From positions 1 to 64,000 of the forward strand of contig CAMWUJ010000005.1 in NCBI GenBank assembly GCA_947177405.1: a stretch of 64,000 nt of DNA, read 5' to 3'. Position 1 is the first letter of the stretch, and every line of letters begins with the position of its first letter. This document shows, in pieces, positions 1 to 64,000 of this stretch. The stretch is from an uncultured Porphyromonadaceae bacterium. Lineage in GTDB: Bacteria > Bacteroidota > Bacteroidia > Bacteroidales > Muribaculaceae. The notes beneath the pieces are model-generated. The model ran no database searches, was not told where the DNA came from, and was given only the letters and a program-made list of their open reading frames with translations. The translations under genes were made by a program, and so were the position numbers.

Positions 1-73
1 ATATCCCTCTAAATTCCTCCCTTGGAAACTGAACGGATATGCTCCGGAATACGTACTCCGAGGAAAGCAATAA
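1..73 (+). CDS. 3' end of an unidentified plus-strand gene (partial)
   Basis: An open frame enters from the left edge (frame 2) and stops at TAA 71-73. The visible C-terminus ends in GYAPEYVLRGKQ. Only 23 residues can be read, so no family can be named. The reading is supported mainly by context: a strong hairpin terminator lies about 110 bases downstream and would serve this gene and the convergent minus-strand operon. It could also be a chance open frame. Confidence 0.35.
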   Translation, partial: YPSKFLPWKLNGYAPEYVLRGKQ

Positions 74-182
74 TGCAGAAAGCGCGGATAATGCCACCCT
101 AAAATGAATGACTATCGATATTATAATACTTAAAGCCACATATACCGGTTCAAGCATCAATCCATACTCTCCAATCGATAAA

Positions 183-213
183 GGGGGCACGTCATCACGA
201 CGTGCCCCCTTTT
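183..213. terminator. Intrinsic terminator, probably bidirectional
   Basis: A perfect 11-bp stem (gggggcacgtc / gacgtgccccc) with a 5-base loop is followed by TTTT on the plus strand and TTT on the minus strand. It lies between the plus-strand fragment at 1-73 and the end of the minus-strand cobalamin operon at 243, so it fits a shared terminator for convergent transcripts. Confidence 0.85.
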
Positions 214-242
214 CAATATACAAGTATAAAACCTCTAAGGTA

Positions 243-3200
243 TCATAAGTTCTTCTTTTCTACTTTTCCGTTTTTTATGCGAATATATATCCCCTTCTCC
301 GGATTGGCGACTTTAAGTCCGTTGAGGTCATAATAGATGTCGGAAGAATCAGGAGATGTTCCTATCTCTTCAATGCCGGTCTCAATGCCTGACCCTTTGA
401 CGGGGATTGCTACTACGGCTGATTCATATTCACCGGAGGGGTGTGATGCATGAAGCTTGATCTCTATCATCGTGTCTTTTGCAGGACGATCGATAGTTGC
501 CACTGCCTTCCCTTCAGAGTTGAATTCCACCGGTGACTTCTTAAATTCAGTCTCCTCAGGCATCTCCTCTTCCGTATTCCCCTCTTCTTCAGAAGAATCC
601 TCGGCAAGAGCCAAAAGCGACGGCTGATCGGCAGCAATCTCTTCCCCATTTCTCCAATGAAGTTCAAACTCAGCTTCATTCATCAAGGCTTCTTCGTTTG
701 CTTCGCGGAATCTGACAGGAAGCTCTTCCTCAAAATCAAGGGCAAGCTCAACCGAAATTCCTGCCTTTTGGAGATCAGTTGATTCAAATTCTTCCCCTTC
801 AATAGTAATTACAGGCACTGCCTCTGAAATCGCCGACTGCTTCCAGTTGTTTGCGTTTTCGTAAGCCTCCTTCTTTCCGAGAGGAACCATCACAGGGGCA
901 AATACTCCTGTGGCTATTCTGAAAGCATTTGATCCGATTGTTATAGGATCTGCGCTGCTGCAAACATAAATCGTTATATCCGTGCATCCATTCACTACAT
1001 CGGAAGTATAGTTCATATTGCTAACCGAGGCAGGTAGTTCTAACTCGGTAAGGGCTGTGTTTCGGAAAACATAATTGCCGATTTTAGTTAATCCATCCGG
1101 CAGGGATACCTTTGCAAGAGAAGAACAGCCATCAAACGTATTCATCTCAAGGCTCGTAACTTTTGAAGGTATTATAACCTCTGTAAGCTTCTTGCAGTTA
1201 GCAAAGGTCCAGCTTGAGATTGTGGTTACGGTCTCAGGAAGAACCATTCTGCCGGCAACCGCATCTTTTTCATTTCCTGAAATCATTATCCACTCCAGTT
1301 CGTTGCAGTCGCGGACAAAATTCTGCGGTATGGAGGTTATTGCATTTCCAAGAGTGAGTTTCGTAAGTTTTTTACATTCCTGGAACATTCCGCTTTGAAG
1401 CGTGGTAACACTGTTGGGCAGAATCACCTCTTCCAGATTAGCACATCTGTAGAAAAGGTTTTGTCCTACTTTAGTCACGCCCTCCGGAACCACTGCACTC
1501 TGAATCGCGTTGCAACCCTGGAAACAGTAATTGCCGAGAGAAACTAACTTAGAGGGGAATGAGAGACCTGTTTCTTCTGAAAGAGTCTCAATCTCAGCCT
1601 CACCTTTCAATACAGAAATAGTGGTCAGCTCCGAACAATTCTGGAACAGATAATTGCCGAAAGAAGTTATATTATCGGATACAATGACATTCTTAAGGGC
1701 CTTGTTGCCGGAGAAAAGAGAGTTGGGAAGTTCTGTGATTGTCTCCGGAATGACAATGGTTTCATTAGCTACGCCGGAAAGTGCGGAAGCGCCTATTGTC
1801 TCAAGCGAGGAAGGGAGAACGACTGTAAGGGCAGAACAAGAGGAGAATGCGGATGACCCAATTGACTTTACACTTTCAGGGATTACCAGTTTCTCAAGAG
1901 ATGAGCAATTGGAGAACATATAATCGGAAATTGCCTCAAGATTTTCCGGCAACTTAACCTCGGTCAACGCAGAACAGTTCTGCATTGCGCGTTGATCGAT
2001 CTTCTCAACCTGATTTCCAAATGCAAGCGATTCCAAAGATTTGCAATAGGAGAAGCAATAGTCAGGTACGACTTTAAGAGCAGTCGGGATATTCACTGAA
2101 GTAAGTTTCTGACATTGGAAGAAAGCGTGTGATCCCAGCGTCTCAACACCATTCGGAATCTGCAAGGATTCAACACCTGCATAGCTGAAAGCATATTCCC
2201 CTATTGATTTAAGGCTTTCAGGAAGCTTCACCTCTGCAAGTTTATCACAATCTACGAAAGCCTGATTCGGAATAGATTCAATCTGAGCATTGATGATTAT
2301 TGATGTAACATTTGAAGCGCCATAGAATGCACTGTCTCTCATCTCCGCCACCTTATACTCACGACCCATATAGTTTACTGAAGCAGGAATTACGATTGCG
2401 CCTTCAAGCTTCTTGTTAGCCTCCTTTATATTGTCGCGGGTTGGCTTCCCGTCAATTTTGGGATATGTAACCGCTACATACTCGTTCTCATCTTCAATCA
2501 CGACCTTGTAAGTTACATTTTCAGTTGAGAAAAGATCTCCGTTGGCTACAGCCACATTGAAGAATTCAATTTTATTGAAATTCTTCCATCCCTCTTTTGC
2601 CTTATATTCCTTGTCAAAACCTGTCGGAATCTGTAAGGTTGCTTCCGCATAAGTAGTTTCGCTGAAAGTGGTTTCGGAAATTTCAGGAGGATAAACAGTG
2701 TTTACCTTTATGTTCTCCAATCCATTGCATCCGGCAAAAGCTTTATCCTCTATCTTTATCACCGACTCGGGAATGTCTAACGAAACAAGCTGCAGATTAT
2801 CCTCGAAGGCTGATGCTGCGATAGCTGTGATTCCCTCAGGCAATGCAATCTCTTTCAATCCGCATCCTTTATAAAGTCCTTCTGGAACAATGGTAAAGGC
2901 TACCGGAAGAAAGAGGTCTTTTATTTCCTTGCATCCCTCAAATGCGTATGATCCCAAGGAAGTAACCGTTTCCGATATATCCACTCCTTCGGCTCCTTTG
3001 ATCTCTGAAAGAGTGCTGCCCGCAAATGCATACGCACCAATCTTCTTCACGCTTGCCGGAAGAACAACAGTAGTTACGGAAGATCCCTTGAACGCCTCAG
3101 CATCAATCTCTGTTACCGTATAGGTCTTTTCTTCATCAATAAACTCCCCGGGCACAATAATCTCACCCGTATAAGCACCGGGATTCTCTATTGTTGTCAA

Positions 3201-4091
3201 CGCAGAGGGATTGACAAGTTTCACTTTCCCTGTTTGGTAATCAGTAAGGGAGAAATACAGACCGTTAACTTCAAATTCCGTTTTTGCACCTTCCGGAATT
3301 GAACTCGGAGCAGCCTTGAATTCCTTCCAATCGGAAGCCATCATATCGACTGCATAATTCCAGCCATCCCAGCTGCCATTTTCAAGCACTCGTCCTGAGG
3401 CTCCCCAGCCTGAATAGCTGAAATTAGCCTCCGCAGAATCCTTTACCCAATAGCTCCAATAACCTATGTACCATCCTGCCTGCCATAAATCATCACTATC
3501 TACTGCCTTCCAGTTGTCGTAATCATAATCGGATGATCCTCCCTTATCGGGATCATAGCCGCGCGGATGAATGAACAGACCGTCAGGAGCTTTATAATAG
3601 TCGTCATTACCACTGTCCCAAAGCTCAATTTCACCATCCGAATCGGAATCCCATCCGAATCCATCGATTGTATAGCCGCCTAATGGATCTGTCGGAGAGG
3701 AGACATTGGTGTATTGTATCAATGCGTAAAGGCGCGGATTATTAGCCACGACGGCACGAATCATATCAGCACCTGTGGCAAGCCCATCCCAACGATAGCC
3801 GAATACCACGGCATGAGTCTCACGAGGATCGTTCCATTGAATCACGAGCGCTGCCCGGTTTTCACCTTCTCCCGTCCAGCTCTGAATATCATCAAATGTA
3901 AATTCATTCTCGGGAAGGGCCGGAGCGTCCGGATTTGGATCCCATTCCCAGGCCGGAGCTATTTTCTGTCCATGCCCATTCTTTAATGTCTCGCCGTAAG
4001 GAACTCCCTGCACATTGACCGGGACTCTCTTGGCTTCTGCAGAAACGGCCGCAATAAGGGCTGCAACTGCCAAAATCATAAATTTCTTCAT
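243..4091 (-). CDS. BspA-type leucine-rich-repeat secreted protein, last gene of the cobalamin operon
   Basis: The 1282-residue product starts with a type I signal peptide (MKKFMILAVAALIAAVSAEA). Residues about 38-250 form a domain with FGYRWDG and AVDMMASDWKEF motifs that is also found in the 328-residue protein encoded four kilobases upstream. From about 265 to 1110 there are many LRR_5 repeats (LPASVKKIGAYAFAG-like units), typical of BspA surface proteins. An acidic Glu-rich stretch precedes a C-terminal tail (YYDLNGLKVANPEKGIYI) resembling T9SS sorting tails, so export to the surface is likely. Such LRR proteins usually bind host or bacterial ligands. Here the gene is last in a riboswitch-led operon, which suggests, without proof, a role linked to corrinoid capture. 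Confidence 0.85.
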   Translation of the reverse strand: MKKFMILAVAALIAAVSAEAKRVPVNVQGVPYGETLKNGHGQKIAPAWEWDPNPDAPALPENEFTFDDIQSWTGEGENRAALVIQWNDPRETHAVVFGYRWDGLATGADMIRAVVANNPRLYALIQYTNVSSPTDPLGGYTIDGFGWDSDSDGEIELWDSGNDDYYKAPDGLFIHPRGYDPDKGGSSDYDYDNWKAVDSDDLWQAGWYIGYWSYWVKDSAEANFSYSGWGASGRVLENGSWDGWNYAVDMMASDWKEFKAAPSSIPEGAKTEFEVNGLYFSLTDYQTGKVKLVNPSALTTIENPGAYTGEIIVPGEFIDEEKTYTVTEIDAEAFKGSSVTTVVLPASVKKIGAYAFAGSTLSEIKGAEGVDISETVTSLGSYAFEGCKEIKDLFLPVAFTIVPEGLYKGCGLKEIALPEGITAIAASAFEDNLQLVSLDIPESVIKIEDKAFAGCNGLENIKVNTVYPPEISETTFSETTYAEATLQIPTGFDKEYKAKEGWKNFNKIEFFNVAVANGDLFSTENVTYKVVIEDENEYVAVTYPKIDGKPTRDNIKEANKKLEGAIVIPASVNYMGREYKVAEMRDSAFYGASNVTSIIINAQIESIPNQAFVDCDKLAEVKLPESLKSIGEYAFSYAGVESLQIPNGVETLGSHAFFQCQKLTSVNIPTALKVVPDYCFSYCKSLESLAFGNQVEKIDQRAMQNCSALTEVKLPENLEAISDYMFSNCSSLEKLVIPESVKSIGSSAFSSCSALTVVLPSSLETIGASALSGVANETIVIPETITELPNSLFSGNKALKNVIVSDNITSFGNYLFQNCSELTTISVLKGEAEIETLSEETGLSFPSKLVSLGNYCFQGCNAIQSAVVPEGVTKVGQNLFYRCANLEEVILPNSVTTLQSGMFQECKKLTKLTLGNAITSIPQNFVRDCNELEWIMISGNEKDAVAGRMVLPETVTTISSWTFANCKKLTEVIIPSKVTSLEMNTFDGCSSLAKVSLPDGLTKIGNYVFRNTALTELELPASVSNMNYTSDVVNGCTDITIYVCSSADPITIGSNAFRIATGVFAPVMVPLGKKEAYENANNWKQSAISEAVPVITIEGEEFESTDLQKAGISVELALDFEEELPVRFREANEEALMNEAEFELHWRNGEEIAADQPSLLALAEDSSEEEGNTEEEMPEETEFKKSPVEFNSEGKAVATIDRPAKDTMIEIKLHASHPSGEYESAVVAIPVKGSGIETGIEEIGTSPDSSDIYYDLNGLKVANPEKGIYIRIKNGKVEKKNL

Positions 4092-4115
4092 GATAAGAAT
4101 TAATTAAATTTAGAA

Positions 4116-5810
4116 TTATAGAATAATTTTCTCTGTTTTACCTCCACATACGCGGATATAGATTCCCCTTTCAGGATGATTTACTTTCTCTCCCTGCAAG
4201 TTATAATATTGCGCCGATGTATGGTTGACTCCTGTTGTTTCCGTTATTCCGGCTGTAGAGAACAGAAGTTCCAATCTGACGGTCGCAATCTTTCCGTTGC
4301 TGTTCCCTTTGACTTCCACATATCCCTCGCTTCCTTCATTGACATTAAGAGGTTCAATCTCTAAATTACCGTTAATGATCCGGGCTGCAAATTCATCGGG
4401 GTCGCTGACCGAAAGTATGCTTTTCACTATCGCCGCCTCCATTGAATCGGCATCTGTGAAAAGTCCTGAAAGGTTTATAATCGTTGACTCCTCCGTCGAA
4501 ACCGTGATTCTTCCTGGGTCATGAGCCACCGGCATTTCAAGATCGGGAAAGACCGGGAGAGAAGGAAACCAATAATTTGAAATCATAGGATATTCCTGAA
4601 GCGTATTCCCCGAAGAGTCGGCACGTCGTAAGGTATAGTTAGGATTCTGGAAATAATGGAATAGAGAGATATAGAGCTCGTCGGTAACCGGGTGGGGCCG
4701 CATGGAACACCCATAAATATTCCATCTTGAATATTTGTCCAATCCTTCATCCTGTGCCTCCTTGTCGAGATTGATTATGACAGAAACTTCATCCTTGTCT
4801 ATGTCATATTTATATATCCTTGCATTAGAAAACCAGGAATTTGGTCCTCCATTCCAGTAAAGCACATTTTCCCGGAAGGAAGCGCAGAAGCCATCGGGAG
4901 TCCATGCATACCAGCTGTTGGAAGGAGGATATATACCCGCAGGAATCTCTATTATATCGGTCTCAAGGGTTGATGGATCCACACGCATAAGGTATGGTAG
5001 AGTTGCACCTGTTCCTTGCACATCGCGAGCCACGCTGACCCACAAAGAACCATCTTTAGCAAGCACCACAGATCCTATACCGGGCATCACCTTCTCTTTC
5101 CCATCATCAGTATCAGGGAGATAATCTTTGACAGCTTGCATTGTAACGGTTCCCGTGACTTTGTCGGTTGCAGGGTCAATCACAAGCAGACCGTATTGTT
5201 GGTGAGCGGCAAAAACACGATCATTCACCCTTACCATTGTTCCGCATTGCCCATGATATAAAGATCCTGTAGGATCCGTATTCGGACGCCCGTCAGAACC
5301 GTTAGGATTCGCCGACCCTTCAACTTGTCCTTTTACGGTATAGGAGTCTGTATCAAAAATCCATATCCCGTTGCTTGTCGAAATGTAACCCTTATGTTCA
5401 TCGACACCCAGATAACCTCTTCCATCACATTGGTTTCCCGCCGGGTCAATGATTGGTGATTGGTAAAGCATCTTCATTGTCCGGGCATCGGCAACCGTGA
5501 TTCGCCCTCCCTGAACTGATGCTCCCGGATCCTTATCCTGCTTCGCAATGAAATAGAAACGATCACCATATATCTGCCCATACTGGTTGGTGCAACCCAA
5601 CTGATTACCGTTCTCTTGGTTTGCCAACTGAAAGACGCGATAGGTCCATTCTCCTTCGCTGGAAAGCCAGTTCACGGTGGAGTTCTGATGACCGTACCAA
5701 TCTTCATTCACTATAAATACTCCATCTGTGTATTCCTCCTCTGCTCCAAAAGAAAGCATAGGAGTCAGCAAAAGCAAAAAGGAGACATATCTTTTACCTG
5801 ATGTTTTCAT
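4116..5810 (-). CDS. Secreted beta-propeller (DUF5074-like) protein with T9SS-like tail
   Basis: This 564-residue protein has a signal peptide, then a repetitive propeller-like region (about 25-410) with motifs such as GVFIVNEDWYGH and GCTNQYGQIYGDR shared with the next gene upstream. The last 30 residues (YYNLQGEKVNHPERGIYI) match the sorting-type tail of the neighbouring proteins. It overlaps the upstream gene by four bases and is 24 bases from the LRR gene, so the genes are co-transcribed. Related propeller proteins next to BtuB in Bacteroides bind cobalamin on the cell surface. A similar binding or accessory role is inferred. Confidence 0.8.
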   Translation of the reverse strand: MKTSGKRYVSFLLLLTPMLSFGAEEEYTDGVFIVNEDWYGHQNSTVNWLSSEGEWTYRVFQLANQENGNQLGCTNQYGQIYGDRFYFIAKQDKDPGASVQGGRITVADARTMKMLYQSPIIDPAGNQCDGRGYLGVDEHKGYISTSNGIWIFDTDSYTVKGQVEGSANPNGSDGRPNTDPTGSLYHGQCGTMVRVNDRVFAAHQQYGLLVIDPATDKVTGTVTMQAVKDYLPDTDDGKEKVMPGIGSVVLAKDGSLWVSVARDVQGTGATLPYLMRVDPSTLETDIIEIPAGIYPPSNSWYAWTPDGFCASFRENVLYWNGGPNSWFSNARIYKYDIDKDEVSVIINLDKEAQDEGLDKYSRWNIYGCSMRPHPVTDELYISLFHYFQNPNYTLRRADSSGNTLQEYPMISNYWFPSLPVFPDLEMPVAHDPGRITVSTEESTIINLSGLFTDADSMEAAIVKSILSVSDPDEFAARIINGNLEIEPLNVNEGSEGYVEVKGNSNGKIATVRLELLFSTAGITETTGVNHTSAQYYNLQGEKVNHPERGIYIRVCGGKTEKIIL

Positions 5811-8080
5811 AATTTCAGTTTTAATGTTTTTGATGTGCCCGGAACAACTATGATATAAATCCCCTTCGGATAATCGGGAGAGAACCGTAAATAATCTTTT
5901 AAAATATCCTTACTCCCAACTAATTGTCCGTTAGTGTTATAGATATTAAGCTGTCTGCCGCTTAATCCTTTAGCAATAACATATCCGTCGGAATAGTTTA
6001 ATTCTGCCTTTTGTGCAATATCTGTAATGCCTGTTGAGAGGTTAACCTTAACATTGATCTCACAAGTGACTGTCTTTCCGTTGGATTCCGCTTGAAGTAT
6101 CAAAGGTCTCTCCCCGGAAGCTACAGGGGTTAAAGTAAGGTTACCGTTTTCAAGAGAAATATCTATTGGTGATTCAGAAGACCTCCCGGTGCTTCTGACC
6201 TCTGATTCACCGGCTAAACGGAACATTACATGATTCTCCCCTCCGTCAAGGTCGCGGATATGGTCATAAAGATTTATCTCAACAGGTTCTGATGCCAAAT
6301 TCAGATCTTCAAGACCAAAAAATTCGGGGTCGTACCTGTCGGGGAAAACCGGCATAGCAGGAAACCAGAAATAGGGTCTCAACTGTTGGTAATCATGGAT
6401 TTCTCCTGTGGTACCGTCAATTCTGTAAACCCATTCATACCGATAATTATAGCTTGCTCCATGAGTTGTGGCAAATACTATTTCATCCGTGCGATCGTCA
6501 TAACCCATAGTGGCGTAAGGCACTTGAAAGGTATTATCATCCTTGCCTGCCCTCTTTCCTAAAGAGAAATAAGGCTCTTCCGGAAGATCCTTTCCGATCT
6601 CCCATCTGTAAATATGTCCCGGACTCGCGCCTAAAATTTCATCTTGATAACCGGATCCTACACTCGCCCAATAAAGCACGTTCTTTTTCTTTGAAGCTAT
6701 GAAGTTGGTTGATCTCCAGGCGCCCCAGCCTGTGGTGATATTTCCTGCTCCATCGGGTAAAACCAATTGGGAAAGGATTTCCGAACTGAAAGGATCCACC
6801 TCAACAAGTCTTGTGATTGTCTTTCCCTCTTCCTTTCCTGATTCAGCAAACCAGACATGACCGTCGGCACTTCTGACAACTCCCTGGACGGCATAAACCG
6901 TTTTTGCACCTTCTCCTATCGGAGTGCCCAAAACAGCTACGATTTCGTCTTTCTCACAATCGATGACCAACAGCCCGTTAGACTGACTCACTGCAAATAC
7001 CAGAGGACCGGTGCATACCATATTCCCGACCTGACCTTCATATAATCCCTTGTCATCATCGGCAACCTTTATCTCTTTTCCCAAAGTGAAAGCCGAGGCA
7101 GCCACGGAAGGATCAGAGCTATTGGCCTTTGCCAAATCTATATTGAGCACCCTTATCCCCTTATGGTGTCCTAAATATATTTTTTCAGGACTCACACCTA
7201 CACAAGCCCTGCCGTCGCCCATCATGGTAGATCCATTGGGACCCGCAGCTCCCGTGCCGGGGTTTGTGCCTATTTCATCAAAGGAGGTTATCTTCTTCAA
7301 AGTCGCTGCGTCGGCAATCACCAATCTCCCTCCGCCAAAGCGGTAGCGGTCACCGTTATCTTTTTGCTGCTTCGACATCACGTAGAGACGCCCTCCATAG
7401 ATCATGCCATACTGAGAGGTGCAACCAAAAGTTTCCCCCGGATTCTGCGCCTCATAGACTCTGTATTTTATCTCATTTGAAGAGGTGATATAGTTGATTG
7501 ATCCGTTGGCATGGCCAAACCATTCTTCGTTGAGCCAGAATGTTCCTTCCTGATAGGCATCCGCAAGAGGCTTGCGCTCCCTTGGAACCACACGCACAAT
7601 GAAAGGTTCGCTCGTGACTCCGCTTCCATCGGTCGCTTCAAACCATGCCGTGCACGACCGTGCATTTTTATATCTGTCAAGCTCCTCATAGCTTTTCCAC
7701 ATAGCTTCCCTAACTTCATTCTCCGTATAATTGGCGGGATTTCCCGTAAGAAGAGATCCAAACGGAGTGCTGACAAATTCATAGGTCTTGTCTGCTTTCT
7801 GATAGGAGGCTTTCACGATGGGTCCATCCGGATCATCGTCAAGATCAGTAACGAGCCGCAAAGACCGTATATTGGCATCTTCCGGCATCACCTCCACCTT
7901 AACAGGAAAGGCATTATACATGAATTCTACAGCCGGGTATGCTTCCAAGACTATCTCTCCTCCTTTTAAATCGGGAAGCTCAATTGAAGTGATTGGTGAA
8001 GCGCCGTATGCCGATATCTGACCCACAATTAAGGTGCAAATAAAAGGTAATGGCAGACGCTTGCTATTAGCAATCTTCAT
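5807..8080 (-). CDS. Secreted beta-propeller (DUF5074-like) protein with Ig-like N-terminus and T9SS-type tail
   Basis: The 757-residue product begins with a hydrophobic export signal. Residues about 30-180 look like an Ig or cadherin-like region, and residues about 180-590 are a propeller homologous to the downstream 564-residue protein (GTFWLNEEWFGHANGS, FGCTSQYGMIYGGR). The C-terminus (LNIYNTNGQLVGSKDI and PKGIYIIVV) is a clear T9SS type A-like sorting domain. It is therefore probably surface attached or secreted. Only five bases separate it from the 328-residue gene upstream, and its stop overlaps the next start, both signs of an operon under the cobalamin riboswitch. Confidence 0.82.
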   Translation of the reverse strand: MKIANSKRLPLPFICTLIVGQISAYGASPITSIELPDLKGGEIVLEAYPAVEFMYNAFPVKVEVMPEDANIRSLRLVTDLDDDPDGPIVKASYQKADKTYEFVSTPFGSLLTGNPANYTENEVREAMWKSYEELDRYKNARSCTAWFEATDGSGVTSEPFIVRVVPRERKPLADAYQEGTFWLNEEWFGHANGSINYITSSNEIKYRVYEAQNPGETFGCTSQYGMIYGGRLYVMSKQQKDNGDRYRFGGGRLVIADAATLKKITSFDEIGTNPGTGAAGPNGSTMMGDGRACVGVSPEKIYLGHHKGIRVLNIDLAKANSSDPSVAASAFTLGKEIKVADDDKGLYEGQVGNMVCTGPLVFAVSQSNGLLVIDCEKDEIVAVLGTPIGEGAKTVYAVQGVVRSADGHVWFAESGKEEGKTITRLVEVDPFSSEILSQLVLPDGAGNITTGWGAWRSTNFIASKKKNVLYWASVGSGYQDEILGASPGHIYRWEIGKDLPEEPYFSLGKRAGKDDNTFQVPYATMGYDDRTDEIVFATTHGASYNYRYEWVYRIDGTTGEIHDYQQLRPYFWFPAMPVFPDRYDPEFFGLEDLNLASEPVEINLYDHIRDLDGGENHVMFRLAGESEVRSTGRSSESPIDISLENGNLTLTPVASGERPLILQAESNGKTVTCEINVKVNLSTGITDIAQKAELNYSDGYVIAKGLSGRQLNIYNTNGQLVGSKDILKDYLRFSPDYPKGIYIIVVPGTSKTLKLKL

Positions 8081-8085
8081 CGGAA

Positions 8086-9072
8086 TTATTTTTTAAAGAA
8101 TTTAACTGCTTTTGTTCCGCGTTTCGCAACATATATTCCGGAGGGAAGATCATATCGCTCTCCAGCATGGTATTTGCCTACATATCGGCCTTGAATGTCA
8201 TAGATTTCAACTTCTTCCGGGGCGTGGTCTTCAATGAATATGGCCTCCGAGGATGAAGCCTCGAAATGATCATAATCCACAACCTCCGCCCATGGAATAG
8301 TGGCACCGGAAGTTCCGTCGATAAAATCGTCAGGATTCACGGGACCGTCAAGCGGCATGAATTTCCAGGCGTTGACATCGCCGTCTTTCAGTTTTACGCT
8401 CGTCATTCCCAAGCCTGAATAGCTGTATTCACTGCTATCCATCCCTTTATTCCCTAACCAGTAACTCCAATAACCTGAGTACCAGCCCGCATTCCATCTC
8501 ATTTCCGAAGAGGTCTCATCGGCCTGCCACCAGTCGTAATCATACGCCGGATAGCCAAACTCCGTATAGTTAAGGGGATGTTCTATGATATTGGTTGTCT
8601 TTGCTTTGGCAATGGCATCATTGCACATCTGCTGTGCTTCATCTCCCGGAGCGGTGTGCTGCCCCATCATAAGATTGGGAGAAAAGAAATCAAACATTAT
8701 GTAGGGATCATCGGCGGCTCCTTCAAAATCGTAGCTGATATGATCCAGAATAGAATTTCTTGCGGAGTAACCTATTCCGTCAAGCGTCGATCCATAGACA
8801 CCGGTGAGCTGCACAAGCGCACATATATCAGTGCTCTCCGCTGCTATTTTCCTTATCATCTCCTCTCCCGTAGGCTCCTCCCCTTCTTGCCACCGGAAGC
8901 CCCATACATAGGCTTTCCTCTCATAGTCGTCAAGGAATTGAACCACCAAGGCTGCTTCCCGGTCGCCCTTTCCGCTCCAATGCCTGATCTTGCTGAAATC
9001 AATCCGGAAATCAGCAAAAGCATAGATCGCAATGCACGATGAAGCTGCTAATAATGTAATTGTTTTCTTCAT
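8086..9072 (-). CDS. Secreted protein with the GYRWDG-type domain and T9SS-like tail
   Basis: A 328-residue protein with a signal peptide (ending near IAIYAFA) and one domain of about 230 residues. Its motifs (AALVVQF, WGFRWQEGEEPTGEEMI, WNAGWYSGYWSYW, YSGLGM) match the N-terminal domain of the 1282-residue LRR protein. I know this aromatic-rich domain as a recurrent, functionally vague unit in secreted bacterial proteins. The tail (YDIQGRYVGKYHAGER ... PSGIYVAKRG) is a T9SS-like sorting sequence. Co-occurrence of the same domain twice in one cobalamin-controlled operon suggests a corrinoid-related ligand, which is inference. Confidence 0.8.
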   Translation of the reverse strand: MKKTITLLAASSCIAIYAFADFRIDFSKIRHWSGKGDREAALVVQFLDDYERKAYVWGFRWQEGEEPTGEEMIRKIAAESTDICALVQLTGVYGSTLDGIGYSARNSILDHISYDFEGAADDPYIMFDFFSPNLMMGQHTAPGDEAQQMCNDAIAKAKTTNIIEHPLNYTEFGYPAYDYDWWQADETSSEMRWNAGWYSGYWSYWLGNKGMDSSEYSYSGLGMTSVKLKDGDVNAWKFMPLDGPVNPDDFIDGTSGATIPWAEVVDYDHFEASSSEAIFIEDHAPEEVEIYDIQGRYVGKYHAGERYDLPSGIYVAKRGTKAVKFFKK

Positions 9073-9114
9073 AATTTATGGATTTTATCTTATTAGATTC
9101 GCTATCGGCCATCT

Positions 9115-10368
9115 TCATTCGGTTTCGGGTTCTTCCGGTTCGGCGGGAGGAAGAGGTTTATCTCCCGGAATGGATATATGCAGGTCGCGAGCTCTCGCTA
9201 TCTCGGTCGATGTTTCCCCAAGCCATCCGCAATATTGATTCACACCTGTATAGACCCTTACAAAATCCACCCCCGGAAGATTCACCCTGTTCCCGTGCCG
9301 ATCTACGGCCCAACCAATATCAAAGGAATTCAAATCCGCATAATCGTTAGGATGATTGTCAACGTATCCCCAACCGTAGGAATAAAGCACGTAATATGTT
9401 CCCACACCGCTCAAATCCTTAGCATTGGGAGACAACAGGGTTCCTTCAAATCTTAATTCGTCACGATCCTCCCATAAAGGGTAATAATCCTGGGAATGAA
9501 AAGAATTTTTGGCAATATACCCCCGCTTCCCTTCTGAATCTTCCCAAGGGATATAAGTGGTATCCGTAAGAAATCCTGAATCGTCAGGCTCTTCCGTTTT
9601 ATCCTTTTCTGGGCGATGATATGTTATCGAGTAGTCTTGACGCGTGTCGGATGAATAATATTCGCTCCCTGCCAACTCATACCATTCGTCATCGGGCAAC
9701 CCGTTGCAATTGGTATCAAGACTCACCATAACTATCCCCGGCTCTGCCGACCCTCCTTTAGCATCAGGATCAGAGAGCTCGTAAAAGGCGTTACCCCATA
9801 TGCGGAAATCATACTCTCCGGGAATGTTCATCACGGTATGGTCAAATCCGAAGGTTACATATCCTCCATAGCCCCCCAATGAAATCATTATGTCGTTTGT
9901 GCCGGAAATGCTCTCCTCTGCTTTCTTCAATATCTCGGCATAAGTGTCACCAGGTTCATATTGAGGCATTTCATTGATGAACTGACCCGGAGCCGGATAA
10001 TATTCATAAACTCTGGAAATATAAGGGCTGTATTCCACCTCCTCGTGCACGACCTTGATAAGGAATTCATGCTCATATGGGGTTTTTGAGTCAACTATCT
10101 CAAAACGCATCCTGTATTCCCCCTCTTCACCCTCAAGGAATATATAGTCGCGTTCAGACGAAACAGCATTCCATTCCCCGTTCTCTCCGGCCATGCTCCA
10201 GCGGTATTCATTGCCTGTAAGAGCAGGGTGAAGATCGAGCTTCTGCATCCTGCCGATATAATAGAAATCATCTATCCCCAGGCTGACCATCGGAATCTCT
10301 TCCTTGCAGCCGATCAGAGACAAGGCTGACAAAGAAGTTAAGATCAATATCTTCTTATCTCGTTTCAT
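9115..10368 (-). CDS. Surface lipoprotein (PKD-like cell-surface protein), BtuH-like by position
   Basis: The start was moved to the internal ATG giving MKRDKKILILTSLSALSLIGC, because the longer ORF overlaps the upstream gene and this start yields a clean lipobox (LIGC). The cysteine is followed by KEE, resembling the acidic surface-export signal of Bacteroidetes lipoproteins. The 417-residue mature region has a short Ig/PKD-like segment (about 20-110) and then a larger domain with DTNCNGLPDDEWYELAGSEY, common in Bacteroidetes cell-surface proteins beside cobalamin transporters. BtuH proteins in Bacteroides are B12-binding surface lipoproteins in the same kind of locus. I infer an equivalent role but cannot confirm homology by eye. 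Confidence 0.75.
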   Translation of the reverse strand: MKRDKKILILTSLSALSLIGCKEEIPMVSLGIDDFYYIGRMQKLDLHPALTGNEYRWSMAGENGEWNAVSSERDYIFLEGEEGEYRMRFEIVDSKTPYEHEFLIKVVHEEVEYSPYISRVYEYYPAPGQFINEMPQYEPGDTYAEILKKAEESISGTNDIMISLGGYGGYVTFGFDHTVMNIPGEYDFRIWGNAFYELSDPDAKGGSAEPGIVMVSLDTNCNGLPDDEWYELAGSEYYSSDTRQDYSITYHRPEKDKTEEPDDSGFLTDTTYIPWEDSEGKRGYIAKNSFHSQDYYPLWEDRDELRFEGTLLSPNAKDLSGVGTYYVLYSYGWGYVDNHPNDYADLNSFDIGWAVDRHGNRVNLPGVDFVRVYTGVNQYCGWLGETSTEIARARDLHISIPGDKPLPPAEPEEPETE

Positions 10369-10369
10369 T

Positions 10370-11527
10370 TCAGTTAGGTTGAAAAACAATATGTGCCGGT
10401 ATGTCACCCGTTCTTACACTCCATTTCTTTTTACCATCCTTTGTGAAGCAATACAGAGTGCCTGACGATACATAATTCTTCGCATCGGTAACAAATATAT
10501 CGCCCGTCTCCGGGTGAATTGCAATTCCATAGGGAATGGTTATCTCTTTTTCCGTGCCGTCAGTAATGAAGTTTTTTGACACCACCTCTTTGCTTCTGAT
10601 ATCAATTATACCATAGCTGATGGCATTGGAAGAGGTAAAATTATTCCATTCCGTGGCATAGTAAAAAAGGGAATCCCCTCTGAGAGCCATGTTGCTGCAG
10701 GCCACCGGGATGGTATCAGTTACTATCATCTGGTTGTAACCCTTCCTCTTGTCGAGGAGATACAGGCGCGAGGGGCGCGCCTGATAATCGCCACGCGACG
10801 TAACCCAGAGCCTGTTGTAACGATCCTTCTTCACACGGTGAAGATTTATCCCGACCGGTATCTGCTGAACCTGCTTGAAATCGACCATCTGAATGACCGA
10901 TACCGTGTTGTCGTAATCGGGAACACGGTAGCCTCCGGAATTGGCTACATACATGTAGTCGTCAACAATCTCCATCTCCTCCGGCTGATATCCCACGCTT
11001 ACCTTACGCGTAATTTTCAAGGAAGCTGTATCTACTTCAAACACCGCCCCTTTAGGAGCGTCAGGGTCAATCAAGACAGGACCGACATAGGAGCTTACGT
11101 ATGCCTTCCCGCGATAAAACCTGATGTAACGGCAATTGGGGATATCAACCTGCCCTATCCTCACTCCGCTCTTCATATCCATCACCTCCACCTTATGAGA
11201 GCAATTGACCACAACATAGAGTTTGCTTCCATATATCCCTATATCATTGCCGACATCTCCCAATTCCTTTATTACATTTGGATTCCGCTCAGCATAAAAG
11301 TTGCGGGAATATAGTCCGGTGCGGTAATCATAATAATCAAGTGTGCATTTATTAGAACCCATGTTACCTTCATTCACAAGATAGAAGCCCCTGATTGAGC
11401 TTTCGTGATCCTCATCTCCTATTATATCATATTCCGTAGGCACCACAAGCTCATCTTCACGACAACCTGCAGCGATTATAAGTAACAGGAGCGGGAGGTA
11501 TGCAATTGATTTTATATTTATCTTCAT
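10370..11527 (-). CDS. btuG: BtuG-like surface beta-propeller lipoprotein
   Basis: A 385-residue lipoprotein (lipobox IAAGC, followed by REDE) with YncE-type propeller blades throughout (GFYLVNEGNMGSNKCTLDYYDY, VSVGYQPEEMEIVDDYMYVANSGGY, HPETGDIFVTDAKNY). In Bacteroides, BtuG is a seven-bladed propeller lipoprotein that caps BtuB and binds vitamin B12 very tightly, and its gene is next to btuB. Here the start overlaps the stop of the btuB-like gene by four bases. The operon lies behind a cobalamin riboswitch, so the assignment is well supported by context as well as fold. Confidence 0.78.
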   Translation of the reverse strand: MKINIKSIAYLPLLLLIIAAGCREDELVVPTEYDIIGDEDHESSIRGFYLVNEGNMGSNKCTLDYYDYRTGLYSRNFYAERNPNVIKELGDVGNDIGIYGSKLYVVVNCSHKVEVMDMKSGVRIGQVDIPNCRYIRFYRGKAYVSSYVGPVLIDPDAPKGAVFEVDTASLKITRKVSVGYQPEEMEIVDDYMYVANSGGYRVPDYDNTVSVIQMVDFKQVQQIPVGINLHRVKKDRYNRLWVTSRGDYQARPSRLYLLDKRKGYNQMIVTDTIPVACSNMALRGDSLFYYATEWNNFTSSNAISYGIIDIRSKEVVSKNFITDGTEKEITIPYGIAIHPETGDIFVTDAKNYVSSGTLYCFTKDGKKKWSVRTGDIPAHIVFQPN

Positions 11528-13566
11528 ATCTCTGCTGTTATTGTGAACCTGTAATTCCTCTTAGGCATCGGATAATTAAGGATAACATCATAGTCCTGGC
11601 TCAAGAGGTTGTTAATCTCGATCATACCCCGTAGATTCACCCTTCCCAGACGCAGATCTTTGCTTATGGAAAGATCCGAGGTGTACCATGGCTGAGTGTA
11701 GTTGTATCTGATATTCTCTTGCTGGTTATATCTCTCGCCGACGTATATCCATGAATAATTAAGATTCCACCCTCGCCACTCCACATTTCCTACAGCCGAT
11801 CCTGAGTTTCGTGGAATATATGGTATCTGATGTCGGTAATAATTATCTGACGGGCTTGTAATGTCGATGGCTCGTTGAAATGTATATTGCACCCTAAGAG
11901 TGACATAAAGTTCTTGCAAGGGTCTGACTGTCATCATCCCTGTAACATCAATTCCGCGGATCTCAACCAATCCAAGATTCAGCATCGTCCAGCGGAACTG
12001 CTGACCTTTAGGATAGGCAACAATTTTATTTTTCACGCGGTTGTAATAAGCATCCGCTGAGAATTTTGCAGCGGTAATGGCGGATTGCTCCGCATGATGA
12101 TCATATAGGAAACCTACGTTATATTGCGCCACCTTCTCCGGCTCCAGCTTGGAATTTCCCATATCGGCATAGTAAAGATCGTTGAATGTCGGCATACGGA
12201 ACGACTGCTTGTAAAATGCACGTAAGGAGAAATCCTTGTTCCTGATCGGATTGCCGCTAATGAATACGGCAGGAGTGAATACATGCTTATCGGGCGGAGA
12301 CTGCTGTCCAATTATGTGGTCGTGTATGAAGGTGCCTAATCCACTTGCCTGAACCTTGAAGCGGTCAAGATTCAAGGCTGAAGCCACTGAAAGGAATTGT
12401 GAGAACCGGTCGGGCTTTACAAAACCATATACATCCGCATCCAATGCATTCCACATAAAGTCATAGCTCACTGAAATTCTCCAGCCGGTAAATACCTCGT
12501 ATTCATTTGCTGTGGAAAGATATATCTCTTTCTGTTTGTAGAGATTATCTACCTTTACCTGTTTGTCGTCATTATTGACATAATGGGTGCGATAGAAGGC
12601 ATATTTTATATTGTTAAGGGTGGAGAATCTTCCGAAATATCCGTTATAACGTCCTTGAACGAAAGAGTTCGTATCCCATATCCTTTCGCCCCTCCTCCAC
12701 ACGTTATTCACTATCGCCCCCGGCACTCCTCTTTCTGAGTTATAGTTATACCCCTTTACGTGCCACGAGCCTCCGGGCAGGCTGCCGTTTATACCAAGCT
12801 CAATGCGTGTAGCGTTTATATCGCCGTTCTGCCTTACGGCGGTGGTGTCGTATGCCAATTCCCCGGCAGGGTTGACACGCCTGTATCTGAACTTGTATTT
12901 ACCGCTTGAATTTATCCATTCCGCACTCAGAGAGGCATTGACCCTCCGACTTAATTTCAACTCTACCAGTGCGGATGGGTTGATCAGGTCGAAGGATCCT
13001 GTGCGCATTGTGAACCTTGCATGGTAATTCTCACCCTCTTCAAAGTGAGGGGTACGGGTACGCATATATATTGATCCGGCAGAACCGAAGTCTTTTGCCG
13101 GCTGAAGTATCTCGCTTTTCTGGCCGTTATATAGTGAAAGTGACTCTATATTGTCAAGAGAAAACTGACCGAGATCTATTTGGCCGTTCTGGGCATTACC
13201 AAGCTCCACGCCGTCATACACCACGCCGGTATGGTTAGTTCCCATAGATCGGATGTTTACAGTCTTTATACCCCCCACTCCGCCATAATCTTTCACTTGC
13301 ACTCCGGAGAAATAGCGCATTGCATCAGCCACACTGTTGCTGTTGAGACGGCGCAATTCATCTCCGCTCAATGTTTGCGACGGAATTATATCCTGAGAGC
13401 TACGGGTGGAAGTGACGACAACCTCGCGCAGATTGCGTGTTGTAGTGTCATTCGGAGTGTTGATACTGTCAGGAATAACTTTCTCTCCTTGCACACTCTC
13501 TGATGAGAGGGCAATAAGGATGAAGGTTATTGCAGAAGAGAGGAGATTCCTCATAATTCGTTTCAT
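11524..13566 (-). CDS. btuB: TonB-dependent cobalamin receptor, BtuB-like
   Basis: The 680-residue protein has a signal peptide, a TonB-box-like REVVVTSTR segment (about 47-55), a plug domain (about 55-170; VKDYGGVGGIKTVNIRSMG, VVYDGVELGNAQNG) and a long beta-barrel ending in the outer-membrane signature YRFTITAEI. Size and plug sequence fit BtuB-type receptors, smaller than SusC proteins and lacking the carboxypeptidase-like N-terminal domain. It moves corrinoids across the outer membrane using TonB energy. Translation may begin at residue 1 or 5 (both Met). The cobalamin riboswitch and terminator just upstream strongly support the substrate. Confidence 0.93.
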   Translation of the reverse strand: MKRIMRNLLSSAITFILIALSSESVQGEKVIPDSINTPNDTTTRNLREVVVTSTRSSQDIIPSQTLSGDELRRLNSNSVADAMRYFSGVQVKDYGGVGGIKTVNIRSMGTNHTGVVYDGVELGNAQNGQIDLGQFSLDNIESLSLYNGQKSEILQPAKDFGSAGSIYMRTRTPHFEEGENYHARFTMRTGSFDLINPSALVELKLSRRVNASLSAEWINSSGKYKFRYRRVNPAGELAYDTTAVRQNGDINATRIELGINGSLPGGSWHVKGYNYNSERGVPGAIVNNVWRRGERIWDTNSFVQGRYNGYFGRFSTLNNIKYAFYRTHYVNNDDKQVKVDNLYKQKEIYLSTANEYEVFTGWRISVSYDFMWNALDADVYGFVKPDRFSQFLSVASALNLDRFKVQASGLGTFIHDHIIGQQSPPDKHVFTPAVFISGNPIRNKDFSLRAFYKQSFRMPTFNDLYYADMGNSKLEPEKVAQYNVGFLYDHHAEQSAITAAKFSADAYYNRVKNKIVAYPKGQQFRWTMLNLGLVEIRGIDVTGMMTVRPLQELYVTLRVQYTFQRAIDITSPSDNYYRHQIPYIPRNSGSAVGNVEWRGWNLNYSWIYVGERYNQQENIRYNYTQPWYTSDLSISKDLRLGRVNLRGMIEINNLLSQDYDVILNYPMPKRNYRFTITAEI

Positions 13567-13631
13567 TTTATGTCTCTTCCATACCTTCCTCCGATCTAAT
13601 CGGGAATCTTCCGAGAGATTTTCTCCCGCTT

Positions 13632-13660
13632 CTTCCGGCTGTCATCACGACATCCGGAAG
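13632..13660. other. Stable hairpin in the btuB leader
   Basis: CTTCCGG and CCGGAAG enclose a nested TGTC/GACA stem, giving a long near-perfect hairpin in the 5' leader about 65 bases before the btuB start. No T-run follows, so it is not an ordinary terminator. It could stabilise the mRNA or mask the translation start in the cobalamin-bound state. Confidence 0.5.
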
Positions 13661-13740
13661 AGCCGGAGAATGGCAAAAAATATGTAAAGAAACTGTTTTC
13701 AATTGTCGAATATTCAGTTTCCCACTTTAGGGCAGGAAAC

Positions 13741-13789
13741 AAAAAAATCCCGTCGACATACTGAAAGTCAGTATTCAACGGGATTTAAA
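13741..13789 (-). terminator. Leader terminator downstream of the cobalamin aptamer
   Basis: On the minus strand a 9-bp stem (AAATCCCGT / ACGGGATTT) with an inner ATACTGA/TCAGTAT stem is followed by seven Ts. It sits between the riboswitch aptamer and the btuB start, the position expected for a transcription-attenuation expression platform. Whether an antiterminator pairing exists cannot be decided by eye; a separate CTCTCAC/GTGAGAG hairpin at about 13837-13861 is a candidate partner. Confidence 0.75.
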
Positions 13790-13906
13790 TCTTTTAAAAA
13801 TTTAAATTAAACGGCAATTCAATGAAACCGGTATCCCACTCTCACGATTAATAGTGAGAGCGCGGTCAATAGAAACCCATAATCCCGCAGGCACTGATCT
13901 ATGTAT

Positions 13907-14123
13907 GGCATTGGCAGGTCTTCTGACTTATCCTTGCTAATGATACCTTCTCAGATCCACACAGGCTCCAATGGCTTTTATCATCGGCATCGTGTCTTGT
14001 AAAAGACAGAAAACGGACTTACAGCAGCGGGTACTGTTCCGGATTCTCACCGGATTCCCTTTTGAATCTCCCCGGATTAATTGTTCCGACTTCCCTCTCT
14101 TGGGAATGGGAGATACCAATGCG
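13907..14123 (-). ncRNA. Cobalamin (adenosylcobalamin-class) riboswitch
   Basis: On the minus strand the conserved core is readable: GGGAATCCGGTGAGAATCC, then CCCGCTGCTGTAAG, and the B12 box AGTCAGAAGACCTGCC near the 3' end. Outer closing helix P1 is formed by GCATTGG (14116-14122) with CCAATGC (13908-13914). Cobalamin binding would reduce expression of the btuB-led operon, through the downstream terminator and/or sequestration of the start region. The fit to the family is excellent. Confidence 0.97.
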
Positions 14124-14239
14124 ACGGCAAAGTTATAAAATTTTTTTCAATATCCTATTCTTTTCTCTTTTTATTTTGCATTGAAAGTGGACGTATTATA
14201 TTTCTTTTCTCAAAATAACCGGATAACAATATTTTTGAG

Positions 14240-14247
14240 TATCTTTG
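14240..14247 (+). promoter_or_regulatory. Bacteroidetes -7 box of the 14262 gene
   Basis: TATCTTTG matches the TAnnTTTG -7 consensus of the primary sigma factor of Bacteroidetes. It lies inside the longer ORF reported from 14181, so the first ATG of that ORF cannot be the start. The ATG at 14262 follows with a very short leader. Confidence 0.7.
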
Positions 14248-14261
14248 CAAAAAGCATTTCA

Positions 14262-15830
14262 ATGAATAAGAAAATACTTAAATATCCGGTTGGCGACCAG
14301 TCTTTCTCATCGATTCGGGAGAAAGGTTTTCTTTATGTTGATAAAACTCAGTATATCGAGAGGATTATCAACAGTAGCAAATACTATTTCTTAGGTCGTC
14401 CACGCCGTTTCGGGAAGAGCCTTTTCCTATCCACCATGAAATGCTTCTTTGAGGGGAAACGCGACCTTTTCAAAGGTCTCTATGCGGATACGATGGATTG
14501 GGATTGGACGCCTCAGCCCGTATTTCTTCTCGATTTCAATACTCAGAAATTTAAAGAAAAGGATAGCCTTGACATCTTTCTTGACTCTTTCTTCAAAACG
14601 CAGGAAACCAGATTCAACCTCCCCCTCTTGGAAGAAAATTACTCAATCCGTTTTGCTTCTCTTATAAAGCAGGTAGCCGAAAAAACAGGTAAAAAGGTGG
14701 TGATTCTTGTAGATGAATATGATAAACCTCTTGTTAATAATATCCATAACAAGGAGTGTTTTGAGTATTACCGCGACACTTTGTCAGCATTATATTCCAA
14801 CTTCAAGAGCTCTGCCGAATATATTCAGTTGGTCTTTCTTACAGGTGTAAGCAGATTCGGTAAACTTAGCGTCTTTTCAGGGCTTAACAATATCCGTGAT
14901 ATCTCTTTTACCAATGAATTTGCTGCAATATGCGGAATTACAGAAGAGGAGTTGACCAATAACTTTAAAGCAGGAATCGAGTCGTTAGCGGAAATCAACA
15001 ATCTTTCATTCGAAAAGGAAATAGAAAAACTAAAAAGTAGATACGACGGTTATCACTTCTCATATCTCTCTCCCGATATCTATAACCCATTCTCCCTGAT
15101 CTATACTTTTGCCAACCGGGCATACGGCAACTATTGGATAGAATCAGGTACCCCAACCCTACTTATTGAACAATTGAAACGCACTGACACTGATATTGAA
15201 TCATTCTTAAAAGTTGAATGTGGAGAGGAAGATCTGAAAGGACTGGATATTGATAATCTTCATCCAATCGCTCTTTTCTATCAAACCGGTTATTTAACTA
15301 TTAAAGATTACGATCCGGAGTTTGAAATATTTCAGTTAGGAATTCCTAATGAAGAGGTCAAGGAGGGTTTCTTCAAATTCATTCTTCCTTTCTACTCCAG
15401 TTTGGGGAACGATTCTACAAGTGCAGTGGTGACATTTTTTCAGAGAGACCTAACTGCTGGCAATATTGAAGATTTCATAAAACGTCTGAAATCCTTCTTT
15501 GCAGGTATTACATACGAGATGCATCTTGATGATGAGCGGAGTGTACAGAATGCAATGTTTATACTCTTCTCATTGATTGGTTTGCGTACAGATGTTGAAT
15601 ATCGCACATCAGATGGGAGGATTGATATTCTTATACGAACAAAAAACTATATCTATATATTAGAATTGAAGTTTGACAGTTCGGCAGAAGAGGCAATCGC
15701 ACAAATTAGAAAAAAGGAATACAGACTTCCATGGACTATGGATAAAAGACAAGTTGTTGAAATCGGTATCAACTATTCCTCCGAAACCCGTAGAATTGAA
15801 GACTGGATTATAAATTATCCGCAATCATGA
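14262..15830 (+). CDS. AAA-ATPase fused to PD-(D/E)XK nuclease-like domain
   Basis: 522 residues from ATG 14262 (the upstream ATG precedes the -7 box). The N-terminal half is an AAA-ATPase_like domain with Walker A RRFGKSLFLS and Walker B-like VVILVDEYDKPL. The C-terminal about 100 residues carry GRIDILIRTKNYIYILELKF, the D...ExK pattern of the PDDEXK_9/DUF1703 nuclease-like domain. Families of this architecture are very common and often multicopy in Bacteroidales and clostridia. Their function is unknown, with proposed links to mobile elements or defence. The stop overlaps the start of the SpoIID-like gene by four bases. Confidence 0.88.
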   Translation: MNKKILKYPVGDQSFSSIREKGFLYVDKTQYIERIINSSKYYFLGRPRRFGKSLFLSTMKCFFEGKRDLFKGLYADTMDWDWTPQPVFLLDFNTQKFKEKDSLDIFLDSFFKTQETRFNLPLLEENYSIRFASLIKQVAEKTGKKVVILVDEYDKPLVNNIHNKECFEYYRDTLSALYSNFKSSAEYIQLVFLTGVSRFGKLSVFSGLNNIRDISFTNEFAAICGITEEELTNNFKAGIESLAEINNLSFEKEIEKLKSRYDGYHFSYLSPDIYNPFSLIYTFANRAYGNYWIESGTPTLLIEQLKRTDTDIESFLKVECGEEDLKGLDIDNLHPIALFYQTGYLTIKDYDPEFEIFQLGIPNEEVKEGFFKFILPFYSSLGNDSTSAVVTFFQRDLTAGNIEDFIKRLKSFFAGITYEMHLDDERSVQNAMFILFSLIGLRTDVEYRTSDGRIDILIRTKNYIYILELKFDSSAEEAIAQIRKKEYRLPWTMDKRQVVEIGINYSSETRRIEDWIINYPQS

Positions 15831-16915
15831 ATATCACTGTCGGCATACCCACACTTGGCAATCCCTTAATCGAAAACCAGGGGAAATACACTCTTCTTAA
15901 AAATATGCTCATAGGCAAAGATTTCCACTGGCAAAGAAGCATTGAAGCTCTTTTGCCCGGTGAAGTGGAAATTGGGAAAGATGAGGTATTCAGGGTGATC
16001 AACCGACTTTCTATTGAAGATTATCTGAAATGTGTAGTAGGAAGCGAGATGAATCCGGAGGCACCGTCTGAGTTTCTGAAAGCTCACGCCGTTATTTCAC
16101 GCAGTTGGGCTATGGGGAAAGTCTTGAATATCCACGATCATTCGGAATATGGAAAGACAAATCTAACGAATAAAATCATTAATTGGGAGGACACTTGTGA
16201 CCATCATGGTTTCGATGTCTGCTCCGATGACCACTGCCAACGTTATCAAGGGATTCAACCTATCCCGGGGTCAGTTCTTGACGCGTTGAAGGCGACGGAG
16301 GGTGAGGTGCTGATATCTCCTGCCGGAAAATTGGTGGATGCCCGTTTCTCAAAATGCTGCGGAGGGAAAACCGAAGTATTTTCCTCTTGCTGGCAACCGA
16401 GGGAAGAGGAATGTTTGGAGAGTTTCGATGACCCCTGGTGCAATCTTGATACTCTTGACCCGAATAAAAAAATCAGAGTTCTTAAATCCATCCTCAAAGA
16501 CTATGACCTTGAAAACGAAGGTGGTTACCGTTGGGAAGCGACTGTGACAGCTTCAGAAATAAAGAAGAACCTCCTTGATAAATTCAACCGCGATATAGGC
16601 GATATAACCGGGATTGAGATTCTCTATCGAGGTTTGTCCGGGAGATCGAAGAATCTTCTTGTGAAGGGCACACAAGGTGAACTTGAAATAGGCAAGGAAC
16701 TTATGATCCGTCGTCTTCTCGCCCCGACACATCTCTATTCCTCATGGTTTGACATAGATCAGGTATCCTCCGACACATGGCATTTACAAGGCCGAGGTTG
16801 GGGACATGGTGTAGGTCTCTGCCAGATCGGCGCTGCCCGTATGGCACTTGAAGGCTACAGCTACAAAGATATCCTCTCCTTCTATTATCCGGGGGCAAGA
16901 ATCGGAAATAAGTAA
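15827..16915 (+). CDS. SpoIID/LytB-domain protein
   Basis: The 362-residue protein has the SpoIID/LytB signature: VNRLSIEDYLKCVVGSEM-like N-terminal motif (about 51-75), LKAHAVISRSWAM, and the C-terminal GWGHGVGLCQIGAARMA. SpoIID is a lytic transglycosylase that cleaves denuded glycan strands in sporulation. Bacteroidetes homologues are assumed to act in peptidoglycan remodelling or recycling. No signal peptide is visible, which is unusual for a wall enzyme. A Cys/His-rich insertion (about 118-140) could bind metal. It overlaps the ATPase gene upstream by ATGA. Confidence 0.88.
   Translation: MNITVGIPTLGNPLIENQGKYTLLKNMLIGKDFHWQRSIEALLPGEVEIGKDEVFRVINRLSIEDYLKCVVGSEMNPEAPSEFLKAHAVISRSWAMGKVLNIHDHSEYGKTNLTNKIINWEDTCDHHGFDVCSDDHCQRYQGIQPIPGSVLDALKATEGEVLISPAGKLVDARFSKCCGGKTEVFSSCWQPREEECLESFDDPWCNLDTLDPNKKIRVLKSILKDYDLENEGGYRWEATVTASEIKKNLLDKFNRDIGDITGIEILYRGLSGRSKNLLVKGTQGELEIGKELMIRRLLAPTHLYSSWFDIDQVSSDTWHLQGRGWGHGVGLCQIGAARMALEGYSYKDILSFYYPGARIGNK
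16892..16912 (+). repeat. Direct repeat copy 1 (3' end of spoIID-like gene)
   Basis: A 21-base sequence encoding the last residues GARIGNK recurs exactly at 18758-18778, outside any gene. The first copy is in its coding context, so the second is probably derived from it or from a lost paralogue. Confidence 0.8.
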
Positions 16916-16989
16916 AATCTATATACGATCTTCCCTTTCAAGTCATTGAAGCGCTCAGCAATCGTATATTGGTCGCTAATCTATAAAAA

Positions 16990-17433
16990 ATGAATACCAA
17001 CAAACTATTCTCTTATAAACCGTCCCAAAGATACCGAATGGTGTATATGTTTCTGATTCTTATTTTATTCCTTTCCGGATGCAGCCAAAATAAGAACGTA
17101 TCCGATAGAAATGAATCTATAGAGAAGTCAACGGATACCTCTTCCCCGGATAATGACAGCACATGGCCTTTTCGGATTCTCGATGGAGAAATTGATCATA
17201 ATATAACTCCGGAAGAAATGCAACACCACGCATCAAAAGGGATAAACACCCTTGAGGATGCCTATATGGCAGGCTACGACAACGGACATGAGGTTGGAAA
17301 GGAAGATGGTTCCAACGGCTCGGAATATGGAAAATCGTTTGATTCCAAAAACGACTTCTCCGGTCGTTTCCTCCAAAGTTATGAGGATGGCTACGCACAC
17401 GGGTATCATGACGGGTACTTTATAGAAGAATAA
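16990..17433 (+). CDS. Small predicted lipoprotein with Gly/Asp/Tyr-rich C-terminus
   Basis: Up to 147 residues, with the alternative ATG at 17038 giving MVYMFLILILFLSGC, a standard lipobox. After a polar linker the C-terminal half contains repeated glycine-centred motifs (YMAGYDNGHEVGKEDG, GYAHGYHDGY), rich in Asp, His and Tyr, which could bind metal or form a repetitive surface. I do not recognise the family. It lies alone between the SpoIID-like and Sel1-type genes in a block bounded by a 21-base direct repeat. Confidence 0.6.
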   Translation: MNTNKLFSYKPSQRYRMVYMFLILILFLSGCSQNKNVSDRNESIEKSTDTSSPDNDSTWPFRILDGEIDHNITPEEMQHHASKGINTLEDAYMAGYDNGHEVGKEDGSNGSEYGKSFDSKNDFSGRFLQSYEDGYAHGYHDGYFIEE

Positions 17434-17535
17434 AGCCCTAAGTTAAAGTTATACCACCATAACAATCAGTAACTTTCATTTCCATCTTCATAGAATAGTT
17501 CCTTTTCGACAAGTAATTTTATTATCTTCTTAAAT

Positions 17536-18648
17536 ATGAATAAAATATATTCTTTGAAAAGCTTATTATTTCTTTTTCTTTCTGCGTTTCTTTCCAATAC
17601 TGTTTATGCTGACTGGACACATATGGAGGCGCCTTTCAAATGGTATTATAATGATTCTATTCCTTCAGAAGAACTCAAAAAAAGAGCTGAACAGAAGGAT
17701 GGTGTAAGTATGAATGACTATGCTAATGCCTTGATGTCGTATAATTATGAGAAAAACCATTTTGATAAAGCGAAGAAATGGTATGACAAAGCGACTAAAC
17801 AGAATGTTCCTAAAGCACTTCTTTGGTCTTTAAGTTCTCCTAATCCGGGATTAGGAAAAGAAAAACGTATGCAATATGCGGAAAAGATTTTTTCATCTGG
17901 GGAAGTTGATTGCATTTATAAGGTCGCCAATTATTTTATTTGGGGAATACCTTATGCAACACCCATATTAAATGGGGAAGAATGGACTCGATGGGACAAT
18001 GCTAATTATCTTCGTTTCCTTAAGCGTGCCTCTGAATTAGGTTATAAACCGGCATTATACGACATGGCTTTAATTTATTGTTTTGGAGGGGTACCTTTAA
18101 GGAATAATAAATCTAAGCAATATTATCTTTATTCTCTCGATATTGTTCCTGATATCCCTAAGGCATTTGAATTTTTTAAAAATGCTATCGATCTTGATAA
18201 TCTTCAGGATAAAGAACGATTTGATGCTTTATTTGACTTCTTGAGATTAGGACTCGTAAGTGATAAAGAAGATGATGAATTTATGAAACTATACGACCCA
18301 ACTCGGTCAATGAATATTTATAAAACTCTCCATGATTTTGACCATTCTTTTCTACCTGCCGGTTCACGATATGCAATAGGATTATATGCAAATCAACGAT
18401 ATGATGAAGCGTTCCCTTTATTATTGACGGTTGCCGATGAAATAGAGCGTTTAGAAAAAGAGGGAAATAACAAGTACTATTTTTTATCTCCAATAAAAAT
18501 TTACCAAATGCTTTCCAACTCCTATCGTTTTGGGAGAGGATGCGGCATTGATGAAAATTTAGCCGATAAATACCTTGAAAAATCGTCTCATTTCGAAAAT
18601 AATGATGAAAAAACTATTATAAACAGTATATTGAATATAATAAATTAG
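17536..18648 (+). CDS. Secreted Sel1/TPR-type repeat protein
   Basis: 370 residues with a signal peptide (FLFLSAFLSNTVYA). Repeats typical of Sel1-like solenoids follow: AKKWYDKATKQNVPKALL (about 75-93), LKRASELGYKPALYDMALIYCFGG (about 160-185), and a C-terminal SNSYRFGRGCGIDENLADKYLEKS. Such proteins are protein-interaction scaffolds, here in the periplasm. Base composition is clearly more AT-rich than that of the spoIID-like gene before it, a hint of recent acquisition. Confidence 0.75.
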   Translation: MNKIYSLKSLLFLFLSAFLSNTVYADWTHMEAPFKWYYNDSIPSEELKKRAEQKDGVSMNDYANALMSYNYEKNHFDKAKKWYDKATKQNVPKALLWSLSSPNPGLGKEKRMQYAEKIFSSGEVDCIYKVANYFIWGIPYATPILNGEEWTRWDNANYLRFLKRASELGYKPALYDMALIYCFGGVPLRNNKSKQYYLYSLDIVPDIPKAFEFFKNAIDLDNLQDKERFDALFDFLRLGLVSDKEDDEFMKLYDPTRSMNIYKTLHDFDHSFLPAGSRYAIGLYANQRYDEAFPLLLTVADEIERLEKEGNNKYYFLSPIKIYQMLSNSYRFGRGCGIDENLADKYLEKSSHFENNDEKTIINSILNIIN

Positions 18649-18654
18649 GCATGT

Positions 18655-18720
18655 GATGTCCGGTGGCTTAGAGCTCATTCCAACATAGATGTTGGAATGA
18701 GCTCTAAGCCACCGGACATC
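18655..18720. repeat. Perfect 32-bp inverted repeat with 2-base loop
   Basis: Two 32-base arms (from gatgtccggtggcttagagc) are exact reverse complements separated by only AG. Pairing ends abruptly at both outer edges and no T-run follows, so it is not a normal intrinsic terminator. It lies seven bases after the Sel1-type gene. It may be a REP-like or cruciform element, or the fold-back end of a mobile sequence. Confidence 0.9.
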
Positions 18721-18757
18721 GATTACACCATAATTGCACAAAATACGGTTATCGCGT

Positions 18758-18778
18758 GGGGCAAGAATCGGAAATAAG
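18758..18778 (+). repeat. Direct repeat copy 2 (orphan spoIID tail)
   Basis: Identical over 21 bases to the last codons of the spoIID-like gene, preceded here by TTATCGCG instead of TTATCCG. There is no reading frame of spoIID type before it. Together with copy 1 it brackets the lipoprotein, Sel1-type gene and palindrome. Confidence 0.8.
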
Positions 18779-18912
18779 AATTAGTGATTTGCTATGACAT
18801 ACACAAGAATATAAGCCGATATTAACTCAATTTAACAAAGTTAGTAATTTCAAAAACACAAAGTAAAACCATTCAAAAGTATAAAATAATTTTGAAGTAT
18901 CAGATTTAAATG

Positions 18913-18920
18913 CTATTTTT
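18913..18920 (+). promoter_or_regulatory. -7 box of the 18931 gene
   Basis: TATTTTTG fits TAnnTTTG and overlaps the first ATG of the reported ORF, so the start is placed at ATG 18931. Confidence 0.65.
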
Positions 18921-18930
18921 GCAGGCAGTT

Positions 18931-20229
18931 ATGAAAGAGCAAAAATATCTGAGTAGAATTGCGGACAAGACTCTTGACTTGAGGCTTGAAGCTTTCGGTG
19001 CAGTGCAGATTGCCGGACCAAAATGGTGTGGCAAAACAACGACGGCAGAGCGACGGGCAGAGAGCGTCATAAAGATGCAGGATCCTGACCGGAGGGAAGG
19101 TTATCTTGCTACTGCAAGGACAAAGCCATCGTTGTTGCTCAAGGGTGCTACGCCTCGGCTTATCGATGAATGGCAGGTGGCTCCCGTTATATGGGATGCG
19201 GTTCGCCATGCAGTGGATGAACGCAGAGAGAAGGGCCTGTTTATTCTGACCGGCTCTACGGTAATAGACGATGACGAAATAATGCATACCGGAACAGGAC
19301 GCATTACTAAAATGGCAATGTTTCCGATGAGTCTGTACGAGTCGCTTGAATCAAACGGCTCTATTTCATTGCGTCGTCTTTTCGATGAAACGGAGTACGA
19401 TATTGACGGGGAGATGTCTCATCTCTCTATTGAGCAACTTATATTTGCCGCTTGCCGTGGAGGGTGGCCGGCTTCTCTTGATGAAATGAGTGCGGATGCA
19501 AAACTACTCATCGCAAAGGATTATGTTGAGGAAATTTGCAACAAAGATATTTCAAGAGTTGATAAAACGCGCCGCAATCCCAAATTGGCGCGTCTGATTC
19601 TTCGAACCTACGCGCGAAATATCTGCACTCTCGCAAAGAAAACATCTATGCTTGCTGATGTGTCGGAAGAGATGGAAGGAACATCAATGCCAACGTTTGA
19701 TGATTACGTCGATGCTTTGGAGAAGCTGTTTGTGATTGATGATATTGAGGCGTGGTCTCCTGCCATTCGGTCGAAGACGGTGATACGCACAGGGAAGAAA
19801 CGTTGTTTTGTTGATCCTTCTATAGCAGTAGCCGCATTAGGCGCATCTCCAGAGAGTCTGGAATTGGATCTGAACACATTCGGTTTCATATTCGAATGTT
19901 TATGTTTTCGTGACCTTCGAGCATATTCACAAGCATTGGGAGGACGCCTATCTTATTACCATGACCGGCTTGGACTTGAAGCTGATGCCGTATTGCATCT
20001 GCATGATGGACGCTATGCATTGATAGAGTGCAAACTCGGCAGCCGAGATATAGAGGACGGTGCCAAACATCTTCTTGAAATCAAACGCCTCATCGCCGAG
20101 AAGAACAAGACAGTGAAACAAAGCAGACTTCGAGAGCCGGATTTACTGATTGTCCTAACAGGTGGAGAAATGGCCTACACTCGCGAGGATGGAGTGAAAG
20201 TTATCCCGATCGGTTGCTTAAGAAATTAG
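18931..20229 (+). CDS. ATPase of the AAA_14/DUF4143 family
   Basis: 432 residues from ATG 18931. Walker A is GPKWCGKTTTA (about 25-35), Walker B-like PRLIDEWQ (about 75), a sensor-like FILTGSTV follows, and the C-terminal DUF4143 region includes YYHDRLGLEADAVLHLHDGRYALIECKLG, a PD-(D/E)XK-like arrangement. These ATPases are widespread, often horizontally transferred, and of unknown cellular role. A Bacteroidetes promoter box lies immediately upstream and the gene appears to be a single transcription unit. Confidence 0.88.
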   Translation: MKEQKYLSRIADKTLDLRLEAFGAVQIAGPKWCGKTTTAERRAESVIKMQDPDRREGYLATARTKPSLLLKGATPRLIDEWQVAPVIWDAVRHAVDERREKGLFILTGSTVIDDDEIMHTGTGRITKMAMFPMSLYESLESNGSISLRRLFDETEYDIDGEMSHLSIEQLIFAACRGGWPASLDEMSADAKLLIAKDYVEEICNKDISRVDKTRRNPKLARLILRTYARNICTLAKKTSMLADVSEEMEGTSMPTFDDYVDALEKLFVIDDIEAWSPAIRSKTVIRTGKKRCFVDPSIAVAALGASPESLELDLNTFGFIFECLCFRDLRAYSQALGGRLSYYHDRLGLEADAVLHLHDGRYALIECKLGSRDIEDGAKHLLEIKRLIAEKNKTVKQSRLREPDLLIVLTGGEMAYTREDGVKVIPIGCLRN

Positions 20230-20255
20230 TTTATCGTTAATAATTATAAATCCCG

Positions 20256-20384
20256 ATGGGTTACAATAAGAAGAAAATCGACCTAAAGGATTTCTCTGGA
20301 CCAGAGTTTATTAACCGGTTGTATCTTGAGCGTGACAGAGATGATTCCGTAGTAAAAAGCCATAGATGGAATACATGGCTTTAA
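20256..20384 (+). CDS. Possible 42-residue ORF
   Basis: An ATG-initiated frame (MGYNKKKIDLKDFSGPEF ...) ends at TAA 20382-20384. It is 26 bases after the ATPase stop on the same strand. Composition looks protein-like (charged start, FINRLYLERD core) but I recognise no family. It may be a gene remnant. Confidence 0.3.
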   Translation: MGYNKKKIDLKDFSGPEFINRLYLERDRDDSVVKSHRWNTWL

Positions 20385-20417
20385 ATTAGAGCGTTACTTT
20401 CACTTCTTGTGTTTTTT

Positions 20418-20510
20418 AAGACTCTATCCAACAAAAAAATGTTAATGCATAGTCGCATATCCGGGAGCAGATATCGCCCTGCATTAACATTGCTTGTTGG
20501 ACGGAGTCTT
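20418..20510. repeat. 93-bp nested inverted repeat including a minus-strand terminator
   Basis: Outer arms AAGACTC..ATCCAACAA / TTGTTGGA..GAGTCTT pair over 17 positions with two mismatches. Inner arms TGTTAATGCA / TGCATTAACA are perfect. Read on the minus strand, the inner hairpin is followed by seven Ts, so it can terminate the higA-like gene ending at 20512. The outer arms make it resemble a very short MITE. Confidence 0.65.
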
Positions 20511-20511
20511 A

Positions 20512-20865
20512 TTATAATACAGCTGCAATATTTCGGATGGAAGAAAGGCGTTTCATAAACGATACATAAGACTTTACCATCTGCATATTGTAATCGTTCT
20601 GAAGATTCAGCAATAAATCAGCCGGTATATTAAGAGCCGCCTCTATCAGGAGAGCCAACTCTGTATTCACACCTCTCTTCCCTTTAATTATTTCGTTTAG
20701 TAACGAAGCTTTTACATCGATACTCTCAGCAAGTTTTGCCTGAGTGATATTACCGGCCATCAGCTCATCTCGTATGAGTTCGCCGGGGTGAGTCGGTTCA
20801 AATGGAGTAAGATTGTTAGCAATCATGTCGGGATCAACCCCTTGCAATGTAATCATATTATTCAT
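20512..20865 (-). CDS. higA: HigA-type antitoxin, apparently orphan
   Basis: 117 residues; residues about 25-85 have the HigA signature FEPTHPGELIRDEL followed by an XRE helix-turn-helix (ITQAKLAESIDVKASLLNEIIKGKRGV). HigA proteins neutralise HigB mRNA interferases and repress their own operon. HigB normally lies directly upstream, but no HigB-like frame is visible in the 550 bases before this gene, so it is either solitary or the toxin has been lost. A terminator hairpin with a T7 tail follows its stop. Confidence 0.85.
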   Translation of the reverse strand: MNNMITLQGVDPDMIANNLTPFEPTHPGELIRDELMAGNITQAKLAESIDVKASLLNEIIKGKRGVNTELALLIEAALNIPADLLLNLQNDYNMQMVKSYVSFMKRLSSIRNIAAVL

Positions 20866-21373
20866 AATGATTTGAAAGTTCGACTATTCTACAGACTATC
20901 AGAATTCGTAAGTGCTTAAAGCACATTTAAATGCAAAAAGTAAATCTTATGTTTAATCTGCTGAAATCTTTGATAGGACAGAATCCCATCTCTCGAGCAT
21001 GGGAAACACCACAATTGCTAAACTTAATTATAAATACCTTACTTTATTGAGGATACAAAGGATGGTATAAACTGAATTCCAAGAACTGCTGCAATACTAT
21101 ATAAAGTAAGGGCCGCCTCCTCACGGAGACGGCCAAAGGATTCGCTCTTGATTGTTAAATTAGTGAACGTTTTATCACTGTTTTTCATGTTTCCGATGTG
21201 ATCGTTGCCTCTCACATTCTGATTGAATTTCTTGAGTTGTCAGATAATATTGATTTTAAAGTTAGAGAATGTTGTGTTGGGATTCCCTTCTCCATCCATA
21301 CGTCACTGATAATTTCAAATTTAGGTTATATACATTGCGTAAATATAATTCGTCCCCGGTAAAGAATTTATAA
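20866..21373. other. Intergenic region without recognisable gene
   Basis: No convincing coding frame or RNA gene is seen. The only clear structure is a GC-rich hairpin at about 21111-21134 (GGCCGcCTCC / GGAGaCGGCC). It has no T-run and its role is unclear. Confidence 0.5.
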
Positions 21374-21405
21374 GGTATCGGCAACTCGGAGATGTTGCCG
21401 ATACC
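21374..21405 (-). terminator. Terminator of ald
   Basis: Perfect 12-bp stem (GGTATCGGCAAC / GTTGCCGATACC) with an 8-base loop, 13 bases after the ald stop. The tail on the minus strand is only TTTATAAATT, so termination may be moderate. Confidence 0.7.
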
Positions 21406-21417
21406 TATGGATAAGTA

Positions 21418-22524
21418 TTATAATTTCAAAGGATGATAAGGAAGATCAAATGCTTCGGCCACTGCCTTGAATGTGATCTCTCCATCCACTACGTTAACAC
21501 CGTCGGCCAATCCCGGGTCACGACGACATGCTTCCTCCCAGCCAAGGTCGGCAAGACGAAGGGCATAGGGCATAGTGGCATTGGTAAGGGCCAGAGTAGA
21601 AGTATAAGGAACGGCTCCCGGAATGTTGGCTACGCAATACTGGAGCACTCCGTCAACCTCAAATGTCGGCTCTGAATGTGTGGTGGGGTGAGAAGTCTCG
21701 AAGCAACCGCCCTGATCGATAGCTACGTCTACCATAACCGATCCCTTGCGCATAAGCTTGACCATATCAGCTGTGACAAGATGCGGAGCCTTAGCACCGG
21801 GCACGAGCACCGAACCAATCACAAGGTCGGTATCAGGGAGTTCCTGTTCGATATTATGGCGTGAGGAATAAAGAGTCTTCACATTCTTGGGCATCACTTC
21901 TGCACAATGGCGCAGTGTGGGAAGAGAGATATCGGTGATAGTGACATCCGCACCGAGGCCGGCAGCCATTAGAGCGGCATTACGACCTACAACACCGGCA
22001 CCAAGAACAAGCACCTTGGCGGGTTTCACTCCCGGAACGCCTCCTAAAAGAACACCACGTCCTCCCTGAGGCTTCTCAAGGAATCGGGCTCCTTCCTGGA
22101 TTGACATTCTTCCTGCCACCTCACTCATGGGGATCAGAAGAGGAAGTCGATGATCGCGGTCGGTCACTGTCTCATAAGCTATGCAGACTGCTCCCGATTC
22201 CAGCATGGCGTCGAGAAGAGCGCGCTCTGAAGCGAAATGGAAATATGTGAATAGAACCTGTCCTTTGCGGATAAGCTTGTATTCAGGTTCGATAGGCTCC
22301 TTTACCTTGATTATCATGTCGGCAGTAGCATATACATCCTCGATTGTCGGAAGGATGGTTGCGCCGGCCGCTTTATATTCTTCGTCTGAGAAGCCGCTGC
22401 CTTCACCGGCTGTGTGCTGCACGTAAAGGTCGTGTCCATGGGCTACCAGCTCTTTCACTCCTGCCGGAGTTGCGCCTACGCGATTTTCATTGTTTTTGAT
22501 CTCTTTTGGAATTCCTATCTTCAT
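21418..22524 (-). CDS. ald: Alanine dehydrogenase
   Basis: 368 residues, the normal family length. The protein opens with [20 protein letters not shown] and carries the conserved K of VKVKEP-type (MIIKVKEP, about 72-79), a Rossmann motif [14 protein letters not shown] (about 170) and [19 protein letters not shown] (about 265). It catalyses NAD-dependent interconversion of L-alanine and pyruvate plus ammonia in the cytoplasm. It is a single gene with its own terminator; the upstream region has a TATATTTA sequence that could be its -7 box. Confidence 0.97.
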
Positions 22525-22765
22525 GGTGGTATAGATTTAAGTATTTAAGTCTATGAAATACTATTTTTCCCCCTTTCGAGGCTCTTTTGTTTTGCGATGT
22601 AAATATAGCAACTATATTCGGGGTGGCAAATTATTTTTAAATGTTTAAAAACACATTTTAACTTTTTTCCCGTTTTTATCTCTCAACCTCCCGCTCCCCG
22701 GAGCGTTCTAATTATAAAACTAAGTGGCTTTAAGGCTCTGTTGGAAATTATTAAATGTAAATACT

Positions 22766-23071
22766 ATGGAAACAGAAAAAATTAAACAGCTTGAAAAAGA
22801 GACAGGCGTTGTGCTTGTGGAGTTTTATGCATCATGGTGTCCTCATTGCCAGAAGATGATGCCTGTTGTGGCGGATGTGAAAGCTCTTTTCGAGGGACGA
22901 GCCTCTGTATATCAGTTTGATATCGACGAGAATTCTGAATTTGCAGATTCCCTTGATGTGAAATCTATACCGACCTTTATCATATTCAAAAACGGCGAAC
23001 CTGTGTGGCGAACCGCCGGCGAACTTACTGCCGACAAACTTTCCGCCGAACTGGAGAAGGCTCTTTCATAA
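22766..23071 (+). CDS. Thioredoxin-family protein (WCPHC active site)
   Basis: Start set at ATG 22766, giving METEKIKQLEKETGVVLVEF and a normal 101-residue thioredoxin. The active site is WCPHCQKM, with CPHC rather than the usual CGPC; this raises the redox potential in DsbA-like proteins. The cis-proline loop SIPTFIIFKNGE is present. There is no signal peptide, so the protein is cytoplasmic as read. It is 16 bases upstream of a VKOR-family gene, suggesting a shared disulfide pathway. Confidence 0.92.
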   Translation: METEKIKQLEKETGVVLVEFYASWCPHCQKMMPVVADVKALFEGRASVYQFDIDENSEFADSLDVKSIPTFIIFKNGEPVWRTAGELTADKLSAELEKALS

Positions 23072-23087
23072 TTAATATTTTATCGCT

Positions 23088-24098
23088 ATGGCAAGGGAAA
23101 GCAGCTTATTTACGGATTTTCTGAATGAGCTCGGGGTGAAGCATACGGCAGACTTCAGCAACACGCAATTTGAAAATATGAATTTCAAGTCTCTGTTTGG
23201 TTTCTCGCGTCTGCTTTCAAGCTATTCAATCCCTAACTCGGCTTTCAAAATTGAGAAAATCAATGAGCTTCTGAAGGTGCCTGTGCCATTTATGGCCCAG
23301 AAGTCGTCATCATTTGTCATCGTAACGGGAATCAAGGATAGGGATAATAATCCTACGGTGACATGGAAGTCGCAAAGTGGAGTGGAATCAGCTTCGGCAG
23401 AGGATTTTCTCAAGGGGTGTTCGGGAGTGATCCTGCAAGCCTATCCTGATGAGAAATCCATTGAACCCGATTATAACCGTCACCACCTTCTTGAAATGGC
23501 GGGATCGGCTAAAAGTTGGATTTTGTTCCTATGCGGAATGGTGATCTTTTTCTGGGGATTCTATGATTCCGGCTTGTATAAGAATATTTCAACCGTACTT
23601 CTCACCATTGTCGATCTGGCAGGCCTGGGCATAACATGGCTTCTGATACTGAAATCGCTTAAGGTGAAAAGTGTGGCAGCCGATAATGTTTGCGGTGTGC
23701 TTCAGGAGCATGGATGCGACCATGTGCTGGAGGATAAGGCTTCGAGCTTTTTCGGCATTTTCAGTTGGAGTGAAGTAGGCTTCGCATATTTCTCCGTGAG
23801 CATTGCGGCAATGCTGATTTTCCCAAAACTTATCGGGGCGATGACACTAATCAATGCCTGCTGTCTCCCCTTCACGATCTGGAGCATCTGGTATCAGAAA
23901 TTCAAGATCAAGACCTGGTGCACTCTTTGTGTTATCACCCAGTGTCTCCTTTGGTGTCAGTTTCTTTGCTACCTTTTGGGAGGATGGTGGTCAACCGTTT
24001 TTCCAATCCAACCGGCCATCATCCCATTGGGATGCGCCTATGCCGGGGCGATGCTTTCGATCAATGCAGTGTGCGAGTTTATTAAAAAGAGGATATAA
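23088..24098 (+). CDS. VKOR-family membrane protein with degenerate C39-like N-terminus
   Basis: 336 residues. Residues 1-140 resemble a C39 peptidase-like domain (VPFMAQKSSSFVIVTG, DFLKGCSGVILQAYPD) without an obvious catalytic Cys. Residues about 150-336 form a four-to-five-helix vitamin K epoxide reductase domain with a loop Cys pair (NVCGVLQEHGCDHVL) and the CxxC centre WCTLCV. VKOR proteins reoxidise thiol oxidoreductases. In Bacteroidetes this fused form tends to occur near peptide-maturation genes. The operon with a CPHC thioredoxin and a tiny ORF is consistent. Confidence 0.85.
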   Translation: MARESSLFTDFLNELGVKHTADFSNTQFENMNFKSLFGFSRLLSSYSIPNSAFKIEKINELLKVPVPFMAQKSSSFVIVTGIKDRDNNPTVTWKSQSGVESASAEDFLKGCSGVILQAYPDEKSIEPDYNRHHLLEMAGSAKSWILFLCGMVIFFWGFYDSGLYKNISTVLLTIVDLAGLGITWLLILKSLKVKSVAADNVCGVLQEHGCDHVLEDKASSFFGIFSWSEVGFAYFSVSIAAMLIFPKLIGAMTLINACCLPFTIWSIWYQKFKIKTWCTLCVITQCLLWCQFLCYLLGGWWSTVFPIQPAIIPLGCAYAGAMLSINAVCEFIKKRI

Positions 24099-24120
24099 AA
24101 CCTCAATTTAAAAATAAAAT

Positions 24121-24255
24121 ATGAAGAAGATTGATCCGATTGCATTTGAAGATGCAAAGAAACTTACGGCAGCCGAGATGAATGCGCTGCACATGGAGAC
24201 GGGGCTCCATTCCGATGCTGTGCCTGATCACCATCTCCAGCGTCCCCAGCCATAG
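24121..24255 (+). CDS. 44-residue peptide gene, candidate leader-type precursor
   Basis: This ORF (MKKIDPIAFEDAKKLTAAEM ... ending HHLQRPQP) is too short for the supplied track. It begins 22 bases after the VKOR stop on the same strand. The first 24 residues resemble the leader of Bacteroidales secreted or modified peptides (MKKI..., FEDAKKLT, AEMNALH), but the usual Gly-Gly cleavage site is missing and no core cysteines are present. Its last 28 bases overlap the convergent DUF6155 gene. It may be a degenerate precursor or an unrelated small protein. Confidence 0.5.
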   Translation: MKKIDPIAFEDAKKLTAAEMNALHMETGLHSDAVPDHHLQRPQP

Positions 24256-24743
24256 CCACGCCGGTGCTCGGCTCTTTTCTCCTGCTCTTTTAATTCCTCT
24301 TCGAGCCTTTCGAGCTTTATGGAAAACCTTTCCTCCAGTCCGACTGTCTCTATATACTGCCGGGCGAGGTCAAGATTACCCCGCGCACTCTTTATCGAGG
24401 GCGCGGGATTCTTTCTTTCCTTGATCCAATGTAGGTCGGTTTCGCATAAATAAAGATAGAGCTCCGCCGTTATTTCGGAATCGAAGCATAGAGAGGAGAA
24501 ATATTTCAACTCCTTTTTTATAGAGGTAATCGTGGGCCGCTTGCGTTGCTTCCCGGAGGGAGTGAAGAAGAGTCGATGAATCTTCACCTTGTATTTCTCA
24601 AGCTCCGACTCAAGATCGGGCTTGAGCCAGAACTCCAGATATTCCTTCGCTTCCGGACGGGCATCATAGAGCTCGCAAATCATTTCTGTAATCTCCGGCA
24701 CATCCATTCCGGCAAGAGCCTTTTTCAATTGCGCTTTCGACAT
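24228..24743 (-). CDS. DUF6155-like protein
   Basis: 171 residues opening with MSKAQLKKALAGMDVPEITEMICELYDARPEAKEYLEFWLKPD, a pattern I associate with DUF6155. The protein is helical and charged, without signal or membrane segments. A basic, Trp/Gly-rich tail (HRRGYGWGRWRW) closes it. Function unknown. It is convergent with, and overlaps, the small peptide ORF; 19 bases separate its start from the stop of the upstream SpmA/B-type gene, so those two may be co-transcribed. Confidence 0.75.
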   Translation of the reverse strand: MSKAQLKKALAGMDVPEITEMICELYDARPEAKEYLEFWLKPDLESELEKYKVKIHRLFFTPSGKQRKRPTITSIKKELKYFSSLCFDSEITAELYLYLCETDLHWIKERKNPAPSIKSARGNLDLARQYIETVGLEERFSIKLERLEEELKEQEKRAEHRRGYGWGRWRW

Positions 24744-24762
24744 ATCTTTCCATTATTTATGA

Positions 24763-25992
24763 TCACACAAAGAAGAAATAAGCTATCACTACGGCCGCTA
24801 TGGCTCCTGTGATGTCGGCTAAAAGGGCATAGCCGGCTGCATAGCGGGTCTTGGAGACTCCGACCGAACCGAAATATACGGCAAGAATATAGAATGTGGT
24901 GTCGGTACTTCCTCTTACTGCCGCGGCCAGTTTACTCACGAATGCATCGGGCCCGTTAGCTTTCATCACATCGAGCATCATTGCGCAACTCCCACTGCCG
25001 CTCAATGGTTTCATCAGCATAGTGGGAAGAGCTCCCACCCATTGCGTATCGAATCCGAGCCAAGCGACGAAGCTTTCCACCCATCCCGTGAATACGTCCA
25101 ATGCCCCGGAAGCACGGAACATCCCTATCGCCACAAGTATGGCCACAAGATAGGGAATTATCATCACTGCTGTCTTGAATCCCTCCTTGGCTCCCTCAAT
25201 AAAGACGTCATATACCCTTAACCGTTTTCTCACTCCGGCAATAAGGAAAGAGATTATCACACAGAACAATATCAGATTAGCCCCGAATGTGCTATATAAT
25301 TGAACCTTGTCGGCAGGCAAAGAGGAGAAGAACCAGGTCACCAGCCCGACAAAGGCGGCTATACCCAACAGCCACCCGCATATCACACGGTCAAATCTTA
25401 TCCGCTGCTTTATACATAACGCCCCGAGTCCGACCAATGTGGCGATTGCCGTGGCAATAAGGATTGGAATGAAGATATCCGTGGGATTGGCTGCCCCTCC
25501 CTGCGCACGATACATCATTATGCTTATCGGGATCAGGCATAACCCGCTGCTATTGAGCACAAGAAACATTATCATGGCATCTGTGGCAGTATCTTTCCTA
25601 TCATTGAGATTCTGCATCTCCTGCATCGCACGGAGTCCCATCGGCGTGGCAGCATTGTCGAGACCCAGCATATTGGCCGATATATTCATGAATATCGCTC
25701 CCATGGCCGGATGCCCCTTGGGGATTCCCGGGAATAGACGCGAGAAGAAGGGTGAAATGAGACGTCCCATCCCTTCCACCACTCCGCTTCTCTCCCCTAT
25801 CTTCATTATACCGAGCCAGAGGGTAAGCACTCCGGTGAGTCCGAGTGAAATCTCAAATGCAAATGCTGCCTGATCAAAGGAGGAATTCATTATGTCGCTC
25901 CACACCTGCAGATCGCCTGTAAAAAGAGTCTTGCCCAACGCCATCAGAAAAGCTATGGCGAAGAAAGCTATCCAAATCCAATTCAATACCAT
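24763..25992 (-). CDS. SpmA/SpmB-type nucleoside-recognition membrane protein (fusion)
   Basis: Start chosen at the internal ATG giving MVLNWIWIAFFAIAFLMALG (409 residues). The N-terminal half matches spore maturation protein A (NMLGLDNAATPMGLRAMQEMQ, NSSGLCLIPISIM) and the C-terminal half SpmB (FRASGALDVF, LPTMLMKPLSGSGSCAMM, GSTDTTFYILAVYFG), each with several membrane helices. Non-sporulating Bacteroidetes carry this fused form. It is a predicted inner-membrane transporter of the nucleoside-recognition (Gate) family with unknown substrate. Confidence 0.88.
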   Translation of the reverse strand: MVLNWIWIAFFAIAFLMALGKTLFTGDLQVWSDIMNSSFDQAAFAFEISLGLTGVLTLWLGIMKIGERSGVVEGMGRLISPFFSRLFPGIPKGHPAMGAIFMNISANMLGLDNAATPMGLRAMQEMQNLNDRKDTATDAMIMFLVLNSSGLCLIPISIMMYRAQGGAANPTDIFIPILIATAIATLVGLGALCIKQRIRFDRVICGWLLGIAAFVGLVTWFFSSLPADKVQLYSTFGANLILFCVIISFLIAGVRKRLRVYDVFIEGAKEGFKTAVMIIPYLVAILVAIGMFRASGALDVFTGWVESFVAWLGFDTQWVGALPTMLMKPLSGSGSCAMMLDVMKANGPDAFVSKLAAAVRGSTDTTFYILAVYFGSVGVSKTRYAAGYALLADITGAIAAVVIAYFFFV

Positions 25993-26069
25993 TTTCCAAG
26001 ATATGAAAATGAGGAGACAACAAGCAGTCATCTCCCCGAGATTTCTATTGATTCTTTTACGAAGGGATA

Positions 26070-27155
26070 TCAGAATTTACGGATACCCATTATCTCGCGC
26101 ACATCGGCAAGAGTCTTGGCCGCTGCCTCGCGGGCTTTCTCGGCTCCCTGACGGACCACCTTGGAGATATATTCATCGTTATTGCGGATATCAAGGATTC
26201 TCTCGCGTATGGGAAGAGTGGTTTTTAGGATATCTTCGGCAAGCTGCTTCTTAAGGTCGCCATAACGGATGGAGCAATCGGCGTATGCATTCTTGAAATG
26301 TTCCACCGTGGATGGATCCGACACGAGCTCCATAAGAGTGAAAAGATTCTGTACCGGCTGACTCACGGGTGAATTGGGCTCTTTGGGTCCTTCATCGGTC
26401 ACGGCACGCATCACTTTCTTGCGCAGTGTCTTCTCATCGTCGATAAGATATATGCAGTTGCCCTCACTCTTACCCATCTTTCCCGATCCGTCAAGCCCGG
26501 GCACTTTCACTGCCTCTCCGCCAAAATTGAAATTAAAGGGCTCGGAGAAGTAGGGAGTTTTGTAGAATGAGTTGAATCGGCGGGCAAAACGTCGTGTGAG
26601 TTCAAGATGCTGCTCCTGGTCTTTCCCCACGGGCACAAGGTCGGCATGATGGATCAGGATATCCACGGCCATGAGGGTAGGATAGGTAAGAAGGCCGGCA
26701 TTCACGCGCTGATTGGTCTGATTTCCTATGATTTCCTTCTCTATCTCATCTCCATCTGAATGGATACCTAAGGCTTTGCGGGCCTTGTCCTTGAAGGAGG
26801 CGGTGCGCATGAGCTCACCGATTCCCACGTGCATATTCATCAGCAGATACATCTCGGAGATTTCAGGCACATCGCTCTGCACATAGATGGTGTTTTTCTC
26901 CGGATCAAGACCTGCCGCGAGATATTCGGCAAGAATATCCTTCACATTCTCATGAAGCATCTTAGGGTCGGGATGAGTGGTGAGAGCGTGAAGGTCGGCC
27001 ACGAAATAGCGGCAGTCGTAATCATCCTGCATCTTCACAAACTTGCTCAAAGCCCCGTAATAATTACCGAGATGAAGATTTCCAGTGGCGCGGATACCGC
27101 TGAGCACTATCTTCTTCTTGTCGTTCTCTTTATTCTCTATATCTTTATTTTCCAT
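26070..27155 (-). CDS. trpS: Tryptophanyl-tRNA synthetase
   Basis: The start is set at ATG 27155 (MENKDIENKENDKKKIVLSG), since the longer ORF runs into the upstream barrel gene. The 361-residue class I synthetase shows the HIGH-type motif TGNLHLGNYYGA (about 25) and the KMSKS-type KMGKSEGN (about 225). It charges tRNA-Trp in the cytoplasm. The 20 residues before the catalytic domain are unusually Asn/Lys/Glu-rich. It follows the barrel gene by 25 bases on the same strand, so read-through expression is possible. Confidence 0.97.
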   Translation of the reverse strand: MENKDIENKENDKKKIVLSGIRATGNLHLGNYYGALSKFVKMQDDYDCRYFVADLHALTTHPDPKMLHENVKDILAEYLAAGLDPEKNTIYVQSDVPEISEMYLLMNMHVGIGELMRTASFKDKARKALGIHSDGDEIEKEIIGNQTNQRVNAGLLTYPTLMAVDILIHHADLVPVGKDQEQHLELTRRFARRFNSFYKTPYFSEPFNFNFGGEAVKVPGLDGSGKMGKSEGNCIYLIDDEKTLRKKVMRAVTDEGPKEPNSPVSQPVQNLFTLMELVSDPSTVEHFKNAYADCSIRYGDLKKQLAEDILKTTLPIRERILDIRNNDEYISKVVRQGAEKAREAAAKTLADVREIMGIRKF

Positions 27156-27180
27156 TTTTCTATATTTTCTTTGAAATTGT

Positions 27181-27897
27181 TTAAAAATTCCATCCTGCGG
27201 TGAATGTCCAGGCTTTCGTCCTTCCGCCATAGCTCTGATAGAATCCTGCTCCGAGATCCTGTCGGCCGTATGCATTTATCATTCCGGCTTCATAATGGAT
27301 GCCGAAATAAATGTGACGTGATATCTCAAGCCCCATCCCCATTTTGAGGCCGAAATCAAATCCGGATGCGTTAGCTGTGAAAGGAACTTTATTATCAATG
27401 TCGGTAGCCGTGGAAATGAGCTCAAGATTCTTCATCTTCGATTTCAGTTTAAATCCCATATATGGTCCGAAATCCACATGCCATCGAAGGTAATCGGAGA
27501 TATTGAAACGCATCGAGGCAAGCACCGGTATGTTCAGATAATATGAATTGCGATGAGCTATCTGGGTGACATATCTTGTATCGCCTGTCTCATTGAAATA
27601 ATACTGCACGAAAGAGGAATGGCCGCTCCGCGATTCAAAGAACACACCGGGCTGAATGGCAAGATAATCCTTTATATTTATGTCGGCCACTACACCGGCA
27701 TTAAATCCCGTGCCCCAACTCTGGAAGTTGTAGCCTCCCCAGGAATCATTGGAGAGGGTGCGGTTGGATGTATTGACTCCTGCCCGCACTCCTATATTGA
27801 AGAGGTAAGGAGTGTCTTCGGTGGAGAAAAATTCGGCCGCACGCCCTGCGAGTGTAAAAGCGGCAAGGGCAATTATTGATAATAGAAAACGCTTCAT
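27181..27897 (-). CDS. Outer-membrane beta-barrel protein (PorT/OmpW-like)
   Basis: 238 residues with signal peptide (FTLAGRAA), then beta-strand pattern of the OMP_b-brl_2 family: NIGVRAGVNTSN, FNAGVVADINIKDYLAIQPGVFFESR, LNIPVLASMRFNI, and a terminal aromatic strand TFTAGWNF. Such 8-strand barrels are common in Bacteroidetes with mostly unknown functions. The upstream TAATTTTG box (minus strand, 27969-27976) is a good promoter. Confidence 0.88.
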   Translation of the reverse strand: MKRFLLSIIALAAFTLAGRAAEFFSTEDTPYLFNIGVRAGVNTSNRTLSNDSWGGYNFQSWGTGFNAGVVADINIKDYLAIQPGVFFESRSGHSSFVQYYFNETGDTRYVTQIAHRNSYYLNIPVLASMRFNISDYLRWHVDFGPYMGFKLKSKMKNLELISTATDIDNKVPFTANASGFDFGLKMGMGLEISRHIYFGIHYEAGMINAYGRQDLGAGFYQSYGGRTKAWTFTAGWNF

Positions 27898-27968
27898 CTG
27901 TCTTGATTTTCCTTTTGCCGTAACTTTCCGGCAAATGTTTTGAAGAGGTCTTGCGCCACTTCAGGAAG

Positions 27969-27976
27969 CAAAATTA
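27969..27976 (-). promoter_or_regulatory. -7 box for the barrel gene
   Basis: TAATTTTG on the minus strand, about 72 bases before the ATG at 27897; it fits the TAnnTTTG consensus. Confidence 0.65.
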
Positions 27977-28008
27977 TAAAAAAGTATTCTATATCGAAAA
28001 TTTTTATC

Positions 28009-28016
28009 TAATTTTG
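28009..28016 (+). promoter_or_regulatory. -7 box for yitT-like gene
   Basis: TAATTTTG on the plus strand, about 120 bases before ATG 28138. It is divergent from the barrel promoter at 27969-27976. Confidence 0.65.
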
Positions 28017-28137
28017 CAGCGAAAACAACAGATTTCATAATTATCAAAAATTCACGGAAGGGGCACTGCTGATTTTATATTAACCGGTATGAGAGATTAT
28101 TTATCAGTAACGGCCTCTTTCATGTACCAAATCATCT

Positions 28138-29148
28138 ATGGAACAAAAAAAATACAACAGCTTGATGACCAACACGAAAGACTATTTCTTCATTGTGTTT
28201 GGACTTATGCTCTATGCGTTTGGCTTCACGGCTTTCATTCTGCCTCATGAGATTGTGATAGGCGGCCTGGCCGGTGTGGGAACGCTGGTCTATTTCGCCA
28301 CCAATGGAATGATCTCGGTCGGCGTGACATCGTATGTGCTCAATCTCATCCTGCTGGCTATGGCCTATAAGGTGGTGGGTCGCAAATTCGTGTTGCGCAC
28401 CATCTTCGGAGTCACCGTTGTCTCTCTTGGCATCGGATGTCTTGAGAGCGTGTTCATGGGTCTGGGTCATCCCCTGATTCCCGACAGAGTGGTATCGGTA
28501 GTGCTTGGGGCGATATTATGCGGCATCGGAGTCGGCACGGCATTCAACCACAACGGATCTTCGGGTGGAACGGACATAATAGCGGCCATGGTATCGAAAG
28601 TGAGCAATGTGAGCATCGGCCGAACCATGATCTATGTGGATTTCTTCATCGTGAGCAGCTCCCTGCTTCTCCCATTCAACGGTTCTTTCGAACAACGCCT
28701 CGAAGCACGTATCCCCACTATGGTCTATGGTTTCATGGTGACCTTCATAGTTTCATACGTATGTGACACCCTGATCAATACCAACCGTCAAGCCACTCAA
28801 TTCATAATCTTCTCTTCCAAATGGCAGGAGATAGCCGACAAAATCAATAATGAGGCCCACCGAGGTTGCACCGTGCTTGATGGCGAGGGATGGTATTCCA
28901 AACATGAGGTGAAGATCCTGATGGTGTTCTGCCGTAAGATTGAGTCGGTAACAATTTTCCGTATCATCAAAAGCGTGGATGAGGATGCTTTCGTGACTCA
29001 GGGAGCGGTGAATGGCGTATATGGGAAAGGCTTCGACAAGGTGAAGATTAAGATGAAGAAGCCTCAAGCCAACAATTCGAAGCTCACCTCCCTTCCCGAT
29101 GGTAAGAAAGAATTGCATCAGGTGAGACGTTCGAATCGAGAGGAATAA
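28138..29148 (+). CDS. YitT-family membrane protein (DUF161/DUF2179)
   Basis: 336 residues with five to six membrane helices in the first 200 (FFIVFGLMLYAFGFTAFILP, GGLAGVGTLVYF), including the YitT motif FNHNGSSGGTDIIA, and a C-terminal cytoplasmic DUF2179 domain (HRGCTVLDGEGWYSKHEVKILMVFCRK). Function is unknown, possibly a ligand-gated transporter. The last 65 bases overlap the 3' end of the convergent miaA gene. Confidence 0.92.
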   Translation: MEQKKYNSLMTNTKDYFFIVFGLMLYAFGFTAFILPHEIVIGGLAGVGTLVYFATNGMISVGVTSYVLNLILLAMAYKVVGRKFVLRTIFGVTVVSLGIGCLESVFMGLGHPLIPDRVVSVVLGAILCGIGVGTAFNHNGSSGGTDIIAAMVSKVSNVSIGRTMIYVDFFIVSSSLLLPFNGSFEQRLEARIPTMVYGFMVTFIVSYVCDTLINTNRQATQFIIFSSKWQEIADKINNEAHRGCTVLDGEGWYSKHEVKILMVFCRKIESVTIFRIIKSVDEDAFVTQGAVNGVYGKGFDKVKIKMKKPQANNSKLTSLPDGKKELHQVRRSNREE

Positions 29149-29992
29149 TCTCACGGTCGCGCGCCCACCATGTCATCTGCTTCTTTGCATAGACACGGGT
29201 ATTCTTCTTTATCCTGCTGATGGCCGTGTGGCGATCCATCTCTCCCTCGAACATCGAGAATAGCTCTTTCAATCCGACGGTATTTAATGAATTCAGAGCG
29301 CGTAGCGGATAGACGCTGCGCGCTTCTTCTTCAAGACCGGCTTCGATCATGGCATCCACGCGCCGGTTGATTCGATCGAAAAGCTGCTCGCGTGGCATTG
29401 TGATCATATATTTCTCTATCAGGAACGGTCGTTCGCGCTTTTGGCCGGTACGCAGCTGAGTATAACTTTTCCCTGCAGTCCTGATGATCTCCACGGCATG
29501 AAACACTCTCTTGATATTGCGTTTATCCACTATCGAATAATACTCCGGATCCAGTTCCCTCAGAGTTTCAAGCAACCATGTGTCTCCCAATTCCGAGTGC
29601 TCGGCCATGAGACCTTGTCGTATATCGTCGGGCACGGTCGGGAGATCGTCGATACCATTGCAGAGAGCATCTACATACATCATCGACCCTCCGCACACCA
29701 CTACCGATCCGTACCGATTCATTACATCGCGGCCAATCCGCAAGGCGTCTTGCTCAAACTGAGAGGCACTGTAATAAGTATCCAAGGGTAGCCTGTCGAT
29801 AAGATGATGGCGCACTAAGGCTCGCTCTTCTTCAGTAGGCATGGCTGTAACTATCGGAATCCCTTTATATATCTGCCTGCTGTCTGCCGAGATAATTTCT
29901 GTGCCAAGCTGTTGGGCAAGCTGCACGGCAAGGGCCGACTTCCCGGAGGCTGTCGGCCCTGTTATAACATACATTTTTTTTGTCATTCCCAA
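29084..29992 (-). CDS. miaA: tRNA dimethylallyltransferase
   Basis: 302 residues, standard for MiaA. It has the P-loop GPTASGKSALAVQLA, ISADSRQIYKG, GGSMMYVDAL, and the tRNA-contacting C-terminal RVYAKKQMTWW. The enzyme adds an isopentenyl group to A37 of tRNAs reading UNN codons. Start candidates are Met 1, 3 or 7 (MGMTKKMYVITG). Its start lies two bases after the pepT stop, so both share a transcript. Its 3' end overlaps yitT by 65 bases. Confidence 0.96.
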   Translation of the reverse strand: MGMTKKMYVITGPTASGKSALAVQLAQQLGTEIISADSRQIYKGIPIVTAMPTEEERALVRHHLIDRLPLDTYYSASQFEQDALRIGRDVMNRYGSVVVCGGSMMYVDALCNGIDDLPTVPDDIRQGLMAEHSELGDTWLLETLRELDPEYYSIVDKRNIKRVFHAVEIIRTAGKSYTQLRTGQKRERPFLIEKYMITMPREQLFDRINRRVDAMIEAGLEEEARSVYPLRALNSLNTVGLKELFSMFEGEMDRHTAISRIKKNTRVYAKKQMTWWARDREIIPLDSNVSPDAILSYHREGR

Positions 29993-29994
29993 TA

Positions 29995-31215
29995 TCAGGC
30001 TTCTCCCACAATCTTACAGATGTTGACAATCACCTCAGTGGCTTTCTCCATCGAACGGATGCTTACATATTCGAAACGTCCGTGGAAGTTCTCGCCTCCT
30101 GCAAAGATATTGGGACAAGGAAGGCCTTTGAAAGATAACTGAGCGCCATCTGTGCCACCGCGGATCGGCTGCACCTTAGGAGTAACACCGGCATCGCGCA
30201 TAGCCTGCTCGGCTATCTCGATCACATGAATCACGGGCTCTATCTTCTCCTTCATGTTGTAATACTGATCTTTTATCTCGACAGTGCAGCATCCGGGATA
30301 TTCGGTATTGGTCTTATTCACCAGATGCTCTATCTCGCGCTTGCGGCGTTCGAAACGATCGCGGTCGTGATCGCGGATAATATAGTTAAGTGTGGTCTCC
30401 TCCACTGATCCGTTGATACCCACGAGATGATAGAATCCTTCATACCCCTCGGTATGTTCGGGAGTTTCCCAACGGGGAAGCATGGTGATAAAGCTATTAG
30501 CCACCCGAATGGAATTTATCATCTTATGCTTTGCATAACCGGGATGCACGTTGCGACCTTTTATGGTGACCTTGGCAGAAGCCGCATTGAAGTTCTCATA
30601 TTCGAGCTCTCCGATTGCCCCTCCGTCCATAGTATAGGCGAAATCACACCCGAATTTCTCAACATCGAATTTATGTGCTCCCAATCCGATCTCTTCATCC
30701 GGATTGAAGCCAATGCGGATCTTTCCGTGTTTGATTTCAGGATGCTCCTGAAGATATGCCACAGCTGCCAGAATCTCTGCCACTCCGGCTTTGTCGTCGG
30801 CGCCAAGAAGTGTGGTGCCGTCGGTAACGATCAGATCCTGACCTAAATAATTCAGAAGCTCCGGGAATTGTTCTGGAGAAAGCACCACATCCTCTTCTTC
30901 GTTAAGCACGATGTCGAGACCGTTATAGTCTTTAACGATGCGGGGCTTTACATTCTTACCCGACATATCGGGACTTGTGTCAATATGAGCGATGAATCCT
31001 ATCACCGGCACATCGGCTTCTATATTGGAAGGAAGAGTGGCAAAAAGATAGCCGTTTTCATCAAGGCTTATCTCTTCAAGACCCATCTCTTCCACCACTC
31101 CCTTGAGATATTTCACAAATACCATCTGCCCCGGCGTGGATGGAGTGAGATTGGTCTCCTCATCGCTTTGCGTGTCGAATTTCACAAAGTCGAGAAATCT
31201 GTCAACTACTGTCAT
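29995..31215 (-). CDS. pepT: Peptidase T (tripeptide aminopeptidase)
   Basis: Start set at [19 protein letters not shown] (31215), the family-typical N-terminus. The 406-residue M20 metallopeptidase shows [12 protein letters not shown] (first zinc His), [16 protein letters not shown] (bridging Asp), [14 protein letters not shown] (catalytic Glu pair), and [19 protein letters not shown]. It removes the N-terminal residue of tripeptides in the cytoplasm. A TAATTTTG box (31333-31340, minus strand) lies about 120 bases upstream. Confidence 0.96.
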
Positions 31216-31332
31216 TATTCTTCGTTTTTGGTTTATTTTAAGGCTCCCCATTCTTGCCTTCCTTATCCCCGGTAATCACTTTCCGGTAGAATCCGATATT
31301 CCATGATTGAACTTCCTACCGTCTTCTTCCTC

Positions 31333-31340
31333 CAAAATTA
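31333..31340 (-). promoter_or_regulatory. -7 box for pepT-miaA
   Basis: TAATTTTG on the minus strand, about 120 bases before the pepT start; matches TAnnTTTG. Confidence 0.6.
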
Positions 31341-31435
31341 AAAAAAATTTCTCAATTTTCTATTATATTTTCTCCTTTTATGATGAAAAATTATCTTATG
31401 CTTCACTTATTCTTGATTATTCCGTCATATTTCAC

Positions 31436-31443
31436 TATTTTTG
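31436..31443 (+). promoter_or_regulatory. -7 box for the nuclease-mnmE unit
   Basis: TATTTTTG on the plus strand overlaps the ATG at 31441 of the longer ORF. This supports translation from ATG 31519. Confidence 0.65.
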
Positions 31444-31518
31444 TATCACACAATTCAAGGGAAGGATCTGCATACGATAAAGATCCCGAGGGTCTTTTCC
31501 ATATTCAAATTTATAATC

Positions 31519-32364
31519 ATGAAAAAACCTTACATAATTCTGTTTATCTTGGGAGCCGCCCTGCTTATCGCCATAGGCGTGTATGGTCTCACGTGCTCAC
31601 GCCGCGTCTCAACCGGCAATAACTCAGGAATCACCGGGATTGCGGCCTCAGGGAAAGGGAGAGTTACATCCGAGGCCGATAAGCTTCTCAACGTAACGAT
31701 TCCGGCCGACATTCCCTCTCAGATAAAGGATTATGAAGGGTTCAGGCTATCTTTCAACAAGGATAACCATACGCCCAACTGGGTGGCATGGGAGTTGCTC
31801 GCATCTGAAGTGGGAGGTGACCTTCCGAGAGCCAAAGGATTCTGGAACGATCCCGAAATCGAAGGCTGTCCTGTAACAGCTGATTACAAGAACTCCGGAT
31901 ACGACCGCGGACATCTCTGCCCGGCGGCGGATCAGAAATGGAGCGAACAAGCCATGAACGACTGCTTCTATCTCACAAACATCTGCCCTCAGAATAAGTC
32001 GCTTAACACCGGGGCATGGAACACCCTTGAGAATAAAGAAAGGACCTGGGCTCAAAGGGATTCTGCTATCCTGATCGTGGCAGGCCCTATATATGAGAAA
32101 AGTGACCGGGAACGTATAGGCCAGACCGGTGTGCGCGTGCCAAGCGCCTTCTTCAAGGTTTTGGCTGCCCCATATCTTGATAATCCTCGTGGCATAGCTT
32201 TTGTGTATCCCAACATGGCAGCTCCGGGCAACATGGAGAATTATATGATGACAATTGATGAAGTTGAGAAAATCACCGGATACGACTTCTTCTCCGAGCT
32301 CCCCGACAATATCGAGAACGAAATAGAATCAAAAGCCTCTTTTAAAGAATGGAACCGCAGATGA
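31519..32364 (+). CDS. DNA/RNA non-specific endonuclease (NUC1 family), exported
   Basis: 281 residues from ATG 31519. A hydrophobic N-terminal segment (IILFILGAALLIAIGVYGL) anchors or exports it. The nuclease domain has the catalytic DRGHLCPAAD motif, the metal-binding Asn in NICPQNKSLNTGAWNTLE and SAFFKVL. Such beta-beta-alpha metal nucleases degrade extracellular or periplasmic nucleic acid. Its stop overlaps the mnmE start by ATGA, so the two are co-transcribed. Confidence 0.93.
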   Translation: MKKPYIILFILGAALLIAIGVYGLTCSRRVSTGNNSGITGIAASGKGRVTSEADKLLNVTIPADIPSQIKDYEGFRLSFNKDNHTPNWVAWELLASEVGGDLPRAKGFWNDPEIEGCPVTADYKNSGYDRGHLCPAADQKWSEQAMNDCFYLTNICPQNKSLNTGAWNTLENKERTWAQRDSAILIVAGPIYEKSDRERIGQTGVRVPSAFFKVLAAPYLDNPRGIAFVYPNMAAPGNMENYMMTIDEVEKITGYDFFSELPDNIENEIESKASFKEWNRR

Positions 32365-33761
32365 CCCCCTCCCCTATCTCTTTTGCTCATGACACAATTG
32401 TAGCCGTCTCCACCCCTCCGGGAACAGGAGGAATCTCAGTGGTGCGTATCTCCGGACCGGACGCATTGGATATCGTAGGATCCGTATGGAGAGGCACCCC
32501 TCTTTCCGACTGCACTACCCACACAGCTCACCTTGGCCGTATTGTAGATGAATCGGGATGCACCCTCGATGAGGTGGTGGCCACTCTATTTCTTAACCCC
32601 AACTCCTACACCGGCGAAGACACGATCGAACTTTCATGTCATGGTTCACGATGGATTCAGAGAGAAGTGGTGAATCTTCTTATCCGCAACGGTGCGAGAG
32701 GTGCCGGTCCGGGAGAATTTTCGCAACGAGCTTTTCTCAACGGCAAAATCGACCTGGCACAGGCCGAGGGTATTGTGGATCTTATATCATCCTCTTCGCG
32801 GGCGGCTCATCGCCTTGCCATGATGCAGGCAAACGGACAATTTTCCAAACGTCTTGAAGATCTGCGCCAACAGCTCATAAACTTCGCCTCTCTTCTTGAA
32901 CTCGAACTCGATTTCTCAGAAGAGGATGTGGAATTTGCCGACCGACAGCGTCTGGCTGATCTTGCCGACCGGATAATCGCCCAACTCGACAAGATGGCTG
33001 ATTCATACGCTGCCGGAAAAGCTTTCAAAGAGGGCATCCCTGTGGTGATTGCAGGGGAACCGAATGTGGGTAAATCCACCCTTCTCAATCTTCTTCTGGA
33101 GGAGGACAAGGCGATTGTCAGCTCCATCCCCGGTACCACCCGCGACATAATAGAAGATACCCGTGAGATCAACGGTGTTCTCTTCCGTTTCATTGATACA
33201 GCCGGGATACATTCCACCGAAGATGTGGTGGAACAAATCGGAATCGACCGTGCCACGGATCGTCTCCGGCGTGCTGCCGTAATCATCTGGATGGTAGATA
33301 CCACCTCCGACATCCTCTCACAGCTGCACACCATCGAAAATCATCAGAACGAAATTAATCCCGAAACCTATCAATACCTAATCTATAATAAGATTGATCA
33401 CCCGGACAGCCGACTTGACAACCTACCTCCTGTGCCGGAATACATAAATGCGGTGAACCGTATTTCGGCTTCGGCGGCCACGGGAGTGAAAGAGATGATG
33501 GGACTGCTCACCGATGCGGCCGACAAGATGATAAAGGAAGGAGATGAGATGATGCTCACCAACGCCCGTCACTATGAAGCGGTGATAAAAGGGAGGGAAG
33601 CGCTCAAGCGGGCGCGCACGCAGCTGGACGCTATGATATCAGCCGATTTCATAGCACAGGATGTACGAGAATCCCTCCACCATCTCGGAGAAATCACCGG
33701 CACCATCTCCACCTCCACCCTACTCCATTCCATATTCAGCCGGTTTTGCATCGGCAAGTGA
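32361..33761 (+). CDS. mnmE: tRNA modification GTPase MnmE
   Basis: 466 residues from the ATG at 32361, which overlaps the nuclease stop (an alternative ATG is at 32349). It has the N-terminal folate-binding domain (TIVAVSTPPGTGGISVVRISGP), G motifs GEPNVGKST, TTRD, DTAGIH and NKID, and the family-defining C-terminal CIGK. With MnmG it makes cmnm5U34 in tRNA. Its last codons form the left attachment site of the accessory elements; reading continues cleanly to TGA, so integration did not damage the protein. Confidence 0.97.
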   Translation: MTPSPISFAHDTIVAVSTPPGTGGISVVRISGPDALDIVGSVWRGTPLSDCTTHTAHLGRIVDESGCTLDEVVATLFLNPNSYTGEDTIELSCHGSRWIQREVVNLLIRNGARGAGPGEFSQRAFLNGKIDLAQAEGIVDLISSSSRAAHRLAMMQANGQFSKRLEDLRQQLINFASLLELELDFSEEDVEFADRQRLADLADRIIAQLDKMADSYAAGKAFKEGIPVVIAGEPNVGKSTLLNLLLEEDKAIVSSIPGTTRDIIEDTREINGVLFRFIDTAGIHSTEDVVEQIGIDRATDRLRRAAVIIWMVDTTSDILSQLHTIENHQNEINPETYQYLIYNKIDHPDSRLDNLPPVPEYINAVNRISASAATGVKEMMGLLTDAADKMIKEGDEMMLTNARHYEAVIKGREALKRARTQLDAMISADFIAQDVRESLHHLGEITGTISTSTLLHSIFSRFCIGK

Positions 33762-33775
33762 CCGGCAGTTAAAGA
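33750..33775. repeat. Attachment site attL at the mnmE 3' end
   Basis: The sequence atcggNaagtgaccggcagttaaaga covers the last three codons and stop of mnmE and recurs with one mismatch at 63058-63083. The repeat starts the element-borne DNA and precedes the tandem-HTH and integrase genes. Similarity to the right copy continues after a six-base indel (actata...agttg). Confidence 0.85.
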
Positions 33776-33804
33776 CAGGTAACTATAAGTTGAAATAATA
33801 GTCA

Positions 33805-33830
33805 AGGCGTTCAGTTTGAGCGTCTTTTCT
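33805..33830 (+). terminator. Terminator at the left end of element A
   Basis: AGGCGTTCA / TGAGCGTCT form a 9-bp stem with two G-T wobbles, followed by TTTTCTTTT. It would stop mnmE transcription from entering the element. Element B has a hairpin terminator at the equivalent place. Confidence 0.7.
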
Positions 33831-33956
33831 TTTGCCCGAAGATAGCCAAACTAATCGGTAGAACCCGTTTCTACCTATTTTTCACTCCATTTTTGAACCA
33901 CATTTGTTGCTCGTCTGCTACCCGAGTTAAGTTGCTCTGCTCGGTAGTGGATGATG

Positions 33957-34000
33957 TTCATACTCGTTCACGCTCATTCAGGCGTATTCATACGAGTTCA
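33957..34000 (+). promoter_or_regulatory. Five TTCA iterons with exact 10-bp period
   Basis: TTCA occurs at 33957, 33967, 33977, 33987 and 33997, with partly conserved flanks (ctcgTTCAcgctc-like). The array ends 41 bases before the tandem-HTH gene. The exact helical phasing suggests binding by the multi-HTH protein on one face of the DNA. Confidence 0.6.
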
Positions 34001-34041
34001 ACGAAATAGCTCAATGAGTGACACAATTTTAACTCACAGTT

Positions 34042-34806
34042 ATGGCAACTTCAAACATTAGAATCAAGAAGGTCTGTCAGTGGTGTGGAAATGAGTTTGA
34101 GGCTCAAAAGACCACAACCCAGTATTGTTGTAAGCGATGTGCCGAGCACGCTTACAAAGAGCGTAAAAGACAAGAGAAGAAGAAAATTACTGAAACTCTT
34201 GATTCGCTTACTGCTCGTGAAAATAAGATAAACCAACTCTCAGGCCGAGACTATCTATCGGTTGCTGAAGTGGCGCAAATCCTTAATGTTACGCCAAGGT
34301 CAGTATACAATCTCATTTACCGAGGTACCATCAAAGCCTATCGTCTCACCTCACAATGGGCAGTAATCAAAAGAGCGGATATTGACGCAATGATCGAGGC
34401 TCGTCCTTATGAACGTAAACCGAAAGCGACCGCACTTGCCAATGATGAGAACGGTGAGGCAATCTCAGAATTTTACACGACAAAGGAGATTATCGAGAAA
34501 TTTGGAGTGAGCAATTCATGGGTATTCGCTCAGGGGAAGGCTCACAATATCCCGAAGGTGTATCATCGAGGGAAGACACTCTGGAGCAAGACGCATTGTG
34601 ACCGGGTGTTTACGGCAAAGCCTGAAACTCCGAAAGAAAAAGATTGGATATCGTATTCCGATGTGCGCGCAGAATACAATCTGACGCATGACCAGCTTCA
34701 CAATTATGTGAAGTATCACGGACTGCGCCGTAAGAAAGTCGGAAAGTACTCTTATATCTTTAAGTCTGAAATCGATGCGATTCTCCGTCCTCCTACGTTG
34801 AAATAA
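34042..34806 (+). CDS. Zinc-finger plus tandem-HTH regulator (element A)
   Basis: 254 residues. An N-terminal treble-clef-like finger (CQWCGNEF ... YCCKRCAEHAYK) is followed by three MerR/excisionase-type HTH units at about 72-125 (LSVAEVAQILNVTPRSVYNLI), 146-195 (YTTKEIIEKFGVSNSWVFAQG) and 207-252 (ISYSDVRAEYNLTHDQLHNYV). It is homologous to the 300-residue protein at the start of element B. Position before the integrase suggests a directionality factor or autoregulator. The helically phased repeats upstream and the GGTTATC array downstream are its likely targets. Confidence 0.75.
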   Translation: MATSNIRIKKVCQWCGNEFEAQKTTTQYCCKRCAEHAYKERKRQEKKKITETLDSLTARENKINQLSGRDYLSVAEVAQILNVTPRSVYNLIYRGTIKAYRLTSQWAVIKRADIDAMIEARPYERKPKATALANDENGEAISEFYTTKEIIEKFGVSNSWVFAQGKAHNIPKVYHRGKTLWSKTHCDRVFTAKPETPKEKDWISYSDVRAEYNLTHDQLHNYVKYHGLRRKKVGKYSYIFKSEIDAILRPPTLK

Positions 34807-34810
34807 GTCT

Positions 34811-34880
34811 GGTTATCGGTTATCTCTTGGTTATCTGCCAAATAACTTGATAACCGGATAGCCACATACGAACTTTGCGG
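34811..34880 (+). promoter_or_regulatory. GGTTATC operator/promoter array, copy 1 (upstream of integrase)
   Basis: Three direct GGTTATC units and an inverted GATAACC end in GAACTTTGCGG, a near -7 box. Almost the same 70 bases recur at 37172-37241 before the mobilization genes, so one DNA-binding protein probably controls both. Confidence 0.75.
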
Positions 34881-34987
34881 TGAATCTTGATGGCTTCGCC
34901 AACACGCACCGGCTTTGCCGACATGCGCTTCAAGTTCACTCGCGATTTCTAATTGCATCAAAAATCAATCATCAAAAAAATATCATA

Positions 34988-36103
34988 ATGAATATCTGCA
35001 CTAAAGTAACCCTTCGGCAGCGTCTTCTTAAATCGGGTAAGATCACGCTGTATTTCGACTACTACCCTCCAATCCGCAACCCGAAAACCAACCGTATGCA
35101 ACAGCATGAGTATCTTGGTATATACCTATATGCCAATCCCACCAATCAGGTTCAGCGCGATTTCAACCGCTCGATGCTTGAAAAGGGTGAACTAATCCGT
35201 TGTCGCCGTCAGGAATCTGTCATTAACCGTCAGTTCGGTTTCATCGACCACAGCCAACTCAAAGCTGATTTTCTGGAATACTTCGAGGCTGTTACAAAGA
35301 AGAAGTATCAGAAATGGCGCATCGTGTTTGAACACTTCAAGGTGTTCTGCAAGGGCAAATGCACCTTCGGAGACCTCACAGTAGAGTTCTGCACAAAGTT
35401 TCGCGAATATCTGCTTTCAGCAAAGCAACTGAAACATAAGCGAAAAAGTCTGTCTCAGAACGCTGCAGCCGGATATTTCTCCACATTCCGTGCCCTTCTG
35501 AAAATGGCATACAAGGAGAAGCTGATCACAGAGAACATCAACGACTATCTGGAATATATCGAATGGGAAGATGTTGAGCGTGAATTTCTGAATCAGGATG
35601 AACTGATACGGCTTGCTCAGACTCCATGTGACAGTGATGTCCTCCGCAGAGCGTCTCTATTCTCTTGTCTGACAGGACTGAGGTTCAGCGACATTCTCAA
35701 TCTCCGATGGAATAATATTCAGGAAGTTGCCGGAATCGGACTATGTGTTGTTCTGAAAACTCAGAAAACGAAGACACCTGCCACTCTCCCTCTATGTGAG
35801 GATGCTATCGAACTTCTTGGTGAGCGACAGACAGGAAAAGTATTTGTTGGATTTAAGAAGACTCTGACAGCCAAACCACTCAAAGAGTGGATAAAGGCCG
35901 CCAAGATAGACAAACGGATAACTTTTCATTGTTTCCGTCATACTTATGCGACATTACAGATGGCGATGAGCAGCAATCCCTACCTAGTTAGTCAGGCGCT
36001 TACACATAAGAATCTTGAAACCACTCTCCGATACACTCACAATGTCCCAACTGCCCTCGTTGACACATTAGGGAAAATCTCAATAAAACCAAAGACTGAA
36101 TAG
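34988..36103 (+). CDS. Tyrosine recombinase (integrase) of element A
   Basis: Start set at ATG 34988 (MNICTKVTLRQRLLKSGKITLYF), matching the paralogue in element B. The 371-residue protein has the arm-binding and SAM-like N-terminal domains typical of Bacteroidetes integrases, and a catalytic domain with Arg in SCLTGLRFSDILNL, the beta-hairpin Lys region (KTQKTKTP), HxxR in FHCFRHTYATL and the nucleophile in TLRYTH. It should recombine the att cores at the mnmE 3' end. Upstream 36 codons of the track ORF lie in the operator region and were excluded. Confidence 0.93.
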   Translation: MNICTKVTLRQRLLKSGKITLYFDYYPPIRNPKTNRMQQHEYLGIYLYANPTNQVQRDFNRSMLEKGELIRCRRQESVINRQFGFIDHSQLKADFLEYFEAVTKKKYQKWRIVFEHFKVFCKGKCTFGDLTVEFCTKFREYLLSAKQLKHKRKSLSQNAAAGYFSTFRALLKMAYKEKLITENINDYLEYIEWEDVEREFLNQDELIRLAQTPCDSDVLRRASLFSCLTGLRFSDILNLRWNNIQEVAGIGLCVVLKTQKTKTPATLPLCEDAIELLGERQTGKVFVGFKKTLTAKPLKEWIKAAKIDKRITFHCFRHTYATLQMAMSSNPYLVSQALTHKNLETTLRYTHNVPTALVDTLGKISIKPKTE

Positions 36104-36185
36104 AGGGACATGTAATCGTCATCTTTTCGGGCAAACGGTATAAAACGACGATCTTTTTACTTCGCCATTTCTGGTCGAATGAAGG

Positions 36186-36214
36186 GTCTGCCGCCTCTGG
36201 CGGTGGACTTTTTT
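36186..36214 (+). terminator. Integrase terminator
   Basis: GTCTGCCGCC / GGCGGTGGAC stem with loop TCT, followed by six Ts, about 80 bases after the integrase stop. Confidence 0.85.
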
Positions 36215-36289
36215 GCTATTTCTTCCTAAAAACGACACCCCTATGAAAATTTGATGTTGCACATTTCGTTTTTAGCAATCGATCTATTG

Positions 36290-36297
36290 TAATTTTG
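36290..36297 (+). promoter_or_regulatory. -7 box before the interrupted membrane-protein gene
   Basis: TAATTTTG lies 32 bases before the ATG at 36330. A complete promoter placed here supports 36330, and not 36429, as the ancestral start. Confidence 0.6.
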
Positions 36298-36329
36298 TCG
36301 GACAAATCATAAAAAACCTCTAAAACTAT

Positions 36330-37166
36330 ATGGATCGCACCGACAATACCCTTAAAATTCTCGTAACAGCATTATAAATACTGTTCCTTCTTATTGCTAT
36401 CAAGACTTCATATCCGGCAGATGATACAATGGATATGATTCTTACTATCTCTGGGAAATTCTTATTTTTTGAACTAATACTTTTTGTAACTATATATGTC
36501 TTCGGATCTCTGCTATCTGATGCCACTCCGGGGATATGGGAATACAAAGTCAAAATAAAGAATAAACTAAGAGCTGTATTACATAAGGAATCAACAATTC
36601 AGCAAGTTCAACTTCCAGAGGAACAGAATAAAAGTACACAGTTTGTTTCTAATGATAGTAATACACCTATAAATTTTGAAAATGAAGATGAGGAGAGAAG
36701 TAGCTATGAGGTGACTACGACTACACCCACTAACATTACAGTGCTTAGTGAGGAGATAATCAACTATGTTACAAGAACTTTTGAGAATATCATTTCTTCT
36801 GATCTAATAGAAAAGCTTCTGAATAATTTTCGAAATCTTAATAATGGAGGACCCTATGAAGTTATTGAGAAAAAGAAACTGGATACTGTTCTTGAATTTG
36901 ACTTAGCTCATTTTGCCTGGAACGTCTGTAAACGGATATACGATAAAAATTTATGTTCGCTTATCTTTACCGTTGCGACTGCCGAGATGATCAAAGCCTC
37001 TTTTCCTCTTACACTTATAAATTACGAGATTGATACTTTAAAACAACGACTCCGTGATTCGACAATACCTACAAAATTCAGACTCCCTATTATTGAAATA
37101 GGAAAAGAGTTGGTTCCTTTTGATTGGCAAAAAAAACTGACAAAGACAAAATATAATAAGCTGTAA
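36330..37166 (+). pseudogene. Membrane protein gene interrupted by an in-frame TAA
   Basis: The track starts this ORF at 36429, but an ATG at 36330 in the same frame gives MDRTDNTLKILVTAL, then TAA (36375-36377), then ILFLLIAIKTSYPADDT leading straight into the annotated frame. Restored, the protein has two N-terminal membrane helices separated by a short loop. A long Glu/Thr-rich linker and a helical C-terminal domain (about 245 residues after 36429) follow. No family is recognised. Either the gene is a recent nonsense mutant, or translation restarts at 36429 to make a one-helix protein. Confidence 0.6.
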
Positions 37167-37171
37167 ACTAT

Positions 37172-37241
37172 GGTTATCGGTTATCTATTGGTTATCTGGG
37201 TAATAACTTGATAACCGGGATATAACCAATGAACTTTGCGG
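37172..37241 (+). promoter_or_regulatory. GGTTATC operator/promoter array, copy 2 (upstream of mobilization genes)
   Basis: Matches 34811-34880 at most positions (ggttatcggttatct, ttggttatctg, aataacttgataaccgg, gaactttgcgg). It precedes the small HTH gene and VapE-relaxase block, indicating coordinate control of integration and mobilization. Confidence 0.75.
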
Positions 37242-37271
37242 CACGATTTCAAAAATAAATCGTTCCGCAAT

Positions 37272-37646
37272 ATGAACAATAAAACTCCATTCGAGGCAGT
37301 GCCTCAGATTGTGGCTCGGCTTGAAGAGAAGCTCGATGCCCTGACCGAAACAGTCACTAAACTATTTCAACGGCTATACACACCCCCACCAGAAGATCCG
37401 GAGGAGATGGTAGCAATCACTGAGGCCGCCAATATCCTTCATCTATCCGTATCAAGAGTACGCGCTCTCGTGCAGGAAGGGCGTGTGCCTTGCTACAAGC
37501 CAGGGAGAAATCTGCTGTTTCTCCCTTCTGAGCTGCGCCGATGGCTCTCAGACAGCAAGCGCAGAGGACAATCCTCAATAGAGGAACAAATGGTTTTGAT
37601 GACCAAAGGTATGCGCAATAGCGCAAAAGGAAGGAGGTTTTCATGA
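37272..37646 (+). CDS. Excisionase-like single-HTH protein
   Basis: Start at ATG 37272 (MNNKTPFEAVPQIVARLEEKL), since the first ATG of the ORF lies in the promoter array. The 124-residue protein has an N-terminal coiled-coil-like helix (about 10-35) and a MerR/HTH_17 domain (about 48-95; AITEAANILHLSVSRVRALVQEGRVPCYKPG). Such small proteins act as excisionases or regulators in Bacteroidetes mobile units. It overlaps the VapE gene by four bases. Confidence 0.8.
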   Translation: MNNKTPFEAVPQIVARLEEKLDALTETVTKLFQRLYTPPPEDPEEMVAITEAANILHLSVSRVRALVQEGRVPCYKPGRNLLFLPSELRRWLSDSKRRGQSSIEEQMVLMTKGMRNSAKGRRFS

Positions 37647-39445
37647 GCAAATACAAGCGTCCATCAGAAAAGAAGGATATTGTAGGCATCTTTTGCCGGA
37701 CCTACTCCTGCAGTGAGGCAATTGAAAAATTCCTTTCTGAGTTCTTTTCCTTTGATAAGGAAAGTGGACTTTATGTATCTGACATCAACAGTTCATTCAC
37801 TCTTGAGGTTGATGATGATCAGCAGATTGTTTGGCCGAAGGACAGTAATACACCCTATAATGCTTTTGATACCGTTAGAGTCTATAAGTTCGGAGAATCA
37901 GATCTCAATGCAAAAGCGGACACTCCTCCTAACCGTATGCCTTCGTATAAGTCGATGCTGCAACTATGCAAGGAGGATCCAGGAGTTCGTCTTACCATCA
38001 TCCGGGAGAAGAATCGTCCAAAGTCTAATGACTTGGATGACTGGCAAGCATCTCTGACACTCAACGACAAGAATGAGATTGAGAAGACCGGTCAGAATAT
38101 TCGGCTAATCCTGTTAAATGATAGCCAACTTTCCGGAGTACGGTTTGACCGCTTTACTAAGAAAGACATCACCGAAAGTCCTGATTTCTGCAACGAGCGC
38201 GACAACCGCATTGACGATGATTCTATCGGAAAGATAGCTCTCCACATAGAAAGCGTCTACGGGTTGCAACTCTCCCAGCCTCGTATCCTCGAAATGCTGA
38301 AAACCACATCTAAAGAACGTGGTTTCAATCCGGTGCATGAGTTTATCATCGCTGAGGACTGGGATGGTCAGGAGCGAATTGAGACTGTGGTAATCCGCTA
38401 TTTGGGTGCTGATGATACTCCGCTCACCAGAGCGCAGACCCGCAAGTGGATGGTTGGTGCGGTGGCTCGTGCATTTGAGCCGGGATGCAAATTCGACCAT
38501 ATTTTGACATTCACTGGCCCGCAGGGTGTTGGCAAGAGTACTTTTCTTTCAACTATCGCTGGAGAGTGGTTCTCAGATTCATTCTCATTCGCACATGATG
38601 ACAAAGCGAAAATCGAGGACATTACCGGTGCATGGATTGTGGAAATATCTGAGCTTAACGGTATGAAACGTGCTCATGATGCCGAGGCTGCCAAAGCGTT
38701 TCTTAGCCGTGTCCGTGACGATGTGCGTCCTGCTTATGCCCGAAAGAGTGAATCAATACCACGAAGTAATGTATTTACAGCCACTACTAACGAAACTGAA
38801 TTTCTCCAAAGTTGTAACGGAAACCGCCGATGGTGGATTATTCCAATAAAAGGTGTTGGGCAGCCCAGAGAATGGATCAACGATCTCAAAGCCGAAGTAC
38901 CTCAACTTTGGGCGGAGGCATATCACTATTATAATCAGGGGGAGCCACTTTATCTCCCTCCTGAATTGGAAACAGAGGCAAATCAGCGACAGGCTGAGTA
39001 CACCACAGCTGCCGGTGATGAACTTCTTGAGGATATTGAGGCATTCCTTAACCGACTTGTGCCGTCCGGCTACGACTCATGGCCGATAGCCCGACGCGCT
39101 CAGTGGCAGGAATGGGCGGTCGATAATCAGAAATACATTGATGAGGATTACCGCTATGTCGGTAGCAAGCCTCTTACGATTGTATCGCCGAAGATGATAA
39201 AGCGAGAATTGCCGAATGATGTGATACGCACCTCATTCCGCTATTCATCGCAATATATCAACTCTTTATTGGAACACATCCCTGGATGGGAACGCTCAGA
39301 GCGCGAGAAACTGCCGGGTATGCACCCGGATTATTGTGGCGCAGACGGTCGTGTAAAACGTCCGTGGATTCGCACAGATATTCCAAACTCTAATCAAGAG
39401 CCGCCAACTTTTGACCTCTTTCAATCCGAAGAAGCTCCATTCTGA
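37643..39445 (+). CDS. VapE-type primase/helicase-like protein
   Basis: 600 residues. The C-terminal half is a virulence-associated E domain with Walker A GPQGVGKSTFLSTI (about 292), Walker B-like WIVEISELNG and the conserved NRRWWIIPI. The N-terminal 200 residues are a lineage-specific region. VapE proteins are superfamily 3-like ATPases of phage satellites and mobilizable elements, thought to support element replication. It is in the mobilization operon directly after the HTH gene. Confidence 0.88.
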   Translation: MSKYKRPSEKKDIVGIFCRTYSCSEAIEKFLSEFFSFDKESGLYVSDINSSFTLEVDDDQQIVWPKDSNTPYNAFDTVRVYKFGESDLNAKADTPPNRMPSYKSMLQLCKEDPGVRLTIIREKNRPKSNDLDDWQASLTLNDKNEIEKTGQNIRLILLNDSQLSGVRFDRFTKKDITESPDFCNERDNRIDDDSIGKIALHIESVYGLQLSQPRILEMLKTTSKERGFNPVHEFIIAEDWDGQERIETVVIRYLGADDTPLTRAQTRKWMVGAVARAFEPGCKFDHILTFTGPQGVGKSTFLSTIAGEWFSDSFSFAHDDKAKIEDITGAWIVEISELNGMKRAHDAEAAKAFLSRVRDDVRPAYARKSESIPRSNVFTATTNETEFLQSCNGNRRWWIIPIKGVGQPREWINDLKAEVPQLWAEAYHYYNQGEPLYLPPELETEANQRQAEYTTAAGDELLEDIEAFLNRLVPSGYDSWPIARRAQWQEWAVDNQKYIDEDYRYVGSKPLTIVSPKMIKRELPNDVIRTSFRYSSQYINSLLEHIPGWERSEREKLPGMHPDYCGADGRVKRPWIRTDIPNSNQEPPTFDLFQSEEAPF

Positions 39446-39452
39446 CCCAAAC

Positions 39453-39585
39453 GTCCCAAAGTCCTTTCCATTCAAACCAAATCCAATTTTACAAAAGGGA
39501 GAATAGTGTTGCCCGCTAATCGCCAAAAAGAAAAAAATAAAGATAATGTTCGGGGATTTTTAAGGGGCAAAAGGTCTTTTGGGAC
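39453..39585. repeat. Spaced inverted repeat around the toprim gene promoter
   Basis: GTCCCAAAGTCCTTT (39453-39467) and AAAAGGTCTTTTGGGAC (39569-39585) are imperfect inverted copies, one mismatch and one indel. They lie in the gap between VapE and the toprim gene and contain the TGGGAC motif also used in element B iterons. A regulatory site is plausible. Confidence 0.4.
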
Positions 39586-39619
39586 AATAAACTTTAATCA
39601 CTATTAGAAAAAATTAGAT

Positions 39620-40708
39620 ATGAATCATTCAAAGAAAATGACTTCGATGGAATTTGACTCTATCGTACCGGTTGATGACCTATGTATGGCTGCCGGACTA
39701 ATCTGCGTATCGCAAAAACGCGCGCTTCGACATTATGTCTTCAACGATGGTCGGGAACTGACCTTGAACACCGCCCGTAACGAATGGGCTATGAAAAATC
39801 CGGACTGCTATGGCAGTGCATCACAGCTTGTCAAAAAACTTGGGTTGACAAGGTTGACAGAAGGTGACAATTTCGGAATTGCATTCTCACTTGTGGAGAA
39901 ACTTTATACAGAGCGGGATAGTATTCCGCCAACATTCGGCTATATGCCAATCAGCAAACCGACATGGGATTTCACGGATACTTGCCATCCTAAAAATCCG
40001 GCACTCGGAAGACTTATGACCCGATACGGCTTGTCAATGGATAACGTGAAGTTACATACTCTCGAAGGCTCGATGCCTCATGTCAAGAGTCAGAAGCCCG
40101 AGCGTGTCTTAGCGATGTCGGTTAGTAAAGACAGCGAAAGCTTCATAGCTTTCAATGGTAAGGTGTTCCGCCAAATTGGTGAAGCAGGTATGAGCACCGT
40201 AGGACAACGCAGGAGAGATCAGATTTGTATGGTCTATGAAAATCCCCTTGACTTCCTTACACTCATGGAATCGGTGATACGCAATGATGTGTACCCGATT
40301 ATGGCTCGTCGCTATCACATTATCCTCAATGGGAAACGAGGTCTTGCCGAGGCTTGCGAATACCTGAAATCCAATCCTGACTTTCTTGAGGTTCGTTGCT
40401 TTATGCCGAAAAATGAGTTTGGACAGACAGCATTCGCTGCCATAAATGATGCAGTGAAAGGGACTGCCATCGACCGCTCAGACCTGTTCCACGGCTTCGG
40501 ATCGTTGTTTGAAAAGTACCGCCCGAAGGTACCGGAATCTTACAGAAAATGGGAGGTATCTCAGGTTAAGAAGGAAAGCAAAGTTGACGTATCGGAGACA
40601 AAGAATGTCGGACAAAAGGAGATGACACCTAAGATCAAGAAACGGCTTTCGTCTGGTGTGGAAAAGAGCGCGATTATCGACCGGAAGGAGGGAGGACTGA
40701 AGTTATGA
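39620..40708 (+). CDS. Toprim/CHC2-like mobilization-associated protein
   Basis: 362 residues. The N-terminal region (RHYVFNDGRELTLNTARNEWAMKNPDCYGSASQLVKKL) resembles the zinc-free primase-type domain seen before toprim in Bacteroidetes mobilizable units. The middle (SFIAFNGKVFRQIG, MVYENPLDFLTLME, YHIILNGKRGLAEACEYLK) fits a toprim fold. It probably works with the VapE protein in element DNA replication after transfer. No DNA-binding HTH is visible. Confidence 0.78.
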   Translation: MNHSKKMTSMEFDSIVPVDDLCMAAGLICVSQKRALRHYVFNDGRELTLNTARNEWAMKNPDCYGSASQLVKKLGLTRLTEGDNFGIAFSLVEKLYTERDSIPPTFGYMPISKPTWDFTDTCHPKNPALGRLMTRYGLSMDNVKLHTLEGSMPHVKSQKPERVLAMSVSKDSESFIAFNGKVFRQIGEAGMSTVGQRRRDQICMVYENPLDFLTLMESVIRNDVYPIMARRYHIILNGKRGLAEACEYLKSNPDFLEVRCFMPKNEFGQTAFAAINDAVKGTAIDRSDLFHGFGSLFEKYRPKVPESYRKWEVSQVKKESKVDVSETKNVGQKEMTPKIKKRLSSGVEKSAIIDRKEGGLKL

Positions 40709-40756
40709 AGGCCTTTTTGCTCTCTGGAATTCGGGTGGCTCTGCAAGATGTGTTTT

Positions 40757-40834
40757 TGTCAGACATTCCGCTGTCGCTCCGTCCTGAAAAAACACCCTTG
40801 CAAGGGGAAACCCCTCGACCCGATTTGTCTGACA
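40757..40834. other. Candidate oriT
   Basis: Just upstream of the relaxase gene, TGTCAGACA (40757-40765) and TGTCTGACA (40826-40834) are perfect inverted repeats. Between them is a small AGGGG/CCCCT hairpin. Inverted repeats beside a relaxase gene are the usual oriT layout; the nick site itself cannot be read. Confidence 0.45.
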
Positions 40835-40882
40835 GACTACAAGTGAAACCTGCGGTTTTTAGCCTCAAAAATTTGTCATAGA

Positions 40883-41947
40883 ATGAACGCAAGAGTTGGA
40901 AAATCGTCCGCCATTTCCTACAGTCTGAGCTATGCGCAAAATCACGAGAAAGACGGTGGGATACTATTCGCCAATTTCACTGATCTGTCAGCATCGCCGG
41001 ATGAACAGGCGCAGGACTGGATGGCAACAGCCAACAATTATAAGACGCAATGCTATACTATCATCATTTCATTCACTCCTGAAGAGACCGCAATGCTACG
41101 CTCGATGCCGGACAACGGACGCGACAAAGTCAGGACAATCATTAGGGATTTTCTTGATGAACTGTCGCAGCGGGGAAACGATGTATCAGGATGCCCGTAT
41201 ATCGTGGCTCGTCATGACAATACGGATAACGAGCATTATCATATTGTAATCCGAACTACTGACATTAACGGCAAGCGGTTCTGCGACAAGTTCATAAACA
41301 AGAACGCCAACAGAGCTGTTGCCTGCATCGCAATGAAGTACGGTCTTGAGACAGCCCGAAAAGCTGCCGAACGTGAGAAGGCTCATCAAGAGGCGGAAGG
41401 CAAACGCCGTAAAGATAGTACAGCAAGACAGCGTAAGCCATCGGCTTCTCAATCTCATATAGATGAGAAAATGCGGCGCAAACGAGCTGTCGGAGAGGCG
41501 CGGAAGCGTAAAACGAAACTCAAATACCTGATTGAGAAAGCGGCTAAAGGGGCTACTAATTTTATGGGAGCACTCGCTGCTGATGGTCTGACGCTATTCA
41601 ATGATCCGAAAAAAGGTCTTTGTGTAAGAATGAGTGATAGTGACGGCAAGGAACGGAGTTACAGCCTGCAAAAGGATCTTGGCATTGACATGAGTATCAT
41701 TCCACCTATCAACATCACTCCACCCGTAACATCAAAGGTATCGGCAAGCAAAGTTACAGCATCCCCGGCGATGAACAAACCTTCTCAATCTTCTCCCTTA
41801 AAGCAAAAATCCCAGAGTCCCGCTGTTGCGAATATCAAGGATGCTCCATCCGGCAGCTCACGCAATGCTGAGTATGAGATTCGTAACGGTAAGGGTACTG
41901 ATGATCCCGATGAAGAATGGAAAAGACGTAACGGATATAAAATGTAA
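40883..41947 (+). CDS. Relaxase / mobilization nuclease (MobB-like)
   Basis: 354 residues. The N-terminal relaxase domain has the N-terminal catalytic-type Tyr region (SSAISYSLSYAQNHEKDG) and the metal-binding triad motif ARHDNTDNEHYHIVI (HxxxxxEHYH). A Lys/Arg-rich central segment (about 165-210) would contact DNA. The C-terminus is low-complexity Ser/Pro. It nicks oriT and leads strand transfer with the help of a co-resident conjugation system. No mating-pair genes are present in this element. Confidence 0.9.
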   Translation: MNARVGKSSAISYSLSYAQNHEKDGGILFANFTDLSASPDEQAQDWMATANNYKTQCYTIIISFTPEETAMLRSMPDNGRDKVRTIIRDFLDELSQRGNDVSGCPYIVARHDNTDNEHYHIVIRTTDINGKRFCDKFINKNANRAVACIAMKYGLETARKAAEREKAHQEAEGKRRKDSTARQRKPSASQSHIDEKMRRKRAVGEARKRKTKLKYLIEKAAKGATNFMGALAADGLTLFNDPKKGLCVRMSDSDGKERSYSLQKDLGIDMSIIPPINITPPVTSKVSASKVTASPAMNKPSQSSPLKQKSQSPAVANIKDAPSGSSRNAEYEIRNGKGTDDPDEEWKRRNGYKM

Positions 41948-41959
41948 AAACAATTTAGT

Positions 41960-42340
41960 ATGAAACTTAAACCCTCAGCCCTGCAAGGCAGGCGCAAACA
42001 TAATAACTCAGACGAAAACTTGTCTGAACGTATCACTTTCAGACTCTCGCCTATCGAGCGAAAGTCTCTTGAGGAAAAGGCTAAAGAACGAGGCTTGAAA
42101 CTCAGCCTTCTGTGTCGCCTCATAGTAATGCGTCGCAAAATCCCTGACCGTTCTCCTCAGACGCTACAGTGGTTCCGCGATCTCGTGGGTATGCAGAACA
42201 ATCTTAACCAGATTGCTCACCACCTTAACATTACAAAAGAATCCGACCAATGGGCTATTGAGGCTATTCGCTTCATTGCCGAGGAAATCAAAAAAGCAAA
42301 AACCATCTTAACCGTAAATAATTATGAACAATCCATTTGA
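41960..42340 (+). CDS. mobC: MobC-like relaxosome accessory protein
   Basis: 126 residues with an RHH-type start (ERITFRLSPIERKSLEEKAKERGLKLSLLCRLIVM) and the MobC signature LVGMQNNLNQIAHHLN. Such proteins bind oriT and help the relaxase nick. It is 12 bases after the relaxase gene. Its stop overlaps the start of the next, interrupted, gene. Confidence 0.88.
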   Translation: MKLKPSALQGRRKHNNSDENLSERITFRLSPIERKSLEEKAKERGLKLSLLCRLIVMRRKIPDRSPQTLQWFRDLVGMQNNLNQIAHHLNITKESDQWAIEAIRFIAEEIKKAKTILTVNNYEQSI

Positions 42341-42992
42341 TAACGTGCCATCCACAGCTGATGTGCCGGAAACATTTGACAAGAAAACTATAACAGCACT
42401 GGCTTCACTGGTCGAACGATTTGAGGCAGCAATAAGCCGAGAAGAAGCTGTAGCCAAGAATTAGGAAGAACTTGCCGGAGTAATGTTTGAAACCTTCCTT
42501 GACGATGACGGCTCGATAAAAGACATCGCTCACTCTGCGGAGATAATCTCTGCCATTCGCCAAAACCAATCGGCCATGGATAGATACTGCGACCGCATCG
42601 AAACAGCTCAACGAGAAATACCATCAAGCATTGAGGCTCACCTCTGCGATGAAGACCGCGACCGCCTTGATACTAATTTCATTAGGTTGAAGAACCTGAT
42701 CAAACTCAATTTCCCTATTGTCATCGGCATCGGCGCACTTGTCGGTATCTGCCTTACAGGAAGCGTTATGGTCTGTAACTCTGCTACAAACAAAAGGCAT
42801 AAGTATGAGCAGCGTATAAAGGAACTTGACCGCTGGCATCAAGAAAATGCCGAGGCAATCTCCTTCGGGCAATTCTACCGTGAGAACTACCCCAAGAAGT
42901 ACCGCGAATGGCAAACCGGACGCTGGCAACAAGACATCGCCTACCGCGACTCCCTCATCCGCACCCATTCCCTCGACCGAACTAAGCTATAA
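42324..42992 (+). pseudogene. Mobilization-linked membrane protein gene with in-frame TAG
   Basis: An ATG at 42324, overlapping the mobC stop, opens MNNPFDNVPSTADVPETFDK and reads 46 codons to TAG (42462-42464). The same frame then continues EELAGVMFETFLDDDG without interruption to 42992. The restored 222-residue protein has a coiled-coil-like first half and one membrane helix (FPIVIGIGALVGICLTGSVMV). Small membrane proteins of this kind follow mobC in Bacteroidetes mobilizable units. Translation from ATG 42483 would give a 169-residue product that keeps the helix. Confidence 0.65.
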
Positions 42993-42999
42993 ATCAACC

Positions 43000-43040
43000 A
43001 ATGATGGCGACTTCCAATTTAGTGAGTAGTCGCCATCATT
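43000..43040. terminator. Terminator between mobilization block and cargo operon
   Basis: Perfect 13-bp stem AATGATGGCGACT / AGTCGCCATCATT with a TTTT tail on the plus strand. It separates the plus-strand mob genes from the convergent cargo operon and probably serves both. Confidence 0.85.
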
Positions 43041-43054
43041 TTGATTGTTTCTAC

Positions 43055-43270
43055 CTAAGCTTTGATTTTATCGAAAAATCCCAACAATCTTCCTAATATT
43101 GTGAGTCTATGAACATCATTAGAACCACACTTAGGACAAACAGTCGTATTTTCCTTGCTTTTTCCCCTTAGGGTCGGTATAGGACAAATTGGGCCATAAC
43201 CGATAAGTCGCTTGAACTTATGACCGCATTCGTTACACTTGAAAGTAAACTCTTCACCGTCAATAATCAT
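43055..43270 (-). CDS. Small zinc-ribbon protein
   Basis: 71 residues with two CxxC knuckles (FKCNECGHKF and TVCPKCGSNDV), the pattern of a zinc ribbon similar to FmdB-type regulators. The C-terminus is amphipathic (ILGRLLGFFDKIKA). It is last in the cargo operon, one base after the candidate immunity gene. Role unknown. Confidence 0.7.
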   Translation of the reverse strand: MIIDGEEFTFKCNECGHKFKRLIGYGPICPIPTLRGKSKENTTVCPKCGSNDVHRLTILGRLLGFFDKIKA

Positions 43271-43271
43271 G

Positions 43272-43661
43272 TTACATATATCCTCTTTGATAGGCCAAAA
43301 TGGAATCCGGTTGATTATCGATTAAGGTAATCGACAGGCCAAGCGATGGTATAGACATGCCATATTCATCCTCTACAATATTATGGCTCTGAAAAAGGTT
43401 AACAAGTTGCTCCTTATTTAGGGTAAATAAATTAACGTTATCATATACAAGTTCGACATTGCGGTACATCTCAACTGCTTCGACCTTGTTCAGAGCATCG
43501 TAGAACACTTGGCAGAAGCCGAAATCATCAAGTGTATTCGTGCTAAATTTGTTCTTTTTATACTCTTTGTAAGCACCAAGATTCTTGCGTACTTCTTCTC
43601 GTGATTCACCAAATTTTATGGCGCCCACGCTTATATATGGGGTAAGATTCATCGATTCCAT
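43272..43661 (-). CDS. Candidate immunity protein
   Basis: 129 residues, acidic, without signal or membrane segments, starting MESMNLTPYISVGAIKFGESREEVRKNLG. The opening (PYISVG.IKFG.SREEVR..LG) is one I associate with small proteins beside polymorphic-toxin nucleases. It directly follows the nuclease-toxin-like gene (adjoining at one base), the standard toxin-immunity order. Assignment rests on position and resemblance only. Confidence 0.5.
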   Translation of the reverse strand: MESMNLTPYISVGAIKFGESREEVRKNLGAYKEYKKNKFSTNTLDDFGFCQVFYDALNKVEAVEMYRNVELVYDNVNLFTLNKEQLVNLFQSHNIVEDEYGMSIPSLGLSITLIDNQPDSILAYQRGYM

Positions 43662-44383
43662 TATATTCTTCCTTCTTTTTCAAGTTGATCAAGATATTCT
43701 TCAGCTTTACTTATAGCTTCATCATATTTATCTCCAAATTTATCACGGATGTCATCCACATCCATTTGAAAAGCTTCACGGAACTTACCTTGTTCTATAA
43801 GCTCTTTTTGTTTAGCCCTATACTCCTGCGCTTCTCTTGAGTTACCGCAACTTGCTGTTTCTCTATGATCTTCGTAGTCCATAACGATGCAAGGACCATC
43901 ATCTGTAGGCAGTTCAGAAGCTGAATTTGCGGGCATATGATGTACCTCTGTTGGAGGTTCTGTATTGTGACCCCAACCTTCGTCTTTCATGTCTTTGTAT
44001 CTACCGCCATCGGCTCCGTATTCATCAATATATGAAGTGCGTTTCTCCGGAGAATCTGTTCCTTCTCCTTCTGTTGACGCATTCATCTCAGAATTGTCTG
44101 TTATTGGCTCATTATTTTCTTCCCGACGGTTGTCTGTATATTCATGCTCTCTCTGAGCATCAAGTAGATCATCGTCTAAATCGTCTTTTCGGCCTTCAGA
44201 CTCTTCATACCAAGGCTTATCAATCGCTGATTCCGCCGAATCCAAACCATCTGGTTTGGATAATGGCTGATCATATATATTTGCCCCGTTCTCTCTATGG
44301 CTGGAAGGATCCATTTGGGATAACTTCCCAAGGTCTGATTTCTGATCGGCAAGTTCCTTGAGAAGGTTGCTCGCTTCTATCAT
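43661..44383 (-). CDS. Nuclease-toxin-like protein with HNH-type C-terminal domain
   Basis: 240 residues. The first 140 are disordered and very acidic with no recognised secretion domain. The C-terminal 95 contain EVHHMPANSASELPTDDGPCIVMDYEDHRETASCG followed by RAKQKELIEQGKFREAFQMDVDDI, which matches a nuclease toxin domain often found at the C-termini of Rhs and other polymorphic toxins (HHMP and DHR/T motifs). It is followed at once by a likely immunity gene. The acidic N-terminus could be a packaging or adaptor segment. Confidence 0.68.
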   Translation of the reverse strand: MIEASNLLKELADQKSDLGKLSQMDPSSHRENGANIYDQPLSKPDGLDSAESAIDKPWYEESEGRKDDLDDDLLDAQREHEYTDNRREENNEPITDNSEMNASTEGEGTDSPEKRTSYIDEYGADGGRYKDMKDEGWGHNTEPPTEVHHMPANSASELPTDDGPCIVMDYEDHRETASCGNSREAQEYRAKQKELIEQGKFREAFQMDVDDIRDKFGDKYDEAISKAEEYLDQLEKEGRI

Positions 44384-44709
44384 AGTTGTTTATTTTGTTT
44401 GAATATATTACGTTTAGTTGCTAAGTTCTTAAAATATTCTGAATTGGCGAGAGGATCAGCTTTTAGCATGGCATAACTGATAATTATCGCTGGCTCTTTC
44501 ATTTCAAGATGCTTCCGTAAATAGTCTGCATTGATTCCTTCAATTTCTGGGAAACAGACTTTCTCGTCATTGCGTAGCCAACCATCAACCATAACTTTGG
44601 CTTCACCTTGAAGAGATGCCAGTCGATTTACCGTATTGACAAAACCGGGAGTATCAGGATAGCCAGACTCACGCAATCTAAGACTTATAAATGTCTTGTA
44701 CTCATCCAT
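44380..44709 (-). CDS. Hypothetical protein of the cargo operon
   Basis: 109 residues, soluble and helical, with no family I recognise. Motifs: YPDTPGFVNTVNRLASLQGEAKVMVDGWLRN and EPAIIISYAMLKADPLANSEYF. It overlaps the toxin gene start by four bases and follows the HExxH gene by three bases. A chaperone or adaptor for the neighbouring toxin-like protein is one possibility. Confidence 0.6.
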   Translation of the reverse strand: MDEYKTFISLRLRESGYPDTPGFVNTVNRLASLQGEAKVMVDGWLRNDEKVCFPEIEGINADYLRKHLEMKEPAIIISYAMLKADPLANSEYFKNLATKRNIFKQNKQL

Positions 44710-44712
44710 AAC

Positions 44713-45351
44713 TTATGCACGATATTCTTTTGTGAATTCTCTTACAACAGTCTCGCCTGCATAGCGAGCATCTAACTCCAGTGGATTATACTTATAACCC
44801 CAGGGGTCAAATGCAAAAGGTGGTAAATCAGTGTATTCATCTTGTCCGATTTTCCATTCAGCACATGTTGCAGCTGGTACTTTATGTTTGCCTTCAATAC
44901 ACTCAGATTGAAATTGATGGCGCATCTCATGAGTAATTGTGTCCACCACTTGCAATGGAGAGGCCATTGGATCACAAACCAAAGAACGACTGAGATAGAT
45001 ATATCCGTCTCCGTAGTTTTCTCCGTTTACGCCATATCCTAAATCTTTGATTATAATTTCTTTGAAATCCTTCAAATCGAAATTATCGGCAACAGCTTGC
45101 CCATATAATTGGACTAATTCTATTCTATACTCTTGTGAAAAATCCGGCCATTGTACCAGTATCTCTGGGGTAAAAATCCGTTTTGCAGATTCTATACATT
45201 TTGAGATGCCATAATCTCTTACGTCCAGAGGCTCGATATAATCCAACTTAGGTGCCAACCAATAAGGATTGTGCCAATCCTTATTGGCTGCAATCCGTTC
45301 AAAATTGGATATGGATGACTCCTGAAAGCCACATTCAGAAAATCCAGTCAT
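44713..45351 (-). CDS. HExxH metallopeptidase-like protein
   Basis: 212 residues. A zinc-peptidase motif THEMRHQFQ (about 137-145) sits after a GDGYIYLSRSLV beta-strand and before a Glu/Asp-rich region that could supply the third ligand (DEYTDLPPF). The first 100 residues are unfamiliar. Similar HExxH modules accompany polymorphic toxins, as processing peptidases or as toxins. It starts one base after the HerA-like gene ends, so it is part of the same transcript. Confidence 0.62.
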   Translation of the reverse strand: MTGFSECGFQESSISNFERIAANKDWHNPYWLAPKLDYIEPLDVRDYGISKCIESAKRIFTPEILVQWPDFSQEYRIELVQLYGQAVADNFDLKDFKEIIIKDLGYGVNGENYGDGYIYLSRSLVCDPMASPLQVVDTITHEMRHQFQSECIEGKHKVPAATCAEWKIGQDEYTDLPPFAFDPWGYKYNPLELDARYAGETVVREFTKEYRA

Positions 45352-45352
45352 A

Positions 45353-48300
45353 TCAAAGTCGATTCTTTACGTTTCGATACCATGCATAATAAATGTCCTT
45401 ACGTGTATCGCCACCGAGGGAATAATCTTTCATTAAAGATTGACGAACGATAAGGTTAACGTTCTCTGTCTCTTGTCCAATTTGTTCTGTTACAAGGTTA
45501 CATAATTTTGAATCTAATTCTTCGAATGTTTTAGATCCCTTTGCATACTTTTCAACAACACTTCGGACACCGAGCAAATCAGTTATTAGTTTAGCTAAGT
45601 CTTCGAAGTTATCGTTATCCCAGAGACTGAGTTTATCCGTTTCTCCATACTCTTTTATGAGATTGGATAACAGAATCTTCTGTGCAGTGGTAAGTTCTGA
45701 TGAGAATTTGGCCTGATTAACAACATTAATGTCGAAATCAACTTTCTCAGGTATACGACCATCGATTAAGAACTTAATCACTTCAGCGAGATTGTCAGGA
45801 TTGCTTTCGTCAATCTCTTGTGGTGTATAAGAGTATTTTACAGGATCCTCTTTCCGGAGAGAAATCTTACACAATACAGGCTCTTCCCAATCATTCTGAT
45901 AGGTTACCGCAACACCTGTGGAAAGCTTTGCTATCTCATCAAGCTGCGAGTCATTAAGCCCCGCTGATTTACCAGCAATTCTGCGATCATCGCCATCCGG
46001 TAATCGCATTATGAATTTGGTATTTGTATTCTTAATGGCTGCTGGGTCAACACTTGTCGGTGATTGGTCAACAATAACGAAGCCTTCCCCATATGTTCGC
46101 ATTTCAGCAATTGAGTTTGTAATCATCTCGACTGCTTTACCCGCGAGGTTACTTCCTTCTTGAGACTGCTCGGTCGAAGTTCGTTTGAGTATATTGTGAG
46201 CTTCCTCAAGCACTGTAATATGCTTTAATCCCACATTTGCCTCAGTAGCATTCACCATCCGGTATTCATTGAGTCTCATTACAAGAATACCCATAATCAG
46301 AGCCTTCGTTTCTTGTGAGCCAATCCTACTCAAATCCACGATAGTATCCGTATCGAATAGTGTTTCGTCAGGAATTTCAACGCCACCGAATATTGCACCA
46401 TTTAAGCCGTTGGTCAGCGACTCCACTCGTGTCACCAACGACCCGATGTAGTTGCCTTTTACCTCTTCTGAGTAAGCAGAATCCTTAATAACCTCTTCCA
46501 ATTCGACGAGTAAGTCATTGAAAGTCGGGAAGAAACGATCATACTTGTTTCTATTATTCAAAAGATTCCACCCCGCCTTTTCGTATGATTGAATTATGGC
46601 TTTCTTAAGTACGGCAGGCATAGCAGCATACATAGGCCAACATACATTGAATATCTCCGTAAGACGGTCAATATGTTCCAATACATGTATTCCTTGGGGG
46701 AATCTGAAGGGATTTATATGCAATAATTGCGTTATCTCGGGATTCGATCCATAAACGTTTGCATCACCGAATACATTTTTATATTCTCCCTTAGCTGGTT
46801 CCACAATTAGGAACTTCGCGCCTTTCTTCTTAGCTTGCGAAATAAGTCGGTATACAGTTTCGGACTTCCCGCATCCCGTTGAGCCTGTAACAAATACATG
46901 CTGGGTCAAACTTTTGGCTTCAATATTCACTAGATTATTTTCTCTGATTTTGCCTTGATCAAAGATACAACCCATTTGTAACGCGCGTTCAATCTCTTTC
47001 CCGGATTGTGTAACCACTTCTTTACCAAGTGAGATGTGCTCTAATACAGGGAAACCCGGTACAGACTTTCTTGGCAATCCCATCTGCATGGCAAGTTCTG
47101 CCGTGCTAATAAGGCTGGAAGCAGTAACCGGTATTTGTTGATCTATTTTTGTATTTTCAAAAATGAAAGTGGGATGTACGAAACTTGTAATTGATGTGGT
47201 CAGAAGCTTTATCTTTTCAGGTGTTTTGGTATCGAGCCATCTATTTACAGCGGAGGCCTCAATACCTGATTTCTCTCCTTGCATTATTGATCTAAATATA
47301 GCCGCGGCAGTCTCAGCCGTATCTCTATCATTTTCATATGATAAGAAATAAGATCCTGACGCCCAAACGCCAGTGCCTTCAGCTATCGCTAATCTTTCAA
47401 GTTGATTGTCAATACGCTTTAGAATTTCTTCAACATGTTTGTTGTGAACCGTCAAAGTAAAGTTCTTGGAAGATCCAACAGAGACGGTTCTACCATTGGT
47501 CTCGCTAAATTGCTCAGTAGTTGACTCCGAATCGGTTACATTACGATTCTCTGTGTGATTTTCTTGTTTAGCATTGGCCTCTGAGGTGCCACTTGTTTTT
47601 TGGGGAGCATTAGCTCCTGCTGCAGCTAATGCAGCTCCTCCGCCTACAAGTGCCAATCCAGCAGGAGCACCGATACCAGTTGCCATTAGAGCAACACCAC
47701 CGATGGCTGCTAAAGCGCCGCCAATAATACTGCCAGCTTGGGCAAGTCCACTCTTCTTGGAAACACTATGATTGGTAGTATGAGTAATAGTCGTACCGGT
47801 TGTATCCGAGGTGCCTTCCGAAACAGCATGGGATTTTGAATTTGATGTTCCATGAGTACGACTAATTGCGTTTGCAAGTGACTCGGTTGTAGAATACGCA
47901 ACCTGTTGAGTTGCAACCGCAGACATTTGGGTATAAAGTCGCTCATATCCGTGTCTCACTTCAGCAAGATTATCTCCGGAAATATTCGATGCTAATATAA
48001 TCGCAGTATATTCCTTCCCTTGCATTGCAAGAGCCAGTTTTTCTATTCCCTGTATAAATGTCTGATTAGTGTATTTTCCATCCTCATCCTTATAAGAAGG
48101 GATCCCTGAGCATGAGCAAACGCTCGATGCTTGATTGAATCGTTCAAAAAGCTGTTGTTGTGATGAAAGACTTCCAACATGTTCAGGGACGGAACATTGT
48201 TCCAAGTCTATCCCAGGAAATTGACCTTTTAATGAGTTCTCAAATGTTTCAGCAACCGAACTATCTGTCCTTCTTTCATCGTTATTTCTTATACCAATGT

Positions 48301-48748
48301 AGAAATCAGTCCTATCCTTATGGCCATCGAGTATGAGAAAAACGGAGCAATCTGCGTAGCTCATTGCTCCCAATGCATTGATAAATTTTTCTGTTGCATA
48401 TTCATCTTTCTCATATACCATCTTATTAACCTTAAACACGATAGTATTTCGACCAATTTCGTTTTTGTCAACGGGCACAATTTCCATATCTGATAGTCGC
48501 ATGACATAGTCTTTAGTAACTATATCATCAACCATTGATAATGCTTGCAAGGCTTGCGATGAATACGATTGCATCTCAAGCTGATTTTGCCTCATTAATG
48601 CAGCATGATCATCTTCCTTTACAACTTGGGCGATAGCTGTTGGATCATCGACCTTAGTAGGAGATGAAGTTTTATCAGCAATGGGAGTTCCATTAAGAAG
48701 TGCATCTAACTCACTGTTTCTTTTCTTTTTGTCGTGGATAGTCCCCAT
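45353..48748 (-). CDS. HerA/FtsK-like ATPase with glycine-rich membrane segment
   Basis: 1131 residues. The N-terminal 280 form an uncharacterised domain. A Ser/Thr-rich linker (SYSTTESLANAISRTHGTSN) leads to a Gly/Ala-rich hydrophobic stretch at about 335-385 (AGSIIGGALAAIGGVALMA). Another linker follows, and the C-terminal half is a HerA/DUF87-type ATPase with Walker A GSTGCGKSETVYRL (about 620) and Walker B ITVLEEAHNIL (about 846). HerA/FtsK ATPases pump DNA or protein as hexamers. The membrane segment hints at a pump or gate at the envelope. It is flanked by dynamin-like GTPases and toxin-type genes. Confidence 0.8.
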   Translation of the reverse strand: MGTIHDKKKRNSELDALLNGTPIADKTSSPTKVDDPTAIAQVVKEDDHAALMRQNQLEMQSYSSQALQALSMVDDIVTKDYVMRLSDMEIVPVDKNEIGRNTIVFKVNKMVYEKDEYATEKFINALGAMSYADCSVFLILDGHKDRTDFYIGIRNNDERRTDSSVAETFENSLKGQFPGIDLEQCSVPEHVGSLSSQQQLFERFNQASSVCSCSGIPSYKDEDGKYTNQTFIQGIEKLALAMQGKEYTAIILASNISGDNLAEVRHGYERLYTQMSAVATQQVAYSTTESLANAISRTHGTSNSKSHAVSEGTSDTTGTTITHTTNHSVSKKSGLAQAGSIIGGALAAIGGVALMATGIGAPAGLALVGGGAALAAAGANAPQKTSGTSEANAKQENHTENRNVTDSESTTEQFSETNGRTVSVGSSKNFTLTVHNKHVEEILKRIDNQLERLAIAEGTGVWASGSYFLSYENDRDTAETAAAIFRSIMQGEKSGIEASAVNRWLDTKTPEKIKLLTTSITSFVHPTFIFENTKIDQQIPVTASSLISTAELAMQMGLPRKSVPGFPVLEHISLGKEVVTQSGKEIERALQMGCIFDQGKIRENNLVNIEAKSLTQHVFVTGSTGCGKSETVYRLISQAKKKGAKFLIVEPAKGEYKNVFGDANVYGSNPEITQLLHINPFRFPQGIHVLEHIDRLTEIFNVCWPMYAAMPAVLKKAIIQSYEKAGWNLLNNRNKYDRFFPTFNDLLVELEEVIKDSAYSEEVKGNYIGSLVTRVESLTNGLNGAIFGGVEIPDETLFDTDTIVDLSRIGSQETKALIMGILVMRLNEYRMVNATEANVGLKHITVLEEAHNILKRTSTEQSQEGSNLAGKAVEMITNSIAEMRTYGEGFVIVDQSPTSVDPAAIKNTNTKFIMRLPDGDDRRIAGKSAGLNDSQLDEIAKLSTGVAVTYQNDWEEPVLCKISLRKEDPVKYSYTPQEIDESNPDNLAEVIKFLIDGRIPEKVDFDINVVNQAKFSSELTTAQKILLSNLIKEYGETDKLSLWDNDNFEDLAKLITDLLGVRSVVEKYAKGSKTFEELDSKLCNLVTEQIGQETENVNLIVRQSLMKDYSLGGDTRKDIYYAWYRNVKNRL

Positions 48749-48751
48749 GGA

Positions 48752-49282
48752 TTACTTTCTATTATCATTAATTATCAGAAGAACCCCTCCCACGAATATA
48801 GCGCCTCCAATTATTGAAAGCGCAGTCATTCCTGTACACATTCCAACAGTAGCAACAATAGCGCCACCAACTGCTACGCCACCCGATACCTTAGTAATCT
48901 TGATGGTGCGTGTAGGATGTTCTAGATGGGAATCTTTATCATCTACTACAGGCAATGCTTCTTCCTCTTCAACCTCAATTGCCTTATCTTTCCCTACAAA
49001 CTTCACAACAGCTTCATAAAAAGCCAATTTCTCTTTTGAGAAGTTTGCGTCCAGATCACTTTTGACTTCATACATGAAGTCTTCGTCCCATTGATCTTTA
49101 GGTGGAACTGCATAAGAGGCACCTTTGTTTCCCTCAAAAAGATTTGGAAGGTGCGCTACAGCATATTCGAGCATCTCGTTGAATGAAACGCCTCTAGGGT
49201 CAAACAGCAATTCGCTTGATAAAGCGATTCTCACCATTGCCACATTGCCGTTATCAACGGCTTCTTTATATTCGTTTTTCAT
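48752..49282 (-). CDS. Small protein with C-terminal membrane hairpin
   Basis: 176 residues. The first 125 are soluble, with an acidic linker (AIEVEEEEALPVVDDKD). The last 45 contain two closely spaced hydrophobic helices (VAVGGAIVATVGMCTGM, LSIIGGAIFVGGVLLII). It lies three bases before the HerA-like gene and nine after the large GTPase. It may tether the complex to the membrane. No family recognised. Confidence 0.65.
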   Translation of the reverse strand: MKNEYKEAVDNGNVAMVRIALSSELLFDPRGVSFNEMLEYAVAHLPNLFEGNKGASYAVPPKDQWDEDFMYEVKSDLDANFSKEKLAFYEAVVKFVGKDKAIEVEEEEALPVVDDKDSHLEHPTRTIKITKVSGGVAVGGAIVATVGMCTGMTALSIIGGAIFVGGVLLIINDNRK

Positions 49283-49291
49283 TATCCTATT

Positions 49292-51577
49292 TTAAAAGTT
49301 AATAAGTTTGTTAACTCTGGCAATAATGCCCTCCATCCATTTCAGTTCTTCGCGCTGCCGTTTAATTTCCTGTTCGGTTTGTTCGGCTGCATTTGTACTC
49401 CGCTGAAGTTCAGTCAATTTTGATTCAAGGATTCCATCAATCTGGCCAAGCACTTTCTTAAGAACGTTTTTAATACGTTGACCTTCTTTCTGAGTATGGT
49501 TTTCTGCCGCCTTCTTTGCTTCTACCAACTGAGCATGCATAGGAAAAAGGTACTGATATGCAACAGATGACATGTCAACATATTCAACGTTCTTTGCAAC
49601 CCATTCTTGATATTGACGGTCGTAATATTCCGTATCATATCTTTCAGAGCCCCAGTTCCATGGAGTCCAGAACCAGTTCGTTTTTTTGACTTTACGAGAC
49701 TCCCGCTTGGTTTTGGTCTCATAATGTCCTTCATCGATAGTCTGAGTGCTCTTTTTTATAAGAGAATCGATATTGGCAATATCTTCGGAGACAAAATCCA
49801 ACGGAGAGAGATTAAGGTCGACATCCTTTATGGCCAAACTAATTGTTTTGAGGTGTTCCTTATACATATCAAGAATGTCTGAATATAACGTCTCAAACGC
49901 CTTGGTAAGTACATCATCTATACGAGCATCTAGTTGAGTTAGAATAGTAGAAGATTCCTTCTGGATCTCTTTAACCTGACGTAGAGCATCAGATTTTGGA
50001 ACTTTTGAGGACTTTTTGTGTGTGAATATTATCTTGTCAATTCTTTTACCAAGTTCATTAATGAAAGGATTGATTTCACCTGATACGTTTTTGGTAAAAT
50101 CTTTCTTGTCAATAAGTGCTGACAGAACCTTGGCAGCATCTCCAGAACTAATGATCTTTCTAATTCGCTCGATGTCCTGATTGAGTTTTACCTTGCGCTC
50201 TTCACTACAACGAATCTCTTCTTTTAGTGACTCTATTGCAGCCAGTTCCTTTAATCGATTATTAAAAGACTCTACAAGGTCTTTTACCTTTAGTGCTCGA
50301 GCATATTTGTTTACGTACAAGGCCACGGCCTCTTCAACTGACACAATCCCGCTATGAATCTCGACTTTCTCTTCTTCTGTGGCCTCTTTTAGCAGACGCT
50401 CGATTTCCTTTTTAGACGAATGAGGAAGATTATTAAACTCATAATAGGAGTCGAACTTCATCTCTTCAAAATACTTCAAGGCATCTTGAAAAGAATCGAG
50501 TGTACTATGTCTAACAGGATTTGTTCGACATTCGAGCGCAACCTGAGCCGAAATTGGGTATATGTTGGGGAACATGATACCACGTTCTTCAAGAACTTCT
50601 TTTGCCTGACGCAATGCACCTGGGATATCATCATCCTCCGGGTTAAAAGCATCCATTTTGTTGATGGCGAAGATATAACGTTCTCGTGATTGTTTACCTC
50701 CTTCTTTCATACAATTGCATACATAGTCCATGAAAGCGGCTTCATCGTTAACACTTAAATTAGTACCATTCATTACAAACAATACGAGAGATTTATCAGA
50801 ATCATTAAGCATCTGATATGTCATCCTCTCATGGTCCTTATCGCGCGAGTTATTTGGTCCTGGAGTGTCAACCAATATTAATTTCATTCCAACCGAATCA
50901 ACGCATGGAATGCGTCCATAAATATCAATTGCCGAAATCGCTTTATCAGCATTCCACGCTTTCATTTGAGAATATTCGATATTATTCTCCTTGTAGAGCA
51001 CGCCTCCATTGGAATCGTATGCTATCGCGCTGAAATTATCCTGATTAGTATCAATGATTCGTACAATAGTAGCTGTTGTAGCAGTATTTGCGACAGGCAT
51101 GAGTTTCTTACCCAGTAGTGCATTAATTAATGTGGATTTACCCGAACTCATTGTCGCAACGACATTGATTTCAAACTCTTGATTCTTAGCCTTCTTAAAA
51201 GCCTCAACAATATCGGCATCCTTGAGACTTTTGACCGGACCCTTCTGGATTTCCACAAATATATTATCTACCTCGCCTTCTACCGATGACACATCAGGGA
51301 TATTCTCTTCGCGGCTCCATTTTGAAACAGATACGATGTCAGATTTGCTATTAAAACCGTCCTTTAAGTCGTTATAATCAGTAGGAGTACCAATAAAGTG
51401 GATATTGAACTCGCGGTCACTGCTTTCCTTGACAAGAATTTCAGGAAGTTCTTCCGCCCACTCCTGTATGCGCAATTTTCCGAAGTGCAACTTACTGTTG
51501 TCCTTCGGTTCCTTCCCGTCAATCAGAATCTCAGTCTGAATGTGATATGGGTTGTATTTGATCGTTATTTTTTTCAT
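49292..51577 (-). CDS. Dynamin-like GTPase, large
   Basis: 761 residues. An N-terminal beta-rich domain (about 1-110) precedes a dynamin-type G domain with G1 ATMSSGKSTLINALLG (about 141-156), a switch-I region TATTATIVRI, G3 LVDTPGPNNSRD, and G4 INKMDAF. The C-terminal 350 residues are long helices with a basic and aromatic tip (KKTNWFWTPWNWG) that could insert into membranes, then a coiled coil. Bacterial dynamin-like proteins often occur in tandem pairs, as here, and fuse or seal membranes. Its start overlaps the second GTPase gene by four bases. Confidence 0.88.
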   Translation of the reverse strand: MKKITIKYNPYHIQTEILIDGKEPKDNSKLHFGKLRIQEWAEELPEILVKESSDREFNIHFIGTPTDYNDLKDGFNSKSDIVSVSKWSREENIPDVSSVEGEVDNIFVEIQKGPVKSLKDADIVEAFKKAKNQEFEINVVATMSSGKSTLINALLGKKLMPVANTATTATIVRIIDTNQDNFSAIAYDSNGGVLYKENNIEYSQMKAWNADKAISAIDIYGRIPCVDSVGMKLILVDTPGPNNSRDKDHERMTYQMLNDSDKSLVLFVMNGTNLSVNDEAAFMDYVCNCMKEGGKQSRERYIFAINKMDAFNPEDDDIPGALRQAKEVLEERGIMFPNIYPISAQVALECRTNPVRHSTLDSFQDALKYFEEMKFDSYYEFNNLPHSSKKEIERLLKEATEEEKVEIHSGIVSVEEAVALYVNKYARALKVKDLVESFNNRLKELAAIESLKEEIRCSEERKVKLNQDIERIRKIISSGDAAKVLSALIDKKDFTKNVSGEINPFINELGKRIDKIIFTHKKSSKVPKSDALRQVKEIQKESSTILTQLDARIDDVLTKAFETLYSDILDMYKEHLKTISLAIKDVDLNLSPLDFVSEDIANIDSLIKKSTQTIDEGHYETKTKRESRKVKKTNWFWTPWNWGSERYDTEYYDRQYQEWVAKNVEYVDMSSVAYQYLFPMHAQLVEAKKAAENHTQKEGQRIKNVLKKVLGQIDGILESKLTELQRSTNAAEQTEQEIKRQREELKWMEGIIARVNKLINF

Positions 51578-52656
51578 TGGTTTAGAATTGTCGTTTCTAA
51601 ATTGGTTAATCCGCTTCTTGCAAAATAGTCATCTTCTGATGAGCAAATGCCGGTACCATACATACCAAAGTCATAGAAGAGCGAAGACATTTTTTCTTTC
51701 AAAGATTTGAGTTCACTCTCCTCAAACTGAGAGAGGGTGTGATCCAACTCTTTTTTTAACAAAAAGGCTGCCTTTGCTGAGAATGGTATGATTTGAGCAT
51801 TCGACTTCTTACTCTTAAGAAGTTGCCTAAATTGCTTTAGGCTCTCTTCTATAGAGTCATCGGCAGGGTCAAATCTATCAAGCTGATTAAATATAAACAA
51901 GATATTTTTTTTATTTTGCTTTAAGATGTGTCTTATAAGTTCATCCTCACCGTTTCTCTCTATATATGGGCCATTATTAACGCAGATTAGTAAATCGTAA
52001 TCACCTCGATTGATTGCATCATAAGTTACTTTCTTATGTGATGTATCATAAGCATAGTCAACCCCCGGAGTATCGGTAATGATAAGAGGTTGGCTTTCCA
52101 AACTTCCATGAAATCTCAGCGCCTTATTGGGAATATCTTCAATCGCAATTTCCCTATCATTACTATTGATATAACTTGACCCGTCAGAATATAGCAATGT
52201 ATCTCTGAACGGATTGTTATAGAGATACGAAATAGAGGTAGTGCATACTGTAGTTTTCACCTTTGCCACCTTCCGCCCAACAAGAGCATTAACCAATGTA
52301 GATTTACCTGCACTCATTGTAAGCACGATTAGTAGACGCTTTGTCGGTTTCTGTCGGAATGAAATCTCGGCAACGGACTGCTCGACCAAGTTAGAGGGTA
52401 AACCGTTCCCATTTCCACCGTTAAGAAAAAGTTCTTTTACATACTTTCTGTACTTCTTTGAAAAGAATCCGGTTGCTCCTTTTAGTCGCTTGTCATAAAT
52501 GTCATACGAGATTGGAAGGCCTGCTTGGAATGCGATTCTGTATACATCCCACCAGAAACAGTCAGACATTCTAAAGAATCTTAAGCCATTTCTAATCAGA
52601 GATTGCGCAGCTTTGATATTCTTGTTGTCTTTCGATTGCTTCCATCCGTCTGTCAA
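51574..52656 (-). CDS. Dynamin-like GTPase, small
   Basis: 360 residues. G1 TMSAGKSTLVNALVG (about 113-127), TTVCTTSISYL as switch I, G3 ITDTPGVDYAYD, and G4 FNQLDRFD are all present. It lacks the long C-terminal helical stalk of the larger partner, so it may be a regulatory or hetero-oligomeric subunit. The first 100 residues are helical and aromatic (MSDCFWWDVYRIAFQAGL). It precedes and overlaps the large GTPase gene. Confidence 0.85.
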   Translation of the reverse strand: MTDGWKQSKDNKNIKAAQSLIRNGLRFFRMSDCFWWDVYRIAFQAGLPISYDIYDKRLKGATGFFSKKYRKYVKELFLNGGNGNGLPSNLVEQSVAEISFRQKPTKRLLIVLTMSAGKSTLVNALVGRKVAKVKTTVCTTSISYLYNNPFRDTLLYSDGSSYINSNDREIAIEDIPNKALRFHGSLESQPLIITDTPGVDYAYDTSHKKVTYDAINRGDYDLLICVNNGPYIERNGEDELIRHILKQNKKNILFIFNQLDRFDPADDSIEESLKQFRQLLKSKKSNAQIIPFSAKAAFLLKKELDHTLSQFEESELKSLKEKMSSLFYDFGMYGTGICSSEDDYFARSGLTNLETTILNQ

Positions 52657-52844
52657 AACTTCCCTAGAAGTGTCTCACATAATACATCATAACAGAACTT
52701 AGCCTTATAACTCATTTGGCTATTAGGCTCAATCGCACAAAGAGTCTCCCCAAGTCCACGAAGATACTTAATCTTCAGTCTCTTTGGAAGACCATTGATT
52801 GGATGATTTGCGGGTATTATGTTTGAAGTTATAAGCCTCTGCAT
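52653..52844 (-). CDS. Small hypothetical protein
   Basis: 63 residues, basic (LPKRLKIKYLRGLGETL), soluble, with no recognised family. It overlaps the start of the small GTPase gene by four bases and follows the candidate anti-sigma gene directly. Tight packing argues for a real gene. Confidence 0.5.
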   Translation of the reverse strand: MQRLITSNIIPANHPINGLPKRLKIKYLRGLGETLCAIEPNSQMSYKAKFCYDVLCETLLGKF

Positions 52845-53111
52845 TTAAAATAGTATGTTTTTAGGTTTATTATCAATATTTGAAGGAATTTCTTGATTAT
52901 AAATTTTTTCTAAATAACGTTCACATTCAGGTATTCGTATTGGCTCCAAATCACTGAGTATACTCTCCAATGATTTTGCGTCTTTGGTCACCTCTATTAT
53001 CTCTTCAATCATTGAATCTTTCATTGAATCGGAGTACACTAATCGCTCCAAAGGGGTTAGCTTATCATCAATAAAAGATGCTATCAAATTGTCGTCAATT
53101 TTTTGCTCCAT
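52845..53111 (-). CDS. Candidate cytoplasmic anti-sigma or regulatory protein
   Basis: Start at MEQKIDDNLIASFIDDKLTP (53111), two bases after the sigma gene. 88 residues, very acidic, helical N-terminus (IASFIDDKLTPLERLVY), reminiscent of the zinc-less anti-sigma domain of Bacteroidetes ECF partners. There is no membrane helix. Location immediately after a sigma factor gene is the main support. Confidence 0.5.
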   Translation of the reverse strand: MEQKIDDNLIASFIDDKLTPLERLVYSDSMKDSMIEEIIEVTKDAKSLESILSDLEPIRIPECERYLEKIYNQEIPSNIDNKPKNILF

Positions 53112-53113
53112 CT

Positions 53114-53662
53114 CTATACTAATAATATACAACGTAATTGTGCAATCGCCCTCCTATGAATATTGTATAAGTTTGCAACTGTGACGCTAAGTTCAGCAGC
53201 GGCATCTTCATAGGAGACCTCTTGCAAGTCCAGCAACTGAATAGTCCGTTTATATCTCTCATTTGGCATCGCATCAATGGCCATCGGTAGATTAACGGAG
53301 TCCTCCGAGATATTGGTGAAAATATTTTTATCATTCTCTATTATTAGAGCCTCCGAAGATTCGTTTTCTATCAGCTTATCTCGCTTTCGAATGAAAAATC
53401 TGGTTGCTACTACCGTTATCCAAGTCATCAAAGAACTATTGTAGTTGAAATCTTTAAGCTTTCTCCAATTATCGTAAGCAAGGAACAGAAATAATTCATT
53501 CACAAGTTCGGTTTTGTCAATGCGTCCGGAGAAAACTGAGTTCAGTATATACACAAACATATTAGAACACTTCTCGATAAAGAAGTATTCAATAATAATA
53601 GGATCGTTGTTAAGAATTCCTCTAACAACTTCTTCATCCGTAAATTCGACAGTCCTTTTCAC
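53114..53662 (-). CDS. ECF-type sigma factor of the cargo operon
   Basis: The track begins at a TTG; the better start is GTG 53662 (MKRTVEFTDEEVVRGIL), giving 182 residues. Region 2-like helices (IEYFFIEKCSNMFVYILN, WRKLKDFNYNSSLMTWITVVATRFFIRKR) and a region 4 HTH (VSYEDAAAELSVTVANLYNIHRRAIAQLR) are visible. It is the first gene of the series running down to 43055, so it may drive its own operon. No consensus TAnnTTTG box is seen just upstream, consistent with an alternative promoter. Confidence 0.8.
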   Translation of the reverse strand: MKRTVEFTDEEVVRGILNNDPIIIEYFFIEKCSNMFVYILNSVFSGRIDKTELVNELFLFLAYDNWRKLKDFNYNSSLMTWITVVATRFFIRKRDKLIENESSEALIIENDKNIFTNISEDSVNLPMAIDAMPNERYKRTIQLLDLQEVSYEDAAAELSVTVANLYNIHRRAIAQLRCILLV

Positions 53663-53721
53663 AACTAATATTTTAACAATAGTATTAAAAACAATAATTA
53701 CCAATTATTAAATATCAAGTT

Positions 53722-55113
53722 TTAAATCAAAAGCAAACTGAAATCAACATCTGGGATGATTGATTTTTGAAGTTTATCCTTGATAAGGAAACCCATGTAT
53801 AATGGGATTGTTAATACCTCCCCCTGTCGTCCTACATTATATTGACCTAACTTAATCGCATTGTTGACATGATATACGTCTTTGTTCTTAAGCACGGTAG
53901 TCATACTCTTTGCCTTACCAGTCTTGGATTTTACCTCAATAAGCATACACTCGCCATTAAACCGTACTAAAAAATCTATTTCAAGGCCGCTATCCTTATG
54001 AAAGTAATATAGTTTCTGACCCGATTTACATAGAAAATCTGCCATTAGATTCTCAAAGATCGCGCCCTTGTATCCAAGCAGATTTCCTTTCAGAATGTCT
54101 GCTTGAGTGCCATAATCAAGCATTCCCATTAGAATGCCTATATCTGTCGTATACACCTTAAAGCAATCTTCAATGGCGTTACCACTCAGCGGAAGTTCAG
54201 TGGTGGTTGTATTATAACATCTTTCTACAACTCCGGCATCCTCAAGCCATTGAAGACTTCCCTTAAATTGGGAGGCTCTACCACCCTTTCTAACCACAGA
54301 GTATTGGAATTTCTTATTTTCCTTCGCCAATTGTTTTGGTATGGACTCAAAGCACTCCCGAATATGAGGTTTATCTGTATCATCTGCATATTTAACCATA
54401 TCCTCTTCATATTCGGCTAAAAGAGTTCGTTGTGTCTGGTAAATCAAATCAATATTTTTCGTTTCAATAAAACAGTTCACAACTTCCGGCAACCCTCCGA
54501 CTATGACATATCTATACAATAACTCCATCATTGCTTTATGAATACCATCAGGAACCGCGCTTTCGTTCTCAAAACACAACCTAACAGTGTCTATGACCTT
54601 AGTGGCAACCCCGTTCGCCCATAAGAATTCCTCAAAGTCCAATGGATACATATCAACTATAGTCTCATATCCTACCGGAATTGAATCTACACCCTCATCT
54701 TCCTTTTTCCCCTTTTTATGTTTGCCGTACCCCTTTACTCCTAAAAGAGAGCCGGTAGCAATAACATCGAAGCGTTTATCCAACTTAAATGATTTAAGGG
54801 CTGTTCTGGCCTCCTTACACTCTTGAATCTCATCAAGGATTATACAGGTTTTACCGTTAATGAATCTGGCTCCCGGAATAAGGGCCGAGAGGTTGAGGAT
54901 TATAGTATCAACATCAAGGTTGCCCGTAAAAGCCGATTTCTTATCGGGTTCAAGTAGAAAGTTCATGTATACCACATTTTGGTAATTCTCCTTTGCAAAT
55001 TTTTTTACAATAAAAGTCTTACCGCATTGGCGAACACCTTTTATCACCAATGGTTTCCTATCTTCAGCCTGTTTCCACTCTGATAAATATGTCTCGATTT
55101 TTCTTCTAAGCAT
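53722..55113 (-). CDS. ATPase of the AAA_14/DUF4143 family (element A)
   Basis: 463 residues from MLRRKIETYLSEWKQ (55113). Walker A GVRQCGKTFIVK, Walker B ILDEIQEC, sensor VIATGSLLG, and the C-terminal DUF4143 PD-(D/E)XK-like segment (SGLEIDFLVRFNGECMLIEVKSK). The start is fixed by a TAAATTTG box at 55133-55140 (minus strand), which lies inside the longer ORF. It ends 59 bases before the sigma gene and could be co-transcribed with it, though it is a common stand-alone gene. Confidence 0.86.
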   Translation of the reverse strand: MLRRKIETYLSEWKQAEDRKPLVIKGVRQCGKTFIVKKFAKENYQNVVYMNFLLEPDKKSAFTGNLDVDTIILNLSALIPGARFINGKTCIILDEIQECKEARTALKSFKLDKRFDVIATGSLLGVKGYGKHKKGKKEDEGVDSIPVGYETIVDMYPLDFEEFLWANGVATKVIDTVRLCFENESAVPDGIHKAMMELLYRYVIVGGLPEVVNCFIETKNIDLIYQTQRTLLAEYEEDMVKYADDTDKPHIRECFESIPKQLAKENKKFQYSVVRKGGRASQFKGSLQWLEDAGVVERCYNTTTTELPLSGNAIEDCFKVYTTDIGILMGMLDYGTQADILKGNLLGYKGAIFENLMADFLCKSGQKLYYFHKDSGLEIDFLVRFNGECMLIEVKSKTGKAKSMTTVLKNKDVYHVNNAIKLGQYNVGRQGEVLTIPLYMGFLIKDKLQKSIIPDVDFSLLLI

Positions 55114-55132
55114 ACTTCTCTTGATTTCATTC

Positions 55133-55140
55133 TGCAAATT
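55133..55140 (-). promoter_or_regulatory. -7 box of the DUF4143 gene
   Basis: TAAATTTG on the minus strand, about 20 bases before the start at 55113. Confidence 0.65.
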
Positions 55141-55269
55141 TACACTTTTTAGAGCGTAAATGCAAGGACTTTCCACATTTTTTCAAGGGAATATGCAAAG
55201 ACCCATCACACTTTTTCAAACGAATAAAATAAGAATGCTACATTTTTTGTAACGAATGAGGAGTCGAAT

Positions 55270-55465
55270 GTTGCGTATGTCGCCGATTTTTGCTAATTTT
55301 GTAATCGAAAGCAGCAAGCTATGAGTGGCTTGAAGATGGAGGCTTAGATAGTCTTCGGAAAAATGAAAGGACAATGGTTTTACTTTCAATTACTTACAGA
55401 AATTGAGGTTGAACCTTTTAAACTGTAATTCCTTGATTCAACGATAGTTTACCACACTGTATCGG
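55270..55465. repeat. Terminal approximately 195-bp repeat, copy in element A
   Basis: Nearly the same sequence occurs at 62866-63063, roughly 88% identical by eye, with both copies ending in an mnmE-like TGTATCGG. It includes a promoter-like TTG-N20-TAATTTTG, a small hairpin (AAGCTA tgag TGGCTT) and the inverted pair TTACAG/CTGTAA. It marks the right end of element A and probably holds integrase-binding sites and/or a small RNA gene. Confidence 0.85.
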
Positions 55466-55469
55466 CAAA
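55458..55469. repeat. Internal attachment site attM between elements A and B
   Basis: tgtatcggcaaa matches the mnmE end codons (Cys-Ile-Gly-Lys) and the right att core. It directly follows the terminal repeat of element A and precedes the left end of element B, whose sequence (ttggtaaatacc) differs from that of element A. Confidence 0.75.
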
Positions 55470-55514
55470 TTGGTAAATACCTATAAATCTCATAATTAAC
55501 TAATAAATAACACG

Positions 55515-55541
55515 AAACGCCTCTATTCAGGGGCGTTTTTT
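55515..55541 (+). terminator. Terminator at the left end of element B
   Basis: AAACGCC / GGCGTTT stem (with a C-G extension) followed by TTTTTT. It occupies the same position as the terminator at 33805 in element A. Confidence 0.85.
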
Positions 55542-55654
55542 ATTGGTCAAAATGTCCGATTTTTGCGCATTTTGTTCGATTTTAACGCTTTCTTGTATCG
55601 CGATTGTACCGTATTCGTGGTTTCCAGTCTCTGCCTTTCGAGGTCGTGGAGTGT

Positions 55655-55690
55655 TGGGACACTCTGAGACACATTGGGACGCGCTGGGAC
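55655..55690 (+). promoter_or_regulatory. Four TGGGACAC iterons with exact 10-bp period
   Basis: TGGGAC, TGAGAC, TGGGAC and TGGGAC occur at 55655, 55665, 55675 and 55685, mostly followed by AC. The array ends 31 bases before the tandem-HTH gene of element B. It mirrors the TTCA iterons of element A in spacing but not in sequence. Confidence 0.65.
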
Positions 55691-55721
55691 ACTTTTGTGT
55701 AACTTTTAACAGAAATAACCG

Positions 55722-56624
55722 ATGAGCAGTACAATTGACATCAACAAGATTTGCGAGTGGTGTGGCAAAGAGTTTATAGCCCACAAATGCACTACTCGCT
55801 ATTGTTCCAAGCGATGTAGTGAACACGCTTATAAGACATTAAGGCGAGAAGCACATGTAAAGAAAGAGAATCTGATAACACAAGAGAAGAAAGAAGATAA
55901 AAAGAAACCTCTCGGAAATTACTTTACCCCTCGGCAATGTGCCGTCTTACTTGGTATTGGAAAGTCTTCTGTCTATCGTTGTCTTGCAGAAGGACTAATT
56001 CCTTGCATACGTTTGAAGGGAAAGACCCATATCAGCCGGGCAAGCATTGATAAGATGTTTGAGAACCCTCCTGAATATATCAAGAGGGAGAGGAAGGAGG
56101 CCGAACCCATTGAAGAGTTCTACACTACGAAAGAGATTCTTGAGAAATTCGGTATCAGTAATTCGTGGCTATTCAAGATGGCTAAGGAACGGAACATTCC
56201 GAAAACCGTAGTCAGAGGAAAAACGCTCTGGAGTCGAAAGCATTATGATAAAGCTCCTGCAGATAAACAACCCACGGAAGTTGCCGAGGAAGAATGGTAT
56301 TCGGTTGAGGAAGTTTGCGCCAAGTTCAACATGTCTAAGGAGGCTGTCTATCGGTTCGTGTCTGAACGGAAGATTTGGAAGCGAAAGGATAAGTTCAAAG
56401 TATTCTATTCGCGCCGCCAGTTCGACAAGGCAATGGGTGTGGAGACTGAACTTGAGTCCGAATATTATACTATGCCTGAAGTAATGGCTAAGTATAATAT
56501 GACTCGCGATCAGATTTCGCATTACATCCGTGCTCATAATATTCCGCGTACATACGAAGGAAGATATGTGAAAATAGACCGAAAGGCTCTCGATGCCTTA
56601 TTCGCGCCTCCGAAGTTAGGTTAA
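55722..56624 (+). CDS. Zinc-finger plus tandem-HTH regulator (element B)
   Basis: 300 residues, homologous to the 254-residue protein of element A but with one more HTH unit. The N-terminal finger is CEWCGKEFIAHKCTTRYCSKRCSEHAYK. HTH units lie at about 67-115 (FTPRQCAVLLGIGKSSVYRCL), 131-180 (YTTKEILEKFGISNSWLFKM), 190-240 (YSVEEVCAKFNMSKEAVYRFV) and 247-297 (YTMPEVMAKYNMTRDQISHYI). It probably controls integration and binds the phased repeats upstream. Confidence 0.78.
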   Translation: MSSTIDINKICEWCGKEFIAHKCTTRYCSKRCSEHAYKTLRREAHVKKENLITQEKKEDKKKPLGNYFTPRQCAVLLGIGKSSVYRCLAEGLIPCIRLKGKTHISRASIDKMFENPPEYIKRERKEAEPIEEFYTTKEILEKFGISNSWLFKMAKERNIPKTVVRGKTLWSRKHYDKAPADKQPTEVAEEEWYSVEEVCAKFNMSKEAVYRFVSERKIWKRKDKFKVFYSRRQFDKAMGVETELESEYYTMPEVMAKYNMTRDQISHYIRAHNIPRTYEGRYVKIDRKALDALFAPPKLG

Positions 56625-56717
56625 AAAACGGTGAGTGATACAAGTGACTTCTCACTCTCTGGTTCACCATCAGCAAGTTATATAGTTTTGTAAAAATTTA
56701 TTCAAAAACGACATATT

Positions 56718-57827
56718 ATGCTACCCTCAACTTGTTCTAAAGTAACGCTCCGTATGCGTCCGATCAAAAACGACAGACTCTCCCTCTATCTTGACTATTA
56801 TCCCCCTATCCGTCATCCAAAGACGATGAAGATGACGCGAAGGGAGGGACTGGGTTTCTATATATTTGCAAATCCGAAGGGGAAATACCAGAAGGAGTAT
56901 AATGATGCGATAATGATGCGTGCGGAAGTGATCCGCTGCCGTCGCCAGGAGGCGGTGATAAATGAAGAATTCGATTTTATTGACCGCGAGCAGCCCAAGG
57001 CTGATTTCCTTGAATATTTCCGCAAGAAAGCAAAGAAGCAATACGAAAAGTGGACCGTCACATATCGGCACTTTGAGAAGTTTGTAAAAGGTAAATGTAC
57101 TTTCGGGGAGGTGACAGTGGAACTTTGCAATAAGTTCCGTGACTATCTGCTGACAGCAAAGCAACTGCGATATCCCAAATTGAATATCTCACAAAATTCA
57201 GCTGCCGGCTATTTCTCCACTTTTCGTGCATTGCTGAAAGCAGCTTATAAGGAAAGACTCTTTAAGGAAAATCTGAATGACTTTATTGAGGAGATTGAAT
57301 ATGAGGAAGTGAAGAAAAACTTCCTTACTGCCGAAGAGGTAAAGCGACTGGCGGCAACTCCATGCGAAAAACCGGTATTGAAGGCTGCTTCCCTTTTCTC
57401 CATCCTTACGGGATTGCGGATAAGTGATATTCTCAACCTATGTTGGGAGGATATTCGTCCGGATGCCGATGGTAAATTAGCTGCATTCATACGTATTCAA
57501 AAGACACAGAAGGAGTCGGTGCATCCCCTGAGTGATGAGATGCTGGCTCTATGTGGCGAAAGAAAGACGGGAATTGTTTTCAAAGGTTTCAATCGCTCTA
57601 TGACGCAGGCTCCTCTTAAGAAATGGCTGAAAGCTGCCGGTATCACCAAGCGTATCACCTTTCACCGCTTCCGGGATACTTTCGCTACTCTCCAACTCGC
57701 TGCGGGCACAGACATTTATACAGTCAGCAAGATGCTTGACCATGCCAACGCAACTACCACCAAGATCTACGCGAAACTGGTGGATTCCACAAAACGAGAG
57801 ACTGTTGATAGAATCAAGCTTAAATAA
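56718..57827 (+). CDS. Tyrosine recombinase (integrase) of element B
   Basis: 369 residues, aligned end to end with the integrase of element A (SKVTLRMRPIKNDRLSLYLDYYPPIRHPKT). Catalytic residues: Arg in SILTGLRISDILNL, Lys region RIQKTQKESV, HxxR in FHRFRDTFATL (Asp replaces the His after Arg), and Tyr in TTKIYAKL. The TAGTTTTG box at about 56680 is a plausible promoter. It should act on the mnmE-tail att core shared with element A. Confidence 0.93.
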   Translation: MLPSTCSKVTLRMRPIKNDRLSLYLDYYPPIRHPKTMKMTRREGLGFYIFANPKGKYQKEYNDAIMMRAEVIRCRRQEAVINEEFDFIDREQPKADFLEYFRKKAKKQYEKWTVTYRHFEKFVKGKCTFGEVTVELCNKFRDYLLTAKQLRYPKLNISQNSAAGYFSTFRALLKAAYKERLFKENLNDFIEEIEYEEVKKNFLTAEEVKRLAATPCEKPVLKAASLFSILTGLRISDILNLCWEDIRPDADGKLAAFIRIQKTQKESVHPLSDEMLALCGERKTGIVFKGFNRSMTQAPLKKWLKAAGITKRITFHRFRDTFATLQLAAGTDIYTVSKMLDHANATTTKIYAKLVDSTKRETVDRIKLK

Positions 57828-57863
57828 TTTTCAACTAAAATTTGGATAAAGTAAACGTTTTAG

Positions 57864-57871
57864 TTAACTTT
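57864..57871 (+). promoter_or_regulatory. -7 box of the RelE/HigB-HigA pair
   Basis: TAACTTTG fits TAnnTTTG and overlaps the TTG taken as start in the ORF track, so that start is rejected. Confidence 0.65.
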
Positions 57872-57881
57872 GCATATAAAT

Positions 57882-58235
57882 TTGAGTTTATGGCAAATAG
57901 AACCATACGATTATTATAAGGAGTACTTTAAAGAATTCTACTTGTCTCAGACTGATGCTGTAAGAAATAAAATTAACTACTGCATCAATATGGTAAAGAC
58001 TCTTGACCGAGTTCCTTCAAGAATTTTGAAATTCATTGAAGGAACGGATGGTCTTTATGAAATTAGAATTGAGGTGGGTAGCAATATCTTCCGCGTGTTC
58101 TGTTGTTTTGATGAGGGTGCTATAGTAATCTTATTCAATGGCTTTCAGAAGAAAACCCAGAAAACACCAACTAAAGAGAAAGATAAGGCACTCCGTTTAA
58201 TGAAAGAATATTTTAAAGAAAAGAATCATGGATAA
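57882..58235 (+). CDS. RelE/HigB-like toxin
   Basis: About 117 residues if TTG 57882 is used; there is no ATG in frame. The body (EPYDYYKEYFKEFYLSQTDAVRNKINYCINMVKTLDRVPSRILKFIEGTDGLYEIRIEVGSNIFRVFCCFDEGAIVILFNGFQKKTQKTPTKEKDKA, abbreviated here to its recognisable motifs FIEGTDGLYEIR and LFNGFQKKTQKTP) is a typical RelE/ParE mRNA interferase of the Gp49 type. It overlaps its antitoxin gene by eight bases. Start codon is uncertain; a lost ATG cannot be excluded. Confidence 0.82.
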   Translation: MSLWQIEPYDYYKEYFKEFYLSQTDAVRNKINYCINMVKTLDRVPSRILKFIEGTDGLYEIRIEVGSNIFRVFCCFDEGAIVILFNGFQKKTQKTPTKEKDKALRLMKEYFKEKNHG

Positions 58236-58539
58236 GGCTAAAATAGAAGCAATCAAGAAAGCCTCAACATTTGATGAACTTCTTGATGCGGAATACGGGA
58301 TGGTAGGAACACCTGCCAGAGATCAATTCGAAAAGGACGCTGCAGCCTTCTGTCTTGCGGAAACTTTAAAGGAAGAGAGAGTACGAGCCGGCTTAACTCA
58401 GGAGCAACTGGCAGAGCGCATTGGCACGAAGAAAACCTATATCTCCCGTTTGGAGAATGGAAAAGCTGATGTCCAACTCGGCACATTGTTCAGAATCTTT
58501 GAGGGTCTTGGCAGAAGAGTGTCTATTACAATTCTTTAA
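58228..58539 (+). CDS. XRE-type antitoxin of the RelE/HigB-like pair
   Basis: 103 residues. The first 55 bind the toxin, and an HTH follows (LTQEQLAERIGTKKTYISRLENGKADVQLGTLFRIFEGLG). It overlaps the toxin gene, the usual toxin-first order of this family, and should repress the shared promoter. Confidence 0.9.
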   Translation: MDKAKIEAIKKASTFDELLDAEYGMVGTPARDQFEKDAAAFCLAETLKEERVRAGLTQEQLAERIGTKKTYISRLENGKADVQLGTLFRIFEGLGRRVSITIL

Positions 58540-58800
58540 TCCTGCTATCCCTTAAAAGGCTCAAAGGTCGCTTTAGAGCAATGGTATGACATTGCTCAAC
58601 AAGCAGAATGGCATAACCTATCGGAAATCAAAGAGGATTTTCCCGCAACTGATTATGTAGGGAATCAACACTACGTATTCAATATCAAAGGTAAAAATTA
58701 CCGTCTTGTAGTAGTTATTAAGTTCACCATCGGAAGAATCTTTATCCGATTCGTAGGCACTCACGCAGAGTATGATAAGATCGATTGTTCAACCATCTAA
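58540..58800 (+). pseudogene. N-terminally truncated higB
   Basis: In the same frame as the antitoxin before it and directly after its TAA, the DNA encodes ALEQWYDIAQQAEWHNLSEI, VGNQHYVFNIKGKNYRLVVV and FIRFVGTHAEYDKID, the body of HigB mRNA interferases. No start codon is present and about 20 N-terminal residues of the family are missing. An intact HigA-type gene follows. The junction with the preceding module is exact at the stop codon, suggesting a recombination or deletion joint. Confidence 0.8.
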
Positions 58801-58809
58801 AATAAATAT

Positions 58810-59169
58810 ATGGAAATAACCAAACAGCAATATGAATATGCACTTAGTCGCATTGAGGAATTGCTACCACTTGTATCAGATGAAACTCCGGCAAGCGACA
58901 GGAATTCAGTTGAACTTACCATTGTTTCTGATGTGGTTGAAGCATACGAAAAGATCCACTATCCTATTGCTAAACCAACTATCAGAGAACTGATAAGTCT
59001 TTCAATAGAAGAAAAAGGGATGACTCAGAAGCAACTTGCACAGGAATTAGGTGTAAGTCCCTCGCGCGTAAATGATTATATTTCAGGAAGAGCCGAACCG
59101 ACATTGCGTATTGCTCGTGCAATCTGCCTTATTCTGGGGATAGCACCCGCTGCCATCTTAGGATTATAA
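58810..59169 (+). CDS. higA: HigA-type antitoxin
   Basis: 119 residues. An N-terminal helical region (YEYALSRIEELLPLVSDETPASD) is followed by an XRE HTH (MTQKQLAQELGVSPSRVNDYISGRAEPTLRIARAICLILGI). This two-part layout is that of HigA/YgjM-type antitoxins. Its toxin gene just upstream is truncated, so it is likely a relic or acts as an anti-addiction antitoxin. Confidence 0.88.
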   Translation: MEITKQQYEYALSRIEELLPLVSDETPASDRNSVELTIVSDVVEAYEKIHYPIAKPTIRELISLSIEEKGMTQKQLAQELGVSPSRVNDYISGRAEPTLRIARAICLILGIAPAAILGL

Positions 59170-59218
59170 CCCGGCAATCCTTTCTCGACAACGTCATCAG
59201 ATAATTAGAACTTTTTCA

Positions 59219-59250
59219 CCACCGTAATTATTACCATAGTGCCAAAACTA
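59219..59250 (-). promoter_or_regulatory. Second copy of the 59252-gene promoter/operator
   Basis: About 30 of 36 bases match the promoter region at 60590-60626, including the palindrome GTAATAATTAC and a TAGTTTTG -7 box on the minus strand. This copy lies right at the 3' end of the gene and points away from it, toward no intact gene. Confidence 0.6.
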
Positions 59251-59251
59251 A

Positions 59252-60583
59252 TTACATATCATCTAATGTGAAGAGCTTAGTTTCGATCTTATACTTTGAT
59301 AAGATGCTTGTTTTGAGGCAGTTTACTTTCTCCATAAAAGCTTTATGGTCGTAGTTACGTTGCTGACGCTTTACTTCGGCTACAAGGGCTGATTTTCCAT
59401 CTATTGAGAGTGCCACGATGTCAATCTCATTGGCTTCTTTTCCCTTCTTGCGTTCCCACCATGAGCCGATATCCGAATACTTGTGACTTTCCATCATTTT
59501 CAGGCGAAACCATTTTTCAAGCGCAAGTCCGGAAAAGGTCGGATAATCTGAGAGGACGATCTGACGTAGGTACTCAAAATTGTTGAGCTCTACCAAGGTC
59601 TGGTTTCGGTCAAAATAGTTAAACCAGAAACGTAGGAAATTGTCATTAATCTCATACTGCACATTTTGAGATCGTGGCTTTGATAAAATCGGACGTACTC
59701 GCTTGATAAGCGAATAATCCTCGATCAGACGTTTCAAATGACCGGCTACCGTCACTCCACCTAATGCGCTTTCAATCGCACCTTGAGTGTTGATACCGGA
59801 TGCAATGCAGCTCAATACAGAGAAATATAGTCCGTAATCTTTTCCAAATTCCTCAATCAACAGGTTACGACCTTCATTTACGAATAGAGAATTTTCCCGG
59901 ACTACATAATCAAACATTCCTTCAATTGACAGATCCGTGTCGTCACATAGTAACTCAATATATTTCGGCACTCCTCCGGTGATGGTATATAATGCAAGCA
60001 ATTCATCGTTGGTATAGTCCGGGCGGAAATCCCGCATAATCTCTTTCATTGTATCGGTGCCGAATCCTGAGAGACGTATCATGGCATCAGATCTGCCAAA
60101 GAGCGGTTCGTGGTAATTTTCAAAGATCTTATGCATCATCGAATACGCTGATCCCATGAGAAGCAAATTGACATGAGTATCGTTTCGGTAAGAATCCCAG
60201 ATATTCTGCATGTCACTGTAAACCGATGGATTGATATTGAAAAATTCTTGAAATTCATCAATAATCAGATTGAACTTGCGAGTCTTCGCAAGCTCCATCA
60301 GCATTTTGAATAATGATTTGAAAGACTTTATCTCCGACGGCACATAACAATCAAGAGCCGAGGAAATCAGTCCGGCAAACTCTGCGCATAAAGCAGCCTC
60401 GTTTTTTCTGCTTACGAATAGATATACAGTAGGGTATTCGCCCTGCGTTGCACGCAGAGCAAGCGAAGTTTTGCCAATGCGACGTCGACCTGTTATAACA
60501 GTCATTCTTGAACGGGAGTCAAAGGCTCGTCCTTGGATTCTTCTTAGTTCCTCTATTTCCTTTGTCCGATTATAGAATTTCAT
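59252..60583 (-). CDS. AAA ATPase of the archaeal-ATPase/DUF234 family
   Basis: 443 residues. Walker A GRRRIGKTSLALRA (about 31-44), Walker B NLIIDEFQEFF, sensor LLMGSAYSMM, winged-helix region (TQGAIESALGGVTVAGHLKRLIEDYSLIKR) and a C-terminal DUF234/PD-(D/E)XK-like segment (EIDIVALSIDGKSALVAEVKRQ). Such ATPases are common on mobile DNA and of unknown role. The gene is bracketed by two similar promoter/operator sequences, unusual for a single gene. Confidence 0.87.
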   Translation of the reverse strand: MKFYNRTKEIEELRRIQGRAFDSRSRMTVITGRRRIGKTSLALRATQGEYPTVYLFVSRKNEAALCAEFAGLISSALDCYVPSEIKSFKSLFKMLMELAKTRKFNLIIDEFQEFFNINPSVYSDMQNIWDSYRNDTHVNLLLMGSAYSMMHKIFENYHEPLFGRSDAMIRLSGFGTDTMKEIMRDFRPDYTNDELLALYTITGGVPKYIELLCDDTDLSIEGMFDYVVRENSLFVNEGRNLLIEEFGKDYGLYFSVLSCIASGINTQGAIESALGGVTVAGHLKRLIEDYSLIKRVRPILSKPRSQNVQYEINDNFLRFWFNYFDRNQTLVELNNFEYLRQIVLSDYPTFSGLALEKWFRLKMMESHKYSDIGSWWERKKGKEANEIDIVALSIDGKSALVAEVKRQQRNYDHKAFMEKVNCLKTSILSKYKIETKLFTLDDM

Positions 60584-60589
60584 ATTTTA

Positions 60590-60626
60590 TTACCGTCGTA
60601 ATTATTACCACGGTGACAAAATTAAT
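60590..60626 (-). promoter_or_regulatory. Promoter and palindromic operator of the ATPase gene
   Basis: Minus-strand TAATTTTG (60619-60626) is a good -7 box. Downstream of it the GTAATAATTAC palindrome (about 60599-60609) lies in the short leader, so an autoregulatory repressor is plausible. Confidence 0.6.
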
Positions 60627-60700
60627 AAAATTTCCTCTACTGACCAAATTTGATTTGCAGGCTTTAGTTCAATCTATCCAAATTTTACATTCATCCGTTA

Positions 60701-61210
60701 CTAAATTGGACCTGGGTACTTATCAATTATATTGCGGTCGTAATCAACCCCAGCATGCTTGAATTCCTCCCAATCCGGGTTGGGATTATGGCGAATATCT
60801 TTTATGTCTTCAGGCGAAATATACTCACGACTGTTTATATGATAACTACCGTCAAGCAGAAATGTGTCGAACATTTTATCCTTTCCGTCAACCTTTATAG
60901 TTACCTTGTATTGATTGTAAGGATGGTAGCGATGAACAAACATTTTATCCTCGCCGCAGCATCGGCTATCGGGCTCAAAGTGTGGCTTGTTGTTATCTTC
61001 ATTGCAGTTCCAGCGATCATCGTAAGTGAGGCGGATTGTCCACTCGAAAAGTTGCATCCGTTCTGTTGGATTAAGGATATCATACCATTCATCAACAAAC
61101 CGACGAATTGTGCCGGAGCGGAGATGTGAACCCCGAAGACATGTGTCTAACAGATACCCCAATTCAAATATGTCAAGTTTAACTTCCTTCATATCGGTAA
61201 TAATCTTCAT
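60701..61210 (-). CDS. Hypothetical protein of element B
   Basis: 169 residues, soluble and acidic, with Trp/His/Cys scattered (RFVDEWYDILNPTERMQLFEW, DSRCCGEDKMFVHRYHPYNQYKV). No family recognised. The start MKIITDMKEVKLDIFEL is preceded by an AT-rich gap. It lies 12 bases after the end of the next hypothetical gene, so the genes from 62716 down to here may form one transcript. Confidence 0.6.
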   Translation of the reverse strand: MKIITDMKEVKLDIFELGYLLDTCLRGSHLRSGTIRRFVDEWYDILNPTERMQLFEWTIRLTYDDRWNCNEDNNKPHFEPDSRCCGEDKMFVHRYHPYNQYKVTIKVDGKDKMFDTFLLDGSYHINSREYISPEDIKDIRHNPNPDWEEFKHAGVDYDRNIIDKYPGPI

Positions 61211-61222
61211 TTAGTTTTTGAG

Positions 61223-61564
61223 TCAAGCCCATCTTATTCCATACTCACCATCAACGGAAAACTTTAGAATCTCGATGTATTTGTTGAATAACCCAATCAA
61301 ATATTCAGCATAAGCCGTGTCATTTATGTATTCCTCTTGGATGCCTTCAATTACATCATTCTTATAAAACAGACAATCATCCAATTCATATTGTAATCGC
61401 GTGTTATCCATGCAGCATCCTCTCTCATCCAATACTATGGAACTCATCCAATGCATGAAGTCCATAAGTGTTAACATATCACCATAGGAGCAATCAATGC
61501 TCGGAGCTCCTTTTATTTCACACTCCAAATTATCCTTGATGAATGGGGCTATATACTAGCTCAT
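61223..61564 (-). pseudogene. Hypothetical gene with TAG at codon 3
   Basis: The track begins at TTG 61528, but the same frame extends to ATG AGC TAG at 61564-61556, then YIAPFIKDNLECEIKG flows into the annotated 101 residues. Codon 3 is thus an in-frame amber codon. The protein is acidic and soluble (LTLMDFMHWMSSIVLDERGCC). It is either disabled at the N-terminus or translated from the downstream TTG. Confidence 0.5.
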
Positions 61565-61578
61565 GTGATATTCGGTAT

Positions 61579-61821
61579 TTATTCGCTCAATCCCCTTAGG
61601 GTTCCTCGGCGTAGTTCCTCAGTTAACAATTCATATATGTATGCCGGGCTCTCTATATAGAGGTCGGTGCGCTTCTCGCATAGTTTGTCGAACGTCTCAG
61701 AATTATGAAACAGAAGCAACGCTTCCTCAAGACCAAGAGCTTGGTCACGCATAATCCACTCCACCACCCGAGTGGTTATATATTCCACAAGGAAATCAAA
61801 ATTATTGTTTGGCTGTTTCAT
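61579..61821 (-). CDS. DUF3990-associated small protein
   Basis: 80 residues (FDFLVEYITTRVVEWIMRDQALGLEEALLLFHNSETFDKL, shown here only by its core EALLLFHNSETFDKL and SPAYIYELLTEEL). This type of protein regularly accompanies DUF3990 genes. Its start overlaps the DUF3990 stop by four bases, so it is a third component of the module, perhaps an accessory antidote. Confidence 0.7.
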   Translation of the reverse strand: MKQPNNNFDFLVEYITTRVVEWIMRDQALGLEEALLLFHNSETFDKLCEKRTDLYIESPAYIYELLTEELRRGTLRGLSE

Positions 61822-62291
61822 ATCCGTCTTATATATTTAAGCGATTCTTCTGTAGCAAAGAAATACTGAGAATTGAGGTCTTTGTAAATCAGACCGGTCA
61901 CAACAGCATCAAGGTCGATGATTTCCATATCATAAAGTCCGAAGAGACGAGCCATGTTGTCATTGGCCACCGGACCGATGACAATGTCGTAGTCATGATG
62001 AAATTCTTCTCCATCCTGCCTACGGTTTGCCATCACAAACAATGCCCACTCCTTATCTGGTTTATCGAATACCTTCACATTCAATCCCGCTGCAGTGGCA
62101 GCATCGAGATCAAACTCAAATTCTGTAACCGTAGGAACTCCATCGAAGCGATCTGCTATTCTCCTTGACCAATAAAAGGCCTGATTTTTTATATGGGTAG
62201 TATAAAAACCCTGACCGAAGTCCTTAAATTTCTTGCCATGCGACAAATCTATGTTGTTTATAGTCTGATTTGAACCGTGATATAGAATCAT
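61818..62291 (-). CDS. DUF3990 protein, ADP-ribosyltransferase-like fold
   Basis: 157 residues from MILYHGSNQTINNIDLSHG (62291), which overlaps the HTH gene stop by four bases. The opening YHGS and the GQGFYTT segment correspond to the H and Y/F positions of ADP-ribosyltransferase-like enzymes. A later NDNMARLFGLY is family-typical. DUF3990 proteins are found with HTH or DUF3791 partners and are suspected toxins. Target unknown. Confidence 0.82.
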   Translation of the reverse strand: MILYHGSNQTINNIDLSHGKKFKDFGQGFYTTHIKNQAFYWSRRIADRFDGVPTVTEFEFDLDAATAAGLNVKVFDKPDKEWALFVMANRRQDGEEFHHDYDIVIGPVANDNMARLFGLYDMEIIDLDAVVTGLIYKDLNSQYFFATEESLKYIRRI

Positions 62292-62716
62292 GACACCGCA
62301 CCTCCATTTCTTTGACATATTGCAGCCATATCCTCCACACACTCTTGAAGTGAGAGCTGATGCTCTGCTTCATAATTACGGATTGAAAACTCAAGACCCT
62401 TGAACCGCGACAGATAATTACAAGCCTCCTTTTTTGTCAATTTGTATTTACGAGCAAATAAACCAAGACTCATCACTATATAATGAATTACATCTGACGA
62501 AACTGATTCAGTTGGTTTTAATTCTACACGTGCCGATACTCCTAAAGCTTCTGACAACTTATTGATTGTGGAGAAAGTGATACCTCTACCGTTCTCAATC
62601 TTCGAAATCTCAGATTTAGTCACACCGACTTTCTCACCCAATTGTCCTTGAGTAAGTCCAAGTTCCTTTCTTCGTTGGAGAAAAAGATTTCCTATTTCAT
62701 CAAATCTATCTGCCAT
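62288..62716 (-). CDS. XRE-HTH fused to DUF3791, partner of DUF3990
   Basis: 142 residues from MADRFDEIGNLFLQRRKELG (62716); the longer ORF overlaps the promoter. Residues about 12-65 are an XRE HTH (LTQGQLGEKVGVTKSEISKIENGRGITFSTINKLSEALG). Residues about 80-138 match DUF3791 (LFARKYKLTKKEACNYLSRF ... YEAEHQLSLQECVEDM). As first gene of the trio it most likely neutralises the DUF3990 enzyme and represses the operon. Confidence 0.82.
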   Translation of the reverse strand: MADRFDEIGNLFLQRRKELGLTQGQLGEKVGVTKSEISKIENGRGITFSTINKLSEALGVSARVELKPTESVSSDVIHYIVMSLGLFARKYKLTKKEACNYLSRFKGLEFSIRNYEAEHQLSLQECVEDMAAICQRNGGAVS

Positions 62717-62737
62717 AATTATTCTTATTAGCAAAAG

Positions 62738-62745
62738 CAAAATTA
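62738..62745 (-). promoter_or_regulatory. -7 box of the DUF3990 module
   Basis: Minus-strand TAATTTTG, 21 bases before ATG 62716. It excludes the upstream Met of the track ORF as start. Confidence 0.65.
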
Positions 62746-62865
62746 ATAAAAGTTTCCAATATTAGCAACATTCCAGCCGATATTTTTGTTGAGTAGATTT
62801 ACCCTCAGATAAAAACCCAATTAGATTTTATAAAACATAAATGAAGGATTAATCCTTCTACAGTC

Positions 62866-63063
62866 GTTGTGTATGTCGCCGATTTTCACTAATTTTGTAA
62901 TCGAAAGCAGCAAGCCATGAGTGGCTTGGAGATGGAGGCTGAGATAGTCTTTGAGAAATAAGATAAAGTAAGGTTTTTCAATTCAATTACTTACAGAAAT
63001 TGAGGTTGAACCTTTTAAACTGTAATTCCTTGATTCAACAATAGTTTGCCACGCTGTATCGGA
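62866..63063. repeat. Terminal approximately 195-bp repeat, copy in element B
   Basis: Second copy of the sequence at 55270-55465. The hairpin is AAGCCA tgag TGGCTT here and AAGCTA tgag TGGCTT there, a C-G to U-G change that keeps pairing. A perfect 16-bp palindrome GAAGGATTAATCCTTC lies just before it at 62843-62858, only in this copy. Confidence 0.85.
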
Positions 63064-63083
63064 AAGTGACCGGCAGTTAAAGA
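63058..63083. repeat. Attachment site attR
   Basis: Matches 33750-33775 with one mismatch in 26 bases. Preceded by TGT, it reads Cys-Ile-Gly-Lys-stop, the exact C-terminus of MnmE, although no mnmE body precedes it. It closes the tandem elements and may also be the left end of a further element. Confidence 0.85.
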
Positions 63084-63149
63084 ACTATATGCGAAGTTGG
63101 TAGGATTGACATTAATAACAATTGAGGTGTAAAACAAAAGCGGAGTTAA

Positions 63150-63446
63150 TTATTACTATTCTACATTTCCAGACGACACGACCCGACATTCTCCACCGCA
63201 GTTGTCATTCTGACCCGTACCAATGGCAAGCTCAATCTCCCCGACAACGTAATCCTCTTAGGCTGTGTCAAAACCGACAAAGGCGATGACTACTACATCG
63301 AACACCTCGGAAACTTCATCATCTTCCTCAAAAGACTTGGGGTCAAACATCGCATCCAACACCTCGCCATCGTCTTCTCGAAAGAACACTATGACACACC
63401 ATACGACGTCAAAAACACCGATATAACCTGCATCCGCCTCTACTAA
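63150..63446 (+). pseudogene. Start-less gene remnant after attR
   Basis: An open frame of 98 codons follows a TAA at 63147 with no ATG, GTG or TTG in a sensible place. It reads FSTAVVILTRTNGKLNLPDN and YYIEHLGNFIIFLKRLGVKH, protein-like and with C-ending codons like the backbone genes rather than the AT-rich elements. It ends before a good terminator. Probably the 3' part of a backbone gene cut by an earlier insertion; family unknown. Confidence 0.55.
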
Positions 63447-63462
63447 TCCACACCCATCTCCT

Positions 63463-63501
63463 CGCCCCGACAAGCACTTCCCCCTCTTGCCGGGGCGTTT
63501 T
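63463..63501 (+). terminator. Terminator after the gene remnant
   Basis: CGCCCCG-CAAG / CTTG-CGGGGCG stem followed by TTTT. Its strength suggests the remnant was once a transcribed gene. Confidence 0.85.
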
Positions 63502-63534
63502 ATGATAAATAACATACACCTTTTTTATTACCAT

Positions 63535-63557
63535 GTGAAAAAATTTCACTAAATTTG
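63535..63557 (+). promoter_or_regulatory. Promoter with palindromic operator of the dnd-linked regulator
   Basis: The palindrome GTGAAAAAATTTCAC (63535-63549) abuts the -7 box TAAATTTG (63550-63557). A dimeric repressor bound here would block RNA polymerase, so autoregulation by the HTH protein downstream is likely. Confidence 0.7.
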
Positions 63558-63582
63558 TAGCCAAGCAATAGATTTGAATTTA

Positions 63583-63807
63583 ATGGAAACAGATATAAAT
63601 CGCCTAAAAGTAGTTTTAGCTGAAAAGAAACGGACTAATAAATGGTTATGTGAGCAACTTAATGTTAACCCATCAACTGTTTCAAAGTGGTGTACTAATT
63701 CTTCGCAACCGGACATTGAAACTTTAGTTAAAATAGCAAATCTTTTAGAAGTAGAATTAGCTGATTTAGTGAATAAGCAGTGTTTATCAAATATTTCTAA
63801 AAGTTGA
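63583..63807 (+). CDS. XRE-family regulator upstream of dndC
   Basis: 74 residues from ATG 63583 (METDINRLKVVLAEKKRTNKW). Nearly the whole protein is an XRE HTH (WLCEQLNVNPSTVSKWCTNSSQPDIETLVKIANLLEVEL). A small XRE regulator in front of dnd genes is common. Nine bases separate it from dndC. The track start (TTG 63574) is rejected. Confidence 0.88.
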   Translation: METDINRLKVVLAEKKRTNKWLCEQLNVNPSTVSKWCTNSSQPDIETLVKIANLLEVELADLVNKQCLSNISKS

Positions 63808-63816
63808 TTAATAATT

Positions 63817-64000
63817 ATGAGAAATCAACGCATAGAATATATTATTGATGAAATTTTGGATCAGTATGCATATGCTGATGAAACTAACCGTCCATGGATA
63901 ATTGGGTTCAGTGGAGGAAAAGATTCTACAGTGTTGCTCATGCTGGTTTGGATTGCGTTGCGAAAACTGAAAGAATTAGCATATCCTTTCCAATTAAGAA
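63817..64000 (+). CDS. dndC: DndC, DNA phosphorothioation sulfurtransferase (5' part)
   Basis: 61 codons are visible before the window ends. MRNQRIEYIIDEILDQYAYAD leads to the PP-loop IIGFSGGKDSTVLLMLVW of the DndC/PAPS-reductase family. DndC activates DNA for sulfur insertion with DndD, DndE and the cysteine desulfurase. The rest of a Dnd modification or restriction system should lie to the right. Confidence 0.88.
   Translation, partial: MRNQRIEYIIDEILDQYAYADETNRPWIIGFSGGKDSTVLLMLVWIALRKLKELAYPFQLR

Follow-up and report, generated by a model that had tools for sequence, protein, structure and literature searches.

Winged helix-turn-helix (wHTH) recombination directionality factors (RDFs) are usually small, single-domain proteins, although this does not define them. 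Apl of phage 186, P2 Cox, lambda Xis and RdfS all go with direct repeats spaced by roughly one helix turn, close to att sites and promoters. Apl and related wHTH directionality factors bind such repeats cooperatively, presumably with one monomer per repeat, and bend the DNA (PMC7498355). Helix-phased RDF sites are already known. Excisionase-type proteins often show only a weak sequence preference, or one that is difficult to define; RdfS, for example, has no apparent consensus motif (PMC11963761). Two other groups of proteins are relevant. BldC of Streptomyces, a MerR-like wHTH protein, binds direct repeats head to tail (PMC5859096), and in MerR-family factors helix positions 1, 2 and 6 read bases and covary with the site, as detected by Prot-DNA-Korr (PMC5045206). 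TnpA of Tn4555 is described as the product of a targeting gene; without it insertion is nearly random, and within the TnpA family this steering to a preferred target is known for Tn4555 only (PMC5704250).

We describe a locus that resembles each of these systems in part. It has direct repeats one turn apart near an att site; unlike the small single-domain proteins Apl, P2 Cox, lambda Xis and RdfS, however, the associated proteins have a zinc ribbon and one to four HTHs, and the repeated word diversifies together with the first of them (HTH1). In contrast to the system studied here, BldC is a chromosomal developmental regulator that uses 9-bp repeats and has no integrase. Covariation of recognition-helix positions with site bases is shared with the MerR family, whose sites are palindromic and bound by symmetric dimers rather than being phased arrays in mobile elements. 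Like Tn4555 TnpA (L284), which has a zinc ribbon and four HTHs, the protein is encoded directly 5′ of a tyrosine integrase and has a 10-bp array upstream. TnpA is about 25% identical to L023 over 96% of the length of L023 (tblastn from L023 to TnpA records, E 2e-28), and full-length homology together with the position 5′ of int places our protein in the Tn4555 TnpA family. Tn4555 differs from the element described here in having two arrays and in inserting with low specificity outside mnmE. The two arrays, with the words TTGAC and TTTAC, lie separately upstream of the Tn4555-type tnpA (L284:2170–2488), each phased at 10 bp; the literature searched on Tn4555 TnpA reports no array or recognition code. 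The family-wide covariation between HTH1 and the repeat word and the exchange of cassettes described below look new, being undescribed within the literature searched.

Tandem elements and their phased arrays

The window, that is, the whole stretch of 64,000 nucleotides analysed, contains three copies of an att core, TGYATCGGMAA, starting at 33747, 55458 and 63055. The left copy (TGCATCGGCAA, 33747–33757, + strand, an exact TGYATCGGCAA) lies at the 3′ end of mnmE and forms the left end of element 1, the second (TGTATCGGCAA, 55458–55468, +) separates elements 1 and 2, and the third (TGTATCGGAAA, 63055–63065, +) is the right att copy of element 2. The right ends of the two elements, which finish at copies 55458 and 63055, are identical at 179 of 196 positions, and the left junction matches the 63-kb att copy at 33 of 35. 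Three att copies with matching ends therefore indicate two elements in tandem. Element 1 (33747–55468, +), bounded by att copies, is an integrative mobilizable element in mnmE. Just inside it lie a gene for a 254-aa protein (34042–34806, +) and then a tyrosine integrase with Arm-DNA-bind_5, SAM-like and catalytic domains (34988–36103, +, likely ATG at 34988). Element 2 starts in the same manner, with an array of its own (GGGAC/GAGAC/GGGAC/GGGAC at exact 10-bp spacing, 55656–55695, +), a 300-aa paralogue with a zinc ribbon and four HTHs (55722–56624, +) and a tyrosine integrase (56718–57827, +).

Array 1 (33957–34006, +) lies some 200 bp inward from the left att copy. It consists of five TTCA at exact 10-bp steps (starts 33957, 33967, 33977, 33987 and 33997), as an earlier note on this DNA had claimed; the copies themselves span 33957–34000 and leave a gap of 41 bp to the gene start at 34042. 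A pattern search found this arrangement once in the 3.27-Mb genome, where the reversed pattern, used as a control, had zero matches. TTCA is the sole 4-mer with five copies at 10-bp spacing in the window; no five-copy 4-mer was found there at spacings of 8, 9, 11, 12, 13 or 14 bp, nor in 20 dinucleotide shuffles of the window. Ranked by lag-10 self-match, the top two regions of the window are array 1, with a score of 15, and, with a score of 12, the array that precedes the paralogue at 55.7 kb. A coding origin of the repeats was rejected, since a 10-bp period is out of step with triplet codons.

Other short motifs accompany the arrays. A GTGGA box (33947–33951, +), noticed by eye, lies 10 bp 5′ of the first TTCA and is shared with the upstream regions of many relatives; it occupies the same position in many elements whose proteins have 3–4 HTHs. 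A GGCGAAAT-like box lies 5′ of the array in short forms and 3′ of it in some long forms. Many homologues also have a second conserved word pair 5′ of the array, at about –200 to –110 (e.g. TTTGTACC and TTGTACC, 10–12 bp apart), which possibly represents integrase arm sites or a promoter.

The protein downstream of array 1 is a putative array reader of the TnpA(Tn4555)/excisionase-like type, as judged by sequence families and an AlphaFold model. The zinc finger and three HTH units that the earlier note had described appear in this model (mean pLDDT 82.5) as a zinc ribbon, a long helix and three winged HTHs; with a pTM of 0.37 the model does not define the mutual placement of the domains. The zinc ribbon comprises residues 8–33 (34063–34140, +), and its cysteines C12, C15, C29 and C33 are invariant among 23 homologues. 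HTH1, the proposed array reader, covers residues 71–120 (34252–34401, +) and is also detected by sequence as HTH_17 (E 1.5e-16), with a recognition helix at residues 85–94 (34294–34323, +; DSSP on the AlphaFold model). HTH2 (about residues 144–190, 34471–34611, +) and HTH3 (about residues 202–248, 34645–34785, +) are placed by the model. The protein family scores above the cut-off for the NCBIfam ‘excise’ domain TIGR01764 and matches PHROG 66, ‘excisionase and transcriptional regulator’. In fold searches, the whole chain gave nothing at E 0.001 or better and only single-domain matches are meaningful; at the domain level, the best matches include BldC and Pukovnik Xis (probability 1.00, TMt about 0.8). 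A sequence search of the PDB returned Pukovnik Xis (Gp37) as the sole plausible match, at E 0.31. Thus, HTH_17, TIGR01764 and the fold match to Pukovnik Xis all point to a MerR/Xis-like winged HTH. By size, the 254-aa protein with its zinc ribbon and three HTHs falls outside the small single-domain class, although one-HTH relatives of about 117 aa exist.

Conservation of phase, change of word and exchange of cassettes

We collected 152 distinct upstream regions of genes for zinc-ribbon/HTH proteins by searching the genus, the order and the class as well as GTDB contigs; the nearest named relatives are mostly Muribaculaceae. Scans of viral contigs for the short form gave no matches. A lag-10 self-match score of at least 12 was reached by 62% of the 152 homologue upstreams and by 2.5% of 550 control upstreams, taken from other genes at these loci. 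A-tracts or a general 10-bp periodicity of the DNA were rejected as an explanation because so few of the controls had a strong lag-10 score. When lags from 4 to 40 were compared, the best lag was 10 in 105 of the homologue upstreams and 20 in 24. Across the class Bacteroidia the 10-bp phase is kept and the repeat word is changed: besides TTCA, we found GGGAC, GACAC, TGCAC, GGTAC, CGGAC, TATAC, TTGAC, TTTAC, GATAC and others. Homologues lacking phased repeats, which the earlier note had named as grounds for dropping its proposal, are thus not what we observed; the phase is retained and the word differs. The arrays begin 38–122 bp 5′ of the start codon in every protein size class, and the mean number of repeats stays at 4.0–5.0 for proteins with one to four HTHs, the HTH number being deduced from protein length.

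We next asked which part of the protein changes with the word. Repeats were set in the register NNNAC, in which 128 of the 152 upstreams exceeded the 1% shuffle threshold, with the caveat that the register score favours AC at positions 4–5. The main set comprised 66 clusters of HTH1 at 80% identity. Over the whole protein, residue 90 was the top position for column 1 (z about 12.6) and residue 86 for column 3 (z about 11–12.5, 1.35 bits). Counted in clusters, Arg at residue 90 goes with G as base 1 in 28/33, Tyr with T in 6/6, Asn with T in 7/8 and Lys with T in 12/15; at residue 86, Arg goes with C as base 3 in 20/20, Met with T in 4/4 and Ala with G in 4/4. Both proteins of the window fit their own words: N90 and R86 of the 254-aa protein agree with T (base 1) and C (base 3) of TTCA, and R90 and S86 of the paralogue with G (base 1) and G (base 3) of GGGAC. 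Column 2 had no clear reader residue of its own in the covariation scan. Residues of the C-terminal HTHs stayed at z ≤5.4 in every column and ≤3.6 in columns 1 and 3, and the zinc ribbon, despite equal linkage to the array, reached at most 5.2. Correspondingly, word similarity tracks HTH1 (partial r 0.40) and not the C-terminal part (–0.09). Base 6 of the repeat covaries with two residues of the HTH1 wing, 101 (z 9.1) and 105 (z 6.3), as if the wing contributed to reading too.

The signal was retained in an enlarged set of 161 arrays in 84 clusters (z 13.1 and 11.7), where leave-one-cluster-out accuracy exceeded the baseline both in column 1 (0.81 against 0.52) and in column 3 (0.59 against 0.39). 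With coarse clustering (28 clusters at 60% identity) support became weak, 24 and 21 of 1000 shuffles (about 2%) reaching the signal. Simple rules applied to a small first set of novel hold-out clusters were right in 4/6 for column 1 and 1/4 for column 3. Residue 86 depends on context, with Trp, Thr and Ser going with mixed bases and Gln86 with G within one clade alone. Given the context dependence of Gln, Ser, Thr and Trp at 86 and the mixed hold-outs, a simple universal code was partly rejected; the HTH1–word code is incomplete.

In the AlphaFold model residues 86 and 90 are positions 2 and 6 of the recognition helix. In the BldC–DNA structure, on direct repeats, the equivalent helix is 25–34, and Lys26 and Arg30 make base contacts in the major groove, Arg30 with guanine (PMC5859096). 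Lys26 and Arg30 occupy the same helix positions as 86 and 90, an equivalence inferred from where the helices start and from the fold match.

Comparison of closely related elements revealed that the array, the zinc ribbon and HTH1 are swapped between elements as one cassette. In the pairs L001/L005, L008/L010 and L096/L040, the flanks, 5′ of the array to about –250 and 3′ from about +390, are about 80–100% (roughly 95%) identical, and the stretch with the array, zinc ribbon and HTH1 is mostly 45–80% identical at the DNA level. C-terminal parts are 97–100% identical where HTH1 is only 40–60% identical and the words differ. L212, conversely, has the HTH1 and word of L008 with a different C-terminus. 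Tandem co-resident arrays, such as the TTC/GGG pair, do differ in word; a general avoidance of the same word by co-resident elements was unsupported, since the words of 17 same-genome pairs differed no more than those of 308 between-genome pairs (0.34 vs 0.34).

Reading of the array

The earlier note had seen the array as a likely target of the adjacent protein on one face of the helix, a view supported at the sequence level by the phasing that homologues retain, and the array appears to be functional. Its further claim, that the three HTHs of one molecule contact successive TTCA copies on that face, fares differently. The array does adjoin a multi-HTH gene, and HTH units might in principle space out along DNA. 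Yet one-HTH proteins of about 117 aa (L232 and L242) are also preceded by about 5 repeats, which argues strongly against reading in series. Repeat number does not increase with HTH number, the Spearman coefficient of –0.33 having the wrong direction for serial reading. The HTHs within a protein differ from one another, whereas the repeats are copies of one word; covariation with the word is confined to HTH1; and near-identical HTH2–HTH4 occur with unrelated repeats once HTH1 differs. We regard serial reading as very improbable. Slightly less credible still is that the array and HTH1 covary through neighbourhood and joint inheritance alone, with no contact. The two do lie within about 400 bp, and significance drops with coarse clustering, but the equally linked zinc ribbon lacks a comparable signal, and the peak falls at exactly two helix positions, those equivalent to the BldC base contacts, with chemically sensible pairs. 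Covariation limited to HTH1 and a repeat number that stays at about 4–5 argue that, most likely, several protomers read the array, each placing its HTH1 on one repeat.

We consider it probable that the adjacent protein binds the array and is the partner of the integrase, acting as a wHTH RDF or, like Tn4555 TnpA, as a targeting factor, with HTH1 of a separate protomer on each repeat. The matches to ‘excise’ and PHROG 66, the precedent of Apl and the kinship with TnpA together point to an integrase-partner protein that lines up via HTH1. The array, the conservation of phase rather than sequence, the HTH1–repeat covariation, the exchange of cassettes and the genetic setting are computed results, and we infer binding, the head-to-tail arrangement, bending, autoregulation and a role in excision or targeting. 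On every 10-bp repeat, HTH1 of one protomer would insert its recognition helix into the major groove, where residue 90 would read base 1 and residue 86 base 3 of NNNAC. Four to five protomers would stand head to tail on a single face of the helix, since the repeats are one turn apart. This row would probably bend the left att arm and thereby allow the integrase complex to form, and would probably also cover the protein’s own promoter. HTH2 and later units would not read the array, for which they are not needed, given the short relatives that have arrays; their probable binding partners are other DNA of the att site or the integrase. The short form L019, inserted at mnmE with a protein of only about 119–139 aa, suggests that they are not needed for the mnmE site either.

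Three further readings give the protein a different or additional task. As a targeting factor, it would hold the element’s array by HTH1 and the target by its C-terminal HTHs, steering insertion into mnmE. This overlaps the integrase-partner explanation and accords with the closest studied relative, TnpA, which is encoded 5′ of int behind two phased arrays and without which insertion becomes nearly random (PMC5704250). Against it, elements that share mnmE as their target carry different C-terminal HTH sets, and the protein of L019 is small, leaving targeting in this form unlikely. Slightly more doubtful is an integrase partner with two addresses, in which the cassette of array, zinc ribbon and HTH1 is the element’s own address, read by a two-residue code and a protomer filament, and a second address, in the target or in common att DNA, is read by the conserved C-terminal HTHs. 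Were this true, elements at one chromosomal site could be distinguished, and the exchange of a single helix could re-wire specificity. A pure autoregulator would repress or activate its own operon, together with int, by way of the array and take no direct part in recombination. Such a role would suit the start of the arrays 38–122 bp 5′ of the start codon in all size classes, and Apl and BldC are likewise regulators (PMC7498355, PMC5859096). The constant position beside the integrase near an att end, the resemblance to excisionase families and the influence of TnpA on integration (PMC5704250) make it improbable.

These findings have wider consequences. This widespread Bacteroidia family offers about 80 natural protein–site clusters in which one helix and a 10-bp word change together in a fixed frame, so that wHTH recognition rules and RDF specificity become directly testable. 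It also gives a means of locating att arms and partner proteins in many mobile elements of the gut that are uncharacterised, and for Tn4555 TnpA it suggests a lead at the molecular level.

Excision candidates and cargo of the two elements

For the protein of element 2 an excision role is favoured from gene content, because no other excisionase-like gene was found in that element besides the paralogue. Element 1 encodes a separate HTH_17 protein (37236–37646) between the integrase and a VapE-like gene, and this protein may be its excisionase, which counts against the integrase-partner explanation for the 254-aa protein. A further point against it is the description of Tn4555 TnpA, the sole relative studied, as a targeting factor (PMC5704250).

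Both elements carry cargo. That of element 2 (57870–62740) is mostly toxin-antitoxin-like and includes a Gp49/HTH pair, a DUF3990 protein with DUF3791-HTH (PDC-M13 in PADLOC) and an ATPase_2/DUF234 protein (PDC-S27). On the minus strand of element 1, the region 45353–55176 encodes a HerA/DUF87-like ATPase of 1131 aa, two dynamin-family GTPases of 761 and 360 aa, a sigma-like factor and an ATPase matching PDC-S01 in PADLOC; it looks like a candidate defence island.

Follow-up and report, generated by a model that had tools for sequence, protein, structure and literature searches.

What does a four-fold direct repeat with an exact 10 bp period do in front of a gene coding for a protein with four HTH units, and which part of that protein, if any, reads it? 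This question is raised by element B, one of two related elements in the window (the whole stretch of 64,000 nucleotides that was analysed). A first-pass annotation had regarded the element B protein and its homologue in element A as regulators, each with its own repeats, and had proposed that the array of HTH units co-evolves with its operator.

The repeat array and the protein of element B

The features considered here, with their positions in the window and their strand, are the following:

33955..34004, +, array of element A, RTTCA units, period of 10 bp
34042..34806, +, homologous protein of element A, 254 aa, three HTHs
55461..55468, +, left attachment core of element B, ATCGGCAA, 193 bp before the array
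55556..55574, +, constant arm motif CCGATTTTTGCNNATTTTG, left arm of B, probable integrase arm-type site
55655..55694, +, variable array of element B, four TGRGACRC direct repeats, period of 10 bp, predicted HTH1 binding sites
55722..56624, +, excisionase-type protein of element B, 300 aa, four-cysteine motif and four winged-HTH (HTH_17) modules, from profiles and structure model
55752..55817, +, four-cysteine motif (C11, C14, C28, C32), invariant columns in the alignment, putative zinc finger
55920..56060, +, HTH1 (aa 67–113), putative reading module, recognition helix aa 81–89 with S82 (s3) and R86 (s7)
56115..56252, +, HTH2 (aa 132–177), conserved, no covariation with the array
56292..56435, +, HTH3 (aa 191–238), conserved, no covariation with the array
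56460..56603, +, HTH4 (aa 247–294), conserved, no covariation with the array
56718..57827, +, tyrosine integrase of element B
62879..62897, +, copy of the constant arm motif with 2 mismatches, right arm of B
63058..63065, +, right attachment core of element B, ATCGGAAA

The units of the element B array start at 55655, 55665, 55675 and 55685, a spacing of exactly 10 bp, and read, in order, TGGGACACTC, TGAGACACAT, TGGGACGCGC and TGGGACACTT; they can be split into TGGGACAC-TC, TGAGACAC-AT, TGGGACGC-GC and TGGGACAC-TT, unit two having TGAGAC. When the window is scored for four 10-bp units, this array comes out on top (0.75). None of 200 dinucleotide-shuffled versions of the complete window matches this value (maxima with a mean of 0.55, the highest being 0.67), and none of 5000 shuffles of the 200 bp preceding the gene reaches it. 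The runner-up is the element A array at 33955 (0.65; 0/5000 local shuffles), and TGGGACRC has no further occurrence in the 64 kb window outside the element B array. The four-fold repeat initially annotated is thus real, and so is the homologous four-HTH protein that follows it: the protein contains four HTH_17 stretches (Pfam, 3.9e-25) with regular domain spacing, and shares 42% identity with the element A protein (E 1.9e-44). It is also matched by the excisionase profiles TIGR01764 (2e-15, above cutoff) and phrog_66 (3.2e-23). In addition, aa 246–293, corresponding to HTH4, match the model of the MADS defence protein mad1 (PADLOC, 2.4e-19; NCBIfam MADS1, below cutoff), which suggests that MADS HTH proteins and these excisionases share ancestry.

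The structure model, obtained from a two-sequence alignment, is of modest quality (mean pLDDT of 66, pTM of 0.25), the winged-HTH modules being clear and residues 82 and 86 falling within helix 81–89. A PDB sequence search with the single protein returned no match; profile and fold searches did, the latter relating the modules to DNA-bound BldC (TM to target of 0.75–0.82) and to Pukovnik Xis. In the profile alignment, s3 corresponds to Lys26 and s7 to Arg30 of BldC, residues that make major-groove base contacts, Arg30 reading the guanine of a 5'-TpG step (PMC5859096).

Tandem elements, attachment sites and cargo

The attachment core ATCGGCAA is also present at the mnmE 3' end (33750), and another copy of the constant arm motif, at 55283–55301, constitutes part of the right arm of A. 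From the core repeats and from the relatives we infer two elements in tandem, A at ~33.75–55.46 kb and B at ~55.46–63.07 kb (~7.6 kb). Their right arms (200 bp) are 88% identical, and close relatives have a left arm of B type that comes straight after an mnmE end. A constant motif shared by the two arms and a variable array on one of them are arranged as one would expect of integrase arm sites and of excisionase sites. The right core runs on as AAGTGACCGGCAGTTAAAGA (63058–63083), the sequence found right of the mnmE core at 33756–33775 and carried by A-type elements, and the DNA right of 63083 may include the remnant of a third element of this type.

The cargo of element B includes candidates for toxin-antitoxin or defence functions (57870–58539, 59252–60583 and 61818–62740), namely a RelE/HigB-like toxin (Gp49) with an HTH antitoxin, an ATPase of the PADLOC candidate PDC-S27, and a DUF3990 protein with an HTH/DUF3791 partner (PDC-M13-like); no relaxase was seen in this cargo. 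In element A, the minus strand of 45353–55176 codes for possible defence proteins: a HerA-like ATPase with a mad8-like match, two dynamin-like GTPases, one of them with LeoBC/LeoA matches, and a PDC-S01 ATPase.

Period, unit number and location among relatives

Searches of the order and family to which this DNA belongs yielded 144 distinct homologs, each containing between 1 and 8 HTHs, and 142 of them had enough upstream DNA for period analysis. A tandem period of 10 scores best in 128 of these 142, and p<0.01 against dinucleotide shuffles was likewise obtained in 128/142, approximately 10% of the relatives having no clear period-10 array. The units share a frame of free bases, variable letters, AC (A 0.95, C 0.89) and then mostly a purine. 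The period is therefore conserved while the letters vary, as had been proposed from elements A and B.

The number of units is 4, sometimes 5, at every HTH number (1, 2, 3, 4, 7 and 8), where detection required four units, such that three-unit arrays would score as four, and some counts of 1–2 HTHs come from proteins truncated at a contig end; this requirement leaves untouched that arrays do not lengthen at 7–8 HTHs and are full at one HTH. The number of HTHs hence does not track the number of repeats, and a one-to-one correspondence was discarded. The proteins with 7–8 HTHs (L110–L115, 515–548 aa) have four-unit arrays, and their HTH5–8 resemble a second copy of the multi-HTH block.

An integrase gene is located downstream, on the same strand, in 117 of 122 loci, and the attachment core is the mnmE 3' end in most relatives. 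Among the 80 elements with an mnmE-type end, the array lies 191–195 bp from the attachment core in 48 and 201–206 bp in 17, and its distance to the start codon spans 40–97 bp across all groups; since the elements are related, fixed distances are partly inherited, and the informative part is the contrast between the two. The arm between core and array (55461–55655 in B) contains further 10-bp-periodic stretches, the best period being 10 in 67/80 elements: some lie ~15–55 bp from the core (for example the CATCACAAAC repeats in L053) and others, of CGATTTT type as in B, at ~90–135 bp. As read from their sequences, small mobile islands in gut Bacteroidales carry a multi-HTH excisionase-like protein beside a four-fold 10-bp repeat. 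We found no earlier description of a multi-HTH excisionase family in the open-access literature, and one may exist elsewhere.

Covariation of the array with the first HTH

Co-evolution was assessed by Mantel tests, column-wise mutual information, near-identical mosaics and held-out prediction. Across a non-redundant set of 45 four-HTH proteins, the array core is correlated with HTH1 (r 0.46) and, when HTH1 is kept constant, is uncorrelated with HTH2, HTH3, HTH4 and the zinc-finger region. In 30 elements whose mnmE end is recognisable, the correlation with HTH1 is retained when the integrase and the arm segment are kept constant (r 0.44). We also considered whether HTH2–4 might recognise the constant arm arrays: the arm segment tracks the integrase (r 0.89, and 0.71 as a partial correlation controlling for HTH2–4), and its additional link to HTH4 is weak (partial 0.22).

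Among 57 non-redundant HTH1 sequences, the top column pair is s3 with base 4, the base before AC (z 11.4), followed by s7 with base 2, two positions upstream of base 4 (z 9.9). An arginine or lysine at s3 goes with C, a glutamine or alanine with G, and a proline mostly with T; an arginine at s7 goes mostly with G, and nearly every other residue with T. The same two columns are prominent in HTH1 pairs less than 45% identical, the s3 base being shared in 78% vs 27% and the s7 base in 68% vs 35%, which makes shared descent an unlikely reason for the signal. One relative is discordant (L114, with proline at s3 and G), and in another, at a contig end (L133), a TGATAC-type array precedes a GTTGAC-type HTH1, which may be either a real recombinant or an assembly join.

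The array letters thus covary with HTH1 only, via two recognition-helix residues four positions apart (S82 and R86 in element B), as if these residues were reading the repeat. The covariation of recognition helices and repeat sequences anticipated in the first-pass annotation is therefore found, and is confined to the first HTH. Protein and repeat sequence do co-evolve, but the HTH array is not matched to the repeat array: what relates to the protein is the sequence of the repeats and not their number.

Mosaics and held-out relatives

Four relatives are near-identical mosaics, in which HTH2–3 are 99–100% identical and the HTH1s and arrays differ:

L038, array core TGGGAC, HTH1 helix GKSSVYR
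L039, array core TGAGAC, HTH1 helix SRATLYR
L040, array core TTGCAC, HTH1 helix CVRTIYY
L041, array core TGACAC, HTH1 helix SRRTLYR

In mosaics of this type, the DNA from attachment core to array is largely conserved and, inside the array, it is mainly the core letters that differ.

For a first held-out set, taken from a wider class-level search and with the rule fixed beforehand, base 2 was predicted in 13/17 cases and base 4 in 3/7. Inspection revealed misplaced frames and poly-T stretches, with TTGCACTTAA-type arrays put in the wrong frame; rescoring, after the fact, with a frame rule based on AC only gave 10/10 and 7/7. With this frame rule and the filters fixed in advance, a second held-out set gave 5/5 for base 4 and 8/12 for base 2. 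The held-out relatives thus largely obey the two-residue rule. In three of the four misses of the second set (L249, L250 and L252), glutamine replaces a conserved tyrosine of the helix and the arrays are TGCACC; shifted by one base, this reads TGCA-CC, with the G kept and AC changed to CC. This post hoc idea, based on three cases, would imply that the helix tyrosine may govern the otherwise invariant AC. Several proteins of the second set have one HTH, yet a four- or five-unit array, and separate protomers must therefore occupy the units, if all are bound.

A further proposal, that co-resident elements avoid sharing an array type as if each had a private address, was rejected, since no avoidance was observed: the last three core letters are shared in 7/34 same-genome pairs and in 9.7% of between-genome pairs.

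Proposed function and alternative readings

With a probability of roughly three in four, we regard the protein as a multi-module recombination directionality factor (RDF) of excisionase type that serves an integrative island, with probable autoregulation. The array-to-core distance, tighter than that to the start codon, and the presence of the constant motif on both arms and of the array on one support this assignment, and autoregulation is suggested by the position of the array in the promoter region of the protein's own gene. We infer binding, filament formation and excision function as follows. Several protomers would line up head-to-tail along the four 10-bp repeats, each repeat spanning one helical turn and accommodating one HTH1. 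The HTH1 recognition helix would read the variable letters in every unit: residue 82 (s3) would determine the base that precedes the near-invariant AC, and residue 86 (s7) the base two positions upstream of that one. The resulting filament, ~190 bp inside the attachment core, with the constant sites (probably integrase arm sites) on one side and the xis gene on the other, would steer the integrase toward excision, and the protein would probably also control its own operon. HTH2–4, conserved with the integrase/arm lineage, may have another role, in binding constant arm sites, in integrase contact or in oligomerisation. The fixed attachment-core distance, the integrase neighbour and the excisionase profiles make excisionase-type protein a better designation than regulator, the term used at first.

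The main rival, unlikely in our view, takes the array as an operator only, through which the protein would autoregulate a xis-int operon with no direct role in recombination. Its location before the start codon, in a promoter region in all groups, fits this reading, as does the fact that HTH_17/MerR-like proteins such as BldC are regulators binding direct repeats; nevertheless, an operator alone would explain neither why the distance to the attachment core is far tighter than that to the gene, nor why the array occupies one attachment arm, next to constant sites present on both. The excisionase profiles and the integrase neighbour also argue against it, and Apl exemplifies that recombination and regulation can coexist. 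The picture first proposed, in which each HTH of one molecule reads one repeat, was drawn from the four regularly spaced HTHs and four repeats of element B; the similar unit number across the family, the likeness of units within an array whose HTHs differ, and HTH2–4 that do not covary with the units render it very improbable.

Array and HTH1 codons are ~230 bp apart and the mosaic breakpoints fall after HTH1, hence the two could be co-inherited as DNA neighbours, with no contact between protein and repeat. We judge this slightly less probable still, because the intervening zinc-finger region is uncorrelated with the array once HTH1 is held, the signal is focused on two helix positions, distant pairs included, whose equivalents contact bases in BldC, and unrelated HTH1s with the same residue have the same base. 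Least probable, to the point of being almost negligible, is that the repeats serve as replication iterons recognised by an initiator of the Rep kind. A mobile element on which short direct repeats precede the gene for a DNA-binding protein does recall such a system, but the profiles are those of excisionases and HTH_17 and not of replication initiators, an integrase follows, the array keeps a fixed distance from the attachment core and spacing by one turn is the RDF pattern.

Extending the excisionase-type RDF reading to the family, we lean slightly towards a widespread group of excisionases that holds the intasome geometry fixed while HTH1 diversifies rapidly together with its four sites, the later HTHs remaining constant and evolving with the integrase. 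Such a family would provide a readable two-residue HTH_17/Xis code and natural orthogonal RDF-site pairs. The rule would allow excisionase sites on Bacteroidota islands to be predicted, the array being readable beside each gene, and the specificity of RDFs, its determinants and the reasons for its diversification would become directly testable.

Comparison with known systems

Known RDFs are mostly small, single-domain proteins. The winged-HTH excisionases/RDFs (lambda Xis, phage 186 Apl, Pukovnik Xis and RdfS of ICEMlSym) share with the present family the HTH_17/excisionase fold, the integrase neighbour and direct repeats that are spaced by one helical turn and lie close to the attachment site. 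RDFs bind such repeats cooperatively and bend the DNA, and some of them act on promoters as well (PMC7498355, PMC11963761). The attributes of an RDF found here are an excisionase-family sequence, a tyrosine integrase neighbour in 117/122 loci and 10-bp repeats ~193 bp from the core, to which the protein is predicted to bind. What the present family adds is a zinc-finger-like motif and 1–8 tandem HTHs per chain.

BldC, a MerR-like protein from Streptomyces, has a fold resembling that of the present modules and binds direct repeats head-to-tail, and the association of its arginine with TpG is paralleled by that of an arginine at s7 with T-G. It differs in being a single-module, 68-residue developmental regulator that recognizes 9-bp repeats and is not located on an integrative element. 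A TALE-like correspondence of one module per repeat is not observed, with about four units at 1–8 HTHs. Salmonella genomic island 1 (SGI1) and its relatives at trmE/thdF integrate at the same gene end (mnmE = trmE = thdF; PMC8409611, PMC2297512), and SGI1 has been reported to integrate in tandem (PMC2297512); SGI1 belongs to another phylum and carries other cargo, the likeness being that of integration at the mnmE/trmE 3' end.

DNA recognition by winged-HTH excisionases has so far been portrayed as having little sequence specificity: RdfS yielded no consensus motif (PMC11963761), and Apl, which operates in both recombination and regulation, has a small specificity over non-specific DNA (PMC7498355). 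In contrast to RdfS and Apl, the present family appears to have a sharp, readable site code in HTH1, and its natural variation gives a testable rule of two residues and two bases.
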